From Hanleya hanleyi (lineage: Eukaryota > Mollusca > Polyplacophora > Lepidopleurida > Hanleyidae): a stretch of 64,000 bases of DNA. Both the position numbers and the translations under genes were made by a program. The stretch covers positions 186,001 to 250,000 of the forward strand of contig JAVTVY010051595.1 in the NCBI GenBank assembly GCA_036873755.1, in the 5' to 3' direction. Below are positions 1 through 64,000 of this stretch, piece by piece. A model generated the notes under the pieces. It made no database searches and was not told where the DNA came from. It saw only the letters and a program-made list of their open reading frames with translations. Positions within the stretch are counted from its first letter, which is position 1, and each line of letters opens with the position of its first letter.

Positions 1-1467
1 TTTAGTAAATAACTTTCGAACCATTTTAGTAAGCTACCTGAGACTCCAAACTGCTGCAATTTCAGAAGCAGGCCACGATGCCACACCCTGTCAAAGGCTT
101 TTGAGATATCAAAAATAGAAAAAGGACCTCTTTGTGTTCATCTAACGCCTTAACAATGTCAAAATAGATATCGAGTAGTTGTGTTACAGTTGAGTGGGAT
201 GGAAGAAACCCCGACTGATAAGGTGTTATTTCGTGCCTAATAAAATTATAAAGATACTTGAAAATGACTCTCTCCATGACTTTACTTATACAACTTAGCA
301 AAGATATTGGTCGGTAGTTAGAGGTTAGATGGTGGTCACCCTTTTTACATAAAGGGGTTACGTTGGCAATTTTCCAGTCAGTTGGGAATTTGGACGTTTC
401 TAGCGAATGATTAAAAAAGCGAGCAAAAATTGGAGCGAGTATACTCTTTGCCTCAAAGAGACATTTCGGACTGATTTGGTCTGGCCCTATTGCTTTCGTG
501 GTGTCCAGATTGGATAGCGTGTCGAACACATCTGCATTAGTTATAATAAAACCATCTAGACTGTTTTCGGTATATAGAGACAGAGGGGGTAGTAGTGCAT
601 TAGATTCATCAATATTTGTTATATTCGTGAAATATGTATTTAAGAGATCAGCCTTCTCGTTACTCTCGTAGGCGAAAGAACCGTTCGTTCGTTTTAGAGG
701 GAGGATGTCATTAAAATTGGAGTTGCTGTCTTTGAGGAAGGATCTACTTAATTTCCACCAGTATTTTGAGCCAACCCGACCAGTCTCAATCTTTTCAGCC
801 GTTTTATCTTTGAATTCGTTTTCTGCAGAATGAACGAGGTAATTAACGTAGTTTCTCTGACGTTTGTAACACTGAACGGCGTGCTCTGACCGAGTTTTCC
901 TGGATTTCTTAAACATTTTATCACGGATTCGCATCTCGTGTTTACTTTACTGGCAATCCATGGTTTATCATTTGGATGTATAGTTACATATTTATTGGGA
1001 ATGGCTATTGAAGCTGCATTGCTTAAGTTTGAAGTAATGCACTGGCACCATAAATCCACATCATTTTTGTCCGTCAAGCTGTCCCAATTGGCATTGTTTA
1101 AGATTCTTCGAAATTCGTCCTTGTCATAATTCCAAATTATACGTCTATAAGAACTTCGCTTATGAACACGTGATTTTAGAGTAACAAAGACTGGAGCGTG
1201 GTCGCTACAAAATGGAGTGAGGACCCCGCTGTCAGAGACAAGGTTGAACATATTACATAAGATAGGATCAAGAAGAGAGTTGGAGACTGGCCGAGTTGCT
1301 TCAGTTATCAGTTGATTAAAGCCAAGAGAGTTTATTATATCGCGCAGGTGATACTTCGAATGATTGAATAGATCATCGTTCAAGTCGCCTAGAACTAAAA
1401 TGTTTTTATCAGGATTGGAATCGCGGACATATAACGCGGATGGTTGGGAATTGTATTTGAAATGCAA
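1..1467 (-). pseudogene. CR1/Jockey-type LINE fragment: endonuclease plus N-terminal half of reverse transcriptase
   Basis: Reading leftwards, 1467-748 encodes the end of an apurinic-type endonuclease with a GDLN motif and the SDHAPV motif. 934-62 continues in another frame as the linker and fingers of a reverse transcriptase, with KKGDHHLTSNYRPISLLS and then TPYQSGFLPSHST typical of non-LTR RTs. The EN-to-RT frame change and a second frame break near 100-130 make it non-coding today. The palm with the YxDD motif lies beyond the left edge of the window. The EN-RT order and motifs fit CR1/Jockey-group LINEs; the exact clade is inference. Confidence 0.85.
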
Positions 1468-1653
1468 CTACTGATTGCAATATATTGGGTTATACTGTAT
1501 TATATATAATTTATATTTTCACAAAAATTTGTCTACTTAAAGCATATAATTAAAAATTTAATTAAATTCAATACTGTACTATAATCATGCTAATATCTAT
1601 ATTAATTATGAGTTAATTAATATCCATATTAAACATGCAAGTTAAATAAAATT

Positions 1654-2620
1654 AGCCACGAGCATCTTGGAGTGACTCTCAACAATAAGGGGAATTGGAA
1701 CGACCATGTTGAAAATTTGATAATCCAAGCGCAAAAGAAACTCTCTATCTTTAAAGGTTTGAAATATATTTCAGACCGGAAGTGTCTTGAAATTATGTAT
1801 AAAAGTTCCATACGTCCGAGCTTGGAATATGCTGATGTTGTCTGGGATAACCTTCACCAAAATAAAATAATCAGATTAGAAAACATATAGAAAGATGCAC
1901 TAAGAACGATAACGGGTCTTACTCGAAGTGTCAGTTCTGAAAAGTTGTTTATGGAAGCAGGTTTTGAACAACTCTCCGCGAGACGACGCACCCATAGACT
2001 TGTGATGATGTACCGAATAAATAGTCAATGGTTCAGCTACATTGCCACTCATGGAACATCTCCCCGCGATTACTTCTAATCGAAATCCCCATAATATGCG
2101 CAACTCAAATCTGTTTACACCATATAGGTGTCGCACTGAATTATTTCGGGGCTCATTCCTTCCTGCAACGATTCGCGACTGGAACAGTCTACCTGCCTCC
2201 GTCACAAATTCTCTGACTCTTCCTGTGTTTAAACGCAAACTTAAGAATATGTCACACACCTCCCTTCCGCGTTCATGGTATTACACATGCCCTCGAAAAG
2301 AGAACATTCTCCTTTGTCGACTGCGAAACGGATGTAGTAACCTCAAAAGTCATTTGTTTAATAATTTTCTATCAGACACTACACAGTGCATGTGTGGACA
2401 TCCTGATGAATCAATCGATCATTTTTTCTTCAGTTGTCCGTTATTCTATAACCAAAGAACCATTATGCTCAATAACCTTTCTACCATTTATAATATAACA
2501 GGAATTCCGCCTTCTAAACAATTATTAATTGGTGATGACAGCAAAGATACATATACAAATATTAATATGAAATCATATTTAGGCCATTACATCACAGAAA
2601 CCAATCGATTTGGGTGAATC
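1654..2620 (+). pseudogene. C-terminal part of a CR1/Jockey-type LINE reverse transcriptase
   Basis: The translation runs through the RT thumb region (LGVTLNNKGNWNDHVENLI, then IRPSLEYADVVWDN). It ends with a cysteine/histidine cluster of the form CMCGHPDESIDHFFFSCPLF that is typical of the C-terminus of these LINEs. In-frame stops (for example at 1888-1890) and a frame change near 2040 show it is dead. It is on the strand opposite to the endonuclease/RT fragment at 1-1467, so the two are separate insertions or a rearranged pair. About 170 bp of AT-rich sequence separates them. Confidence 0.8.
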
Positions 2621-3100
2621 ACAAGCAACTTAACATTAGAAACATTGTTTATTCCATTTTGATAGCGACTGAACAGGCTTTCGACCATTGTATCTTTATA
2701 ATCAGCACCCGGAGTATCTCTTATCCCCTATCCATTATCATTATAAAGTTGATCGGTTCTCAAGAGTCATTTTTTTCTTAATTATTTTGTTTCTCTCTCT
2801 CCTAGAAGTTCGTCTTTTTCTCTCAATTATGTATTTTATTTATGTACTTCTGCTTGATTGAAATTGTAGTTTAAGGGCCGCTTCCCATTCGGATTTCGCG
2901 GCCCATCAACTCAATGTTTTATTCGATTCTCGCGGTACATTACGTTGTTTATTGAATATCTTTTCCAGCGCTAAATATATAAATAAATAAATATATAAAT
3001 AAATAGATAAATAATAATTAACAATGAGAGATTAGTAGGAGATATAAATAGAAGTAAATAAGAATCGCTATATGTACAAGTTCGTAAGTCTCTTTCTGTT
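2621..3100 (+). repeat. LINE 3' tail ending in an (AATA)n-like run
   Basis: AT-rich sequence without a credible ORF follows the LINE C-terminus and ends in a run of AAATA/AAATAAAT units at about 2975-3015, the kind of simple-repeat tail non-LTR elements leave. From 2856 on, the sequence recurs inverted at 8750-8929. Confidence 0.55.
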
Positions 3101-5240
3101 TTTTTGTTTTTTTTTTTGTTTTTTTTGTTAAGTTATACTGGTAATTGTGAGTTCACTGTAATCGCGTGTATGATTCCTTTGTCTTGGTACCCCATAGTAC
3201 GCACAAAGCCGTCCAGAAAAAACTGGGAGAACCAGGGCGTCTTCAGGATTCTTAGAGCCGACTTCCCGACTGACGCCCTCGGGAACAGGGGGGGTCCTTC
3301 CAGAAATCTGTGCCTGTAACAATTGCTTGGAGTGTGTATTGGGGTACAGAACGGCAGGTCTACGTTCTATATTGCGTGAAAGTCAAAGGATCATATTCTG
3401 TGTTGAGGCGTCAGTTGGGTAACATCAAATGGGGTAGCGTGTCCGGAGTGGTCTAGGGTCGAGTATTCTGATTCTGGGTGTTCTTGCTATGCGGCGTTGT
3501 CACTCAAGGCGCGGTTAGTATTCTTGTAATCGTCATCCGTCTTCTGTTTTAGGTCCTGTCCAACTCGTCTGTGGTCTTCGGTGTGCCTGTATCATATGAA
3601 ATAGAAGGCTTGTAGTCATTCTTGTTTTCTATTGTTTTTCGATGCAATAATTTGATATCTTCATCCCAACAACAGGCACCCCCCGACCGTCGGTCACATA
3701 ATATGAATAGCAATATATAATTGGGTAAATAGATGGACAAATGGATAAATAAATAAACATTTCTCTGTATTATTTCTGAATGCATTATCGTTTGATGGCC
3801 ATAAAGAATTTGTAGGACAATGAGATAGATGGCCCTCAGTATCAAGGTAACTCCGCCATCACCATTTCCTATATTTTATGCCGAATAATGCTCGCTATAT
3901 GCGATTTGGCCGTGCTATTGTTGTCGTGAATTCAATTAGATTTGGCCATCGTTTGTTTTGTAGGACAGTGGAACAGACGGCCCTCAGTATCAAGGTAACT
4001 CCGTTGTTGCCATGCCTATTTTATTTCTAAATGAGTCTGTGACATTTTGGCCGGATGCTATGTATGGATAGTTATTATGGCCATAATGTTTTGTATGGCT
4101 ATGGTGCACACGGCCCTCAGTATCAAGGTAACTCCGCTGCAACCATACCATTTGTTTAAGTCAGAAGAATGATTTGGCCTCTATCAAATAGTGTGATAGT
4201 ACTTGGTGTACTAGTGATTGATTATGTGGAGAAAAAAAAATGTTGACTGCGCATGCACGGCGGTAGTATTATATACTGGAATAATAACCAGCAGCTTTGA
4301 TAAAATTTATTAAGGACTTGAATACCTGATTTCTAATGGGGGGCTTAGGGTTTAATATCGCTGATAATGTTAAGGGAGTGTTGGATTTTTTTAATTCGTT
4401 TCTAAGTGCCTCGCGTTGTCGGTTTTGTATTGGGCATTCAAGCAGGACATGTTCTATTGTTTCTTCTACATTGTTGCATGCGGTACAGAGTGGTGAGGTG
4501 TTTTTCAGAAGCATGGACAGATGTGATTTAAGTCCGGTTTTGCCTAGTCTTAATCTGTTGATAATGCGGTCATCACGTTTGCTGTCTAGCTGGATTCCCC
4601 TTATCTAGAATACTATGTAGCCATCTACCTCGGTTTTCTTCGTTCCATTCTTTTTCCCATTTACTATCTATTCTAGTTCTAATGATGGAATTCAGTTCTT
4701 TGGTTCCTAGTCCTATATGCACGTCAGGTGCAGTTTTGGTGAGGCTATCTTTGGCTGTCCTATAAGCGGCTTCATTCCCCCTAACGTCCACGTGGGCGGG
4801 AATCCAAGCTAAAATGGCGTCAATGTCATTGTCTCTTATTTGTGTACATAGAATTTCTATTTCGTGTATGAGGTCGGGTCTGCTGTCGGATTTGGAGTTC
4901 TCTATAGATACCAGTCCGCTTAAGGAATCACTAAGAATAACGGTGGAAACCGGTTTGTTCTGGAGAACCCATTCGAGGGCCTTGATTATGGCGACTAATT
5001 CAGTGGTGTATACAGACATATTGTCTGGTAGTTTGAAACCTTCGTGAATGTCAAGTTCTGGAATAACGAATGCAGAACCTGTATTGTGACTTGTGTTTTT
5101 GGAGCCGTCTGTATATATTTTCAAGCGATTTTTCCAATGTGTGTCAATATATTCGAGGGCAGTGGCCCTTATATGCTCCGGGTTGTCCTGTTTGGTGATA
5201 TATTCGTGTCCACGTGTGGTGTGATTAGTTGCCATGGTGG
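2856..5240 (+). repeat. Left arm of a large imperfect inverted duplication
   Basis: This arm matches 6565-8929 in inverted orientation over its whole length, at roughly 85-90% judged by eye in several places. Both outer limits fall at the same point, next to a TTTCAATCAA sequence. The arm contains a LINE 3' end, three spaced copies of a GGCCCTCAGTATCAAGGTAA block (near 3831, 3979 and 4111) and the RNase H half of a LINE. The spacing between the blocks is about 130-150 bp. Confidence 0.8.
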
Positions 5241-6040
5241 TCTGTTGACCTTGTCAGTGTCAGAGATACAAGAGATTGGGATGTCGTGTTCTTCGAATAA
5301 TCGTTCTATCGTGTAACCGAGTGGTGCAGAGTCTTTTTCCCATTTTGTTTTTAGGAATTCGTATTCGGTTTTTGGGCCAAAAATTTTGTGGCATGGGTGG
5401 TTTTCGCCCTTGGCTATTGTTTTCCCTGCATATTTCATTGACAGCTCTTCTCGTCTTAAATGTAAGGGTTTTTCATTAGTTTCTATTTGTAGACTGCATA
5501 AAGGAGTCCCTTTGAACGCCCCGGTGGCTATTTTTAAGGCCGAATACTGAATGCTGTCTATTCTTTTTAAATGGGTCTTGCATGCTGATTGATACGCGAT
5601 TGAACCATAGTCTATTTTGGATCTGATGAGTGTTTGATATAATTTGATTAAGCTAAGTTTATTGGCCCCCCAGTTGGTACCCGATACGCACCTCATAAGG
5701 TTCAGGTCTTTGTTACACCGAATAATTAATTGGTCAATGTGGTCTTTCCAAGTGAGTTTTCGGTCGAATATCATACCTAGGTATTTGACACTATTCTTAA
5801 ACTCAATTTTCTGTCCTCCTAGTGATAGCGTGATGTCTGTGTTCTGTTTATTTGAGAATAGCACACCGGTAGTTTTGACAGCTGAAAATTTGAATCCCCA
5901 TTTATCGGCCCAATCGCTGACTGTATTCAGTACCTTTTGCATTATACTTGTTAGTTTTTTTATCGAGCCAGCAGATTTCCACATGGCAGCATCGTCAGCA
6001 AAAAGTGATTGTTCAATTTTTTTTGCTGACTGTTAATGTA
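4269..6040 (-). pseudogene. RNase H-bearing LINE, 5' truncated at the RT active site
   Basis: Reading leftwards, the piece begins just before an FADD active-site box (about 5988-6000) and continues through the RT thumb (YLGMIFDRKLTWKDHID) to 5169. It then shifts frame into an RNase H domain (5235-4573) with LKIYTDGSKN, TTELVAIIKALEW and VILSDSLSGL. The last part, 4514-4269, carries a cysteine cluster (CTACNNVEETIEHVLLECP). RT followed by RNase H is the order in I-type LINEs. The fourth catalytic aspartate of RNase H is tyrosine here (GNEAAY); the inverted copy at 6965-7000 still has GNEAAD. Frameshifts and truncation make it inactive. Confidence 0.85.
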
Positions 6041-6560
6041 CTTCTGCACATGGGAGACGCGATAATAAGCTTGTCTTAACGCGCTCCCAATTCACTTGAT
6101 TGAATAAAATAAAATAGAATAATATGTTATCACTGCTAACCGTTTTCCATACACTAGCAATCAACTCAACTGGTTATTTTGTTGACTAATTATCTCAAGT
6201 TGATCAATTTCACACTTTGTTTACCAATTTTGCATTGTTAATATCTCCAATGGATAACATCACAGGGATTAAGGGATTAATGACCACATTAATTTTTAAT
6301 GAGTTGATCAAACTCAACAGTGACAAACACCTTTGTTCACCAGCAATTATGTATTGTGATAATTTATTACTGTAGTTAAAGGACAAAGCCGATATTAATA
6401 GAAGCTATTGAAGTGAGTTGGTGTTCACTTCTGAGCATGTTGAATCCAGCTATAAAATATCATGTTTAATGGGATAATACGATGGAATATTACAAAAGGA
6501 TTCAAACAATGAATTCTCAGAAAATATTGCTATAAATTTGCTGCAAATCAAAAACTGTAG
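6041..6560. other. AT-rich spacer between the inverted arms
   Basis: No convincing ORF, RNA gene or repeat is visible. The sequence is AT-rich and separates the two oppositely oriented LINE copies. Confidence 0.5.
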
Positions 6561-6564
6561 CAAA

Positions 6565-7460
6565 GAAGGACAACCCAGACTTTATAAGAGCCACCACCCT
6601 CGAATATATCAACCAAAACTGGAAAAATTACTTAAAAATCTATACAGACGGATCGAAAAACACAAGGAATAACACAGGATCAGCTTTTGTTATACCTGAG
6701 CTCAACATACAAAATGGTTTCAAACTTCCAGATAATATGTCTGTGTACACTAGCGAACTGATTGCTATAATAAAGGCTCTCGAATGGATCATCGAGCACA
6801 AACCAATCCGTGCGGTGATACTCAGTGACTCCCTTAGTGGACTCACATCCATCCAAAATTCTATATCTGACAGTAGACCTGATCTCATACACAAATAGAA
6901 TGTATATGTACACAAATACACAACGAGGGTATAGACGCCATTTTAGCATGGGTACCCGCGCATGTCAACATCAGAGGTAACGAAGCAGCCGACAAAACTG
7001 CCAAAGACAGTCTTGCTAAAACTACACACGATGTGCCAATAGGATTAGGATATAAAGAACTCAACACTATCATTAGACGCAAAATAGATAGCAAGTGGCA
7101 AAAGGAATGGAACGAAGAAGAACGTGGACGGTGGTTACATAAGATCCTTGATGGAGAGAAAAGACAAGCCCAGGGATTCCAGTTAGACAATAAACGTGAT
7201 GACCGCATAATCACAGATTAAGACTAGGCAAACCGGACTTAAATCACATCTGTCCATGCTTCTGAAAAACACCTCACCACTCTGTACCGCATGCAACAAT
7301 GTAGAAGAAACAATAGAACACGTGCTACTTGAATGCCCAATCCACAGCCAACAACGTGTGGCACTTAGGCACGTTATTAAACCCTAAGCCCACCATTAGA
7401 AATCAGGTATTCAAGTCCTTAATAAATTTTATCAAAACTGCTGGTTATTACTCCAGTATA
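6565..7460 (+). pseudogene. Second RNase H-bearing LINE copy, 5' truncated
   Basis: This is the inverted counterpart of 4269-5235. It begins right at the start of the RNase H domain and shows LKIYTDGSKN, a glutamate in TSELIAIIKALEW, VILSDSLSGL and an intact GNEAADKTAKDSL box. It has an in-frame stop near 6897 and several frame changes, and ends with the same cysteine cluster (7280-7345). The 5' truncation is typical of incomplete LINE insertion. Confidence 0.8.
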
Positions 7461-8929
7461 TAATACTACCGCCGTACATGCGCAGTCAGCAATTTTTTTT
7501 TTTTATTTTTTTTTATTTTATATATATTTTTTTTTTTTATTTATTTTTTTTTTTCCACATAATCAACTACTAGTACACCAAGTACTATGACACGATTTGA
7601 TAGAGGCCAAATCATTCTTCAGACTTCAACAAATGGTATGGTTGCAGCGGAGTTACCTTGATACTGAGGGCCGTGTGCACCATAGCCATACAAAACATTA
7701 TGGCCATAATAAACTATCCATACATAATATCCGGCCAAAATGTCACAGACACATTTTGAAATAAAATAGGCATGGCAACAACGGAGTTACCTTGATACTG
7801 AGGGCCGTTTGTTCCACTGTCCTACAAAACAAACGATGGCCAAATCTAATTGAATTCATGACAACATTAGCACGGCCAAATCGCATATAGCGAGCAGTAT
7901 TCGGCATAAAATATAGGAAATGGTGATGGCGGAGTTACCTTGATACTGAGGGCCTACTATCTCATTGTCCTACAAATTCTTTATGGCCATCAAACGATAA
8001 TGCATACAGAAATAATACAGAGCCGTTTATTTGTGTATTCGCCTAGTACTGAATCTATCGAAATGTTTAGTTAATTATTCATTTACTCACTAAAGTATAT
8101 ATTGGTATTCATATTATGTGACTGACGGTCTGTTGTTGGGAGGAAGATATATAAAATTATTGCATCAAAAAACATTAGAAAACAAGAATGACTACAAGCC
8201 TTCTATTTCATATGATACAGGCACACCGAAGACCACAGACGAGTTGGACAAGACCTGAAACAGAAGACGGAAGACGATCACAGGAATACCAACAGCGCCT
8301 TGAGTGACAACGCCGCATAGCAAGAACACCCAGAATCAGAATACTCGACCCTAAACCACACCGACACGCTACTCCATAGATGACCCCGAACTGACGCCTT
8401 AACACAGAATATGATCCTTTGACTTTCACGCAATATAGGACGTAGACCTGCCGCCCTGTACCCCGATACACACTCCAAGCAATTGTTACAGGCACAGATT
8501 TCTGGAAGAACCCACCCTGTTCCCAAGGGCGTCGTTAGTGAAGCCGATCCGAAAAATCCTAAAGACGCCCTTGGTTCTCCCAGTTTTTTCTGGACGGCTT
8601 TGTGCGTACAAAGGGGTACCAAGACAAAGGAATCATACACGCGATTACAGAGAACTCATATTTACCAGTATAATTTAACCAAAAACCAAAAAGAGACTTA
8701 CGAACTTGTACATATAGCGATTCTTATTTACTTCTATTTATATCTCCTACTAATCTCTCATTGTTATTTATTATTTATCTATTTTATTTATTTATTTATA
8801 TATTTAGCGCTGGAAAAGATATTCAATAAACAAAGTAATGTACCGCGAAATTCGAATAAAACATTGAGTTGATGGGCCGCGAAATCCGAATGGGAAGCGG
8901 CCCTTAAACTACAATTTCAATCAAATCAA
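6565..8929 (-). repeat. Right arm of the large inverted duplication
   Basis: Inverted match to 2856-5240, including three GGCCCTCAGTATCAAGGTAA-type blocks (near 7660, 7790 and 7935 on the opposite strand) and the LINE tail at 8750-8929. An extra T-rich tract of about 60 bp (7490-7555) is present only in this arm. Confidence 0.8.
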
Positions 8930-9187
8930 CTGTAGCAAATCAAACCCAGCAAAGGAAGAGGAAAGATCAGTGTGCAGAATTTAGAAAACTACTGACATTG
9001 AAAACTCAGCTCGAAATACCAACAACAAAAGATTGAAGTCTGAGTAAATAATTGACATTCAATACTCGGATAGCGCTGAATATAAGAGAAGACTACAGCT
9101 CTGTCATAAATTGTCAGAAAATTAAGGAGAAAAAGGAATCACTTCCAAGCAAATCCCAGGAACTAAAGAATCTTCTACTCCACAAAG

Positions 9188-12100
9188 ATGGACCCAAAGA
9201 TCATAGACATATCCCGTCGTCTTCTGGCTATACTTCAGAAACATGATATGATCGTCAAGCAAACCAGAATTCTTGGTGAGTACATGTGCATCAGTCATGT
9301 CAGTGTGACGAAAATAGAATGGCACTTTGCAATAAATCAGAAATGTTATTATTAAAGAATGGATTAAATATTGTGTGTAATCTACTTAGCAGTTAATACT
9401 TTTGCATGAACTCAGAAATCTGATTATTTAATCCCAATTATCAGGTTACATATAGGTATATATGTTCTACTTCTAATAAATGTAATGGTTATGTAATGTG
9501 CTATCATGCCATGCTAGCATGTATGTATTTTCCTATCTGTAATGCCTGGGTTATGTAATGTCCTATCTGTAATGTCAGGGTTATGTAATATCCTATCTGT
9601 AACGCCAGGGTTATACAATGTCCTATATATCTAATGCCAGGGTTATGTAATATCCTATCTGTAATGCCAGGGTGATGTAATGTCCTACCTGTAGTGCAAG
9701 AGTTATATAATGTAATGTCCTACCTGTGATTCCATGGTTATGTTATGTCCTACCTGTAATGTCAGGGTTATGTAATGTCCTATCTGTAATGCCAGGTTTA
9801 TGTATGTCCTACCTGAACTGCCATAGTTATGTAATGACCTATATGTTATGTCAGCATTATGTAATGTCCTGACTGTACTGCCAGGATTATATAATGTCTT
9901 GGTTTAAACAGTATTTTATTCCAACAATGTAATGGAATGGGATCGGTGAACAGGCAAAGCCTATATTAACACCTCTCCCCACATAAAGTTACATTCAATA
10001 AAGTTAATAAAATATATACATAACATACTTCAGAGAGAGTGATAGGATTGAACTGTGGATAAGCAATAAGAAAAGAAGGAATAAATAAAATAAAATAAAA
10101 TAGGAAAATAATCCAAATGACGACTGGCAACTTTAACAAGAATAATGCGAAGCGCGGTACTAGGTCGTACATAGACCATATAATTAAACAACGAATCTAT
10201 TTGAATCGAAAATATAGTCATGGACTCTGTTGAAAATATCAACGTTTTCTTCGTAACTGAGATTATCACTGCCAAATAATAAGGTATTGATATCCATGAT
10301 ATAATTTAGATCACCGTTTAAAAGATTCAGTCTGATATTAACATATAATGGACAGAAAAAGAAATAATGAGTTGGGTCCTCGCAAGGATAACCACACGAG
10401 CAACCAGCATTTTCAGAAATATGGCGTTCATACAAATTTGTTATTTTGTAGTCTAATTTCCACCCAGACTGCTTCAAGACCATCTATTTCGAAATCCGTT
10501 TTCTCATCATATACTATTGTTTCTTTAATGTAGATTACTATACCACCACCGCCTTGGGTCAACCGATCCTTCTTAATTGGTGGATGATGATAACCTGGAA
10601 TTTGTATGGACTCAGTACTGATACTATCGTCTAATTTACTCTCTGTTATCGCAATTATGTCAAATTCACTTAATTCGGTATGGACAAGGAGTGACTTGTA
10701 ACGTAATCCACAGACATTAAGATGGACAACAGACAATGGCCTGACGTCGGGTCCTGGATTCAATTCTATATCTCCGCTTAGTATTAGTAGGTGACAAGTG
10801 TATATAGATGTGTTATTGAGGAAAGTCAGATATGACGAGTCGAGTTGTAGGCCAGAGCAAAAACAGTTTCCATACTGCACGAAACAATTGTAAGCAGTTG
10901 TACCTAGGGGTATGGCATCGCCCATTGGATGTACGGAAATAATGCTGAGACAAATCAGTAAGACCAATGTATATCGAGAAAATAGACATGGTAACTCACA
11001 AAAGCAAGAACCTGTTGAGGAAAATTAATATAATGTCTTATCTGCAATGCTAGGATTATTCCCCTCCAACATGTCCAATATATAATCAACATGCACAAAA
11101 CACCCAAACCAACCAAGTTCTTGAAAGATTGTTACAGGACTGATTTTGGAACTATTTTCACTCCAACTGTGTACATGTATACTGGTATAAGCTTACATTG
11201 TTATCCTGTTTTTGGTTCTCTAATAATTATATCACAGAATGTGCAGATTTTAAACTTCATTAATCATTAAATTAATGATTGAGCCACAGACAGTGTCCCT
11301 TTTCTCTCCAATGTTGAATAATATTAGCTGAATATATGGCAGAATATTGTTCAGACAACAAGCGTTTGAGGCAGATGTCTCATCCTGGTCCTTCAGACAT
11401 GGTGGATAACTTGCCAAACTTTCAGTGTACTGGTATGCAAAATCAATTACATGTAAATCCATATGTAAATTAGAAGGTGAATTATGCTATGGTAATCCCT
11501 CTAATACATGTAATTCGATCCCTTATCAAAATTCAATCATCCCAATTTTGGGGACAAACTTCAATCGGCTGTTCTAATAAACTTAAAAATAATCAAATCA
11601 CAGGAAGTGAAATTTCTCACCATAAAAAGTTGAGGTGATCAAATTTATTAGAACAGAAGTTGACAAAATGGTTCAAAATTGTTGTACAAAAACCCTTTTT
11701 TGTGATATCAATCATTTTGGAGGGAAATCAAATTATTAGAACAACTGATTGAATTTTGTACCAAAATTGGGAGTGATTGAATTTTGTACCAAAATTGGGG
11801 GTGATTGAATTTAAACATAGGGAGTTGAATTATTAGAGATATATGCCAGTGTGTCACTCTGCTTCAATGTCCTTTTTTCCATTGTGTAATACAGAAATTG
11901 AGCTGAACAATTTGACCCGAATGACCATGAAAGCAACAGCAAAGGGAGACAACCCAATGATGCAGGAAGCAAAATCAGAGTCAGCTATTGTGTCAGAGGT
12001 TATGGCCATTTACAAGAGCTACCATCAATGCTTGAGCTCACAGATACAGATAATGTCAGCACACATCGCCGGGCAACTACGACCTGATCCATTAGCCAAT

Positions 12101-12232
12101 CAGGAATCCCCTAACAACATTGAGGTGGGGCAAGCTGATATCAGCATGAGTGGCCACGACCTGATATCAAACATTTCTATTGGATCAGAGAGGGACAATT
12201 ATCTTGACTTCTTCACATCCCGAGAAATGTGA
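9188..12232 (+). CDS. Two-exon small protein of unknown function (141 aa)
   Basis: Exon 1 is 9188-9275: its ATG opens an MDPKIIDISRRLLAIL start and it ends at a G|GTGAGT donor. Exon 2 is 11895-12232: it begins after a TTTTTTCC...ACAG acceptor and runs to a TGA. Both junctions are phase 1, so the reading frame is continuous over 426 coding bases. The N-terminal part is predicted helical with heptad-like spacing; the C-terminal half is acidic and serine-rich. I do not recognise the family. The intron contains a minisatellite interrupted by a LINE. Matching phase, donor and acceptor support a real gene. The promoter and any further 5' exons are not identified. Confidence 0.5.
9480..9900 (+). repeat. 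Degenerate minisatellite, unit about 33 bp
   Basis: Repeated TAATGTCCTATCTGTAATG / CCAGGGTTATG units, about a dozen, with substitutions and small indels. One further unit lies at 11030-11055 on the far side of the LINE, showing the LINE landed inside the array. Confidence 0.85.
9901..11027 (-). mobile_element. Internally deleted CR1-type LINE with a 2A-like peptide
   Basis: Flanked by a 12-bp direct repeat, ATATAATGTCTT (9889-9900 and 11028-11039); since the target is itself a tandem repeat, the duplication is likely but not certain. Reading leftwards, the ORF from 10967 has a hydrophobic start, then a 2A-type motif GDIELNPGP (10749-10775), then the N-terminal part of an endonuclease (VVHLNVCGLRYKS, FDIIAITESKLDDSI). 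At about 10430-10480 it jumps out of frame to the RT C-terminus (CSCGYPCEDPTHYFFFCPLY). Most of EN and RT is therefore deleted, and this copy cannot move itself. 2A peptides at the N-terminus are known in CR1-clade LINEs. Confidence 0.8.
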
Positions 12233-13490
12233 GACACTTGAATCTTTATGGACAAAATCATTTACTGTATACAGAATCTAGACTTCAAAAGTGCTATAAA
12301 ACTATATGATGAGAATATATCCTATCTGTTTATAGATCAATTCATACAGGTCTCATACTATATAGTGTATATACATATCTGCCACAAACATGGCCAACTG
12401 TGATGTACTACACACACATGACACACATGTATCGTCAATAAAATGTATATTACTTGATCTACCGAGTTTACTGAGCATATTGGGCAGTCTGTCTGCATGT
12501 TCCCCAGTGAATAGGTAGCTGGTAATATAGTTAGCTAGACAAGTCTCTCTGAACAACAGTCCGGATTCTCGCAGCAATCTATGGGTTGTTCTGATTATTC
12601 CCTATACATACATATAGGGAAGTATTTTCAACAAGAGAAGAATGACAAGGATTGTTATAAGACCAAATCACCAATTATGGCTTGACTGAGCATAGTGGGT
12701 GATGTCAAAGTCCACACATGTTCAGTAACATCACATCGGTGTCTATATCAAAGAATGGTCATAATGTCACCTTTTACATGTACGAGCTTTCATTGAACCC
12801 ACCCACTGCCCTAAGGGGTATGTCCCCACCCCAGGGGATTGAGCATACCCTCATATACTATATCTATAGGTTAGCCAGGTGTTTGAACGGACATGAATAT
12901 TCCTACTACGTGACGTAAATCAGAACCAACCCGGCAGGAACACCCAAAGGGGCCGCAGTAATTAAATAAAATAGGGAGATTGCATGCCCTTTCTATACTA
13001 CTCATCGCGCACTACTCATCGCACATGCGTAGTCGACCCATTCAACTGTAGGGTGCAAGCCTGGCCCATGGAACCTCAGGTAGTGAAAACCCCAGGTCTC
13101 TCGCCCCACCCTATTCCGCGCCACACCTATGCGATCCGCGGTGCCCTTTCTATACTACTCATCACGCATGCGCAGTCGACCCATTCTACTGTAGGGTGAC
13201 CAAGAGATCTCATGAAGTAGGATTAAGAAGTGAAACCCACATGTCTCTTGGCTCCTTGGTCGGCTTCTTTAATAGTATGAGTAAAGCGGAGTAGGAGGAG
13301 GAGGAGAAGGAGGAGGAGGAGTAGGAGGAGGAGTAGGACACGCCACGGATTATACTAGGGAGATGTAATAGCCTCTACATCCCTCCACTTGCCGTACCAG
13401 TAGCTATATTTCAGAAATGTCCCCTTTATCCCGTATAGCTGACTCTATAATATTGAAATTCATTACTTTACCATCTATACCATTAAGGAT
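12233..13490. other. Intergenic stretch with a short tandem duplication and a GGA-rich tract
   Basis: A reverse-strand open stretch (12577-12353, LLRESGLLFRETCLANYI...) looks weakly exon-like but has no supporting signals. A block of about 55 bp beginning GCCCTTTCTATACTACTC occurs at 12988 and again at 13142. A purine (AGG)n tract lies at 13280-13340. Nothing else is convincing. Confidence 0.45.
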
Positions 13491-13499
13491 ATATATAAA

Positions 13500-14610
13500 G
13501 TCCCATGCGAGATTCGAACTAGAGTAAACAAACTAATCGCCAGCACTCTATGTTGGCCATCAAGCCACTCAGCCAACTGACCTCCCTCAAAATAGAAGGT
13601 ACCCCCCAAAAACGGGAGGTACCAGACTGGTAGTCTTGAAAGCGAACATACAGTACCCCTTTGATGACCGTAATGACACAGCTTCCATGGCTGAAAACAT
13701 AGGAAGATATTTTTTTCATTTAGAAAGCGATCATATAAAAGAATTTTCGATATTTGGGATTACACTATCTTTAGTATAGCACAGATTCCAGTGCTGAAAG
13801 TTGGTCTAGTCCCATGCGAGATTCGAACGAGCAACCCCCAGAGTAAAGCACCTAATCTCCAGCACTATACTTCGGCCTCCCACAAAACAGGAGGAAGCAG
13901 ACAGGTAGTGTTGAAAGCGAACATACAGTACCACTCATATGACGGTATTAACACAGCTCCCATAGCTGAATACATAAGAAGATATATTGTTTTGTCATTT
14001 GAAAAGTGTTTATGTATTCAGCTGTGGGAGCTGTGTCATTACATTTATCAGAGGGGTACTGTATGTTTGCTTTCAAGACTATCGATCTGCCACCTTCTAT
14101 TTTGTGCGAGGCATGTTGACTTAGTGGTTTATATCACCGACATATAGTCCGGGCGATTTGTTGCCTTATTCTAGGGGTCCATGGTTAGAATCCCACATGG
14201 GACTCGACCAATTTTTAGCACTAGAATATGTGCAATACTAAGATAGCGAAATCCCGAAAAAACGAAAATACTGTTATATGATAACGTTCTACATGACAAA
14301 AAATTGTTTATCTACTTACGTATTCAGCTATTGAAGCTGTGTAATTACGGTCATCAGAGGGGTACAGTATTCTCGCTATCAAGACTTCCGGTTTGCTACC
14401 TCCTATTGTGTTGGAAGGATCGATGAGTGAGTAGTTCGATTGCCGACATTTTGTGCTCGCGATTAGGTGACTTACTCTTGGGGTCGATGATTCGAATCTC
14501 GCATGGGATTCGACCAATTTTCAGCGCTAGAATCATGCTATACTAAGATATTGTAATTCCAAAATAACGAAAATACTGTTATATGATCCTTTTATAAATG
14601 ACAAAAAAAA
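13500..14610. repeat. Cluster of four tRNA-derived SINE copies, two per orientation
   Basis: Two units read on the minus strand (13500-13795 and 13801-14005) and two on the plus strand (14006-14280 and 14305-14605), meeting near 14008. The plus units carry a tRNA-like promoter: A-box-like TTGACTTAGTGG (14116) with B-box-like GGTTAGAATCC (14183), and B-box GATTCGAATC (14488) in the next copy. Each unit has the shared body (GGGAGCTGTGTCATTAC / GAGGGGTACTGTATG). They are divergent and carry no coding capacity. Confidence 0.7.
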
Positions 14611-15780
14611 TATGCCGCTATCTGTGTGCATTTTATGGCTTTGATGTTTGGCTGTTATCTGTGGAAATACATAACTTTTCCTATTTCAGAAAATTGAGTT
14701 ATGTATATAGTGTTGTGTTATGTGTATAATGTTTTATTTACCGTGGTCAGTCATAACAGGATGAAATGTACAAAGTACAATAATTTAATAATTTATTCCA
14801 TTAATTAATTTGGTGGTTCAGAGAAAAGTTTAATGTGCGTTTGAAGTCCTCCGACGTTGAAACTACTGATTTGGCTTGGAACCTTGACATCCAGTACCCA
14901 GCATGGAAAGCAATCTCGAGTGAGATCCTGTGGCAAGTTGTCCACTTACCTTGGAAAGAATTCGTTCAGGTTTTCAAAAGTTACTGTCCATAAATGAAAT
15001 TTTAACTTGGCCCCCAGGTGGCACCACCTATAGGCGGATCACCGTTAAAAACAAGCCCAAGAGAGATCTTGAGGTGATGTCCTCACATACCAAATTTGAA
15101 GAAAAAAAATCAGTTATTGTCCGGACACACGGACGGACCCGAATACTATATTCCCCATTTAGCCCTTCTGGGGACAATTATAGAGGGAAAACATAATGAA
15201 TGTACTGCAGCAGTTCCAAGTTGAGGAAAGTTTTCTCAAACGATTCGAGCACCCTATGCAACGAATGGCTTAAATAATGGTTACATGGATGCCGGAAATA
15301 ATATTTTACAAAAACTGAATATTATATTTTAAAATGACATACATGGTATAGAACTGAAAGAAAATCTTGACCAAAATTAGGATCTTTTGTACCACTGACG
15401 AAGTTCACAAATGTTTTTAAGCATCTCCTTTATTGAAATATTCACCGGTTTTGCATATTATCATATAAGTGTAACCTGCAGTTTCAGGTTGCTGTGATCT
15501 GCTACTTTCAAATTATTAAAACATTTTCAACAGTGACACCAATTTGCAACAACAACAGTTTCACACTGGCGGATATAACATGAGGGTGAGACTCACAAAA
15601 CGCCTCGGCTTCCTTCAAGTAATTGATATTGCAAGATATTATGACTATACTAATCATCCAGAATTGTCATTTTTAGAGAATATCATCAATTCTGCAGATA
15701 TAACAGCTACATTCAAGAATATATTTCACAAAATCATATCTAAATTAATACACAAGTAAGGGTCATAACTCTGTAAAATA
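14611..15780. other. Intergenic, with one interspersed-repeat piece
   Basis: About 14930-15190 resembles a dispersed non-coding repeat (CCCCAGGTGGCACCACC ... GGACACACGGACGGAC). The open frames over it are not protein-like. The rest shows nothing recognisable. Confidence 0.4.
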
Positions 15781-15839
15781 AGGCTTTTTAGGCTTATAGA
15801 ATGGTAGCGGTCTGGAGCATAGTTCTTCAGATATAACTG

Positions 15840-17150
15840 GTTACATTCAAATTACGACTTAGTTATCTAGTAATTACGAGTCCACTATCTCGTTATTACG
15901 AGTTAGCTATAGAGAGTGCAAATGTCTTAGTATGGCAGAAAGTGGTGGGGTGGCAACGTCACTTCCGGTCCAAAATGGCGGCCGGTGTTAGAGGTCACTT
16001 ATAGCGATGACGTTATGTCCGGCTGTCCGAGGAATAGTATAGAAAGTGACGCCCTAAGTCGACCACCTGGTCCACGGTCCACTAAGTCAAAGGTCAATCC
16101 ATAATGGCGGCATACGGTCAAAGGTCTAGCCATTTAGTATTATAGAAAGGGCACAGAGGCCGCGTATAGAGGGTAGGTCAGCAGCTGTGTGTATGACGGA
16201 GAACCAATGGGGCAAGAAACTTGGAAGATTCACTAAAGGGAAGTTTTGGAGCCTGGAGTTTGTTCTATGATGCCGGAAATAGTCCGTGGGTCATCTTCTC
16301 AGTCACCAATTGTCGCAAAACTTTTAACCCGAATCGGTTACATCTATATATTTTTGGAAAGAGCATAATTATACAATTACGTCGAGTCACACGAAAATTG
16401 CGGATTCAAGACTCTGAACGCAAACTTTCCCATTCAAACTGTTATAAGATTTCTAGAAATACCATTTTAAAGTAGCAAAATTGGTCATATTCGGGCTGAT
16501 TTTCAGAAAAAAAACCCCTGTAATAGCGATTTGAACTAAACATATATTTGTGTTTCCCGTAGCGGCGCCAGGATTAAATGAAGAAAAAAATCAGGGATCA
16601 ACCTACCCGATTTCTGTCAGATTTTCTGGACGTAAATATTCCACGATTTTGAAGCACGTAAGAAGGAGCATAACTCAGGCTGTACAAAATTGTCTTCCTT
16701 ATCCAGGGAACAGATATCGGGGCTTCTTGATTCCTATATGCTCTTTTGAAGGACCTATGCCCAACAGGATAGTACCATGGTTATGAGCTAACAAACAGGG
16801 AAGCTAAAACGGCCGCTCTGCCCTATTATGAAACCATAGGGCCACTTCATACAAAACCAAGGCCTAAAAAGATTGTTCGTTTCTGGTAAGCCGATCTACC
16901 TGGAAAAAATGTGCCTTACCTCAAAAGTTTTTATTGGATTTTGATAAAAAAAAATACACAAATCTGTTGCACTACCTCGTTATGAAAACGCTAGTGAAGA
17001 TAATAAGGTACCAACGCGTAATTACGAGATAGCTAACGCGTAATTACGAGATACCCGTTTAGATTTTCTTTTCTCCATGGCCCTAGACGTTTCCAGCCAA
17101 CGCGTAATTACGAGATAGCTAACGCGTAATTACGAGATACCGGTTTGGAA
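15840..17150. mobile_element. Possible non-autonomous element with TAATTACGAG-rich ends
   Basis: The left end (15870-15915) has TAATTACGAG / CGTTATTACGAG motifs in both orientations. The right end (17018-17145) has four ACGCGTAATTACGAGATA units. The interior (16200-16800) has two short ORFs without recognisable domains. The clustering at both ends suggests subterminal repeats, but no clean terminal inverted repeat or target duplication was found. Confidence 0.35.
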
Positions 17151-18200
17151 TACGCTTCACACAACAAGTTATGTTATTTTTACTTTTTAGTGTGCACAGA
17201 TAGGGATTCGCGGATAACGGGTTTAGTAAAGAAGATTTGTGACAATCCTTCATCAACGTTATAAGTCGGACGTCTCGAAAACGAGTAATTCTATTGATTG
17301 ATGGTAAAGCCGAAGTGTCAGTTCTGATTTGTTAAACACATCAAATTTCTTGAAAAAAGATACAACGGAAGTTGATTTGTGGTTGGAATTTTGCCTCCCG
17401 CATACACACCCGTACACATATTGAACTCTTTTCGAGAACTACTAAAATGAAGATTAACATTGACCACTGCGATGGACCCTTTGGCATTCATGCATATGTT
17501 AGTAATTATAAGTTTCCTGCAAATCCACTGAGGATACAAGTTTATATATACGTAACTGTTGGCATTTGTTAATGTATCGACAGTTTAAATGTAGACGCGG
17601 GTGTATTAAAATATTTGTATAATACTCGACTCATATCCTGATAATAACTATCTCAGTGGTCCAGAGTTGAGAAAGTAAATAGGCCTACGTAATCGGATAG
17701 CAGAACCCACCATTATCACCGGTGTACACTGTCAGTTTTCCGGGTCCTTTCCTGCTTGAAGTAGATACATTTTAATATCATCACATGGCACATTTAATAC
17801 ACTTGCCTATAACTGGTCCTTCGAACGGCGATTTACCTTTGTTTATACCCTCGTACACTGCCTTACCCTCCTGGTTCTGCCGTGGATACCTGACCCTTCG
17901 TTTTTTCTGTGTTTTAAATAACTCTCCCTGGTCCCTGGTAATGCTGACAAAGTGTCTTTGGGGTTGTATTAACGGCTGGGATTCCTCCGAAGTACAATCC
18001 AAAGCATACGATTTCGCTGACGACAAAACCTTTTCAAAACACTTGCCCGAACGCAAAGCTATCCTGATAAAGTTACATGACTTTGTTACCAAACAACATT
18101 CTGGCCTTCAATGGGTGTCAGATGCCCTTTTTTTTTACTTACTTTTTTCGTTTAGGCTCCCCACAGTATTCACAATACCGACTTGCAGAACATTCCGGAT
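17150..18200. other. Gene-poor stretch
   Basis: Open frames on both strands over 17781-18219 are about equally plausible, and neither has recognised domains or clear splice sites. No RNA gene or repeat is seen. Confidence 0.35.
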
Positions 18201-18216
18201 ATTCCGACCAAAACTG

Positions 18217-18895
18217 TGACGGTAGGACCAGACAAATATATTGTGACCGTAGGACCAGACAAATAAACTGTGACCGTAGGACCAGACAAATAAAATGTGA
18301 CCGTAGAACCAGACAAATAAACTGTGACCGTAGGACCAGACAAACAAACTGTGACAGTAGGACCAGACAGATAAACCTTGACCGTAGGACCAGACAAATA
18401 AACTGTGACCGTAGGACCGGACAAATAAACTGTGACCATAGGACCAGACATACAAACTGTGACCGTAGGACCAGACAAATAAACTGTGACCGTAGGACCA
18501 GACAAATAAACTGTGACCGTAGGACCAGACAAATAAACTGTGACCATAGGACCAGACAGATAAACTGTGACCGTAGGACCAGACAGATAAACTGTGACCG
18601 TAGGATCAGAGAAATAAACTGTGACCGTAGGACCAGACAAATAAACTGTGACCGTAGGACCAGACAAAGAAACTGTGACCGTAGGACCAGACAAATAAAC
18701 TGTGACCGTAGGATCAGACAAATAAACTGTGACCGTAGGACCAGACAAATAAACTGTGACCGTCGGACCAGACAAATAAACTGTGACCGTAGGACCAGAC
18801 AAATTAACTGTGACCGTAGGACCAGAGAAATAAACTGTGACCATAGGACCAGACGAATAAACTGTGACCGTAGGACCAGACAAATAAACAGAGTC
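18217..18895. repeat. 27-bp minisatellite, about 25 copies
   Basis: The unit is about TGTGACCGTAGGACCAGACA plus AATAAAC, with scattered substitutions. Because 27 is a multiple of three, one frame per strand stays open: CDRRTRQIN repeats on plus (ORF 18077-18904) and SGPTVTVYL repeats on minus (ORF 18991-18170). The minus ORF has a unique N-terminal part of about 35 residues starting at an ATG with a purine at -3, so expression is possible but unproven. Confidence 0.9.
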
Positions 18896-18991
18896 GACTA
18901 CTAAAATTATAGTAAGATTATTAAACTCCGGTTTAATTTGAGTCAGCGTTAAGCCGAATCTTGTCTCTGAGTCCATACTTTCGCTGCTCAT

Positions 18992-19660
18992 TTTCTTGGA
19001 TGGTATTTTCGGAAGAAGACGCTGGTTTCTCGAAAGCTTTTTAACAAATTAGACAAAAATTGCATCCAAAATCACCGCTACATACTATTTGGGTAAGTAT
19101 TTGAATTTATTTCCATGTATATTTGTTTTATTACGGCATGCTATTCTGCCCGACTTGAGCTCTTAAGCAGTCACATTAACTGTTGACTGTATCTCTTTCA
19201 AACGGGCATTTGTTCAAACTGAAATGGAGAGAAAATATCAGCGGTGAAGAAAGAAGTTTGCAAAAAAGTTAGAACTGCCAACACGCGCTTGGCTCTGATT
19301 CCCATTTCTACTTTGCTAAGGTTTTTCAAAGAACATGTATCACATTTTAGAGGGACCTAGTATGAAATTCACTTCAAGTTTTCGATTTTAATGTCGATTT
19401 CAGTATGTCGCGTGATTCCAAATTTCTTGTCTACGTTCTTGGCTGAGCAATCTGCGGAAAAACATTAGATCGGTAAAAGAAATAATTAACTAAATAAATA
19501 ATAAATGCGAATCATTGTTTTCTGTCAGCAAAGCGACATATTAATGAATGTGCTTTACCATTCCCCTTCTTTTAAGGTTTCCCCTTTTTACATAGCTTTC
19601 TTAGATGTCAATAAAATCATGTTTATTGACAAAATGCGCCATTGCCTCACCGTACAACTG
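18992..19660. other. Intergenic stretch
   Basis: No ORF with recognisable domains, no RNA gene and no clear repeat. Confidence 0.4.
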
Positions 19661-19661
19661 T

Positions 19662-20012
19662 CCAGTCCATCATTTAATATTCAGCCGTCCTCCGTTAAAG
19701 ACCTAATTCTTATACGACATAAAACAAGACATTAACACAAAAAAAACAACAGTAAAAACAACAAGAGTCAATAGTTTTCAATGATGCCGACAAGATATCA
19801 TGTTTTTTTTAAAATATCAAATCCGTATCGCTGATCAGTGTTCTTAATCTATATGAATTGTAAAGTTGTACATTGCCTGTAATGCAGCAATGTACAACTT
19901 TACAATTCATATAGATTAAGAACACTGATCAGCGATACGGATTTGATATTTAAAAAAAACATGATATGTTGTCGGCATCATTGAAAACTATTGACTCTTG
20001 TTGTTTTTGCTG
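19662..20012 (+). mobile_element. MITE-like element with a 127-bp near-perfect hairpin
   Basis: Arms 19750-19876 and 19887-20012 are inverted complements with very few mismatches and a 10-nt loop. The leader at 19662-19750 (TCCAGTCCATCATTTAATA ... CAGCCGTCC) and the arm sequence (ATGATGCCG, CTGATCAGTGTTCTTAATC) recur at 39950-40085, 40550-40800 and 62268-62465, which defines one repeat family in the window. Confidence 0.8.
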
Positions 20013-20840
20013 TCTCCCCCCAGTGTTATGAATTGTGTCAGTTTTATTCTCACTTCTTTTATGTTACCGTACCCTTATTTGTGTCACTTTGTACAGCTTT
20101 AATTCGGTACAGAAGTTTATAGAATAGTTTAGTATTTTTAACATGCGAAACGAAGGAGTTGTTTTTCAGTAACATTGTAACCATGCCATCACAAATGAAC
20201 ATAAAGTTCGAGATTTCAGTCGAAATAATTTGATGTAGAAAGTCAAGAAGGATATTTGTCATTGGTCTTATACCACTTCTTCAAGTTGGCGGTTTATAAG
20301 ATTTTCAACTACTTTCTCCACCTTTGACGTTTTCTCGTAATTACAATATAATCCAAGCATGCGTAAATTAAATATATATAAATCTACGCTTAGGCTGTAT
20401 TTCTTGTGAGAAGAAGTGATCAGGAGTTTTCTGTGCTGGCAACAAGATATCATGAAATTCCTGTCGGTGATCAGTTTTGTTTTATGGCGACAACACAGAG
20501 TGCCAGATCCTCGGAGTTCAGATTTGGATATATGACGGAGATCTTAAAAGATAGCAGTGAAACATTCTGAATCATGTCACGTTTCCAGATTATTCTATAA
20601 CACTCACACCTATTACACACTGATAACCGTGCAATTATTACACGATTTAGCACGGTTAAGAACTTTGTGACGTATGAAATCTACACCCGTGATCTTGACA
20701 CGCACCGGTGTTCACTCGATAGAATCCATTTCACGGGGCGGATGATAAATGGCAGGAGAAAGTCTCGTCTGTCTGTACAATCGAATAAACAAATAGAATG
20801 GATACCCTGCAAGTAGGAACTTCAGTTTATTTTAAAGGCA
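20013..20840. other. Intergenic stretch
   Basis: Short ORFs only, none with recognisable domains. Confidence 0.35.
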
Positions 20841-20844
20841 GAAG

Positions 20845-21096
20845 ATGTATAATCGCAGATATTTACAAACCAATTGGAACATACGAGATACGAGAAACAG
20901 ATCAACAGGAGAAACAAGACGTGCTTTCAGATATGAATTATCTAGAGAAGGGGAGATCGCAGAGTTCATGAGGGACTCAGATGATGAACGTCTTCTTGCT
21001 GTTTTAAATGAGACACAACACGAGTGTGATCAGCTGAACAAAGGTAGATTGTTCTCCGCTGACGATGAGAAATTAAGAGATCTGGCTAACAAATGA
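20845..21096 (+). CDS. Small charged hypothetical protein (83 aa)
   Basis: The ORF starts at an ATG after GGCAGAAG (purine at -3) and is rich in Arg, Glu and Asp (REGEIAEFMRDSDDERLLAVL), suggesting helices. It is not recognised. A recombinase-like fragment follows 160 bp downstream on the same strand, so the two could be parts of one decayed element or of a spliced gene. Confidence 0.35.
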   Translation: MYNRRYLQTNWNIRDTRNRSTGETRRAFRYELSREGEIAEFMRDSDDERLLAVLNETQHECDQLNKGRLFSADDEKLRDLANK

Positions 21097-21234
21097 AATG
21101 AACCAGAGACCGAAAGGCACGAAATGGGGAATACGAATATTTAAAGGTATTAAATTCGTTTTATATTATTAATCAAGTCTTATAAATAAATACATCTAAA
21201 GAAAAAACGTTTAGATCTAACAAAAAAATCCGCT

Positions 21235-21480
21235 TCTGAATATACCGGTATTAAGATGCAAACATTGGATCGTCGTTACAGCAACCATTGTTTGACATCA
21301 ACAACTGCCACGGTTCTGCTTGAGGCGGATGTGTCTATCACTTATGTGATGTCGGTAACAGGCCAAAGAAATGAAGCCAGTGTCAGAAGATATGCGCGTA
21401 AACCGTTTGTTCCGAGGCAGCGGCAAATGAGTGAATTATTGCAAACTGCTGGCTCTAAAACACCTACAACATGTGTGCCC
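21235..21480 (+). pseudogene. Tyrosine recombinase C-terminus, Crypton-like, degenerate
   Basis: The segment reads NHCLTSTTATVLLEADVSI, then VMSVTGQRNEASVRRYARK, then MSELL. This matches the C-terminal catalytic block of Crypton-type tyrosine recombinases, where H-x-x-R, G-H and the nucleophilic Tyr are expected. The Tyr is kept (RRY), but the arginine of HxxR is Thr/Ser and the histidine after TG is Gln, so recombinase activity is unlikely. The ORF extends to 21651 without further similarity. It could be a dead fragment or a domesticated domain. Confidence 0.6.
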
Positions 21481-21842
21481 ACGTTATGTAACAGAAGCTC
21501 GACATCAAATGTTTGTAATTTCACATCTGTTCCACAGTCATCACATTTTGGCGGTTTTGTCCAAAATGCCAATGCTTCCAATAGCACCGTGAACATAAAG
21601 GAGGTGTTCGGTTTGACCGTAATTCTTTTCCTTAGTGGGTTGCGTTTATAAACCGAAAATATAATTTCCTCTTCTTTACTTGAAAAGTTATTAGCTTGAA
21701 AGAGAAAATACTGAATTTTCATATTCTCAATTTTCACCGACAAGAGATTTGTCAAAAAAATATTACGAGTATTAGAAAATAAGCATTTGTTTGTTTTTGC
21801 AATTTTTGGCGATATTCTTGAAGGCAATTCCCTTCATATATA

Positions 21843-21945
21843 AAATATGACACCTTTAACCAAAACGAGTCTTACATATCGAAATGCGGTGCGTTTGATC
21901 CGAAATGATGCTGAAAAATCGTTTTGGTTCAGGGTGTCATATTTT
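21843..21945. mobile_element. Short palindromic MITE, copy 1
   Basis: Inverted arms AAATATGACACCTTTAACCA (21843) and its complement (21921-21945). Related copies lie at 35407-35497 and 38281-38383. Confidence 0.65.
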
Positions 21946-23040
21946 CATAATACTGAAATATGTCAAAACGCTTGTAATGCTCTGAGAGGTGTCGTTCACC
22001 GCCATTCAACACATGATTCCTCAAGTTGATAATTGTAACAGCTGCTGTGTCGGACTACAGATTAAAAGAAAGGCAATATTTTGGTTCGAATCCCTGAACA
22101 AATGTTTTCATTTTTATCCTTTTTTTCTCCCATCTTCATTTTGGATTTTAATGTGCAAAAGTAACGTGAAATAAAAGACAGCGAACCCCTAAGGCACATA
22201 ATTCCTTATTTTATTTTAGTTCGTGAATAGAATTGCATACAAAGAACACCACACACAGTCAGACCACTTGTTCAGTGTTTGAATATTCTGACAATCCAGT
22301 AGAGCAAAAAATTAATTGTTATATATATATAATTTCTACATGAGGGTATTTCGTCTTAGGGCAGCGGAACGTTGTAACTATTAATTGAAAAGTTATAAGG
22401 TTAAACTTGTCTTATATCAAGGCCTTTATTAAGAAAATGACCCTCAACAAGTGGTGACGCTTGCTTTCCCAAGTGATTATGCATGTGCCAATATGTTGGG
22501 GTTTTTTGCAGTTTCTTCCTTAATTATTGTTCGCTGAACTTTTGGCAGTGATTTTTCAGTTTTCGAGTAGGTTTATATATTAATATAACTGATTATTGTT
22601 CGTAAATATCTGGGTCGTTCATGAAAAAAATTAATGGTAACTCTATGAGAATATGAACCAGAATTTTTCATTAGACTGGCCTCGCCTGTCTGACAAAGAG
22701 TTGGGGAATACCTGAGTATTACGTCAGAATTTACCGGCCGGCTCAAAGCGAGACACCAAATAGAGCAGCAGAGAGCGACTCTGAAGGGGAAAATATCCAT
22801 CTACAGCGAACACCTCCTTTCCTTCCTAGTTGAATAAATACTGGCAACATTTATCATTGTTTGAGGAAAAGCTGTGAATTAATATTAACGTAAATTTCCA
22901 TCACCATCGTGATTGATTAAGAATGCCACAAAAATACGCTTGTATGCATGTATGTTTTGCGCCCCCTTCACATAAACTCGTCAATTGATATTGGCACGCT
23001 GCCAACCACAGGCCCGCAAAACAAAACTTTTGGGGGGTGT
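21946..23040. other. Intergenic stretch
   Basis: A B-box-like GGTTCGAATCCC at 22084 hints at a tRNA-derived repeat. Nothing else is supported. Confidence 0.35.
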
Positions 23041-23044
23041 GGGC

Positions 23045-23173
23045 GGTGGTATTAGGGTGAAGTTTCGAAATATGGGTTCTCTATATATAACCCCATGCTA
23101 GTTGTGGATTTATATAAAGCATGGGGTTATATGTAGAGGCCCCATATTTCGACACTTCACCCTAATACCAACC
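23045..23173. repeat. Foldback repeat with arms of about 55 bp
   Basis: 23045-23099 is the inverted complement of 23118-23173 with few mismatches (GGTATTAGGGTGAAG at one end, CTTCACCCTAATACC at the other). Typical of a foldback/MITE element. Confidence 0.8.
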
Positions 23174-23356
23174 TAATAAATAATACATTGCGGCGAATCC
23201 TGGATTTAGCATTCTATTGGAGGGCTTTCTTTCATTTGAAAATTGGGCATATTCCGAAAGGAAGAGGTTTGACATATCGTACAAGTGTTCAAATAAACGT
23301 TCTCATGCGGTATTAGCTCATATTAACCGATTCCCATTACAGGTGATAAAACAACA

Positions 23357-26300
23357 ATGGGAGTCATCTTCAGAATTTGTACCATGACTGCTTTCACACA
23401 GGCCTTTTTCATCTTACAAGTCGTCAGCGGCGGGAGCGATCAACAGCCCGATTCTCATAGCAACATGCAAGCTCTGACCGATCAAATTAATAATCTACGG
23501 AAGATTGTGGAGCGTTATAACCTTTTGGTAAGTTCAAACGTTCATTATTGAGGTGAAGCGATATTTCATTCCTGTTCCCGTTTGCACTGTATGACACATG
23601 GTTTCCTATAACTCGAACAAAATAAACTTTCTCTAAATAATATCTACATGTAAATCTAAGACATAAGAATTCCAGTCTCAGCCTCGTCATATGACTAAAG
23701 GGGCAATAAAAGCTTTGACCCTCTGATAGTGCCACTGTGGGTCCATATAACCTTTATATGTAGCGTTTAATAGATTTCTGAATATGGTGATATTCTGGAG
23801 TTGGGCGTTCCGCCCCCGAGGCTTGCCCTCTGTAAAATTCATTGTGGTTGTAGTTTTTGACTGAGGTTAACATGGTTGAGAATGAAGCGCTTGGTGGGCG
23901 TCGGGCCTTACATACATGTACTTGTTTGTGTCTGAATAAGAACTTGCGTTCTAATATTTTCCCTATTTGGGCCGTTTCGGATATTTAACGACATAAATCA
24001 TTCCTCATATTTTATCGGATGACTTGATAGAGCTATTGCATCATTGATCCTGGATACTTGAATCTAATTACCGCTCAAGTCGGTGCTAGGGGCCGTGTTG
24101 TCGTATCAAGATGTCCACATGAACATCAATAATAAAGGCGTGGCTGAGATACAAATAGTCACAGGGATCTTTTCTTGTGATCTTTTTTAGATATCCAGTT
24201 AGAATACTTGCCTGAGGGCTCATATATATATGACTCCTCAGTGAGCCGGCATCTCTTCAACCACCTTTACATTTAATCGCACATTAATCAGGTGAACAGA
24301 TACGTACATAAAAAGAGTGATCTAGGTTTGTTTTGTACCATTCTCACTGCACCCTTCCACTGTACTACCGACTTCCTCCCTAAAGTTCACTTTTTCTGTG
24401 CTCCCCCCCCCCCCCCCACCTGCCGCCTGTTTTGCTTCTCTCCCATCCAATTTGTTCGAATCTTCCGTAAACGCCGCCAGGCCCCTCTTCCCCCACCCCC
24501 GGAAGAATCAGGAGTAGAGTGTACCGGTACGTAAGTTTTCTTATTATATATATATTTTTATATATATATTCACTTCAATTATGATCATTGAACCATCGCT
24601 TCACACATAGAACGAACAAAATTACATCCAATTTCAAAGATTGCAAGCTGAAATATTCTGCTAACACGACGTGTATGTTTTAGGTAGGAAGCACGGTTAA
24701 CAAGTCAAAGGAACTTGGTAAGTAAATATTATCTATATGTATCATACTAGGGATACGATGGGTACAAATACGCCATGTCTTTTTTGGAATATGATACCTT
24801 AAACCAAAATCAATCCAACGATTTCATTATCACCATATATGCCAAGATAATGCATCGAAATATTATTTTGTTTAAAGAAAGTATATTCGGAAAGAAAAAT
24901 TGGTTTTTGGGGGTCTGAATAGACTTCCGGTGAAATCTTATTGGTCACTATACCTGACTGGGCGTGAAATGGTTTGTGATATATTTGAAATATTTCCATA
25001 ATATTCAATACCCGAAAATATCCAAACAAGCGTATAAAATGTTAATAGGGCAAAACTCTGAACCAGTTTGATAGCCCGCCTCCCACATGCGTTCTGATTG
25101 TGTCGGGCGGAACGACCTAATTTCTACCAGCCGCATATCGAAAGAAATGGTGGCGATTGTGTGCTGATTATTTTTTATATGTTTGAGCGGAAATGCCAGG
25201 CTACTGGGCGTGGTGGGCCATTTATGACGGCGATTATTAGGGAATATAATTTTCTCAAGATGTTCGCAGCCGATTTACTAAATATTAAGGATGTTTTTTT
25301 TTACAGTGGTTTGTGGTCTGCATGGAAATTGCCCGGTTTTATCTTGGAATTTTACGGTCTCTATACGTTACATTTGGTTCATACCCCATACACGAATCAC
25401 GAGACAATGTACAATAACCAAGTCTGGGGACAACAATGTGTCTAGACCTGTGCCTTTTCAGTGACACAAAGACTCAGACAATTATGATGGCCGATAGGGG
25501 TCATCGAATATCGCGTTATAATTGCGCGATAATGAGCGATATTGCGAAATATCGCGTTGTAAATGCGCGTTATAATTGCGCGATAATATGAGGTTATTGT
25601 ACAATGTTGAATCCAATATGGAGTTTTATTGTACGAGTCTACGTTGGGTTGAAAGTCCGTATTGGACGAGACGTCGCAGGCGTCGAGTCCAATACGGACT
25701 TTCAACCCAACGTAGACGAGTACAATAAAAGCTCCATATTGGATTCAACATTGTATAATGACCTGTTTATTATACATCGAAAGACAAACCTAAGACGACA
25801 GAGTTAAAATTTTGGTTTATTACTGATAAATTTACAAAGTATAACATGAAAAACTACACACATTAATACTTCGATTGTTAATTTCGCTTTTTTGAAATAT
25901 GAAAATCAAGTTAAAGAATACATTTAAATGGATGATATATATTATGCTTTGATTTCTCTTCTTTTTTTTGTTGTTGAAATATTTACTTTCGTAATAAATA
26001 GTACTATATTTAGAAGAATTATTTCATGAAATATTCAGGAAAGTATGCAGGCCTACAACAGTCCAGTCTTTTTCAAAGGCCCTTTCCGTTGAAATTTAGT
26101 GTGAGATTAAATGTCCCACCGGTTATATTAGCTGATAGAAATAGTGGAGCAGTGAATCCCAAAGAATTCTGGGACGAAACTGTGACACGTACATATAATC
26201 TTGAGTTATCCCCCTTTGAAGGAATCCAATACGCAGTCTTGGCGAGTCCAATAACACTTTCTGACGAGTCCAATAACACTTGCTCGCGGATCCAATACGG

Positions 26301-29300
26301 TTCTTGGTACTGGACCGACACGTGGTACAAATAAACGGGTTTCATTGGATTATAAAAATAAATGTATAATAATGGGCGATATTGCGAAATATCGCGTTAT
26401 AATTGCCCGATAATGGGCGATATTGCGAAGTATCGCATTTATAATTGCGCGATACTGAGCGATATTGAGCGATATTGCGAAATGTCGTGTTATAATTGCG
26501 CGACAATGGGCGATATCGCGAAGTATCGCGTTATAATGTCGCAATATCACACGATATTTCGCAATATCGCTCATTATCCCGCAATTATAACGCGATACTT
26601 CGCAATATCGCTCATTATCGCGCAATTATAACGCGATATCTCGCAATATCGCTCATTATCGCACAATTATAACGCTATATTCGATGGCATTCGATGACCC
26701 CTCTCGGCCATCATAGTGACAATATAGCTTCCTATATGGACCCTATATTTCTACTACAACAACTCATTGCCTAAGTAACAGACGTAGCGGTGACGATATC
26801 GATCTGCTTGTCTCTCTGTCTGTCTGCCTGCCTGTCTACATGTTTGTTCGTAATGATGCAGGGAATCACCCAAAAGGTATTTTCAATACAGAGCACATCG
26901 ATTGTACGTACTAAGCTGGTTTGTTTGTGTTGTAGCGTGCCCTACTGGATACACGACAATCGGTCATTTGAGGGCCTGTTACCAATTCGTGAAGACGAAG
27001 TTGGATTGGACAGATTCTGTCAAACAATGTGCCAATGATGGAGCCACACTGCTTACCGTAGACTCAGAAGACGAGGACGAGTACATTCGTCTCTACCTGT
27101 ACACTAACAAAGGTACCGTATGGGCACTGTTATTTGGGTTCAAAGCCAGTGTGACTGAAAACCAAGCATAAGTAGTATTTTATTATCTTTATTCTTACGT
27201 CAGATTTTGGGCGTTCCTTTTCTCTGACACCACTGAAGTGAGGGAGAAAAAAGTCGCTTTCAATAATATTCAATTCATATCACATATGTCTCATTTGCCG
27301 TCATTTCTAGTGCCGCCTCACTGAGCCGGTGCTGGGGGTCATTTGGTTACTTCATACATGAAGACCTACAATAAAATCTGCTGAGATACCAAGCCTACGT
27401 CTTGGAATCCATCGTATTCTAGTCTGAGTGTGATCTACCGTGGACGGTTTTCCTATGGACACATATGGTTGTTTTTTTTTGTCGCCAGACGTCAACTCCC
27501 CCCCCCACCGCCGCACCAACCAGTTCTTCATCTGTTCTATTAATGCTGTACGTCAAGCGAAGAAGACACAAGTTCATGTTTTAAGGGGTAGGTACATATT
27601 GGACTCGGATATAATAATTATAGGACCTTAGGCATGTATCTTTCATCCCAAATCTTCCTGTCCGGAACCGCTTAACCCTATCTGGCCTGGGTTTTTAGGA
27701 TCTGCCAAGGCCTGAGGGAGCCATTTCGCACCCTCTCCCCCCCATCCTTACGTATTTTCCCTATCCCTTAAGGGGGTGACATATGCAACTGTGCCTTTTT
27801 TCATAGAATCACAAGTGATCTGATTACTAAATAGGCAATACAGTTGGTGACCAATATCATATACCAAAATGTTCCCCAAACCTTGCTGAATGCGAATATG
27901 ACACATCTTTGAAGAAACAATGTAAATTGGAGAATATAATTACAAAAACAATGGTACTTGGGACTGCCAGCAGAAGTCAATAAAGAATAAACGCACAATA
28001 TTTAAAAGCAGTTAAGAAAATTCTGTATAGTATGTTCTACAACAAAGACTATGTTAGATATGAAAACTGATTTGGGAAGTATTTTTAAATATTTTTTTAA
28101 TTCTTCAAATCGCAGATATGTGTCAATTGGCAATTAATTATGCAGCTTCTTTTAGAACCAGACACAATCACAAGAGGCAGTGAATGAATGCACCACAATA
28201 GGCAGTTGGGGATTGAATAGAAACAATCTAGGGCATTTCCTTCACTGACTGCACAAACTGGTTTAGTTAGTTTTCAAACTAACACAGGTTGGTTACGGGA
28301 GTGTGACACACAGGTCTGTCTTGCATAGCTCTACACATCTTCATTTTATCCAGCCAATTTCTACGTTCCCACTTCGAATCTGCCTTGATTTATCTGACCC
28401 CTTCAGCGTTCAAAATCCGAGGTGTAAATTTCACCAGCTAACGACAGAAGAACCAATCAGAACGTACACATCGATTGCGAGTGAAGTCACATAGAGTGAC
28501 ATCATCCTCTATTAGCGGCGTCCTTCCTCCTAATATGGTGCTCACTGATTAGGTCAGCCAATCAATAACGCTCTTGTGCGACCCATTTCGAATTTCAAAT
28601 GTTTTCGAGGTCAGTGACGTCTCGTGTCTATTTATAAGTTATTTGAACATTGAAGGGGTACAGATATATCAAGGGAAGTTCGAAGTGGGAACGTAGAAAT
28701 TGGCTGGATAAAATGAAGATGAGCTCTACACAGCTTTGGACTGTCCTTCATATTGGCTGACGCGAATTATCATTGCCTTGGACAATTATTTTTCTGAGAT
28801 AGTCTTTGTTGCAGCAGTGATTTCATAAAATTTTTAGGACCATCTTTCAAGAGTATGTGTTTATTCTTTATTGACTTCTGCTGGCAGTCCCAAGAACCAT
28901 TGTGTTACATTGTCTGTTCAAAGCGGTGTCATATTCACATTCAGCAAGGTTTGGGGAACATTTTGGTATATGATATTGGCCACCAACTGTATTGCCTATT
29001 TAGAAATCAGATCACTTGTGATTCTATGAAAAAAGGTATAGTTGCATATGTCACCCCCTTAAGCTAGGGAGTTGAAAGTTACCACACTACACCATTGGGG
29101 CAAGCTCTGCCAGATAATGTAAAACAATAATAATAATAAGAATTAAAAAATCCTAGATGGCCGCTTTTTCGAATTTTTTGTTTCGTCGTGAAAACAGCAT
29201 GATGAATTAGTAAGTATTAATCTGCTGTTAAAGTAATTGTGGACAAAAACGACAAAAAACTCTTTTTGATACACCAGATGACCGCGATTTTAAATTTACA

Positions 29301-31630
29301 CATGATCCTTATGCAAATAGGCTCAGAATGACCCCGGTATGATAAATTATAAAGTTAGGGAGCATCAGCTCTCAATGGTTTGACGTTCCGAAGATAGGGC
29401 AGAAAGTTTGGTAGTGGTAACTTTCCGAGCCTGGTAGGGTTAACCGATCGACGCGAAACTCGACATGTTTTATCGTGATTGCAAGGAATGAGAATAATGT
29501 TCGCCATCTGATAGATAAGATGTCAATATTCCGTCATTCAGCTTCTGAACATATCCGAATAGTTTCTTTCCGAAAGAGTTATGACAGGACTACCATGTGT
29601 TTGCTCTCGACTAAGCAATCCAGCAAATGTTAAAATTGATAATGCGGACATCTGCTGAACGGCGGTAAATATACAATAAAGGCTGGTTGGTACAAACCGG
29701 TGTCTTTGTTCTGTAAAAGCGAGATGGCAGCGCCATTAAACAATCGAAATTTTCGGATTTTCTAACTATCTGATTTCTGCGGCGAAAATGGCTTAGTACA
29801 TGTTAGTAAACTAGAATGAAAGTAACTCCGAAAAGTGAAGTCATTGTGATATTCTATATTTCGGTAGCAAGATTACAAGAGTATATATACAGGGTGAATA
29901 CAGTTAACCGTCCAAGCTGAACATTCTACATACAATGGATCATAGTGAACAGTTTTTCAAAACAATAAAACCGAACACAATTCTTTACAAGATATCAAGC
30001 TATGGTAGAGACAAAGATTCTATAAACAATGACTTGAACTCATTTGAACACAATTAATTCTTTAGATGCTTTCAAACCATGATTGAGGTCAGGACTTTTA
30101 TCTTTTATGGCAATAGCTTCCTTGAACATCAACTCACTCCAGTGCCTGGCATAGTCAATTACTCTAGTGCAGGGTAGTAGCATATGTGCAGTTGGTTTAA
30201 ATTCCTTTACCGACCTGGTATTACGGTCTGGTAATAACATTAAGTCATAAATGTGCTGGAAAGCATCGCATTTCATAACATGGAATGCCATGACGGATCA
30301 ACAAATAACTGATATGATATTAATGGACGAGCATCGTGGACGTCTAATGGAGTAATAGCCTCAACATAGAGTAAACCTGATAAACGCCATCCTCGCGAAC
30401 CAGTGTATCGATCGATCTGTTAGGATTGATACACTGGCTTGGTTATAGTTACCCAATACGAGTTCTGGATATAAATACATCCAAGGGTTTCCTTTCAGTC
30501 AAACAAATCAGTGAACGCGCTAAGCTAGCTGATTAGGCCAATCCGATCCGAGGTATGAGATGTGACAGGTTTGCACATTTGCTTTGTCAGGCGGAAATCG
30601 AGATCGGAAGCCAAAGCAAACAGCTACGGTGGATTCTCGGACGTAGCCTTTGTATCCCAGCCGCGCTTTTATTGCAGCTGTTTATGTTGAGATTATGGAG
30701 TATCATGTCACTGAGAAGTACGCCTGGGAAGATATATGTTAAAATATGAGAAATCCAATGGGTCAACACGCGGTTCACCCAGAAGGCCACAGTCTGAAAA
30801 CATTAAAACACTTGAACACTTGTAGAAAATCCATAGTTATCCACTGATGTCCGGAAAACAGCATGACAGTTCTGCCTTAAAATTCATAGAAATGGCTTTA
30901 TTAGGCCTATATTCTTCATCGAATGAAATTTCGAGTCGATTCCAAGGTGGCTGTATCCGTCACGCTCAGATAGCGAATATTCACACGAACACCCTGGCAT
31001 CTAGTACACTCTCAAAACGCAAATGTTATATTTAACATCTAGAGTATTGAAGGAGGGAAAACATTTAGAAAGTGTTGTATTCACCACTTTTAAGTGTTAA
31101 ATGCAACATATTAAGCTGTTACATCCAACACTTAAAAGTGGCGAAACAACGCTTTCTAAATGCTTTCCCTCCTCCAACCCTCTAGACGTTAAATCTAACA
31201 TTTGCGTTTTAAGATTGTAGGTGTTCACACGAACAACCTCGCAATCTTGCATTACATAGCGATCATTCTACCGTGATTATTCCAATAGGCTCATCTTCGA
31301 CTGGATAATACAGATATATATTGAAGGACATTATTAAGAATAACTATATAATTAATATATGCTGTAATTACAATAATTTCAATTTCAGCATTGCGGGGCG
31401 TTGATTTCCACACAGCTGGTAATGACGTGGGCACTGAAGGCGTGTACAAATGGTACCCTTCTGGGAGGCCCATGGGTGTGGTACAGTGGGGACCAAACCA
31501 CCCTGAAGGAAAAAAAGCTGAACATTGCGTCTGCCTGTGGTACGATCCAACTAATAAGAGATATGACTGGTATGACTATCTTTGTGAGTACAAACGTGGA
31601 CGAATCTGCAAAATTTCCATGGGGCGATAA
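23357..31630 (+). CDS. Secreted single-domain C-type lectin, four exons (207 aa)
   Basis: Exons are 23357-23527, 24684-24717, 26936-27112 and 31389-31630. Every intron is GT...AG and the phases (0, 1, 1) agree, giving 208 codons with the TAA. Exon 1 encodes a signal peptide (hydrophobic AFTQAFFILQVVSGG) and a short helical neck; exon 2 is a tiny neck exon. Exons 3 and 4 encode the CTLD, with six paired cysteines expected: ACPTGY/RACYQF, QCANDG/GRICK and EHC/YLCEY. The usual WIGL core is altered. The Ca/sugar site motif is HPE within GPNHPEG rather than EPN or QPD, and the WND region reads WYD. It probably acts outside the cell in recognition or immunity, with carbohydrate specificity unknown. 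Introns 2 and 3 are enlarged by palindromic elements. Confidence 0.85.
24395..24420 (+). repeat. Poly-C tract in lectin intron 1
   Basis: A run of about 17 cytosines, followed by pyrimidine-rich sequence. Confidence 0.8.
25480..26722. mobile_element. Composite palindromic element with CGATATTGCGAAATATCGCG satellite ends (lectin intron 2)
   Basis: The outer ends are inverted: GATGGCCGATAGGGGTCATCG at 25487 pairs with the complement near 26690-26720. The ends consist of repeated units of about 41 bp around GCGATATTGCGAAATATCGC and TATAATTGCGCGATAATG (25500-25590 and 26360-26680); the array flips orientation near 26545. A second hairpin (arms 25591-25667 and 25687-25763) sits inside. Around 750 bp of interior sequence has no recognisable protein. 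Confidence 0.7.
27768..29062. mobile_element. Non-autonomous DNA transposon with TTAA flanks and TIRs of about 230 bp (lectin intron 3)
   Basis: TTAA occurs at 27768-27771 and 29059-29062, directly outside inverted ends beginning GGGGGTGACATATGCAACTG. The TIRs extend to about 27998 and 28850 with perhaps 85% identity. TTAA targets are typical of piggyBac-type elements, but no transposase is present. A nested inverted repeat (28327-28378 against 28679-28725) lies inside. Confidence 0.65.
29063..31010. other. Remainder of lectin intron 3
   Basis: A reverse-strand ORF (30291-30040) ends in a stretch (KEAIAIKDKSPDLNHGLK) that weakly resembles the end of GIY-YIG endonucleases of some retroelements. 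A TGTATCGATCGATC-type inverted pair lies near 30400-30450. No other gene is seen. Confidence 0.35.
31013..31212. mobile_element. Palindromic MITE just before lectin exon 4
   Basis: Arms 31013-31110 and 31119-31212 are inverted complements (AAAACGCAAATGTTA at one end, its complement at the other) with a loop of about 8 nt. Confidence 0.75.
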
Positions 31631-32244
31631 TGATTCCATCAACACATCGCAGAAGAACTAGTAAATATGTACAATTGCGAGGTACCAAACTGTGCGCTTA
31701 TAGAAAGAATCGGTAGCATTGCCGTTCGTTACCATTGGTGCGATTTCATACTGTGCGAACAGTCGTCACAGAGAGGCGCCCCCAAGTGGGTGAGCAGCAT
31801 GAGTGTTGTACCATGTCTGTTGCCACGAGGGGAAGATTAATTTCCTCTACATGATGACTGTACATGGATAGTCACACATGTCCAGCTATCATGTCGTAGT
31901 TAGTTAGCTATATGGCCGAAATAGCGCTGAACGCGACGTTAAACCCTAACTCACTCACTCTTGCATGGATGACTGCAACTGATGCTGAAATGTATATGAT
32001 GTTTTGCTGTAGGTTCCAGTTCGTCACAGGCAAAGTGTTATTATATTATATTGCAACGTTCAGCATTGGTATCAAATCTTCATATCTTTAAAGTAAAGGG
32101 AGGGGGGGTTATTTGGCTTAATGATACACTCAAGTTGATGAGTCAGTTTGGTTGGTGAAGGAAGCCGGAGTACCCGGAGAGAACCACCGCCCGTCGGCAA
32201 GTAACTGACAAACTTTCACACATGGGCCAGCTGGGCTCGAACCC
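31631..32244. repeat. 3' region of the lectin gene with SINE-like pieces
   Basis: 31918-31965 has the ATAGCGCTGAACGCGACGTT ... CTCACTCACTC tail common in molluscan repeats. 32160-32244 contains GGAGTACCCGGAGAGAACCA and a reverse B-box (GGGCTCGAACCC), consistent with a tRNA-derived SINE on the minus strand. No ORF of note. Confidence 0.5.
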
Positions 32245-32253
32245 GTGCCGGTT

Positions 32254-32724
32254 TAGCTAAGATTCATAGCGTCTCCCTTCCCTCAACGCTATGCCGACGA
32301 CGAATACATTTCCCTGGTGGTAACTCGAACAACTCCATGGCGCACTTATTATTACCTTTGCGCCCTAATGGACCTTCGTTAACTTGAGAAAATGGGCCGC
32401 CATGAATAAAAATACAGAAATGGCAGAGTAAATGACCCTTCGTCGGTCATATATTAATTACAGACGTTGAAATTATCCCTATGGAGCCTCAAAATCACCT
32501 GAAATCGAGGGTCAAGAAGATTAATATATGACCGACGAAGGGCCATTTACTCTGCCATTTCTGTATTTTTATTCATGGCGGCCCATTTTCCCAAGTTAAT
32601 GAAGGTCCAATAGGGCGCAAAGGTAATAATAAGTGCGCCATGGAGATGTTCGAGTTCCCACCAGGGAAAAGTATTTGTCGTCGGCATAGCGTTGAGGGAA
32701 GGGAGACGCTATGAATCTTAGCTA
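32254..32724. mobile_element. Mutator-like foldback element with 9-bp target duplication
   Basis: The nine bases GTGCCGGTT flank it on both sides (32245-32253 and 32725-32733). It begins TAGCTAAGATTC and ends in the complement; arms of about 205 bp are about 95% complementary with a central loop of about 65 bp. A 9-bp duplication and long TIRs suit Mutator-type MITEs. It splits the SINE whose other part continues at 32734. Confidence 0.85.
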
Positions 32725-32733
32725 GTGCCGGTT

Positions 32734-33830
32734 CAGCGGTGTGAGGCTAGCGGTCACATATGTCGCCATTTTAAACATTTTTATACCTTAGCTGCGAAGT
32801 CGAAATTTCCAAAAACGCCTCCCATTATCCGACTGACGTAATTCACTTCATAATGATACCAAAATGCCATAGAATACAAGAAAATACCACCATTTCTTTT
32901 AATTGAATCGAAAAACTGATATTGCTGGGGGAAATTATCAAATACCAAAGAATCGTGTGAATAAAGTTAAAACATCGATTGCTAGCGGTCCTTCAACGAA
33001 GATCTACTTGATTATCTTAGAATATAGACAGCTACACTCTCATGCGATCAGCTACAGTGGCATAAAAAGGGAGAGTAAAATAAAGATAAACACCCCTAGG
33101 GGGTGCAAAGCTGGTGACAAATGGGCACGTCTGTTTCCAGCGGAAATAAACGGTCAGAAATTACACCGCAGGGTGTGTTAAATTGAAAAGGGTGTCGAAA
33201 TATTGGGTCATTTATGCGAATGTGATTGATTGAGTGAGTGAATGCATAGGATTTTTACGTCGTGTTACATGCTACATATGCCCATCCCAGCCCTGACACC
33301 GGTGTGACAGAAACAGTGGTCCCTTAGATATAAGTGTCCGCTTATATATGATTTAACCCAGTCCGGATACTGACATCTGAAAAGGGTCACTGAGATATCA
33401 GAGCCCACCCTAGGTAAAACATAGGCGACCGAACACTGGTCTTTGGGGACCACCGTTTCTATCACACCGGGTCAACCAGTCCTTCGTGTATTCTCTTCCT
33501 GTTGAGCGACAAGTGAGACAGATATAAGTTCCATTCTTTATGTCTTTGGTGTGACTCGGCCCGGAAGACATGTGAATTTGTCTGTAGTTTCCGTTCTGTA
33601 TAATTAATAACTTTTTACTGCTAGATTTATTCACACGTTTCATACATAACTATTTTGAAACATACATTCTTTCACAAGAATAAATATTCATAGCTCGTTA
33701 AACATTTTCGTGGAGTTGTGATTAAACAGTATCTAATCTTTGCGTAAACGAACAACTGGACACAAAGCTGTGGTGTCAATGTTCTCCTCCGGGTGTTATT
33801 CAAAATCCTCTTGGAGGGGGGTAATGAACA
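32734..33830. other. Repeat-rich intergenic stretch
   Basis: Begins with the remainder of the split SINE. A short inverted repeat (33291-33322 against 33445-33477) brackets a SINE-like segment. No supported gene. Confidence 0.4.
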
Positions 33831-35400
33831 CCTCAACATCATACTGGGATGGATTAACCTTAACCCAACAAGGCCGGGGGGGGGACCAAAATGTCATTTT
33901 TCTTCAAAACTTCTGCATTTCCGCGATGAAAAGAGGACAAAAACTTCTTTATTTCACATCACCTCAATATTTACTAATTTATCATGCAGTTTTCGCGGAG
34001 AAATTCGAAAAATCGACCGTCACTATGACGTCATCAAAACGGCCATCTTGGATTTTTGTCCCAAGGCGTTTGACCCAAACGCACCACTGCGCATATATAC
34101 ATATGAAATGATTTTTGAGAGAAAATGACTGAGCCGGGTTCGTGGGTTCGAATCCTGCTGATGACCAATTTATTCTTTCCCTCTCAAAAATCATATCATA
34201 TGTATATATGCTCAGTGGCGGGCTATACGCCATACCAAATATCATTTTTTGTCGGGTTTACCAAGGGTAAACCCTACATTAGTATCACTTTTCAGTTTTT
34301 CTTTTTTCTTCTGCACATGTGTAGTTTTGATCTCCTGCCCGGAGACTGTTCTCATTTGATGCCCCTTACAGCATTCACAACAGGCCTCGCACAAGCCATG
34401 CAATTCCAGGCGCTAAGAGTAATGGAATTTCGTTGAAAGGACATGGAAAGTCAGAGGAAATATATGTACAGAGTCCGGGAAAATGAGTGGAAGAAGCTAA
34501 GTTATTCTCTGAAGTTCAGCGAAATTTATTGCGGAATAAAAATCCAAACAGCCGTGAAACGTGTTTTCTGGTGACCCTTCGCCAGATTGGAACGAGGTCA
34601 GACAGCTCATTTACATATTTTGTGTAGTCCATTGGTTGAACTAAACTCGTAACTGTTTCCCGCTGAATTAATATTCATATTCTGTGACGTGTATTGGTCG
34701 AGGTCATAATGTCGACAGCTGATTGGCTCACGCTCTTGACATCTGTACTAATTTACGTATCAGAACAGTCGCCATTTGAACTGGTCAAATTGCAGTCGCC
34801 ATTGTTCGTTGGTTTGGAATTTAGCTTTGGGCTAATTTTGCCGATGCCGGGAAAATGCAAATTTAGTGAACATTGGCTGAGACTGGATGATTATAACTGT
34901 GGTTGTCCCGTCACGGTGAGAGGACAGCAACGTACACGGTGTGTCAAACAAATGTGGATCTGTCCAATATCGGCGATGGTCCTTTACGGAGCCATACAAA
35001 AATTACAGGATACACAAACTTTACACACATATTCTTGAGGTTGTTCTATAACTATATGGCACTTTATGAATTATTATTACGAATATGAATTTTAATATTT
35101 TTGAACATTTTTCAATCTTTGGTAAGCTACCTTACAACAAAAGTTATGATTCATATATAGTGCAAGATCACAAAGATGATCTTCACTTTAGATAGGGAAT
35201 CGTCCTCAATGCGTTTTTGATACACACAGCTGGTGGGGCTAATTTTTGTCTAAAAAGCACCAAATTGACCATTTGAATAGATAAAGATAAAGAATAATCA
35301 AGACCTACAGACAAACACAACCAGACTTACAGTGGTTCAAACCTGCCGTATTTTGCACTTTTCGGTGCATTTACAGTCGACATTTTCTCTCCAAAATTCT
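33831..35400. other. Intergenic stretch with a palindrome around a tRNA-like B box
   Basis: Arms 34091-34126 and 34175-34211 are inverted complements. Between them lies GGGTTCGAATCCTGCTGA, a Pol III B-box sequence whose right flank recurs at 35920-35985 (GTGGGTTCGAATCTCGCTGA). A short possible exon (34845-34915, MPGKCKFSEHWLRLDDYN) has no further support. Confidence 0.4.
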
Positions 35401-35406
35401 CGTTGC

Positions 35407-35497
35407 AAAATTATGACACCTTTAACCAAAATCATATTTAGACTTATTTGTTGGTCAAAATAGCTAAAATTGGTTTTGGTTAAAGGTGTCCTATTTT
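35407..35497. mobile_element. Short palindromic MITE, copy 2
   Basis: ATTATGACACCTTTAACCAA and its complement flank a core of about 40 bp. Same family as 21843 and 38281. Confidence 0.65.
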
Positions 35498-36547
35498 TGT
35501 AACAAGAGAAAATCCGCACCGAAAAGTGCCTAAAAATACGAAAATAAGCCAACTTACCAACTTTAGTGAGCCATAAATCCGTGTTCGTGCATCTGCAGTC
35601 CTTCATTATTTCGGGTCTTATAATTCAGCATGAAGGCTGTACAAAATGGTCCATTTCATATCCCTTTGATAACAGTGAAAGTTTGGCCCTTCAAACCGAA
35701 CAGCTTGAGGACGATTCCCTATGTCAAGCGAACACCACCATTCTTCCCAAATATGGGACTAATAAACTCCTCTGATGCAAGTAAACCCGACATCAGTACT
35801 TTAAGTACTTTGATTTCCATTATAAAGCCAGTTGCGCACATTGCGACACCGAAAGAGAAGGTTGGTCATCACGGGAACAATCCACGGGTGTAATACCTGT
35901 GGGCCGTCGTTGAGCCGGGGTCGTGGGTTCGAATCTCGCTGACGACCAATTTATTCTTTCTCTCTCAAAAATCATTTCAAATGAATATCATGGGTTGCTA
36001 ATGGACACCGTCCATGACAGGTGTTGAAGAAGACCCCAACATTATATTGAAAGGTCTGAAGGAACACCTTGAGGTGTTATTTAACTGTGTCATAGGGAAG
36101 TAGTCATGACAATCCCAGCAGCAATGAAACCATTGGGCTTGTTCAACGCCCTCTGTGACATGTTTTAATGAAGATGCTAAAATCAAATTGGGATTTGAAC
36201 ACTGTGCAGTTATTCACCGAACAACACCATATGAGGGAACCAGTGAACACCCCGGGTTTTATTTACTGCCATCGTGTTTCTGTAAATGTTAACTGATCGT
36301 GAATTTTCCCGCAGTCAGCCACGTGACTTAAGTTGTCAGAACTTGTACCCACCACATAATCGGCCAATGACAGCGCCGTTTGTATCTCTGTATGTGGCAT
36401 GCATGTGTGAGGTGGAAATACCCAATCCACGATACGCCAGGGTGATAACAAATATTCACTGTGGTATCAGAGAATTATTGGAGAGGCATGTCCCACCGAA
36501 GCGGCCATCAGGATATACATGCTCGTTCTGTCCAACGAAACTCAAGA
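35498..36547. other. Intergenic stretch
   Basis: 35920-35985 is the SINE-like piece shared with 34140-34200. No gene recognised. Confidence 0.35.
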
Positions 36548-36619
36548 CGTTCTATGGTGTAATGGTTAGCACTCTGGAGTCTGCATCCAGCCATCTGAAT
36601 TCAAATCTCGGTAGTACCT
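36548..36619 (+). pseudogene. Decayed tRNA-Gln(CUG)
   Basis: The D arm and anticodon stem match tRNA-Gln closely (GGTGTAATGGTTAGCACTC and CTGGA/TCCAG around CTG). However, the acceptor stem has mismatches including the first pair, the T stem is disturbed, and base 37 is C. It is probably a pseudogene or the head of a SINE rather than a working tRNA. Confidence 0.6.
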
Positions 36620-38280
36620 AATATTTTCTTTTTTCACTCTAACATTTGTTTTCGTTATTTTCCATCGATGCATCTAATTGTACGTCTCATTGAAGATTGG
36701 AAAAGTGTATTTCGTTCTGTTTTTACAGGTTGTTCACATTTAACAAATTCCTCCACAAATTCGACAATTTCGGCGTGGTCTTAAGCTTTCTTACAAAACA
36801 TATTTTATCGATCACTTGCTTAATCCATAAGCCTATTCCCAAAATTATATATCGCAAGCAAACATCCTTCTTTCTCAAGATGGAAGCTATAGCTAATTTC
36901 TGGTGATCCAGTAGACTGAACATTGAACCTGTCACAGATAGTTCGCATCAGCTGTTCCCCAATTTTTCGTGGAAAACGCGCAGGTGTGCGCAGTTCGAGT
37001 AGCCAAGTGTGTCGGCTGCCAAAGGACTAGATAATACAGCCGCTGTGATTGACCACCTAAGAAGAGCCCGCAATACTTGAACCAACCACCTCGCTGGGGG
37101 TCTAATAACACTCCAGCCACCAGTCAGATTTTTGAATCGGATTCGGGGCCTTCGCGCACATCGCCGGAAGTGACATCATTTATAGTAAAATAGATGTTTA
37201 TCGAACATTTCGATTACTTTTCAAGTCTGCATAATACCTCTGTTGACCTAGCGTTAAAAAGAATTATCTGGAGATAATTTTCCCTGTTTATCTGGACAGA
37301 GCATATGAAAGGTAGTTCGCTCATGTGCAACACTAAAGGAGTTGTTCGGCCGAATTCAAACTGAACCGTGCGTTGGTTGGTTTCCCCTATACGTCATAGC
37401 AACGTAGTAAAGGTCAACTTCCGCTATTGGTGGCAGGGATGGTAATGGAGCCTGCGAAATGGAGCATGCGCTGTGGGGAGGTTGTACTTGAACTGGGCTC
37501 TTTATATGCTACAGCGTTTGCCGGAGTATAGCGTAGGGCATAGCAGTGACCTCGGCGACAATGGTGTACAGTTATTAGATTTACAACTATATTCATGCAT
37601 ATAGTCGTTCAGTCATCGTCATACATTGAGGACAGCAAGATGAAAGATAATTCTGTACTATTTGTCTGAAAAAGATACACATTTGATATAATAATGTGAA
37701 AATTAGGAAACAAATTACAGGAAAGACGAAAAAAAGATTATGCTATGAGCCGATTACCATTCGCTGCCGAGCGGAAATCTACGAAGGGACCCGGTTACTG
37801 CCACCAGTGATCATCGAGAAGTTACGAATGAGCCGATTAACGTGGTCGAACTTTGTTACTTGAAATTTGTCCAGGATATTGTAAACAATATCGCCTATAT
37901 ATACTGTGTCATTGTATCAAATCGGGATACTCTCTGAGGAAGCTTGTAGTAAAGCAGAAACGCACATCAGAGCCATGTGATTGTTGGCAGTTTTTACTTT
38001 TTTCAAATCTCTATCTTCACCACTGAAGTTTTCTCGAAAGAATGTGTGACGGTTACCCGAGAATAACTCCCTCGGACGTGACGGTAGTGAACATGATTTT
38101 CGTTTGAAAGTGAAACGGGTGAAAGTTATTGTTATGTGCTGTAAAAATGCTGAAGTTTCATATCATGCGAAATGGTGATTGTCAATTGCTCTAAATTGGA
38201 TTTATTCAAGTTTGAAAACGGTCGAATGTGCTCTTTTGACATTTTAGGGACATTTTCTGAAGGGATTTCCCTTCATATAT
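36620..38280. other. Intergenic stretch
   Basis: Only short, unconvincing ORFs. No repeats I can define. Confidence 0.4.
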
Positions 38281-38383
38281 AAAATATGACATCTCAAACC
38301 AAAACAATTTGTGTGTATTTATTATCACAATGGTTAGTGTTACAATCGGTTGAAATATCTTTCTGGTTTGAGGTGTCATATTT
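38281..38383. mobile_element. Short palindromic MITE, copy 3
   Basis: AAATATGACATCTCAAACCA and complement. A tRNA-like segment (A box TAGTCCAGTTGTTAGGC near 38477, B box AGTTCGATTC near 38541) follows, so it may be part of a larger SINE-like unit. Confidence 0.55.
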
Positions 38384-38874
38384 CATCAAAATTAAAAATT
38401 GTGCAAATGCTTCGCTTGTATTCTACCAGAAACGTTATGTGAGCAAGTAAAAAATGGTTTTCAAGTAGATGTCGTCGTAGTCCAGTTGTTAGGCTGCTCG
38501 CTATAAAACACAGTGTGATGACCAGTTTGTTGAGCTATTAGTTCGATTCACATTTGGATCAGAAAAAAATTTCTTCCTATTTTCTTATTCTTTCTTTCTA
38601 ATATTTAACATTTGGGTTTATTTATGTTATGTGAAACAATCTTCAGTGATATTCAGTTAATAAAATATAGATATAACTGTGTATACACATTTTTGCATTC
38701 AATACTACAACTCGACCCTTATTGCAGCACACTCATAACATGTCCAATTCACCGTAACTGGATGGGGTTAGTTTCATGGGTCAGCAATACTTCCCATGTA
38801 TAAAAAACGAGGGAAACTTCATGTGTATTTTCCTGAACTGTTCTCGTTATATTTAAGAATCATTATAGTGAGCT

Positions 38875-39207
38875 ATGAACAGTAATGTACCATTCAACAA
38901 GTCGAAGTGTGAGTGTTGTCACAAGAATACTCGTCCAGGCCAGACCAGAAAAATATCTGGTTCACAGTTAGAGTGGGTAAAACACAGGAGTGACTTTAAA
39001 GTCAACACTGAGGGACTATTATGCCCTCAATGTAGGGCTATATACTATGTAGATATGAAATCTGCGAACGATGAGACCATCGAAGCGCCTACAGCCGTAG
39101 CCGGTGATGACCAGCCCGAGGCGGGGTCAAGTTCCCGTTGTGTCATATACTATCAGATATTCTACGGCAGTTTCGATTTGCAACATTACAATGACGAAGC
39201 TCATTAA
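38875..39207 (+). CDS. Small protein with two CxxC-type knuckles (110 aa, possibly a first exon)
   Basis: Starts at an ATG and shows CECCHKN near the N-terminus and LCPQCR about 40 residues later, a spacing that could bind zinc. The tail is acidic and then loses character after GSSSR, so a splice donor may lie near 39130. Family not recognised; it could be a host gene or a transposon-derived zinc ribbon. Confidence 0.4.
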   Translation: MNSNVPFNKSKCECCHKNTRPGQTRKISGSQLEWVKHRSDFKVNTEGLLCPQCRAIYYVDMKSANDETIEAPTAVAGDDQPEAGSSSRCVIYYQIFYGSFDLQHYNDEAH

Positions 39208-39945
39208 AAGAAGTTACTTTTGAAACAACAATAATTTCACATAATCGCAAATTATTTAACTAAAAGACGGTTGCGAGTTAATATATGATACATTGAGTAA
39301 TAACTAATCCTTTTGTATTGTTTGAAAATGGGGTAAAACTGGAATTTCGACCGAAACGAATAATTCTGTACGACTGGCCTACAAAAACGTTACTGTCGAG
39401 GAAACCTGTTCATTTAAAAATAGAACGCACCAAAATAGCACAGAGTCGACTGTGCATTTGACGTCATAAATGGCAGCTGGCCCGGCCTGGACACACACGC
39501 CAGTGTCCGAGGGAGTTATTCTCGGGTAACCATCACACATTCTTTCAATAATATATATAATCCTACAGCTGACATGCGGGAGTGTACACGAACATTTGTT
39601 AGTCATTAAAATGATTAGTGAGGGCATGCGCAAACGACAATTATTTGGAATTGTGTGTTGTAAAAACAAAATATGTATGATATGTTGTATCGCGGAAAAC
39701 TCCATAAACATTATAGCCACGAACGATTATTACTTTCTATGCATGTGCATTTTAAGTTTTATGTAAGATCACGAATGCAGGTTGTCGTGTTTCCGGCGCA
39801 AGTTGGATGTCTGATAGAACAAGACGGCGACATGTAGATACAGACAAAGCGAAACGTTTTTTTGTCTAAATTCAGGCTGGCATACAACTCCCGTTTTATT
39901 CATGACATTTTGTTTATTATTCAGATTCACGATGTTTTCCGCCAG
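39208..39945. other. Intergenic stretch
   Basis: Nothing recognisable. Confidence 0.35.
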
Positions 39946-39949
39946 CATT

Positions 39950-40085
39950 CATGTATACTATGATTGTCCTTTTGAATTTGGTGCTAATACTGTTACATGG
40001 AATATGGAATAGGTCTTTGGATTGTGGACGCAGATATTCTCTAATGGACGACGGCTGGATTATGAATGACGGACTAGACGCTTGT
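39950..40085 (-). mobile_element. Copy of the hairpin-MITE family
   Basis: Shares AATTTGGTGCTAATACTGTT, the GGTCTTTGGATTGTGGACGC block and GGACGACGGCTGGATTATGA with the insertion in the Polinton PolB gene at 62268-62465. Its right end sits directly against a reverse-transcriptase fragment. Confidence 0.7.
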
Positions 40086-40420
40086 AATTTACAAAAATGA
40101 AGCGGGCCTTCTCTCGCGTCGACTTTACGACAAAAGAGATGATTACAATTTCTACATCGTAAACTATCCCTATCTGGACAATAATATACCAGAGGGGACT
40201 GCATATGGCGTATACATATCTCGCCTAGTTGCATTTGATAGATCCTGTGTTAAATGTGACGATTGTATTCAACGTCACAAAACATTATTGCAAAAACTTT
40301 TAAAACAGGGCTATGTTATCAAGCGCCTTCACTCGAAGTTTCTCAAATTTGGTGATACATATCGCATGCCGATAGCAAAATACGAGCGTAGCGTGCAAGA
40401 TCTATGGCGGTACGTTTCGT
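40086..40420 (+). pseudogene. C-terminal fragment of a reverse transcriptase ORF
   Basis: The plus-strand frame reads RLYDKRDDYNFYIVNYPYL, then AYGVYISRLVAFDRSC, then LLQKLLKQGYVIKRL, and ends at TAA near 40420. This tail is familiar from a family of retroelement RTs in marine invertebrates. The catalytic domains are missing. Confidence 0.6.
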
Positions 40421-40544
40421 AACTAATTCCGCTTAACCCTGGACTAGGGGCCATATGAACCTATGTTTTTCAAGATCTTCATAGTGTTAATATGAACAGT
40501 CGCAATCAAAGCGTAACGGAGATACACCAGACTAGATAACGACT

Positions 40545-40800
40545 TCACAACGTATATCATATGGATTAAGAATACTGATCAGCGATACCGATTTGATATT
40601 TTTTGAAAATCATGATGTCTTGCTGGCATCATTGAAAACTGTTGACCGCTTCGGTCTTGCAAGAAACTAGCCTAGTTGTATGTATACTATGATTTATCAT
40701 TTTAATTTGGTGCTAACGTTATTATATGCATTAGGTCTTTGGATTATGGACGTGTAAATTCTTCAATGGACGCCGGCTGAATATTGAATGACGCAACACA
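40545..40800 (-). mobile_element. Further copy of the hairpin-MITE family
   Basis: Contains ACTGATCAGCGATACCGATT, the GCATCATTGAAAACTGTTGA block and the GGACGCCGGCTGAATATTGA end, as in 19662-20012. Confidence 0.7.
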
Positions 40801-40979
40801 GCGACTGGTGTGTCTTTCGACAACAGCTATAGAGAATCTTTGTACGAGGCAGGAACGCGGCGACTGGTGGTGTCTATAGACAACAGCTATAGAGAAATTC
40901 TTTGTACAAGACAGAACTGTCTGTTGAAGGTCCAGAGTTTCATTGGCTCCAACAGAGCGGGGACTTTAAAATGGTTCTT

Positions 40980-43100
40980 GCTTCTTTTCTCCGTGTATGT
41001 ACGGGGATGTCTGTTTGAATTTTCCGCAAGCGATAACCTCCAAACGCTTTGTTGGATTCTTCCGAAATTCGACAGACGCCAGTTCGTATTGCATTCCAGC
41101 AACATCTGCCTGAAGGTGGCGCCATTGGTTCAAAATGATTCTTGCTTTGTACGTCCGTGTATGTCCGTGGATGTCTGTTTCAATTCCAAACGCTTTGTTG
41201 GATTCTTCCGAAATTCGGCATACGCATTCCTTGCGAGAAGACACCAGTTGGTGTTGCATTTCAGCAACATCTGCCTGAAGGTGGCGCCACTGGGTCAAAA
41301 TGGGTCTTGCTTCTTTGTGTCCGTGGATTTCCGTTTAAATTTTTCGCAAGCGATAACGTCCTAACGCTTTGTCGGATTCTTCCGAAATTCGGCATACGCA
41401 TTCCTTGCGACAAGACGCCGGTTGCTACTGCATTTCAGCAACATCTGCATGAAGGTGGTGCCACTGAGTTTCGCTTCTTCGTGTCTGTTTCAGTTCATAG
41501 ATGTCAGGATAACTTCCAAATGCTTTAGCGGATTCCTCTGAAATTTGGCATATAAATTCCTTGTGACAAGACGCCAGTTGGTATTACATTTCAGCAACAT
41601 CGGTCTGACGGTGGCACCACTGGGTCAAAATCGGTCTTGCTTCTTTGTGTCCGTGGATGTACGTTTAAATTTTTCGCAAGCGATAACGTTCAAACGCTTT
41701 GTCGGATTCTCTCGAAATTCGGCATACGCATTCCTTGCGACAAGACACCGGCTGCTATTGCATTTCAGCAACATCTGCCTGAAAGTGTCGCCACTGGGTC
41801 TCGCTTCTTCATGTCCGTTCCTGTCCGTGGATGTCGGTTCAAATTCTTTGCAAGCGATAACTTCCAAACGCTTTTTTGGATTCTCCCGAAATTCGACATA
41901 CGCATTCCTTGCGACAAGATGCCGGTTGCTACTACTGCATTTCAGCAACGTCTACCTGGAGGTGGTGCCACTGAGTTTCGCTTCTTCATGTCCGTTTCAA
42001 TTCATGGATATCAGGATAACTTCCAAATGCTTTGTCGGATTCCTCTGAAATTTGCCATATACATTCCTTGTGACCAGACGTGGGTTGATATTCCGTTTTA
42101 GCAAGATCCACCTGAAGGTGGCACCACTGGGTCTTGTTCCAATCTTTTGTGCATGTCCGTGGTTGTCCACTCAAATTCTTCACAAGCGATAACTTCCAAA
42201 TGCTTTTTCGAATTTCTTCGATATTTGGCATATATATTCCTTGTGACAAGATGTTGATTGGCATTGCATTTCAGAAACATCTGTTTGTAGGTGATGCCAC
42301 TAGAGTTCTTTCGGTTCTTTTGTGCTGCAAGCGATAACTTTGAAACGTTTTGAATTGAGTTTCGCCCACTTGCACATACAGGTAGCGCCACCTGGTGACC
42401 ACTTCTAAATTTGGTTTCCGGGCAATAACTTGAGAACTGCTCATCGAATTCTTCCCAAATCTGGCATGCATTCATTGTACCTTGAAATGAGATGTTGCTT
42501 CTGCTTACAGATGAAGCTACCTGGTGACACAATCTGAAATTTAACTTGAGAACTGCATGCTCATCGGATTCTTCTCAAATTTAGCATGCATGTACCATGT
42601 CAGGGGATGTTGCATGGGATTGCCTTTCACTCACTTGCACTTACAGGTGGCGCCACCTGGTGGCAAAATCCCAAATTTGTTTCCCGGTAATACCATGACA
42701 AGAGATTGCGTTTCGCCCACTTGCACGTACATGTGGCGCCACCTGGTGTTAAAATCAAAATTTGTTTTCGGCAATTAACTTGAGAACTGCTCATCGGTAT
42801 TTCCTCAAATTTAGCATGCATGTACCACGCCAGGAGAGGTTGCGTTTGATTGCCTCTCGCTCACTTGTACTTACAGGTGGCGCCACTTGGTGACAAATTA
42901 CCAAATTTGTTTCCGGGTAATAACTTGAGAACTGCTAATCAGATTCTTCTTAAATTTGGTATGCATATACCATGACATATGATGTCGCTTGGGATTGCGT
43001 TCCGCCCACTTGGACCTACAGGTGGCTCGTGCCACCTCGTGCCAAAATCTAAATTTGATTTCGATCATCGGATTCTTCTGCAATTTCGTATGCAGATACC
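40980..43100 (+). repeat. Divergent satellite, period about 156-177 bp
   Basis: AACATCTGCCTGAAGGTGGC-type anchors fall at about 41101, 41266, 41440, 41596, 41770, 41947, 42103 and 42276, followed by more divergent units with CAGGTGGCGCCACCTGGTG at 42640, 42720, 42870 and 43010. Other shared parts are CGCAAGCGATAAC, GATTCTTCCGAAATTCGGCA and CCTTGCGACAAGACG. Open frames over it are by-products. The last unit is cut by the Polinton end at 43,104. Confidence 0.85.
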
Positions 43101-43103
43101 ATG

Positions 43104-43870
43104 AGTAGTATACAAAGCGTAAAACGGCACCAATTGACCTCAGAAATTTGCATATGACCTTTGTGACGTCACGCGTCAGCCAATCAGAAGCGAATATTGA
43201 TGTCACGTGGGGTGTGGTTGTATGGTGGTGGGAGGTGGGTGCAAGATGGCGGCCTGTGTGGTGGGAGGTGGATGCAAGATGGCGGCCTGTGTGGTGGGAG
43301 GTGGGTGCAAGATGGCGGCGTGTGGTTGTATGGTGGTGGGAGGTGGGTGCAAGATGGCGGCGTGTGGTTGTATGGTGGTGGGAGGTGGGTGCAAGATGGC
43401 GGCGTGTGGTTGTATGGTGGTGGGAGGTGGGTGCAAGATGGCGGCGTGTGGTTGTATGGTGGTGGGAGGTGGGTGCAAGATGGCGGCCTGTGGTTGGGTG
43501 GTGGGAGATGGGTGCAAGTTGGCGGCATGTGGTTGGTGGTGGGAGGTGGGTGCAAGATGGCGGCTGTGGTTGTATGGTGGTGGGAGGTGGGTGCAAGATG
43601 GCGGCCTGTGGTTGTATGGTGGTGGGAGGTGGGTGCAAGATGGCGGCCTGTGGTTGTATGGTGGTGGGAGGTGGGTGCAAGATGGCGGCCTGTGGTTGTA
43701 TGGTGGTGGGAGGTGGGTGCAAGATGGCGGATTGTAGAAAAACGTATAAAAGGAGTCGATTTTTAGGGAAGGGGTGTATTCATTGCACTACTTTTGCGGA
43801 GCACTGTGACTTACCTGACCTGACCAGCCTCCCTGCCTGCCTACCTGCCTGCCTGCTTCACCTCTAGTCA
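43104..43870 (+). repeat. Left terminal inverted repeat of the Polinton
   Basis: A unique outer segment of about 110 bp (with TGACGTCACGCGTCAGCCAA) is followed by a tandem array at 43230-43735 of 42-bp units, with some shortened to 33 or so. There are 13 units, each carrying AAGATGGCGGC (one variant AAGTTGGCGGC). The array is followed by a TATA segment and a CCTG-rich stretch. All are mirrored at the right end. Confidence 0.92.
43745..43752 (+). promoter_or_regulatory. TATA box in the left TIR
   Basis: TATAAAAG lies directly inside the repeat array and points inward to the CARD gene, about 150 bp before its first ATG. The same sequence is mirrored at 63306-63313. Confidence 0.6.
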
Positions 43871-43897
43871 GTCATCCAGCCTGCTTGCCTGTTTTGT

Positions 43898-44419
43898 ATG
43901 AGCTGTGGAGAACCATTTACTTTTTTTGATTTTACCAGTGCAAATTCAACAGACCATTACGCCGTATTAGTTATTCACCAGCCTGATCCCACAGTCATGG
44001 AGGCAGCCCAGCTAGCGAAGTTTCGAAAGTACCGTGTTCGCCTCATTGATGAAATACAGCATGTGGCTGAACTATGTAATTTCCTTATGCAGGAAAACAT
44101 ACTCGTGAAAGAGGGTGTGGAAAATATCATGGCGGAGAAAACCCCTTCAGCACAAAACAGAGCTCTCATCGACTGTCTACTGCGCCGTGGCCCTTCTGCA
44201 TTTCTAGTCTTGGTGGCGGGGTTGAAGATCACGGGAAATGACGAACTAGCAGATCTACTTGAAGCCGACGACGTTATACAAGATGATGATATCTTAGTGA
44301 TGGATACCACCGAAGAGCGTACAGCTAGCAAACGTACGCACACTACCCCAGAGAGTACACCTACCAAACGCGTTGGACGCCCCCAAACGCCCCCGACTAA
44401 CACCGTTAGAAATACCTGA
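43898..44419 (+). CDS. CARD-domain protein (173 aa)
   Basis: Residues about 34-120 fit a death-fold CARD: a first helix FRKYRVRLIDEI, then ELCNFLMQENILVKEGVENI, then ALIDCLLRRGPSAFLVLVAGL and a final helix NDELADLLE. CARDs mediate like-with-like contacts in apoptosis and inflammasome signalling; a mobile virus-like element carrying one suggests interference with host death or innate signalling, which is inference. The C-terminal 50 residues are acidic and then Thr/Pro/Arg-rich. The second ATG (43997, GTCATGG) has the better context and would start exactly at the CARD. The last 119 nt overlap the next frame (+1), and the ORF ends ACC-TGA-G. Confidence 0.7.
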   Translation: MSCGEPFTFFDFTSANSTDHYAVLVIHQPDPTVMEAAQLAKFRKYRVRLIDEIQHVAELCNFLMQENILVKEGVENIMAEKTPSAQNRALIDCLLRRGPSAFLVLVAGLKITGNDELADLLEADDVIQDDDILVMDTTEERTASKRTHTTPESTPTKRVGRPQTPPTNTVRNT

Positions 44420-44483
44420 GTCAGTGATTGAGGAGCCAGTAGTACCCCAGCAAGTGCCTGTGAAAGAAGAAGTGCAACTTCCT

Positions 44484-45184
44484 ATGTCTGTCCAGGAGAT
44501 CAATAACCTCATCCAGCAAGCCTACCAGGCAGCCCACACGGACATTTGGGAGCTCTCACCCTATTTAACTGTGAGTGTGAAAGACGAAGAAGTGCATTTT
44601 AATGCAGCGGGCTTTAACGACAGACCCAGTAGGCATATTGCCATGACCTTAGTCACCTGGCAAAAACTGGAGACCCTTGATTACGCCATCGATGCGGTTA
44701 TTCGCGACCAGGGAAATGACGAAGCGAAATTTTTTGTGGGTGACGACACCTTTGTGAGCTGTGCTTATTTCAACGACCAGCTCCTGGTGCATATTCGTAA
44801 ATGGAAAATGCGGTTAGATACGCAAGAGCTTGTTGCTTGTCCTCAGGGCGTCACCTTGAAATTAACGGCCTGGCGGAAGTTGCAGAGTCTCGCAAGTACA
44901 ATTCGTCAAGCTCTAGTCTACCAGGTGTCTCACTATATTTATCAGAAGTACATCGACACAGTCCTGGATCTCATCAGACCTCAAATTCCACAGGACACTA
45001 GTGTACCCTCATACGCACTGATCACTGAAGCACTACAGGCTGTGACCGAGACGCAAATTGCCCTGGGAGTGGAAGCTGGCTGTCCTCCCAAAATTCCACG
45101 TGAAGAGATTATTACCTACATCTACGTGCACCAGGGACGGAAAGACGATGATGAATTCAAACAAGTCTTGTTGGCGAACTATTG
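44484..45184 (+). CDS. PC4-like single-strand DNA-binding protein
   Basis: The frame is open from 44301, but the first ATG is 44484; upstream codons in this frame look coding (an APKRPRL basic patch followed by an acidic Val/Pro stretch), so expression by frameshift from the CARD frame, by splicing or by a non-ATG start is possible. Two PC4-type halves are seen: one ending in MTLVTWQKLETLDYAI, and one running FFVGDDTFVSCAYFN, LLVHIRKWKMRL and GVTLKLTAWRKLQSL. This matches the strand order and W-x-x-L helix of the transcription coactivator PC4/p15. A role in replication or transcription is inferred. Similar halves occur at 50704 and 51473. Confidence 0.55.
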
Positions 45185-46300
45185 AACAATCAGAACAAGT
45201 GTTGAAAAACATTTTACCGTATTCCTACACACATTTATTGAAGTGGCTTGAGAGCGTATAATTGTATTAAAAATTCATAGTTTTTTACTGTTAATTGTAT
45301 TAAAAAATTCAATACTCATATATAATTGTATTAAAATTCAATACCCTTGTGAACACGTTCATTCTATTTGTGTTAATAAAAATAGTAGAAAATTAAAAAA
45401 TGCTTGTTAGTGTTCATTGGACCCTTCGGCCACCGCGCATGCGCAGAATGACCCTAATTTAACCCCACACCCAGCCCGTCAGATGCCTCTTCACATAAGC
45501 TTCACATCGATACCTCACTCCACCCCATCGGTCCACTAGGGGCTTCCCTAGATCCAAAACGTCTATTTTCATACCCTTCGGCCACCGCGCATGCGCAGAA
45601 TGACCCTAATTCAACCCCACACCCAGTCCATCAGATGCCCCTTCACGTAAGCTTCAATTTGATACCTCACTCGACCCACTACCTCCAAAAAATAAAAAAA
45701 ATGAATGTTCATATCCGAAAAGGGTATGAAAATAAAGTTACTCTCGTCCAATCAACACCTAGCCCATTAGATGCCCCTTCATGAATGCTTCACATTGATA
45801 CCTCACTCGACCCCATTGCACCATTAGGGGCTCCCCTAGCTCCAAAAAGGTTATTTATTTTCGGATATGAACATTTCTTTTTTTATTTTTATTTTTTTTT
45901 ATTTTGGGGGGAGTGGGTCGAGTGAGGTATCAAATTGAAGCTTAGGTGAAGGGACATCTGATGGCCTGGGTGTGGGGTTGAATTAGGGTTATTCTGCGCA
46001 TGCGCGGCGGCCGAAGGGTATGAAAATAGCCTTTTTTGGAGCTAGGGGAGCCCCTAATGGTGCAATGGAGTCGAGTGAGGTATCAATGTGAAGCATTCAT
46101 GAAGGGGCATCTAATGGACTGGGTGTGGGGTTGAAATAATCCTTTTTTTTCAATAATTTCAATTTTTAGTTTTTCAATAATTTCAAAAAAAAATTAAAAA
46201 AATTTAAAAAAAAAAAATTTCTTTGAGGAGAGGATGATGGGCGTTGGTGTTAATTTTTGTGCTTTTTTGATAGAAGTTTCCTCTTCCGGAAAGATGGGGT
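45185..46300. repeat. Direct and inverted repeat block between convergent Polinton genes
   Basis: Units with CACCGCGCATGCGCAGAATG, CAACCCCACACCCAG and GATACCTCACTCGACCC occur at 45418-45575, 45574-45710 and (shorter) 45750-45870. They recur inverted at 45905-46025 and 46030-46135. No ORF. T-rich and A-rich tracts follow (46140-46220). Confidence 0.75.
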
Positions 46301-46316
46301 GGCCCTGAAAAGGGCC
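46276..46316 (-). terminator. Histone-type 3' end: stem-loop plus purine-rich downstream element
   Basis: On the minus strand the sequence is CAAA, then GGCCCTTTTCAGGGCC (46316-46301), then ACCCCATCTTTCC and GGAAGAGGAAAC. The 6-bp stem, TTTC loop, upstream CAAA, downstream ACC-CA and the purine block 13 nt further on all match metazoan replication-dependent histone mRNA 3' ends. It lies 19 nt after the stop codon of the RING gene. Confidence 0.8.
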
Positions 46317-46335
46317 TTTGAAAGTGTTACGACAC

Positions 46336-47172
46336 TTATGCGCGGTAGATTCTTTTTATTCCACCCACATGCTTCCTGCAGATTGGACACTTGATTTTTA
46401 AATGGTTTTCACCTGCTTCAACGCAGTGGCACATGTCTCCTACACACGTCAGCGTGACCCAACAATCTTTACAGATGCATAAATGCCCACACGGTAATAC
46501 AGCGTACAAGCTCTCTTCATCCGTACAGACACTACACCTTGATATTTTTTCTTCTTTATGTAGTTGTTTGTTCTGTCTGGAAATCTCCGCTTCCATGACA
46601 TTCATGTCTTCCCGCATGGCGTTAATCCGTTCGTTGAGGCGGGTTACTTCGGCTTCGCCCCAAGAGCATGGTTGTGGTGGTGTTTCTGCAGCCGAAGTCG
46701 TTATACTGGGAGTTTCGGCAGGCGACGTTGTTGCAAGTCTATTGCTATTTAACCATGCAACGTCTTCAGCCGAAGTCGTTATACTGGGAGTTTCGGCAGG
46801 CGACGTCGTTGTTGTAGTTGTTGGAGGTCTATTGCTATTTAACCATGCAAGGTCTTGTCCGTTTTCCTCATCAGTTATATCGTCGTCGCTTTCTTCTTCT
46901 ATGACCACCATCCTGCTAATTTCTTCGTCTTGTTGTTGACTTAGCCTTTGCAACCGTCCATCTTCTTCTGCCATTACATCTCGCCGGAGTTGTTCCAGTT
47001 CTTCTGTACTTCGTCTTATCATGGCTTCGTCTTCCAAAACCCGCTGAAAGCTTGTAATTATGGTTATTCCACCATCCTCTTCACTGCTAATCATCTCTGT
47101 GTGTTCTGTAGCAGCATTTCTAGGATCTCTAGGGGGGTGGTGGGTGAACAGTGGTCGTCTTCTTGTACTCAT
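46336..47172 (-). CDS. C-terminal RING-finger protein with coiled coil (278 aa)
   Basis: The N-terminal 100 residues are acidic and helical (EELEQLRRDVMAEEDGRLQR). A Thr/Ser/Pro stretch follows, containing an internal duplication (AWLNSNR ... SPAETPSITTSA, twice). Then comes a coiled coil (TRLNERINAMREDMNVMEAE) and a C-terminal RING (CSVCTDEE, CGHLCICKDCW, CPICRK) that should bind two zincs and act as a ubiquitin E3 ligase. Adintovirus-like elements often carry RING proteins of this kind; targets are unknown. A TATAAATA box lies at 47217-47210, 38 bp upstream, and a histone-type stem-loop directly follows the stop. Confidence 0.85.
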   Translation of the reverse strand: MSTRRRPLFTHHPPRDPRNAATEHTEMISSEEDGGITIITSFQRVLEDEAMIRRSTEELEQLRRDVMAEEDGRLQRLSQQQDEEISRMVVIEEESDDDITDEENGQDLAWLNSNRPPTTTTTTSPAETPSITTSAEDVAWLNSNRLATTSPAETPSITTSAAETPPQPCSWGEAEVTRLNERINAMREDMNVMEAEISRQNKQLHKEEKISRCSVCTDEESLYAVLPCGHLCICKDCWVTLTCVGDMCHCVEAGENHLKIKCPICRKHVGGIKRIYRA

Positions 47173-47209
47173 GATTGTATTTGTGAATAAATGTCAATAT
47201 ACTACACGT

Positions 47210-47217
47210 TATTTATA
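47210..47217 (-). promoter_or_regulatory. TATA box of the leftward RING gene
   Basis: TATAAATA on the minus strand, 38 bp before the ATG at 47172. Confidence 0.6.
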
Positions 47218-47224
47218 GTCTAGT

Positions 47225-47312
47225 CGGCTGTGTGTGGTGGGAGGTGGGTGCAAGATGGCGGCCTGTGGTTGTATGGTGGTGGGAGATGGGTGCAAGATGG
47301 CGGCCGGTGTCA
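47225..47312 (+). repeat. Internal copies of the TIR repeat with two AAGATGGCGGC cores
   Basis: Two units of the same 42-bp family as the TIR array sit between the divergent promoters of the two RING genes. Confidence 0.8.
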
Positions 47313-47340
47313 GTCAGTGCAATATGGTGGTATCTGCTAA

Positions 47341-47522
47341 AATTTTTTGGTGTAAAAAATCGCTAAATTCATTAAAAATAACGGCATAGTCTAGCGCTAG
47401 GCGGCTAAAATTGTTTAAATACTACACCATAACTTGCCTGAGTTTAATTGGAAATAAAATTTATACGTGCCCTGATTTATTGTAAAATCACAGCCGTTTA
47501 TAATTGGAAAAGAAACACAAAT
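47341..47522 (+). repeat. Left arm of an inverted repeat around the accessory genes
   Basis: Matches 49714-49892 inverted (TAGTCTAGCGCTAGGCGGCT, TTAAATACTACACCAT, TTTATTGTAAAATCACAGCC). No coding capacity; precedes the promoters of the inner genes. Confidence 0.75.
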
Positions 47523-47589
47523 ATATTTTTGTTGAGCGTAGCAGACGACACAGCTAGAGTGCTTTCGCTACGGTCCGTACTTTTTACAC

Positions 47590-47597
47590 TATAAATA
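47590..47597 (+). promoter_or_regulatory. TATA box of the rightward RING transcript
   Basis: TATAAATA, 50 bp before the first ATG at 47647. Confidence 0.6.
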
Positions 47598-47646
47598 GTA
47601 CGCAGTATTTTTTTCAGTCATTCACAATTAGCCTCAGTGCCCAGTC

Positions 47647-47757
47647 ATGGAGCCACTCATGGATATTGACATACCAGACTTGTTCACAAATGCTGATAAT
47701 GAAGTACAACTGCTTGGCAATATTATTAATATGGTACATGACGAACCTTGGTTATAA
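47647..47757 (+). CDS. Short acidic leader ORF (36 aa) overlapping the RING gene start
   Basis: Starts at the first ATG (CAGTCATGG) after the TATA box and encodes an acidic, hydrophobic peptide (MEPLMDIDIPDLFTNADN), reminiscent of a transactivation domain. Its TAA shares an A with the next ATG (TAATG), an arrangement compatible with termination-reinitiation. Confidence 0.5.
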   Translation: MEPLMDIDIPDLFTNADNEVQLLGNIINMVHDEPWL

Positions 47758-48548
47758 TGAAAGACTTATTTCCACCACCTCAACCCCCGAACTACCCTCT
47801 ACCAACCACACCTCATTGTGAAGACCCCCCAGAAACATCGCAGCTTAGTAACTTCTTCACCCTAGCAGCCACACCGGATGTTACCCCAGACGAATACCAA
47901 TGTTTTGACGACATAGACCAGATGTTAGAAACGATGATGTTGAAACCACAAAGCCCTCAAGCTAAAGAAAAAGATGGAACCCATACAGATGGAACCGCTG
48001 CAGATGGAACCCATACAAATGGAACCGATACAGAACAAGGACAAGATGCGCAGGAGAAGACTACAGTACTCCAAAAAAAGAAAGACTCAAGAAAAAGAGA
48101 GACGAAAGACTTAAGAACAGGAACAAAGAGGGTAGACGCGAAACAAAACAGAAAAGATGTCAGAATCAATCGGAATCGACAACAGGAGAGAAAACACAGG
48201 AAGGATGTCAGAACAAAGAGAATAAGAGAGAATACCCGGAAACTAAGCCAAAAACAAAATCAAGACGAGATGCACTACGTTTGGGCAATAGCAACAACAA
48301 CACTGGGGGCCAACACAGAACGTCAAATAGCCTTATATTTATCCTGCGTGGAATGCACTAACCAATTTGCGAAATATGCTATTTCCCCTTGCGGTCACCA
48401 AGCCTTATGCGAAACTTGTATTCATCGATACGCCCAAATACCAACGTGTGTCCAGGCTAATAAACCCCGAGTGTGTCAATTGATACCTTTGACATGTCCC
48501 GTGTGTACTGAGAGGAAACAACGTCAACAGGCCCTGTCAACGATGTAA
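47757..48548 (+). CDS. Second C-terminal RING protein (263 aa)
   Basis: The ATG at 47757 is used because the upstream codons start with TTG. The N-terminus is proline-rich and acidic and includes YQCFDDIDQML, loosely like an LxCxE-type pocket-binding motif but without the leucine. The middle is Thr/Gly-rich (DGTHTDGTAADGTHTNGTDT) and then very basic (RKRETKDLRTGTKR). The C-terminus is a RING: CVECTNQ, CGHQALCETC, CVQANKPRVC, CPVCTE, with an extended loop. It is probably a nuclear E3 ligase; substrates unknown. A histone-like stem-loop follows 21 nt after the stop. Confidence 0.8.
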   Translation: MKDLFPPPQPPNYPLPTTPHCEDPPETSQLSNFFTLAATPDVTPDEYQCFDDIDQMLETMMLKPQSPQAKEKDGTHTDGTAADGTHTNGTDTEQGQDAQEKTTVLQKKKDSRKRETKDLRTGTKRVDAKQNRKDVRINRNRQQERKHRKDVRTKRIRENTRKLSQKQNQDEMHYVWAIATTTLGANTERQIALYLSCVECTNQFAKYAISPCGHQALCETCIHRYAQIPTCVQANKPRVCQLIPLTCPVCTERKQRQQALSTM

Positions 48549-48569
48549 TGGCTTATTACATATCCAAAA

Positions 48570-48614
48570 GGTTATTTTTATAACCATCCATCTTTTCCGG
48601 AAGGGAAAACTTCT
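48570..48614 (+). terminator. Histone-like 3' end of the rightward RING gene
   Basis: CCAAAA, then GGTTATTTTTATAACC (48570-48585), then ATCCATCTTTTCC and GGAAGGGAAAAC. One stem pair departs from the histone consensus (A-T at position 5) and the loop is TTTT, but flanks, spacing and the downstream purine element match the two other genes. Confidence 0.65.
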
Positions 48615-48680
48615 AAAAAATGCACATTAACATCAGATTCCCACACACACATATATATATCCTGTCCTGGTTCAAATAAA

Positions 48681-48770
48681 TTGTCAGTCCGTTATCATTC
48701 GGGCTGTTATAACTCCCCCTATCAAAATAAAAAATAAATGTCAGTCCGTTATCATTCGGACTGTATAATA
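48681..48770 (+). repeat. Two direct copies of a small hairpin
   Basis: TGTCAGTCCGTTATCATTCG occurs at 48681 and 48738; GTCCG and CGGAC can pair around TTATCATT. Confidence 0.7.
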
Positions 48771-48950
48771 TTAATTAATTAATTACTGGGAGAGAGAAAA
48801 AATTAAACCTGTGTTTATAAGAGAGAGATTAGTCCTCACAAGGACTTTTAATATAGGGCAGGGATTGTTTTTTTTTGGTGATGCAGTTTGCTAATAAAAC
48901 AGGGGTAATGTGGGAGATCTGTGCTTTTGAAATTTGTGTGCCAAATTATT

Positions 48951-48994
48951 AGAAGCTTCCTCTTTCGAAGCATTGGTTCGCCCTGAAAAGGGCG
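48951..48994 (-). terminator. Histone-type 3' end of the proline-rich gene
   Basis: On the minus strand: CGCCCTTTTCAGGGCG (48994-48979), AACCAATGCTTC, then GAAAGAGGAAGC. Stem 6 bp with TTTC loop; the first pair is C-G instead of G-C. The purine block begins 12 nt after the stem. It lies 50 nt after the stop codon. Confidence 0.75.
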
Positions 48995-49044
48995 GTTAGA
49001 ATCAATTTGTTATGCTGTTTTCTTCAGCAGGGAAGTTTTCCTGT

Positions 49045-49605
49045 CTACTTCCCCGTACTATTCATCGCACTCACGGAGAAATATTCACCAGATGGATGGA
49101 GTGTGTACAAATGCTGCACATCTTCATCTTCATCTTCTTCATGGACGAAGATTGGTAAATCATCCATGAAGTTGGCGGGTGGTATTGTTGGTCTAGGTGG
49201 TGAATTATCCAAAATGCCGGGCAGGTCTTCTAGCGGAAAGGGAGGTGGAGGTATAACATCCACAGGCTGGATTGGTGGAGGTGGTGTTGATGGTCGGGGG
49301 GCGATCAGTCGAGGCTGGGCAGGGCGCAGGTTATCCTCCATTGTTCTTTGTAACAGCTCAAACCAATCTTCGGCTCCCACGCTTCTCGCTCCGTTCAGTA
49401 AAGCCCTCACATTCTCCGCGGTGCCCGTCCCTGCATAATTGTTACGCAAACGGGCGCTCCATTGAGTGAATTCACGCAGCCAGAATTCTCTAATTTCTCT
49501 CATCATGGCTCTCTTCCGTCTTCTGGACACCCCTCGCTCCTGTGTTGTTGAAATTCTTGCACGGCTCATTTTTCTTTCTCTCTCTCTCTCTCTATTTGTT
49601 GACAT
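49045..49605 (-). CDS. Proline-rich acidic Polinton protein of unknown function (186 aa)
   Basis: The N-terminus is very basic (a RERERERKMSRAR start coded by a GA-rich microsatellite). A helical middle follows (MMREIREFWLREFTQWSARL, ENVRALLNGARSV, WFELLQRTMEDNL), then a Pro-rich segment (RPSTPPPPIQPVDVIPPPP) and an acidic end (FVHEEDEDEDVQHL). An alternative ATG at 49569 would drop the GA-repeat part. TATATATA at 49652-49659 lies about 47 bp upstream; a histone-type stem-loop follows. Family not recognised; with the RING genes it forms an accessory module probably acting on the host. Confidence 0.65.
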   Translation of the reverse strand: MSTNRERERERKMSRARISTTQERGVSRRRKRAMMREIREFWLREFTQWSARLRNNYAGTGTAENVRALLNGARSVGAEDWFELLQRTMEDNLRPAQPRLIAPRPSTPPPPIQPVDVIPPPPFPLEDLPGILDNSPPRPTIPPANFMDDLPIFVHEEDEDEDVQHLYTLHPSGEYFSVSAMNSTGK

Positions 49606-49631
49606 CTATCTCAGTGAAAGGTTTTTGAATA

Positions 49632-49648
49632 GCCCGCTTCAAGCGGGT
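49632..49648. promoter_or_regulatory. Small GC palindrome in the 5' leader
   Basis: GCCCGCTTCAAGCGGGT is nearly self-complementary and sits between the TATA box and the ATG of the 49605 gene. Confidence 0.4.
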
Positions 49649-49713
49649 CACTATATATATAGACAAAGCACCGACCTCGGCGAAATCGCCAAGGCTGTGT
49701 TACGCTTAGAAAA

Positions 49714-49892
49714 TCGATGTGTGTTTCTTTCTCAATTATAAATGGCTGTGATTTTACAATAAATCCCAGTGCACATATACATTTTATTTCCAATTGAAGT
49801 CAGATAATTCATGGTGTAGTATTTAAAAAAATTAGCCGCCTAGCGCTAGACTATGTTGTTATTTTATGAATTTTAGCGATTTTTACTCGCCT
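49714..49892 (-). repeat. Right arm of the inverted repeat around the accessory genes
   Basis: Inverted match to 47341-47522 at roughly 80-85% by eye. Confidence 0.75.
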
Positions 49893-50660
49893 AATGTAAA
49901 AGTACGATAGTACGAAAAACTCCGTACATTGAAAATAAATCGGTTTTCCTGGCTAAAAATACATGAAGATTATGACTTACAGCCTTATAATAGCTCGGTA
50001 AAAATTCCAGCGGGTTTATCGAAAGAGAACTCTAGAAAATTATAAAAACATAGCCTTCGTTTCACGGTAAGAAACACAACGTGCGCAGTTCCGATTGAAT
50101 TTTGTGGCAAAAAAATGGGACGCAACTCTGTTTTGACAGAAATGAAATTTGTTGCAATTAATGCTATTTGGTAATTTTATTAAATGTGTTTGTCGTATGA
50201 ATTACATTGTTTTATTGAGGTAGGATCATGAAAAGGATGTTGGCTACCTATTTAATTAATTGTTTCATTGAATTAACGTTTCCTAAAATTTATAAGCTGT
50301 CTCAAAAGGGGGCCTGAGTTCGCTGGAGAATCGGGAACCCTCTCGCCAGCAGTAAGCGCACTATGGGCACACAGTTTAGCATTTAAAAAATACCTTCACG
50401 TACGTATAGCATTTATTACATATATAGTATGGCTTTCCAAGTATTTGGTTTTGCTATTTCAGAGCACTATTGATTGTTCTGGTAATTATGATGACTTGAT
50501 ATTATATCTCAGCAATGATATTATTTTATTTTTATCATGTTATTACTCAAGAATATCAATTTATGCACTCTTGGTCCGCCTACAAAAATTGCATTGTCAA
50601 TTTAATTATTTTCTACAACAAGGTACGAATTTTTTTATTACAATGAAATTAGCAAGAATC
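49893..50660. other. AT-rich Polinton intergenic region
   Basis: No ORF with coding character. A TATATATT box at 50663-50670 precedes the next gene. Confidence 0.45.
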
Positions 50661-50703
50661 GGTATATATTTTGCCTGGCCCGGTATTTTTGTCATTCATC
50701 ATT

Positions 50704-51180
50704 ATGGCAGCGCCCGGAAAGGAGCTCGCTTTCTTTCAACTGACGTCTGATGTGATTCTGATCGTGTATGATCATGAATTGCAGCTTATCGAGGAACATC
50801 CTAGAGAAGTGAAATTATCTTTAAGTTTACCAGGCTGGACTCTATTAACACGGTTGTTACAGGGAAAAGAGCCCGAAGTGGATTTTATGCATGTGGGACT
50901 CGGTGTATACCTGCGGAGTGGTAGAGATAATTCTTTTTTTCCGCGGCTAGAACAGTGTGGGGGTGCCGCTATCCTACTGCGGCCGGCATTATGGCAAGCG
51001 CTGAAAGCTATTATCACCGATGTCCACGATGTACTCTACCCTGAGGCCAATTCTCTAGCTACCCGTACGCTTACCCCGGATTGTACGCTATTATTATACC
51101 CCCAACTTGTGGAGCTGATCGATGATGATAGCCGCTGTTGGTGTACGTCAGAACCTGCGCGTGTCTCTTTATCCCCGTAA
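50704..51180 (+). CDS. PC4-like protein, stops early at TAA (158 aa)
   Basis: ATTATGGCAGCG at 50704 is preferred over the upstream in-frame non-ATG start. Two PC4-type halves are visible: VILIVYDHELQLIEE followed by LSLPGWTLLTRLL, and VGLGVYLRSG followed by AAILLRPALWQALKAII. A third half begins (LLLYPQLVELIDDDSRCWC), then the TAA at 51178-51180 interrupts it. The same frame continues open to 51402 with the rest of that third half and a fourth. The paralogue at 51473 has sense codons at this point, so the stop looks like a recent nonsense change or a readthrough point. Confidence 0.6.
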   Translation: MAAPGKELAFFQLTSDVILIVYDHELQLIEEHPREVKLSLSLPGWTLLTRLLQGKEPEVDFMHVGLGVYLRSGRDNSFFPRLEQCGGAAILLRPALWQALKAIITDVHDVLYPEANSLATRTLTPDCTLLLYPQLVELIDDDSRCWCTSEPARVSLSP

Positions 51181-51402
51181 GGCTGGATTACCTTGAAACG
51201 TGTGTTATGCGGTGATCTCGACGGGGATAGCATTTACCTGTGTGACGACGTGTACATTTTCCGCGGACCTTATTTTGTTCGACTTCTGTGTCTCAAGCGA
51301 GGGGGATTTACTCTGGACCCCGATCTATGGACGGCTTTGCAACAAGTAGTGCCCATGGTCGATAAAGTACTCTCTCCACAGGAGCCGCCTCTCACAGAAT
51401 AG
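51181..51402 (+). pseudogene. In-frame continuation of the PC4-like gene after the stop
   Basis: Begins GWITLKRVLCGDLDG in the same frame as 50704-51180 and ends at TAG 51400-51402. Strong similarity to the middle of the 51473 protein (GW...KRVLSGELDG; LW.ALE.IVPIVD). The only ATG (51193) lies inside the conserved core, so independent translation is unlikely to give a folded domain. Confidence 0.55.
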
Positions 51403-51411
51403 TACCTGACC

Positions 51412-51419
51412 CTATAAAT
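51412..51419 (+). promoter_or_regulatory. TATA box before the second PC4-like gene
   Basis: TATAAATA, about 60 bp before the ATG at 51473 and directly after the preceding stop. Confidence 0.65.
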
Positions 51420-51472
51420 ACGAGGGATGAGACAGAGTGTGTGTCATTCTCCGTTCGACATTTAGAGCAAGC

Positions 51473-52021
51473 ATGTCACTACGAGCCATCCTGCCTCTTA
51501 CACCTTACCAGGTGGGGTTATACGTCTATGAAGATAAAGTCACCCTGGTGGAAGACGGTGGAGCTATTTGCTGGGCGCCCGCTGAGACTCTATCGAATAC
51601 GGTGACACTACAGCGTGATGGCTGGACTAAATTTAAACGGGTGTTGAGCGGTGAGTTAGACGGACACCTCATCCACATGGACAATGCCATCTACGTATAC
51701 CGTACCGCCCTCTTCCCACGTGTGGGCCGCTACCAAGAGCCTGCGCGAAGTTTCCTCCTAACTCCCTCTCTGTGGTCAGCCTTGGAGAAAATAGTGCCTA
51801 TTGTGGACCAGTTATTTACACCGGACGACCGATCACCCGACCAATTGGCGTGGGTTCGTGCTATGGAAGACGCGCTAGCTGAACCTTATGAAAAACAACA
51901 ACAACATGAATCAGATGATACAGCCGGGGAAAGTATTATATCTATAGAATGCACAGAGGCTAGAGTGACAGTGTCACCTAATGAAGCGACCCACACACAT
52001 GACGGCGACCCAGAACGATGA
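51473..52021 (+). CDS. PC4-like paired-domain protein (182 aa)
   Basis: The ATG at 51473 (GCAAGCATGTC) follows a TATA box. Two PC4-type halves are seen: VGLYVYEDKVTLVED followed by GWTKFKRVLSGELDG, and LIHMDNAIYVYRTALF followed by FLLTPSLWSALEKIVPIVD. The last 50 residues are acidic and Thr-rich. It is the intact counterpart of 50704-51402 and more distantly of 44484-45184, so the element carries a small family. Proposed role: single-stranded DNA binding in replication or late transcription (inference). Its stop overlaps the integrase start as ATGA. Confidence 0.6.
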   Translation: MSLRAILPLTPYQVGLYVYEDKVTLVEDGGAICWAPAETLSNTVTLQRDGWTKFKRVLSGELDGHLIHMDNAIYVYRTALFPRVGRYQEPARSFLLTPSLWSALEKIVPIVDQLFTPDDRSPDQLAWVRAMEDALAEPYEKQQQHESDDTAGESIISIECTEARVTVSPNEATHTHDGDPER

Positions 52022-53142
52022 AGGGTAAGAAGAAGCCCGTAATGAAGCGGTCCCGAAAGGGAAAAAAGGAGTCTACAGTGATTAACGAGGTGTTAACCGA
52101 TTTGTATTACAGCCCTACCAGTCCAGCCGCGTATAGCGCTGTGGGAGCGCTGTCTCGAGCTGCCCATTCTCAAGGCATTAGTCGAACTGAAGTTCGAGAC
52201 TGGTTAAAAACCCGAGACACTTATAGTTTACACCGAGCAGCCCGACGCCATTTTCGCCGTAACCGAGTGATCGTCGGAGGTATAGACGCGCAATGGCAGG
52301 CGGATTTAGTGGACATGAGTCGCTTTGCACCTCACAATGATGGACATCGGTACATATTGACCTGTATCGATATTTTATCCAAGTATGCCTGGGTACTACC
52401 CATTCGCACCAAAACAGGAGAGAATCTAATAGGAGCATTCCAGCAGATTTTCAAGACGGGGCGCAAACCTCTTTATTTACAAACAGATGAAGGCACGGAA
52501 TTTCTCAACCGACCCTTTCAAGCCTTTCTTAAGAAACAGAAGGTATTTTTCTTTCATACGTACAACGAGACGAAAGCTTCTGTGGTGGAACGCTTCAATC
52601 GTACCTTCAAAGGCCGAATGTACAAGTATTTTACCGCCCAAAACACCCGACGGTACATCGATGTACTATCTCAACTGGTCCAAGGGTACAATCGCGCCTA
52701 TCATCGCAGTATCCAGCGAGCTCCCCGTGATGTGACAGAACGCAACGAACATCAAGTGCGTGATACGCTGTACTCATCCAGTCCATCACTCACGGCACCC
52801 CGTTACAAACGTGGAGATGTGGTACGGATCAGTAAAGTGAAAGGCCAATTTGAGAAAAGTTACTTGCCCAACTGGAGTGACGAGCACTTTGTCATCGTTC
52901 GCCATAAACCTCGACAGCCACACGTCTATCAACTGGAAGATCTACAAGGAGAGAGACTGCAAGGCACGTTTTACGAGGCAGAATTACAACCCATAGTGAA
53001 AACACCGAAAGACTACTACACGGTGGAAAAGATTTTGAAAACGGAACATCGACGTGGCATCCCCTATCATCTCGTCAAATGGCAAGGATGGCCTCGTTCG
53101 TTTAATTCCTGGGTGTCCGGCCGTGACATGAAACGTCTATAA
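52018..53142 (+). CDS. Polinton integrase, DDE type with C-terminal chromodomain (374 aa)
   Basis: Cuts and joins element ends to host DNA. The rve core has WQADLVDMSRF (Asp96), LQTDEGTEF (Asp157) and ASVVERFNRT (Glu191); the last two are 33 residues apart. An SH3-like basic segment follows (PRYKRGDVVRISK). Residues about 330-374 form a chromodomain (YTVEKILK ... YHLVKWQGWPRSFNSW) that could steer insertion to methylated histone tails. The N-terminus is very basic. Overlaps the preceding gene by four bases (ATGA). The frame is complete and all catalytic residues are present. Confidence 0.95.
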   Translation: MKGKKKPVMKRSRKGKKESTVINEVLTDLYYSPTSPAAYSAVGALSRAAHSQGISRTEVRDWLKTRDTYSLHRAARRHFRRNRVIVGGIDAQWQADLVDMSRFAPHNDGHRYILTCIDILSKYAWVLPIRTKTGENLIGAFQQIFKTGRKPLYLQTDEGTEFLNRPFQAFLKKQKVFFFHTYNETKASVVERFNRTFKGRMYKYFTAQNTRRYIDVLSQLVQGYNRAYHRSIQRAPRDVTERNEHQVRDTLYSSSPSLTAPRYKRGDVVRISKVKGQFEKSYLPNWSDEHFVIVRHKPRQPHVYQLEDLQGERLQGTFYEAELQPIVKTPKDYYTVEKILKTEHRRGIPYHLVKWQGWPRSFNSWVSGRDMKRL

Positions 53143-53186
53143 ATTCTAACCCCTATCATCACCAGCCTTCAGTGTAGGATTGTACC

Positions 53187-53771
53187 ATGGACAGTACACG
53201 TCTACCCTTACTATTACGAACTCGAAAAGCACAAGTGGGTACTGTAGTGTGTGTAGTAGTGGTTCTGGGTACGTTATTTACAGGCGTGTTCTACGATTTG
53301 ACGACCGTGATATCCTGTTTGAACACCCTGCGTTCCACATCTCCGTCATCCACCACTTCGACCACGACCACGACCACGACGCTGCCTACGCCATCCAAGA
53401 CGTCAAGGGTTCGCCACGTATCAACCCAGACACCCACCACACCGCCGTCTACACCGTCTACTCCAGCCATCACCACTACGTTACCCTTTGCCCGCTACAT
53501 CGACCTATCAACGACGACGACGCCCCGTACTACTACCACAACTCCACGTCATCCGCCGCCGTCATCCCTGAGAAGCGACCATCCTTCTACCCCATCACCA
53601 CCACCAACACCTAGTACCACCAACACCACCACGCTGCTAAACATATTTGCAGTGGATCCCCGTGAATCACAACGTTTACCACGACAACGGTATCCATTCG
53701 ACTACGATCCCCGGTGGGATCCACGACAACGGTGGTGGGCTTCTAACCGTCGAGCGCAAATCACCAAATAA
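53187..53771 (+). CDS. Mucin-like single-pass membrane protein (194 aa)
   Basis: After a short basic N-terminus (LLLRTRKAQ) comes one hydrophobic segment (VGTVVCVVVVLGTLFTGVFY, residues about 17-36), so a type II or signal-anchored topology is expected. Residues about 50-150 are almost all Thr, Ser and Pro, suited to dense O-glycosylation. The C-terminal 40 residues are rich in Arg, Trp, Tyr and Asp (RYPFDYDPRWDPRQRWW). Not a known family. The position between integrase and ATPase suggests a virion or infected-cell surface protein (inference). Other long frames here come from low-complexity sequence. Confidence 0.65.
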   Translation: MDSTRLPLLLRTRKAQVGTVVCVVVVLGTLFTGVFYDLTTVISCLNTLRSTSPSSTTSTTTTTTTLPTPSKTSRVRHVSTQTPTTPPSTPSTPAITTTLPFARYIDLSTTTTPRTTTTTPRHPPPSSLRSDHPSTPSPPPTPSTTNTTTLLNIFAVDPRESQRLPRQRYPFDYDPRWDPRQRWWASNRRAQITK

Positions 53772-53786
53772 AAAACTAAAAAAACT

Positions 53787-54401
53787 ATGGATCCTCGGTG
53801 GCAGCATCCTTTCACGTGTCTCATCGCTGGACCGACAGGGTCGGGAAAAACACACTTCGTTCAACGTCTGATCCAACATGGGTCAGCCCTCATTTCACCG
53901 CCTCTAGCTCGCATCCTGTGGTGTTATGGAGCTTGGCAACCCGCGTACGAGGAACTGGCACGTGTCCCGGGACTCACCTTAGTGGAAGGCTTACCCCCTG
54001 AGGATACACCCCAAGACACCTTGGTGGTGGTGGACGATCTCATGACGGAAACGGACAGTCGAATCACCCGTCTCTTTACCAAAGGAAGCCATCATCGTCG
54101 GTTGAGCATCATCTACATCGTACAGAATCTCTTCAGTAAGAACAAAGAGGACAGGAACATTAGTTTGAATGCTCAGTATGTGGTGTTATTCAAAAACCCC
54201 AGAGACGCTTCGCAAATTACGCACCTGGCCCAACAGATGTACCCTAAAAACACGGCCTTTGTACGAGAAGCCTTTGAAGATGCTACCCAACCCGCTCACG
54301 GGTATCTACTCATTGACTTGAAACAAGACACGCCCTCCACCCTGCGATTGCGTACCCTCATTTTTCCCGGCGAGGTGCAGACGGTGTACACACCCAAATG
54401 A
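53787..54401 (+). CDS. Genome-packaging ATPase, FtsK/HerA (A32-like) type (204 aa)
   Basis: Walker A is AGPTGSGKTHF near the N-terminus; Walker B is TLVVVDDLM at about residue 80; a sensor-like IIYIVQNLF follows. Length and order match Polinton packaging ATPases, which pump DNA into the capsid. It begins 16 bp after the preceding stop. The frame is intact. Confidence 0.92.
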   Translation: MDPRWQHPFTCLIAGPTGSGKTHFVQRLIQHGSALISPPLARILWCYGAWQPAYEELARVPGLTLVEGLPPEDTPQDTLVVVDDLMTETDSRITRLFTKGSHHRRLSIIYIVQNLFSKNKEDRNISLNAQYVVLFKNPRDASQITHLAQQMYPKNTAFVREAFEDATQPAHGYLLIDLKQDTPSTLRLRTLIFPGEVQTVYTPK

Positions 54402-54461
54402 GTAAAGAAATAAAAGAAGATAAAAGAAGAAGACAATGCACTCTAGCCATCATTCATCATC

Positions 54462-54800
54462 ATGTCTGCACGCGTACGCAAGCACGCGCCGGCCCTGCGC
54501 GTATTACGCAGCGCGCCACCGGAGGTGGGCCGGGCCCTGGTGCGCGGAGCGGATGCGGACTTGGTACGGTGTTTGTGTGAAGTGGCCCATAATGTGTTAA
54601 AAGGCAATGTTCCACTCAGTCCTCTGCAGAAAGGGAAATTGCAACGGCACAAGGCGGGTCTCCGAACGTTGGTGAAGAAGACGGGCAGTGTCAAGAAAAA
54701 GAAACAGGTGTTACAGCGAGGTGGATTTCTCGGCGCACTCCTCGCCCCCTTAGCCGCTACTGTACTGGGACCATTATTAGGCTCCATCTTGGGACGCTAA
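54462..54800 (+). CDS. Small basic Polinton protein with hydrophobic Gly/Leu tail (112 aa)
   Basis: Begins SARVRKHAPALRVLRSA, contains LVRCLCEVAHNVLKGNVPLS and a Lys-rich stretch, and ends GGFLGALLAPLAATVLGPLL. I recognise this arrangement as a conserved small protein of animal Polinton/adintovirus elements with no firm function. The amphipathic, glycine-rich tail suggests membrane activity or a core role (inference). One base separates its stop from the next ATG. Confidence 0.7.
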   Translation: MSARVRKHAPALRVLRSAPPEVGRALVRGADADLVRCLCEVAHNVLKGNVPLSPLQKGKLQRHKAGLRTLVKKTGSVKKKKQVLQRGGFLGALLAPLAATVLGPLLGSILGR

Positions 54801-54801
54801 C

Positions 54802-55563
54802 ATGGAACATACGGAAAAAATGATGCTGGTCGAACCTCGACTGTTACAGAGTTTGCAATCACCCTATCCCGTACCGGCCACAGTGCAACAACTCCAGTCT
54901 CTGGATGAAGAGATGAATAGTATACTGCAACGTCGATTACCCGATCACGAGAAAATTCAACTCTACCATCATACGCTGAACCGGTACCAGACGTTTATGG
55001 ATCAATATAGAGGGAGTAGTACTAGTAGTACACCACCACTGCCACCACTACCCACCACCACCACTGCCACAACTACTCTCACATCCCCGGCACCCCCTTC
55101 ACCTGAGCTGGAAGAGGAAGTGTTGACCAGTGTGCCTAAAGCCTTCAAGACCAAGGCCCGTTTATTGTTGGACCGGGTGAAACAGAATGCCAATATGAGT
55201 TGGAACGCGGAAGGAAAACTGCTGATTCGAAACAAAGTGGTGCCGGGGTCTCATATGACCGATTTGATCAACGATATGGTCCGTTCTCGCAAACACTCTA
55301 ATCCACCGGGCTGGGAAGTCTTTGCTGAGGGATTAAAAGACACGCACATCCCTCAAGAATTGGTAGGGAATCCTAACCGTTGGGCCTTTATGCAGGAATC
55401 GACCCGACACCAACCACCACCACCACGTGCCTCCTCTTCTTGGTCGCCCATGTCACCGCCCAAAACACCACAACAACCACGACGCGGGGGCCCTACCCGA
55501 TCTAAGTCACCGCGACGATCACAACGCCAAGGTAAGGCGCCCAAGACCTGGGAACCCTACTAA
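54802..55563 (+). CDS. Conserved Polinton protein of unknown function (253 aa)
   Basis: The N-terminal helix LDEEMNSILQRRLPDHEKIQ is followed by a Thr/Pro linker. A folded block follows (KARLLLDRVKQNANMSWNAE, then PGSHMTDLINDMVRSRKHSN, PPGWEVFAEGL and NPNRWAF). The tail is basic and Pro/Arg-rich. The WN..G ... PGS...DL ... GW..F pattern recurs in other animal Polintons as far as I recall; role unknown, perhaps a virion or scaffolding protein. Confidence 0.65.
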   Translation: MEHTEKMMLVEPRLLQSLQSPYPVPATVQQLQSLDEEMNSILQRRLPDHEKIQLYHHTLNRYQTFMDQYRGSSTSSTPPLPPLPTTTTATTTLTSPAPPSPELEEEVLTSVPKAFKTKARLLLDRVKQNANMSWNAEGKLLIRNKVVPGSHMTDLINDMVRSRKHSNPPGWEVFAEGLKDTHIPQELVGNPNRWAFMQESTRHQPPPPRASSSWSPMSPPKTPQQPRRGGPTRSKSPRRSQRQGKAPKTWEPY

Positions 55564-55606
55564 GGGCACCCTACTAAGGGCACCCTACTAATAACTCCTA
55601 TAAAAA
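55561..55606 (+). promoter_or_regulatory. Promoter of the capsid gene cluster: triple repeat and TATA box
   Basis: TAAGGGCACCCTAC-type units occur three times (55561-55590), followed by TATAAAAA at 55599-55606, 36 bp before the penton gene ATG. It is the only clear TATA box ahead of the penton, small basic protein, major capsid and protease genes. Confidence 0.6.
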
Positions 55607-55641
55607 CCCGGTGCAGAAGCCAGAACAACTCAGTCGTCGTC

Positions 55642-56430
55642 ATGTTTTACCTGACGTTGCCCAGTAATAGCTCACTCGACGTGTTTCCTGACAACACCTT
55701 GACCAAGTATGTCACTCAATTACCCCAACCGTTACATTTACCTGGACGATGGGAATGTGGACTGGTGGATATTCAATACCCTTACTCATGGTACAACGTA
55801 CAAAACCGAGAAGTATGGTACGAAGTGACCTACGAAGGTGATATCTACAGACTGACTCTCCCCCAAGGCCAATACGATACGCCCCAGAAGTTCATACAGG
55901 GTCTGCTGGACTTGTTGGAGTACAAGGCTCTAAAGGAGAGCACGGATACTGCAACACGCCTGATAGCCTTTCGCTTCAAGGAAAAAGTGTTCTTCGATGT
56001 CAACGTACACAACGACAAGAGCTCTATCATGCTGAGCCCTAACGTGGCTGTGAAACTCAGTCCTACACTACAGCAAATGTTACGGCTGCCTTACAGCGTC
56101 TACACGGGTCCCGCCATTGACAACGGTACACATTTGATGGATATGAAAGTAGGTATGTACGGACTGTACGTCTACTCGGACGCAGTGGACAGCCATATTG
56201 TGGGTGATGTGAACACACCTCTGTTACGGGTGGTGTCCATTAGCAAGACGTATGGCGATCAAGCCACCCAGAGTTTCAACCATATAATGTACCTGCCCGT
56301 ACGACATACCGATATCAACACGATCACGGTAGATATAAGAGATGACACGGGACGTCCGATCCCATTCGAACGAGGAAAAGTGGTGCTGACACTTGCTTTC
56401 CGACAAGTCCGCTCTCCTCACTTCGTATAA
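55642..56430 (+). CDS. Minor capsid (penton-like) protein, single jelly roll (262 aa)
   Basis: MFYLTLPSNSSLDVFPDNT opens the protein and the WECGLVDIQYPYSWYNV region matches the Polinton penton family. Later parts include SPTLQQMLRLPYSVYTG, VGMYGLYVYSD, and a conserved end (YLPVRHTDINTITVDIRDDT, then VVLTLAFRQ). It would form the capsid vertices. Length is as usual. The stop overlaps the next ATG as TAATG. Confidence 0.92.
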   Translation: MFYLTLPSNSSLDVFPDNTLTKYVTQLPQPLHLPGRWECGLVDIQYPYSWYNVQNREVWYEVTYEGDIYRLTLPQGQYDTPQKFIQGLLDLLEYKALKESTDTATRLIAFRFKEKVFFDVNVHNDKSSIMLSPNVAVKLSPTLQQMLRLPYSVYTGPAIDNGTHLMDMKVGMYGLYVYSDAVDSHIVGDVNTPLLRVVSISKTYGDQATQSFNHIMYLPVRHTDINTITVDIRDDTGRPIPFERGKVVLTLAFRQVRSPHFV

Positions 56431-56867
56431 TGTACGCGCCTTACCAGTGCCATACGCCCAGCTATGCCGACTACTACAAGAAACAACCGGGCGGAGGCTT
56501 GCCCATGTTTAGCGGTGCACGCATGCAACGAGGTCACGGATTGGGGAACATACTGGGCAGCATTGTGAAAACGTTTTTACCCTTGGTGATACGGGGTGTG
56601 AAAGCGGTGGGAAAACAAGCGGTACGCAGTGGATTGCGCGTGGCCGGTGATGTGATGGAAGGCACAGCACCCCGACAAGCCTTCAAACGACGGGCTAAAG
56701 AAGCCGGCGGCGTCTTGATCGCCAAAGCCCTTAAAAGACAAAGACCGACACAGCCAAGATTCATTCAACGTCCAACACGCCGACGACGCACACCCCAGAG
56801 GAGGACTAAGACCAGGACGAACAAGAAGAAGAAGAGGAGTAATAATAGGAGAGACATCTTCGCATAA
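56430..56867 (+). CDS. Small basic virion protein with membrane-active-like N-terminus (145 aa)
   Basis: Contains GGGLPMFSGARMQRGHGLGN followed by an amphipathic helix (ILGSIVKTFLPLVIRGVKAV) and a C-terminus dominated by Arg and Lys. Position between penton and major capsid genes and composition recall adenoviral core or lytic proteins (pVI/pX type); homology is not demonstrated. It starts and ends in TAATG overlaps with its neighbours. Confidence 0.7.
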   Translation: MYAPYQCHTPSYADYYKKQPGGGLPMFSGARMQRGHGLGNILGSIVKTFLPLVIRGVKAVGKQAVRSGLRVAGDVMEGTAPRQAFKRRAKEAGGVLIAKALKRQRPTQPRFIQRPTRRRRTPQRRTKTRTNKKKKRSNNRRDIFA

Positions 56868-58177
56868 TGGCATTCATTCACTCCGAGTCATGTCCGTCTA
56901 CCAACAGTGAATTGGATTTGTGGACTATTCCACCCACCCAAACCAGTGTAGCCGAAGGACGTTGGGTAGAACATCGACCCCTGTCTAGCCTGACGGGGGT
57001 GGGCCCCGTGGAATTTACCATTGAAAACAAAGATACGGCCTACCTGGATTTAGCCCACACGTACTTGTACGTGAAAGCCAAAATAACGGACAACGACGGG
57101 GCGGACATAGAGGCCGATGCGGTAGTAAGCCCGGTGAATCTTTGGCTGCACTCCTTGTTCCAACAGGTGGATATAGCGCTGAACGATAAACTCATCAGTA
57201 CGTCCACCAATACGTACCCGTACCGAGCCTACATGGAGACGCTGTTGTCGTACAGCAGTGATGCCAAAAAATCACACTTACAAGCTCAGCTGTACTTCAA
57301 GGATACACCCGGAGTCTTCAACAACATACTCGGTGCCAATAATGGATTCGTCGTACGCAAAAGACTGGCAGCCCAAAGCAAGTCCATCGATATGATGGGA
57401 CGACTGCACGCCGATCTGTTCCTGCAAGACCGCTACATGGTGAACGGAGTATCCATCAAGATCAAGTTGATCCGGTCCTTACCCGCGTTCGCCTTAATGG
57501 CCGGTGGAGCCGGGGGTGTCAATTACAAAATCGTCATTGAAGATGCAGCCCTGTTTGTCCGTACGGTAGATTTGCAACAGGGCGTGTTGCTGAGTCACAT
57601 GGAAGCCTTATCGAAAAAACCAGCCCTGTACCCCATCCGACGCGTACAGACCAAGGTGTTCTCTGTGCCAGCAGGTACGATGATGGCCAACCGTGAAAAT
57701 TTATTTCTAGGGGATCTGCCTAAACGTTTTACCCTGGCGTGTGTGACCAACACCACTTTCAATGGAAATTGGGCTGAGAATCCGTTCAAATTTGACCATT
57801 TCAACATCAACTTTGTGACACTGCACGTGGCCGGCCATCAAATTCCAGCCCGTCCATTACAACCGGACTTTCTTAACAAAAACTATGTGCGGACCTACCT
57901 GAACCTGTTTACAGCCACAGGACAAAACAACCAGGACGAAGGCAATAACATCACTCGAGAGGACTTTACCCGTGGGAACGCATTGTTCGCCTTTGACCTC
58001 ACCCCCACCTTGGAACACGATCATCAACTGGCTTTGCTGAAGAAAGGAAACCTACGGTTGGAACTGCGTTTCGCCACCGCTCTAACCCACACCATTAACG
58101 TGATTTGCTACGCCGAGTTTGATAACGTCATCAGCGTGGATCAGCAAAGAAACGTGCTGTGTGACTACGCCAGCTAA
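56867..58177 (+). CDS. Major capsid protein, double jelly roll (436 aa)
   Basis: The GPVEFTIENKDTAYLDLAHT, YLYVKAKI, NLWLHSLFQQVDIALNDKL and NTYPYRAYMETLLSYSSDA blocks are characteristic of Polinton major capsid proteins. The second jelly roll ends RLELRFATALTHTINVICYA. Complete frame, normal length. Its preservation beside a dead polymerase argues for recent or trans-maintained activity. Confidence 0.95.
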   Translation: MAFIHSESCPSTNSELDLWTIPPTQTSVAEGRWVEHRPLSSLTGVGPVEFTIENKDTAYLDLAHTYLYVKAKITDNDGADIEADAVVSPVNLWLHSLFQQVDIALNDKLISTSTNTYPYRAYMETLLSYSSDAKKSHLQAQLYFKDTPGVFNNILGANNGFVVRKRLAAQSKSIDMMGRLHADLFLQDRYMVNGVSIKIKLIRSLPAFALMAGGAGGVNYKIVIEDAALFVRTVDLQQGVLLSHMEALSKKPALYPIRRVQTKVFSVPAGTMMANRENLFLGDLPKRFTLACVTNTTFNGNWAENPFKFDHFNINFVTLHVAGHQIPARPLQPDFLNKNYVRTYLNLFTATGQNNQDEGNNITREDFTRGNALFAFDLTPTLEHDHQLALLKKGNLRLELRFATALTHTINVICYAEFDNVISVDQQRNVLCDYAS

Positions 58178-58185
58178 GAGTCATC

Positions 58186-58662
58186 ATGGATACAGAGCAG
58201 CTGATGGGCATACTCCAGCGAGATCCGAAGATCCCCTTTCGAGGTGTGTTTCCACGCAATGTGTTTCCCACCCACTCTTCCACCCCAGCAGCCTACATCC
58301 TGAATACAGACACGAGGAGTCGACCCGGTGAACATTGGATAGCTGTGTACGTGGACACCCTAGGCCAAGGCGAATACTTTGATTCCTACGGACTTGCACC
58401 CCTCCATGCCGATTTGGTGAAATTCATGGACGTCTCTACTACAAAGTGGCGTTGGAATACTCAAAGATTACAAGGACCCTTGAGTAGTGTGTGCGGACAG
58501 TACTGTGTGTTTTATCTCACTCACCGGAGTAGAGGACATTCTATGCCCAGTATCGTACACATGTTTGATGATTATTGTCAAGCCGAAGACCGTGATGTCC
58601 TCGTCTATGACTGGACGGCCTCTCGTTTTAATGTGCATGCTCCATTTCTCTGGTTAACTTAA
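58186..58662 (+). CDS. Adenain-like cysteine protease (158 aa)
   Basis: Capsid maturation protease of the Ulp1/adenain type. Catalytic His is in GEHWIAVYVD, the acidic residue in YFDSYG, and the Cys in LSSVCGQYCVFYL. Length fits Polinton proteases. An AATAAA signal follows at about 58735, the end of the rightward gene cluster. Confidence 0.92.
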   Translation: MDTEQLMGILQRDPKIPFRGVFPRNVFPTHSSTPAAYILNTDTRSRPGEHWIAVYVDTLGQGEYFDSYGLAPLHADLVKFMDVSTTKWRWNTQRLQGPLSSVCGQYCVFYLTHRSRGHSMPSIVHMFDDYCQAEDRDVLVYDWTASRFNVHAPFLWLT

Positions 58663-58734
58663 AAAATGTACTGCGTGCGCGCAGGCCACTTGTTTATTGT
58701 TATTGTTATGACGTTGTTGTTCTGACGTTCTGTT

Positions 58735-58740
58735 GAATAA
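58735..58740 (+). terminator. Polyadenylation signal after the protease gene
   Basis: AATAAA about 75 nt after the stop of the last rightward gene, followed by A-rich sequence. Confidence 0.5.
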
Positions 58741-58897
58741 AAGATAAAAAAAACACAAAAAAATGTTTTGACTTTCTTTTTTATTTAAGTCAACAAGAAT
58801 GGGATACTGAATAGGTACAAATAGAATACAGGGTACAAATAGTAGGGGTATGTACACATAGAATAGTAGTGGTATGTATAAGGTACAAAAAAAGTTC

Positions 58898-58981
58898 TGT
58901 CAGGAGTAGGATTCGAACCTACGACAGCAATCGCCGACCAGCACTTAATACCGGCGCCTTAGACCACTCGGCCATCCTGAC
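58898..58981 (-). tRNA. tRNA-Leu (anticodon UAA)
   Basis: Minus strand, 84 nt including the discriminator A. The acceptor stem GTCAGGA/TCCTGAC is perfect. The D arm GGCCGAGTGGTCTAAGGC is typical of class II tRNA-Leu. The anticodon loop ATTAAGT carries TAA, and there is a paired variable arm. The T arm GTAGG-TTCGAAT-CCTAC is perfect. Two G-U pairs occur in the anticodon stem. A run of seven T follows the 3' end and would terminate Pol III. No intron. It lies between protease and PolB inside the Polinton. Confidence 0.88.
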
Positions 58982-59032
58982 TTTTACAGTTTTATAACTC
59001 GTGTATCAACAATTATAGTTCCACATTGTTTT

Positions 59033-62000
59033 TTACAAGTCCAAGTAGGTGGTGCTCACACCGTCGGCCAACACTTTTCGTTTGGGATAAAAGAAAGTAA
59101 AGGCGTCTCGTTGCTGGATATAGGTGCGCATCTGGTGGTCGACGACCCGGAATCCTCTGTTAGTGCCACTCGCACTGGCCTGGCTTTGCAACACGCCCAG
59201 GTAGAGGGCTTTGTCGATGGCAGGGTCACGTCGGTTGACGCCTTTACAACTAAACTTATTTTCCTCTCCTTCTCCTCCGTCTCCTCCGTAACAGTAATAC
59301 GTCTTGGAAGAGAGCGCAATCATAGCATCCCCACTCCACTCCAGCTTGAACAGGCCCGGCGTACGCTTATCGTACTGGTAATGGTCACGTCGAGGTAGCC
59401 ACTGGTCCCGTTCCGCTTCATACTGGGTCCGTAACTCTGGTTTCACCAGGGACTCCCAATCTGCATTAGAGACGGCCATGTAGGCCGAGTCGGTATCCAT
59501 CTCCATGAGTTGCCAGTCTGAGGGATTAAAATACACACCCATGAAAATCATAGAGAAACTGCAGCATCCTCAGCTTGGCCACCTGGTATACCATACATCC
59601 AATCTGCAGGGGTAAGTTGTACCGGATAGTCTTCTTGGCTGAAGTGACTTCATAGGTGTCGTCATCGATGACCTCCACGGACCGAAACAGAGGAGAATTC
59701 ACTTTTTTGCGGGCTTGGGCAGTAGTACAAATGTTCACGTTGACGTGCTTATCCTGGTTCGTTACCGTTTTTCCGTAATAACCATTGCCAGTGAGCTTCC
59801 AAGATTCAGCGATGATGGCCTGACTCGGGTATTCATCACCTTGACGACGGGCCGACGTCACGATGTCGGCATTCTCCGCAAAACAAGCGTCGGGTACGTA
59901 CTGTATCACTTGATATATTTGAGTAATTTCCAAACCGTGGTTCATGTACCACTGCAGTAAGGGCGTGCCCAGCAAGATTTTCTCGGCCCACATACTACCA
60001 ATCAACATCCGTCGAGGTTGAGGCAAACACTCGTGTTGCTCCGCATAGGTCCTCATGGTGTCCCCAATATCCGCCCGACCCACCAGCGTGTTCTTAAAGA
60101 TGGGAGGGCACTGGGCGAAGAGAGGCTTGAGAGTGTCGGGAACATGCAAATCACATTCGACAAAGCCGTAGAGGTCTCCCGAACGAATGGCGTCCAACAT
60201 CTGTGGCAGACTCAGCAGTCGCCGACGACTCAAGGGGTACTCGCGCTCTTTTAGGAAACGTCGTAAATGGGGCAGGGCCTGGCACATCGTGTGAAATTCA
60301 CACTCCCACATTTCAATCAGATGGTATCCTCTCTCTTTCACATAATCACCGTTCGCCACCACTTCTTCCCGTAATTCTTGCGGTGTTTTTCCACGTCGCT
60401 CGTTGAAGCGTCCAGCGCTGAAATGGCATTCGTGTCCGTGCCAGTAACAGCCATAAAACTGGAAAACGGTCGGTGTTCCTTGTACAAGGGAAAACCCATC
60501 GACGGGGAGTCGACGATCTCCTATACCCTTCTCTGTGGCGTTGGTCTGGTGTCGTATATAAATTCCCCGTCGATAGGCTTCCCAGTCCAACCACTGGTCG
60601 GCGAGATGTTTGTACGGCGTACGTTGAGGTGTGAAATGTTGACCGTCTGCCCACCAACGCGTATAATGCCCGCTGGGCATGGGTTGGGCCAGCGACCACA
60701 GGTAGAGGGCATTGGCGTCAAAGCCAATGATTTTGGCACAGGGTTTCCCACTGGGCAGAGTCGTGACATCCTTCTCGTGATAACGGTGAAAAATAAGGCT
60801 AGGTCCGCCGACGATGTTCTGTTTTAGACAATCATGCATGTCTGCATCTTTTTGCTGTATCAGCGAGAAGTACGTAGCACACTCTTGAAAAAGATGGCGA
60901 AGCGCCAGACCCGGTAAACTCAAGCACTCCTTGAAGATGTCGACGTGCATTTGGCGACGAAAGAGTTGCACCATTTTCTCGGCCGCTTCCAGGAAAGGAA
61001 CCACATCTAGGTTATTATACCATATCAGGAAATCTCGCAAGGTCTGCATATGTTCATCGTTCCATACCTGCTGTAGTTCCCGGTACGTGTCTTCCGGACA
61101 TTCCACTTGCTTCAAATCATCAAAGAAGGCGTGCCGGGGTGGCAACTGTGTTTCCTGCAAACGGTCGAGCGATGATATATACGTGTAAGGGAACCTCCCT
61201 TTGGTTTGTGCACAGTTATAGGCCTTGACCCACTGATCATAGCTACAATTAGGAGCTAGGTAGTTCCGTACATCCAGGAAATGCAGTGACGTGGTAGTGA
61301 GGGCCATATGATTATTGATCTTCTTGATCACGGACTTGATGGTATTAGCCTGGGCCAAGTAAGGGTAGAGAAATTCTTTCACCATGTTCAAATCATAACG
61401 TCCCGAGTTGAAGCCGAGCACCGGTAACTGGCCTAGGTATTGTAGGAACCGTAACTTCAATTTCTCCGCATACGGTTTCGGTAAAGGTACATCCTGCGAC
61501 TGCAGAGGCTGCGACTGCAGGGACTCAGACACGGACTCGGACTCTTCATCATCACTAAACGCTACACCCGGTATAGGAATGCGGTCGTCCAGTTGGTCCA
61601 GTACGTCCTGAAACTTGGCCACCAATAGTTCTGTACTAGCCGCACTGACTTGCTCTAAATACTCCATCATACGGGTGATCAACTCATGGGAATCTCCCGT
61701 GGACACGAAGCAGACAGGCGCAGCGTCATAGCCGGGTACGTTGCTGGAAATACTGACACTCAGAGGAATATGGCGCTGCGTCCACTGCGTTTTTGCTGAA
61801 AACATGTCCATGGGCTCCAACAGGGCCTCAAAATCGTAACACGCCCGGAAGGGGAAATAACGATCCGCCTCCGGTATGATCACACCCTCATCGGCCAGTT
61901 CCTGGAAAATAGTTGGCGTATTATGATACACTCCACCCGGATATACTCGCTTGACACTGTTGTCACAGATTTTCTCGTGGTGATGTAAGTCGTTGGAACG

Positions 62001-63141
62001 GTAAAACACCCGATGGCATTGGGCACAACTGAAAGACTGAGCGTACTGGCTCATATTGTAGATCAGTGAAAAATGACTCACGCCATTGTCGTCGAACACA
62101 TTGACTTTCATCGTAGCAGCATACCGTTCTGTTGAACGCCGAACCAATTCAGCCACAAATGTATCGTCCTCGCATCGTAATCGGTATACAAAGATATTGA
62201 TGTCGAACAGTGTTTCCACGTCATCCAAATTCTTGAACGGAACTCCACGGAAGTGCCGCTTATCCAAGTCTTGCCGGCATCATTGAAAATTGTTGACCGC
62301 TTCTCTCTTGCAGGAAACAAGCCTATGTTTATGTATACTTTTGTCTTTTTGAATTTGGTGCTAATACTGTTATATGGAAATGGAATAGGTCTTTGGATTA
62401 TGGACGCGGATATTCTCTAATGGACGACGGCTGGATTATGAATGACGGACTAGACGCTTGTAATTGCTGCTGTAAATACTGTTCCCAATAGTCATTGGCC
62501 ACTCTGTCACAACCCCGGGGGTCACACTCGTCCAGATGCACGGCCAAACACCGAAACAGACATTTCCGGTCTTTGTAGGGCTCGTGTTTCCCTGCTGTTA
62601 ATGCATACAGGCCGTGTCGATGAAGCAACCACGGGGGTAGTAGTACAGGGGCACCGATAGGATGATCTCTCATTTTCGTGACGAAAAATGTGACGTTAGT
62701 CACCATTTCCACAAGCCACTGGGTATTGGGGCGTTGCAACCGAGCCCATTCCAATGGATCCAACGTAGTCAGTTGGTCGATGAGTGGCTCCAGAGAAATG
62801 GCATCCGTCACCGTGAACGGCTGGTCAAACACATAGGTATTATTGCTGGGATAATAATACCGCATCTGGTCCGTCTCCTTGTGCCGTAAAATGTACCCGA
62901 ATGTCATATTCAACTTGAACGCTGTCACCTGATCTTTGAAAATGTTCTCGGCATAGGTAGACAGATACGTGAGGTCCTGCAGTCGGTAGTTATAAAAGTC
63001 CAATAGACGACGGTCACGGTGAAAACAATGGCGTATGGTAGCCCAGTGACGTTGATAAATGTCCCTGACACGCTAATCTTCAGGCAAGACTTCAACCGGA
63101 GGTGCTGCTGGGTCCCAGGGAAAATCTTCTCCACGTCTCAT
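59033..63141 (-). pseudogene. Protein-primed DNA polymerase B of the Polinton, broken in three places
   Basis: Would replicate the element from its protein-capped ends. The gene starts at an ATG at 63141, under the right-TIR TATA box. Break 1: TAG at 63073-63075, 22 codons in. Break 2: a transposon of about 195 bp at 62268-62465. Break 3: a one-base frame change near 59545. Motifs still visible include exonuclease RACYDFEALL and LGFNSGRYDLNMV, polymerase motif A FDANALYLW, motif B KLTGNGYYGK and motif C MDTDSAYMA; motif C lies beyond the third break. A zinc-knuckle-like C..C...H...H region is in the N-terminal third. The protein cannot be made from this copy. Confidence 0.93.
62268..62465 (-). 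mobile_element. Hairpin-MITE family insertion inside PolB
   Basis: Shares sequence with 39950-40085, 40550-40800 and 19662-20012 (GCATCATTGAAAATTGTTGA; GGACGACGGCTGGATTATGA). It separates the PolB segment ending YWEQYLQQQ from the one starting DKRHFRG. No clear target duplication was seen. Confidence 0.8.
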
Positions 63142-63149
63142 GCTTTTCG

Positions 63150-63836
63150 TCTCATACAAGCGGATAGGCAAGCAGGCAGGCAGACAGGAAGGCAGGCAGG
63201 CAGGGAGGCAGGCAGGCAGGTCAGGTCAGGTAAGTCAGATTGCAATAAGTCACAGTGCTACGCAGAGTAGTGCAATGAATACACCCCTACCCTAAAAATC
63301 GACTCCTTTTATACGTTTTTCTACAATCCGCCATCTTGCACCCACCTCCCACCACCATACAACCACAGGCCGCCATCTTGCACCCACCTCCCACCACCAT
63401 ACAACCACAGGCCGCCATCTTGCACCCACCTCCCACCACACAGGCCGCCATCTTGCACCCACCTCCCACCACACAGGCCGCCATCTTGCACCCACCTCCC
63501 ACCACCATACAACCACAGGCCGCCATCTTGCACCCACCTCCCACCACCATACAACCACAGGCCGCCATCTTGCACCCACCTCCCACCACCATACAACCAC
63601 AGGCCGCCATCTTGCACCCACCTCCCACCACCATACAACCACAGGCCGCCATCTTGCACCCACCTCCCACCACCATACAACCACAGGCCGCCATCTTGCA
63701 CCCACCTCCCACCACCATACAACTACACCCCACGTGACATCAATACTCGCTTCTGATTGGCTGACGCGTGACGTCACAAAGGTCATATGCAAATTTCTGA
63801 GGTCAATGAGCTTCATTTTGCGGATTGTATACTACT
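63150..63836 (-). repeat. Right terminal inverted repeat of the Polinton
   Basis: Mirror of 43104-43870: a (CAGG)n-rich inner part (63165-63230), a TATA segment, ten AAGATGGCGGC-bearing units (63330-63720), and the unique outer segment ending ...TTGTATACTACT at 63836. Confidence 0.92.
63306..63313 (-). promoter_or_regulatory. TATA box in the right TIR (PolB promoter)
   Basis: TATAAAAG on the minus strand, about 165 bp upstream of the PolB ATG at 63141; identical to the left TIR box. Confidence 0.6.
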
Positions 63837-64000
63837 CATGTGAATTGAGTATTGAAAATACCTCGTGCTGACAGGTCCAATTAGCCGTGTACAGAATTGA
63901 TGCATTTTAAGAACTATCAATCGGACGCCTCATTTCATCCTCGAGAGTTTGGATTTCCGCATGGTGGACATTTGCAGAAGCGGGTATTATTTGCAAATAC
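63837..64000. other. Right flank of the Polinton
   Basis: Unique-looking sequence with no gene; it does not resemble the satellite of the left flank. Confidence 0.5.

Follow-up and report, generated by a model that had tools for sequence, protein, structure and literature searches.

Putative histone-type 3' processing signals at the ends of three protein-coding genes of a Polinton in Hanleya hanleyi

Three protein-coding genes of a Polinton in the Hanleya hanleyi genome, here called RING1, RING2 and PRO, each end in a stem-loop followed by a purine-rich block, and we conclude from sequence comparison that these elements are probably histone-type 3' processing signals maintained by selection. 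Our main reading, to which we assign a probability of roughly 0.8, is that the three genes form a single Polinton gene class whose pre-mRNAs are cut by the host machinery for replication-dependent histone 3' ends. By analogy with established histone biology, SLBP would hold the stem-loop, U7 snRNP would pair with the purine block, and cleavage would fall shortly past the stem, leaving an mRNA whose 3' end is the stem-loop, with no poly(A) tail. Expression would then occur mainly in S phase, when the Polinton's own DNA can be replicated. The reading is built on what was observed: the cis-elements and where they sit, how they are conserved and covary among diverged copies, their resemblance to the end of one host histone gene, and an upstream module that the genes share.

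The window, which is the whole 64,000-nucleotide stretch of DNA analyzed here, contains a virus-like element at 43100..63840, with ends approximated from the outermost inverted-repeat arms. This element is a Polinton, having an integrase, polymerase B, protease, ATPase, capsid and inverted repeats. The rve integrase, adenovirus-type protease and DNA polymerase B were all matched by Pfam, the packaging P-loop ATPase gave a weak match (Pox_A32, 21 bits against a cut-off of 22.8), the capsid protein gene was recognized via capsid homologues, and terminal inverted repeats are present at both ends. A 6-bp target-site duplication is a further feature of Polintons. Searches of IMG/VR with the capsid protein, singly and as a 20-row alignment, returned no relative, and not one contig in that collection carried an exact match to the canonical stem-loop pattern.

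RING1 (46336..47172, minus strand) encodes 278 amino acids and RING2 (47757..48548, plus strand) is an open reading frame of 263 amino acids, both with a C-terminal RING; PRO (49045..49605, minus strand) encodes a proline-rich protein of 186 amino acids without a Pfam family. The RING1 domain is of IAP type: among solved structures it best matches the RINGs of the ubiquitin ligases cIAP1, cIAP2 and XIAP (cIAP2, E=1.4e-7), and it shares their C-terminal position. The RING2 domain scores 23.9 bits, under the Pfam cut-off of 27. Unlike IAP proteins, neither RING1 nor RING2 has a Pfam-reported BIR domain (no BIR family at E<=0.1). A single-protein query with RING1 found no homologue at E<=0.001 in the protein database, nor did a 10-row alignment of RING1 copies among the best 7,994 candidates, those with the most words shared. 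The RING1 N-terminus, MSTRRRPLF, holds a putative cyclin-docking-like motif. An LxCxE sequence in RING2 was set aside, as it falls on a RING cysteine and is missing from the homologue at locus L004.

The RING1 stem-loop lies at 46301..46316 on the minus strand (GGCCCT-TTTC-AGGGCC, flanked by CAAA on the 5' side and ACCC on the 3' side), that of RING2 at 48570..48585 on the plus strand (GGTTAT-TTTT-ATAACC), and that of PRO at 48979..48994 on the minus strand (CGCCCT-TTTC-AGGGCG), where the outer pair is C-G instead of G-C. The purine-rich blocks that follow are at 46276..46288 (minus), 48599..48609 (plus) and 48955..48966 (minus). The first-pass annotation had reported these three stem-loops, 19-50 nt after the stop codon and with a purine-rich block 12-13 nt past the stem. 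Re-reading the window returned the same sequences and coordinates, with stop-to-stem distances of 19, 21 and 50 nt for RING1, RING2 and PRO and stem-to-block distances of 13, 13 and 12 nt.

The same annotation had proposed a search with the Rfam histone stem-loop model, and this bore it out in part. Against RF00032 (Histone3, gathering score 34), RING1 exceeded the gathering score (46275-46321, 35.8 bits), while RING2 (48565-48609, 24.9 bits, E=0.004) and PRO (48953-48999, 22.3 bits, E=0.04) were matched below it. Each match includes the purine block. No further Histone3 match at E<=10 occurred in 42-64 kb, and 1-42 kb of the window had none at that threshold. In isolation the RING2 and PRO stem-loops would be marginal; support for them comes from the ends of homologous genes in this genome.

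Those ends were collected by a Histone3 scan of the host genome in which the best 75 of 360,901 candidates were scored, so that the resulting list of 74 sites, 68 of which were read, is biased to canonical stems. Within this best-75 set, 72 of the 74 listed sites lie above the Histone3 cut-off, and 37 of the 68 sites read are ends of RING homologues (29 of RING1, 8 of RING2), compared with a single histone gene end, that of H1. A further comparison was made at 29 loci found through one RING gene, where the other, unselected RING gene was then inspected. The partner had a perfect stem at 26 loci and a stem with one or two mismatches at the remaining 3, and its purine block was kept at 29/29, one being shortened by a contig end. 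PRO ends, fetched by position (n=6), had a perfect stem and block in four cases, a 5-bp remnant with the block in one, and neither in one; some PRO copies carry two tandem stem-loops. The absence of stem-loops from close relatives had been named in advance as evidence against the proposal; the copies in the host genome keep them, and together with the Rfam matches these homologous ends uphold the claim of histone-type 3' signals on Polinton genes.

Four of the six fetched PRO stretches (L082, L085, L086, L087) also contain additional copies of the stem-loop that lack a purine block and lie in repeats near PRO. Such copies would be expected if the inverted repeat had its role at the DNA level, in replication, in recombination or as a palindrome bound by protein, instead of acting as an RNA signal. 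We consider this very improbable: the copies at gene ends occur in a single orientation, soon after the stop codon and with the purine block next to them, and the stem alignment contains T-G pairs, which are better suited to RNA than to DNA.

The RING1 stem-loop has been conserved while the coding sequence next to it diverged. Between RING1 of the window and nine copies, fourfold-degenerate sites are 39-79% identical and the stem-loop 87-100%, and the purine block is kept in the copies. The stems vary through compensatory change, with four of six stem pairs altered on both sides, a result equalled in 0/500 shuffles of an alignment most of whose rows come from a pattern that fixes 3/6 pairs. 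This alignment (A2) comprises 54 distinct ends, nearly all found by a pattern in which the outer GG/CC pairs and the inner T-A pair are fixed; three stems with mismatches (L058, L062, L068) and the end cut by a contig boundary at L011 are not part of it. We regard chance inverted repeats, to which the two window sites below the gathering score might point, as refuted, with a negligible residual probability, by the RING ends read from the genome scan, the covariation, the stems of unselected partner genes and the contrast between stem-loop and fourfold-site identity.

The purine block and tail of the Polinton gene ends resemble the end of the host H1 gene, the one host histone gene that was read. 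The closeness of the entire 3' tail to H1 is what would be seen had an ancestor gained histone 3' ends passively through recombination, the ends now being functionless. Such a history is hard to reconcile with a stem-loop kept while fourfold sites diverged, with compensatory stem changes and with one stem-loop on each of three different genes, and we judge it highly unlikely. No core histones were recognized by motif in 9.2 kb of sequence flanking the H1 gene. No U7 snRNA gene was recognized in the host genome, the best Rfam match (27.1 bits) being below the cut-off. A pattern of anti-purine bases with a U7-type Sm site occurred at 45 places, mostly near-identical copies of one repeat; five other places read as U7 candidates look like repeats or unrelated DNA.

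An upstream module lies between RING1 and RING2 (47355..47529, with an exact 24-mer at 47385-47408), and a second, inverted copy lies between PRO and a rightward open reading frame at 50704 (49710..49884), pieces of the two being 83-89% complementary. Its sharing by the stem-loop genes suggests that they have common timing. Downstream, an AATAAA lies 126 nt past the RING2 stop codon and an ATTAAA 192 nt past that of PRO, so poly(A) forms of these two mRNAs are possible. These sites, and the compactness of the Polinton, would suit an arrangement in which the histone machinery does cut the signals but serves mainly to provide a compact, strong 3' end or an escape from poly(A)-dependent control rather than S-phase timing, with the downstream sites giving a second RING2 and PRO mRNA form. 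We hold this unlikely; RING1 has neither AATAAA nor ATTAAA in the 400 nt downstream, and the shared module speaks for timing. The arrangement of all three genes fits poly(A)-independent, S-phase-linked expression by analogy with histone genes, and it predicts that RING1, RING2 and PRO transcripts would be missed by poly(A)-selected RNA-seq. With confidence slightly above even, we further propose an animal Polinton lineage with a dedicated S-phase gene class, marked by the shared upstream module and host-histone-type 3' end, that would supply, at host DNA replication, an IAP-like RING ligase whose N-terminus resembles a cyclin-docking site, together with two partner proteins. These would be early genes of a virus-like kind coupled to the mRNA pathway of histones.

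To our knowledge, the histone-type mRNA end is hardly known outside histone genes. If a virus-like element steadily uses it for its coding genes, selfish DNA would be shown to be able to enter the only mRNA pathway tied to DNA replication, and Polintons would have a concrete means to time accessory genes. The element shares its integrase, polymerase B, protease, ATPase, capsid gene and terminal inverted repeats with Polintons/Mavericks and adintoviruses, for which the literature searched held no mention of histone-type 3' ends. With the metazoan replication-dependent histone signal (RF00032; SLBP and U7 snRNP) the gene ends share a 6-bp stem, a 4-nt loop and a purine block 12-13 nt downstream, as well as the likeness to the host's H1 end and, for RING1, the CAAA and ACCC flanks. 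They differ from it in ending non-histone genes, in the tandem pairs of some PRO copies, and in being known here from DNA. The single precedent found in the literature searched is the Tm1-HH transposons of root-knot nematodes, likewise transposable elements bearing a histone hairpin; the report on them (PMC3169594) called its own nematode element the sole exception, as of 2011, to the histone-only use of such an mRNA end. As described there, Tm1-HH copies are small Mutator-like elements with no obvious coding potential, whereas in the Polinton it is coding genes that each end in a stem-loop and purine block.

Hairpins had been claimed in the first-pass annotation at the 3' ends of three accessory genes of the Polinton, the RING genes RING1 (46336..47172, minus strand) and RING2 (47757..48548, plus strand) and the proline-rich gene PRO (49045..49605, minus strand), and all three were located where they had been placed. 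Measured against Histone3, the Rfam model of the histone 3' stem-loop (RF00032), the RING1 match of 35.8 bits is above the cut-off and spans all 46 model positions including the purine-rich block downstream of the stem; RING2 and PRO score 24.9 and 22.3 bits, both below the cut-off. No further Histone3 match at E<=10 was found in 42-64 kb or in 1-42 kb of the window. The stem-loops at 46316 (-) and 48570 (+) are each closely preceded by a second small hairpin, positioned at the stop codon or immediately behind it, which recurs at 33/34 RING1 and 31/31 RING2 sites (window counted) with a sequence that differs between the two genes. Comparable small hairpins are found ahead of the stem-loop in PRO, histone H1 and most sites of the TR1 family described below; for H1 alone, the 5-bp stem could be chance.

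The element spans ~20.7 kb and is flanked by inverted repeats at about 43.1 and 63.8 kb. It encodes an rve-type integrase with a chromodomain, an ATPase with weak P-loop matches, an adenovirus-type protease, polymerase B, and a capsid protein with 1,527 homologues; among the 120 listed, those with an organism name belong to the molluscs Littorina, Liolophura and Batillaria. Its accessory genes encode a CARD protein (45.3 bits; closest solved chains caspases and RAIDD), a weakly PC4-like protein, the two RING proteins and PRO; RING1 and RING2 are divergent, and PRO is convergent with RING2. The RING2 N-terminal segment (47647-47757) is in a different frame from the remainder, through which relatives read, and the polymerase region (59033-62907, minus) is broken into several ORFs; damage to this copy is probable. 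Between its protease and polymerase genes the element also carries a gene for tRNA-Leu (TAA) (58898-58981, minus). The motif AAGATGGCGGC, which resembles a YY1 site, is present in 11 copies in the left repeat (43243-43689), nine in the right repeat (63369-63697) and two upstream of RING1 (47252-47304).

The closest solved chains to the RING of RING1 are cIAP2, cIAP1 and XIAP; a Pfam search found no BIR domain in RING1. In ten aligned rows its N-terminus reads RRRLF, RRLVF, RRLLF or RRRPLF, presumably cyclin-docking motifs in form, as found in p21 and CDC6. It is a fair guess from such resemblances that RING1 and the CARD gene may interfere with cell death or the cell cycle.

Other genes of the element carry poly(A) signals after their stops: AATAAA at 73 nt for the protease, which closes the structural block, ATTAAA at 80 nt for the PC4-like gene, and AATAAA at 247 nt for the last polymerase ORF. 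Neither hexamer occurs within 400 nt after the RING1 stop; RING2 is followed by AATAAA at 126 nt and PRO by ATTAAA at 192 nt, both past the stem-loop. A module of ~175 bp is common to the RING1-RING2 intergenic region (47355..47529) and, inverted, the region upstream of PRO (49710..49884), and a 24-mer within it is found nowhere else in the window, even when up to 3 mismatches are allowed. A rightward ORF at 50704 also adjoins the second copy of the module, which is therefore not confined to genes with a stem-loop.

In the host assembly (2.48 Gb, 52,793 contigs), the best 75 of 360,901 candidates, when scored with Histone3, yielded 74 sites, 72 of them above the cut-off. The 68 of these 74 that were fetched end RING1 homologues (29), RING2 homologues (8), the TR1 tandem family (29), one histone H1 and one putative PIF/HARBI1-like gene. 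TR1 is a multicopy family, partly in tandem arrays (L001, L003, L005, L006, L012-L020, L027, L029-L034, L037-L040, L045-L048, L067), encoding a small protein of ~105-130 aa that matched no Pfam family; its ends carry the stem-loop and purine block. At locus L049 the stem-loop (~3006; 39.2 bits, above the cut-off) follows a gene whose product, judged by sequence alone, reads like a PIF/HARBI1-like transposase; if so, histone-type ends would extend to another kind of mobile element.

Gene ends not chosen by their own stem were inspected in loci retrieved via the stem-loop of the partner RING gene. In RING1-selected loci, 22 of the 23 reachable RING2 ends have a perfect stem and one (L058) a single mismatch; in RING2-selected loci, four of six reachable RING1 ends are perfect, L068 has one mismatch and L062 two. 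Absence from relatives, which would have counted against the proposal, is thus not what the host genome holds: the partner stem is perfect at 26/29 ends and has 1-2 mismatches at 3/29, and the purine block is present at all 29, shortened in L011 by the contig end. Six PRO ends were taken by expected position (L082-L087), PRO being identified by tblastn in L083, L084, L085 and L087, in L082 by an ORF that is similar but gave no BLAST match, and by the 3' end only in L086. L082 and L086 carry two tandem stem-loops and a block, L084 and L085 a single stem-loop and a block, and L083 a 5-bp stem remnant and a block; L087 lacks a stem and has an insertion behind the stop. In L082, L085, L086 and L087, repeats close to PRO contain extra stem-loop copies that are perfect or carry a single mismatch and have no purine block. 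The L082/L055 copy is Polinton DNA, because its RING pair is adjoined by integrase (~87%) and ATPase (95%) genes as well as homologues of two more ORFs; in seven other loci (L007, L008, L061-L064, L068) a PC4-like homologue is found close by.

Across 54 distinct ends, standard pairs make up 99.7% of stem cells, changes on both sides occur in four of the six stem pairs, and the observed covariation was reached by none of 500 shuffles; independent changes are fewer than the cell count because the copies are related. Most of these rows were retrieved by a pattern fixing the outer GG/CC and inner T-A, and the three middle pairs, at least partly free to mismatch under it, are unpaired in 1/162 cells. 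Nine open copies share 53-79% identity with window RING1, and local matches go as low as ~39%. When window RING1 is compared with nine copies, identity is 39-79% at fourfold-degenerate sites, 87-100% over the 23 nt that comprise the stem-loop and its nearest flanks, 54-79% in the following 41 nt including the block, and 24-44% in the 200 nt beyond. The margin is wide in the farthest copy (fourfold 39-40% vs stem-loop 96%) and narrow in the closest, L066 (79% vs 87%), because the L066 stem has a compensatory pair difference.

The host H1 end (L002) reads CCAAA-GGCCCTTTTCAGGGCC-ACCCAATTCTTCGAAAGAGGAAATTTCTGACTAAAGCACA and the RING2 end of L053 CCAAA-GGCCCTTTTCAGGGCC-ACCCAATTCTTTCGAAAGAGAACTTCTAACTCAAAGCACA, a likeness that, in this one host histone gene compared, extends beyond the purine block. 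It is plausible, from this resemblance, that the Polinton 3' ends originated by capture of a histone gene end. The cis-signals, their position, conservation and covariation, the likeness to host H1 and the common upstream module are direct observations. By analogy with established histone biology, SLBP and U7 may act on the Polinton transcripts, which would be cleaved as in histone genes and end without a poly(A) tail, and expression would be limited to S phase.

The view that histone-type ends had not been described for Polintons is consistent with the open-access literature searched on Polintons/Mavericks, adintoviruses, SLBP, histone stem-loops in viral and transposable-element contexts, their non-histone uses and mollusc histone ends, where no description was found among the papers listed; the portion of PMC11071296 consulted contains nothing on 3' ends. 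According to PMC6210712, bivalve histone mRNAs have hairpins and some also have purine-rich elements. Among mobile elements, the precedent comes from nematodes: the Tm1-HH transposon group, described in PMC3169594 as without obvious coding potential, whereas the stem-loops of the Polinton in the window end coding genes.
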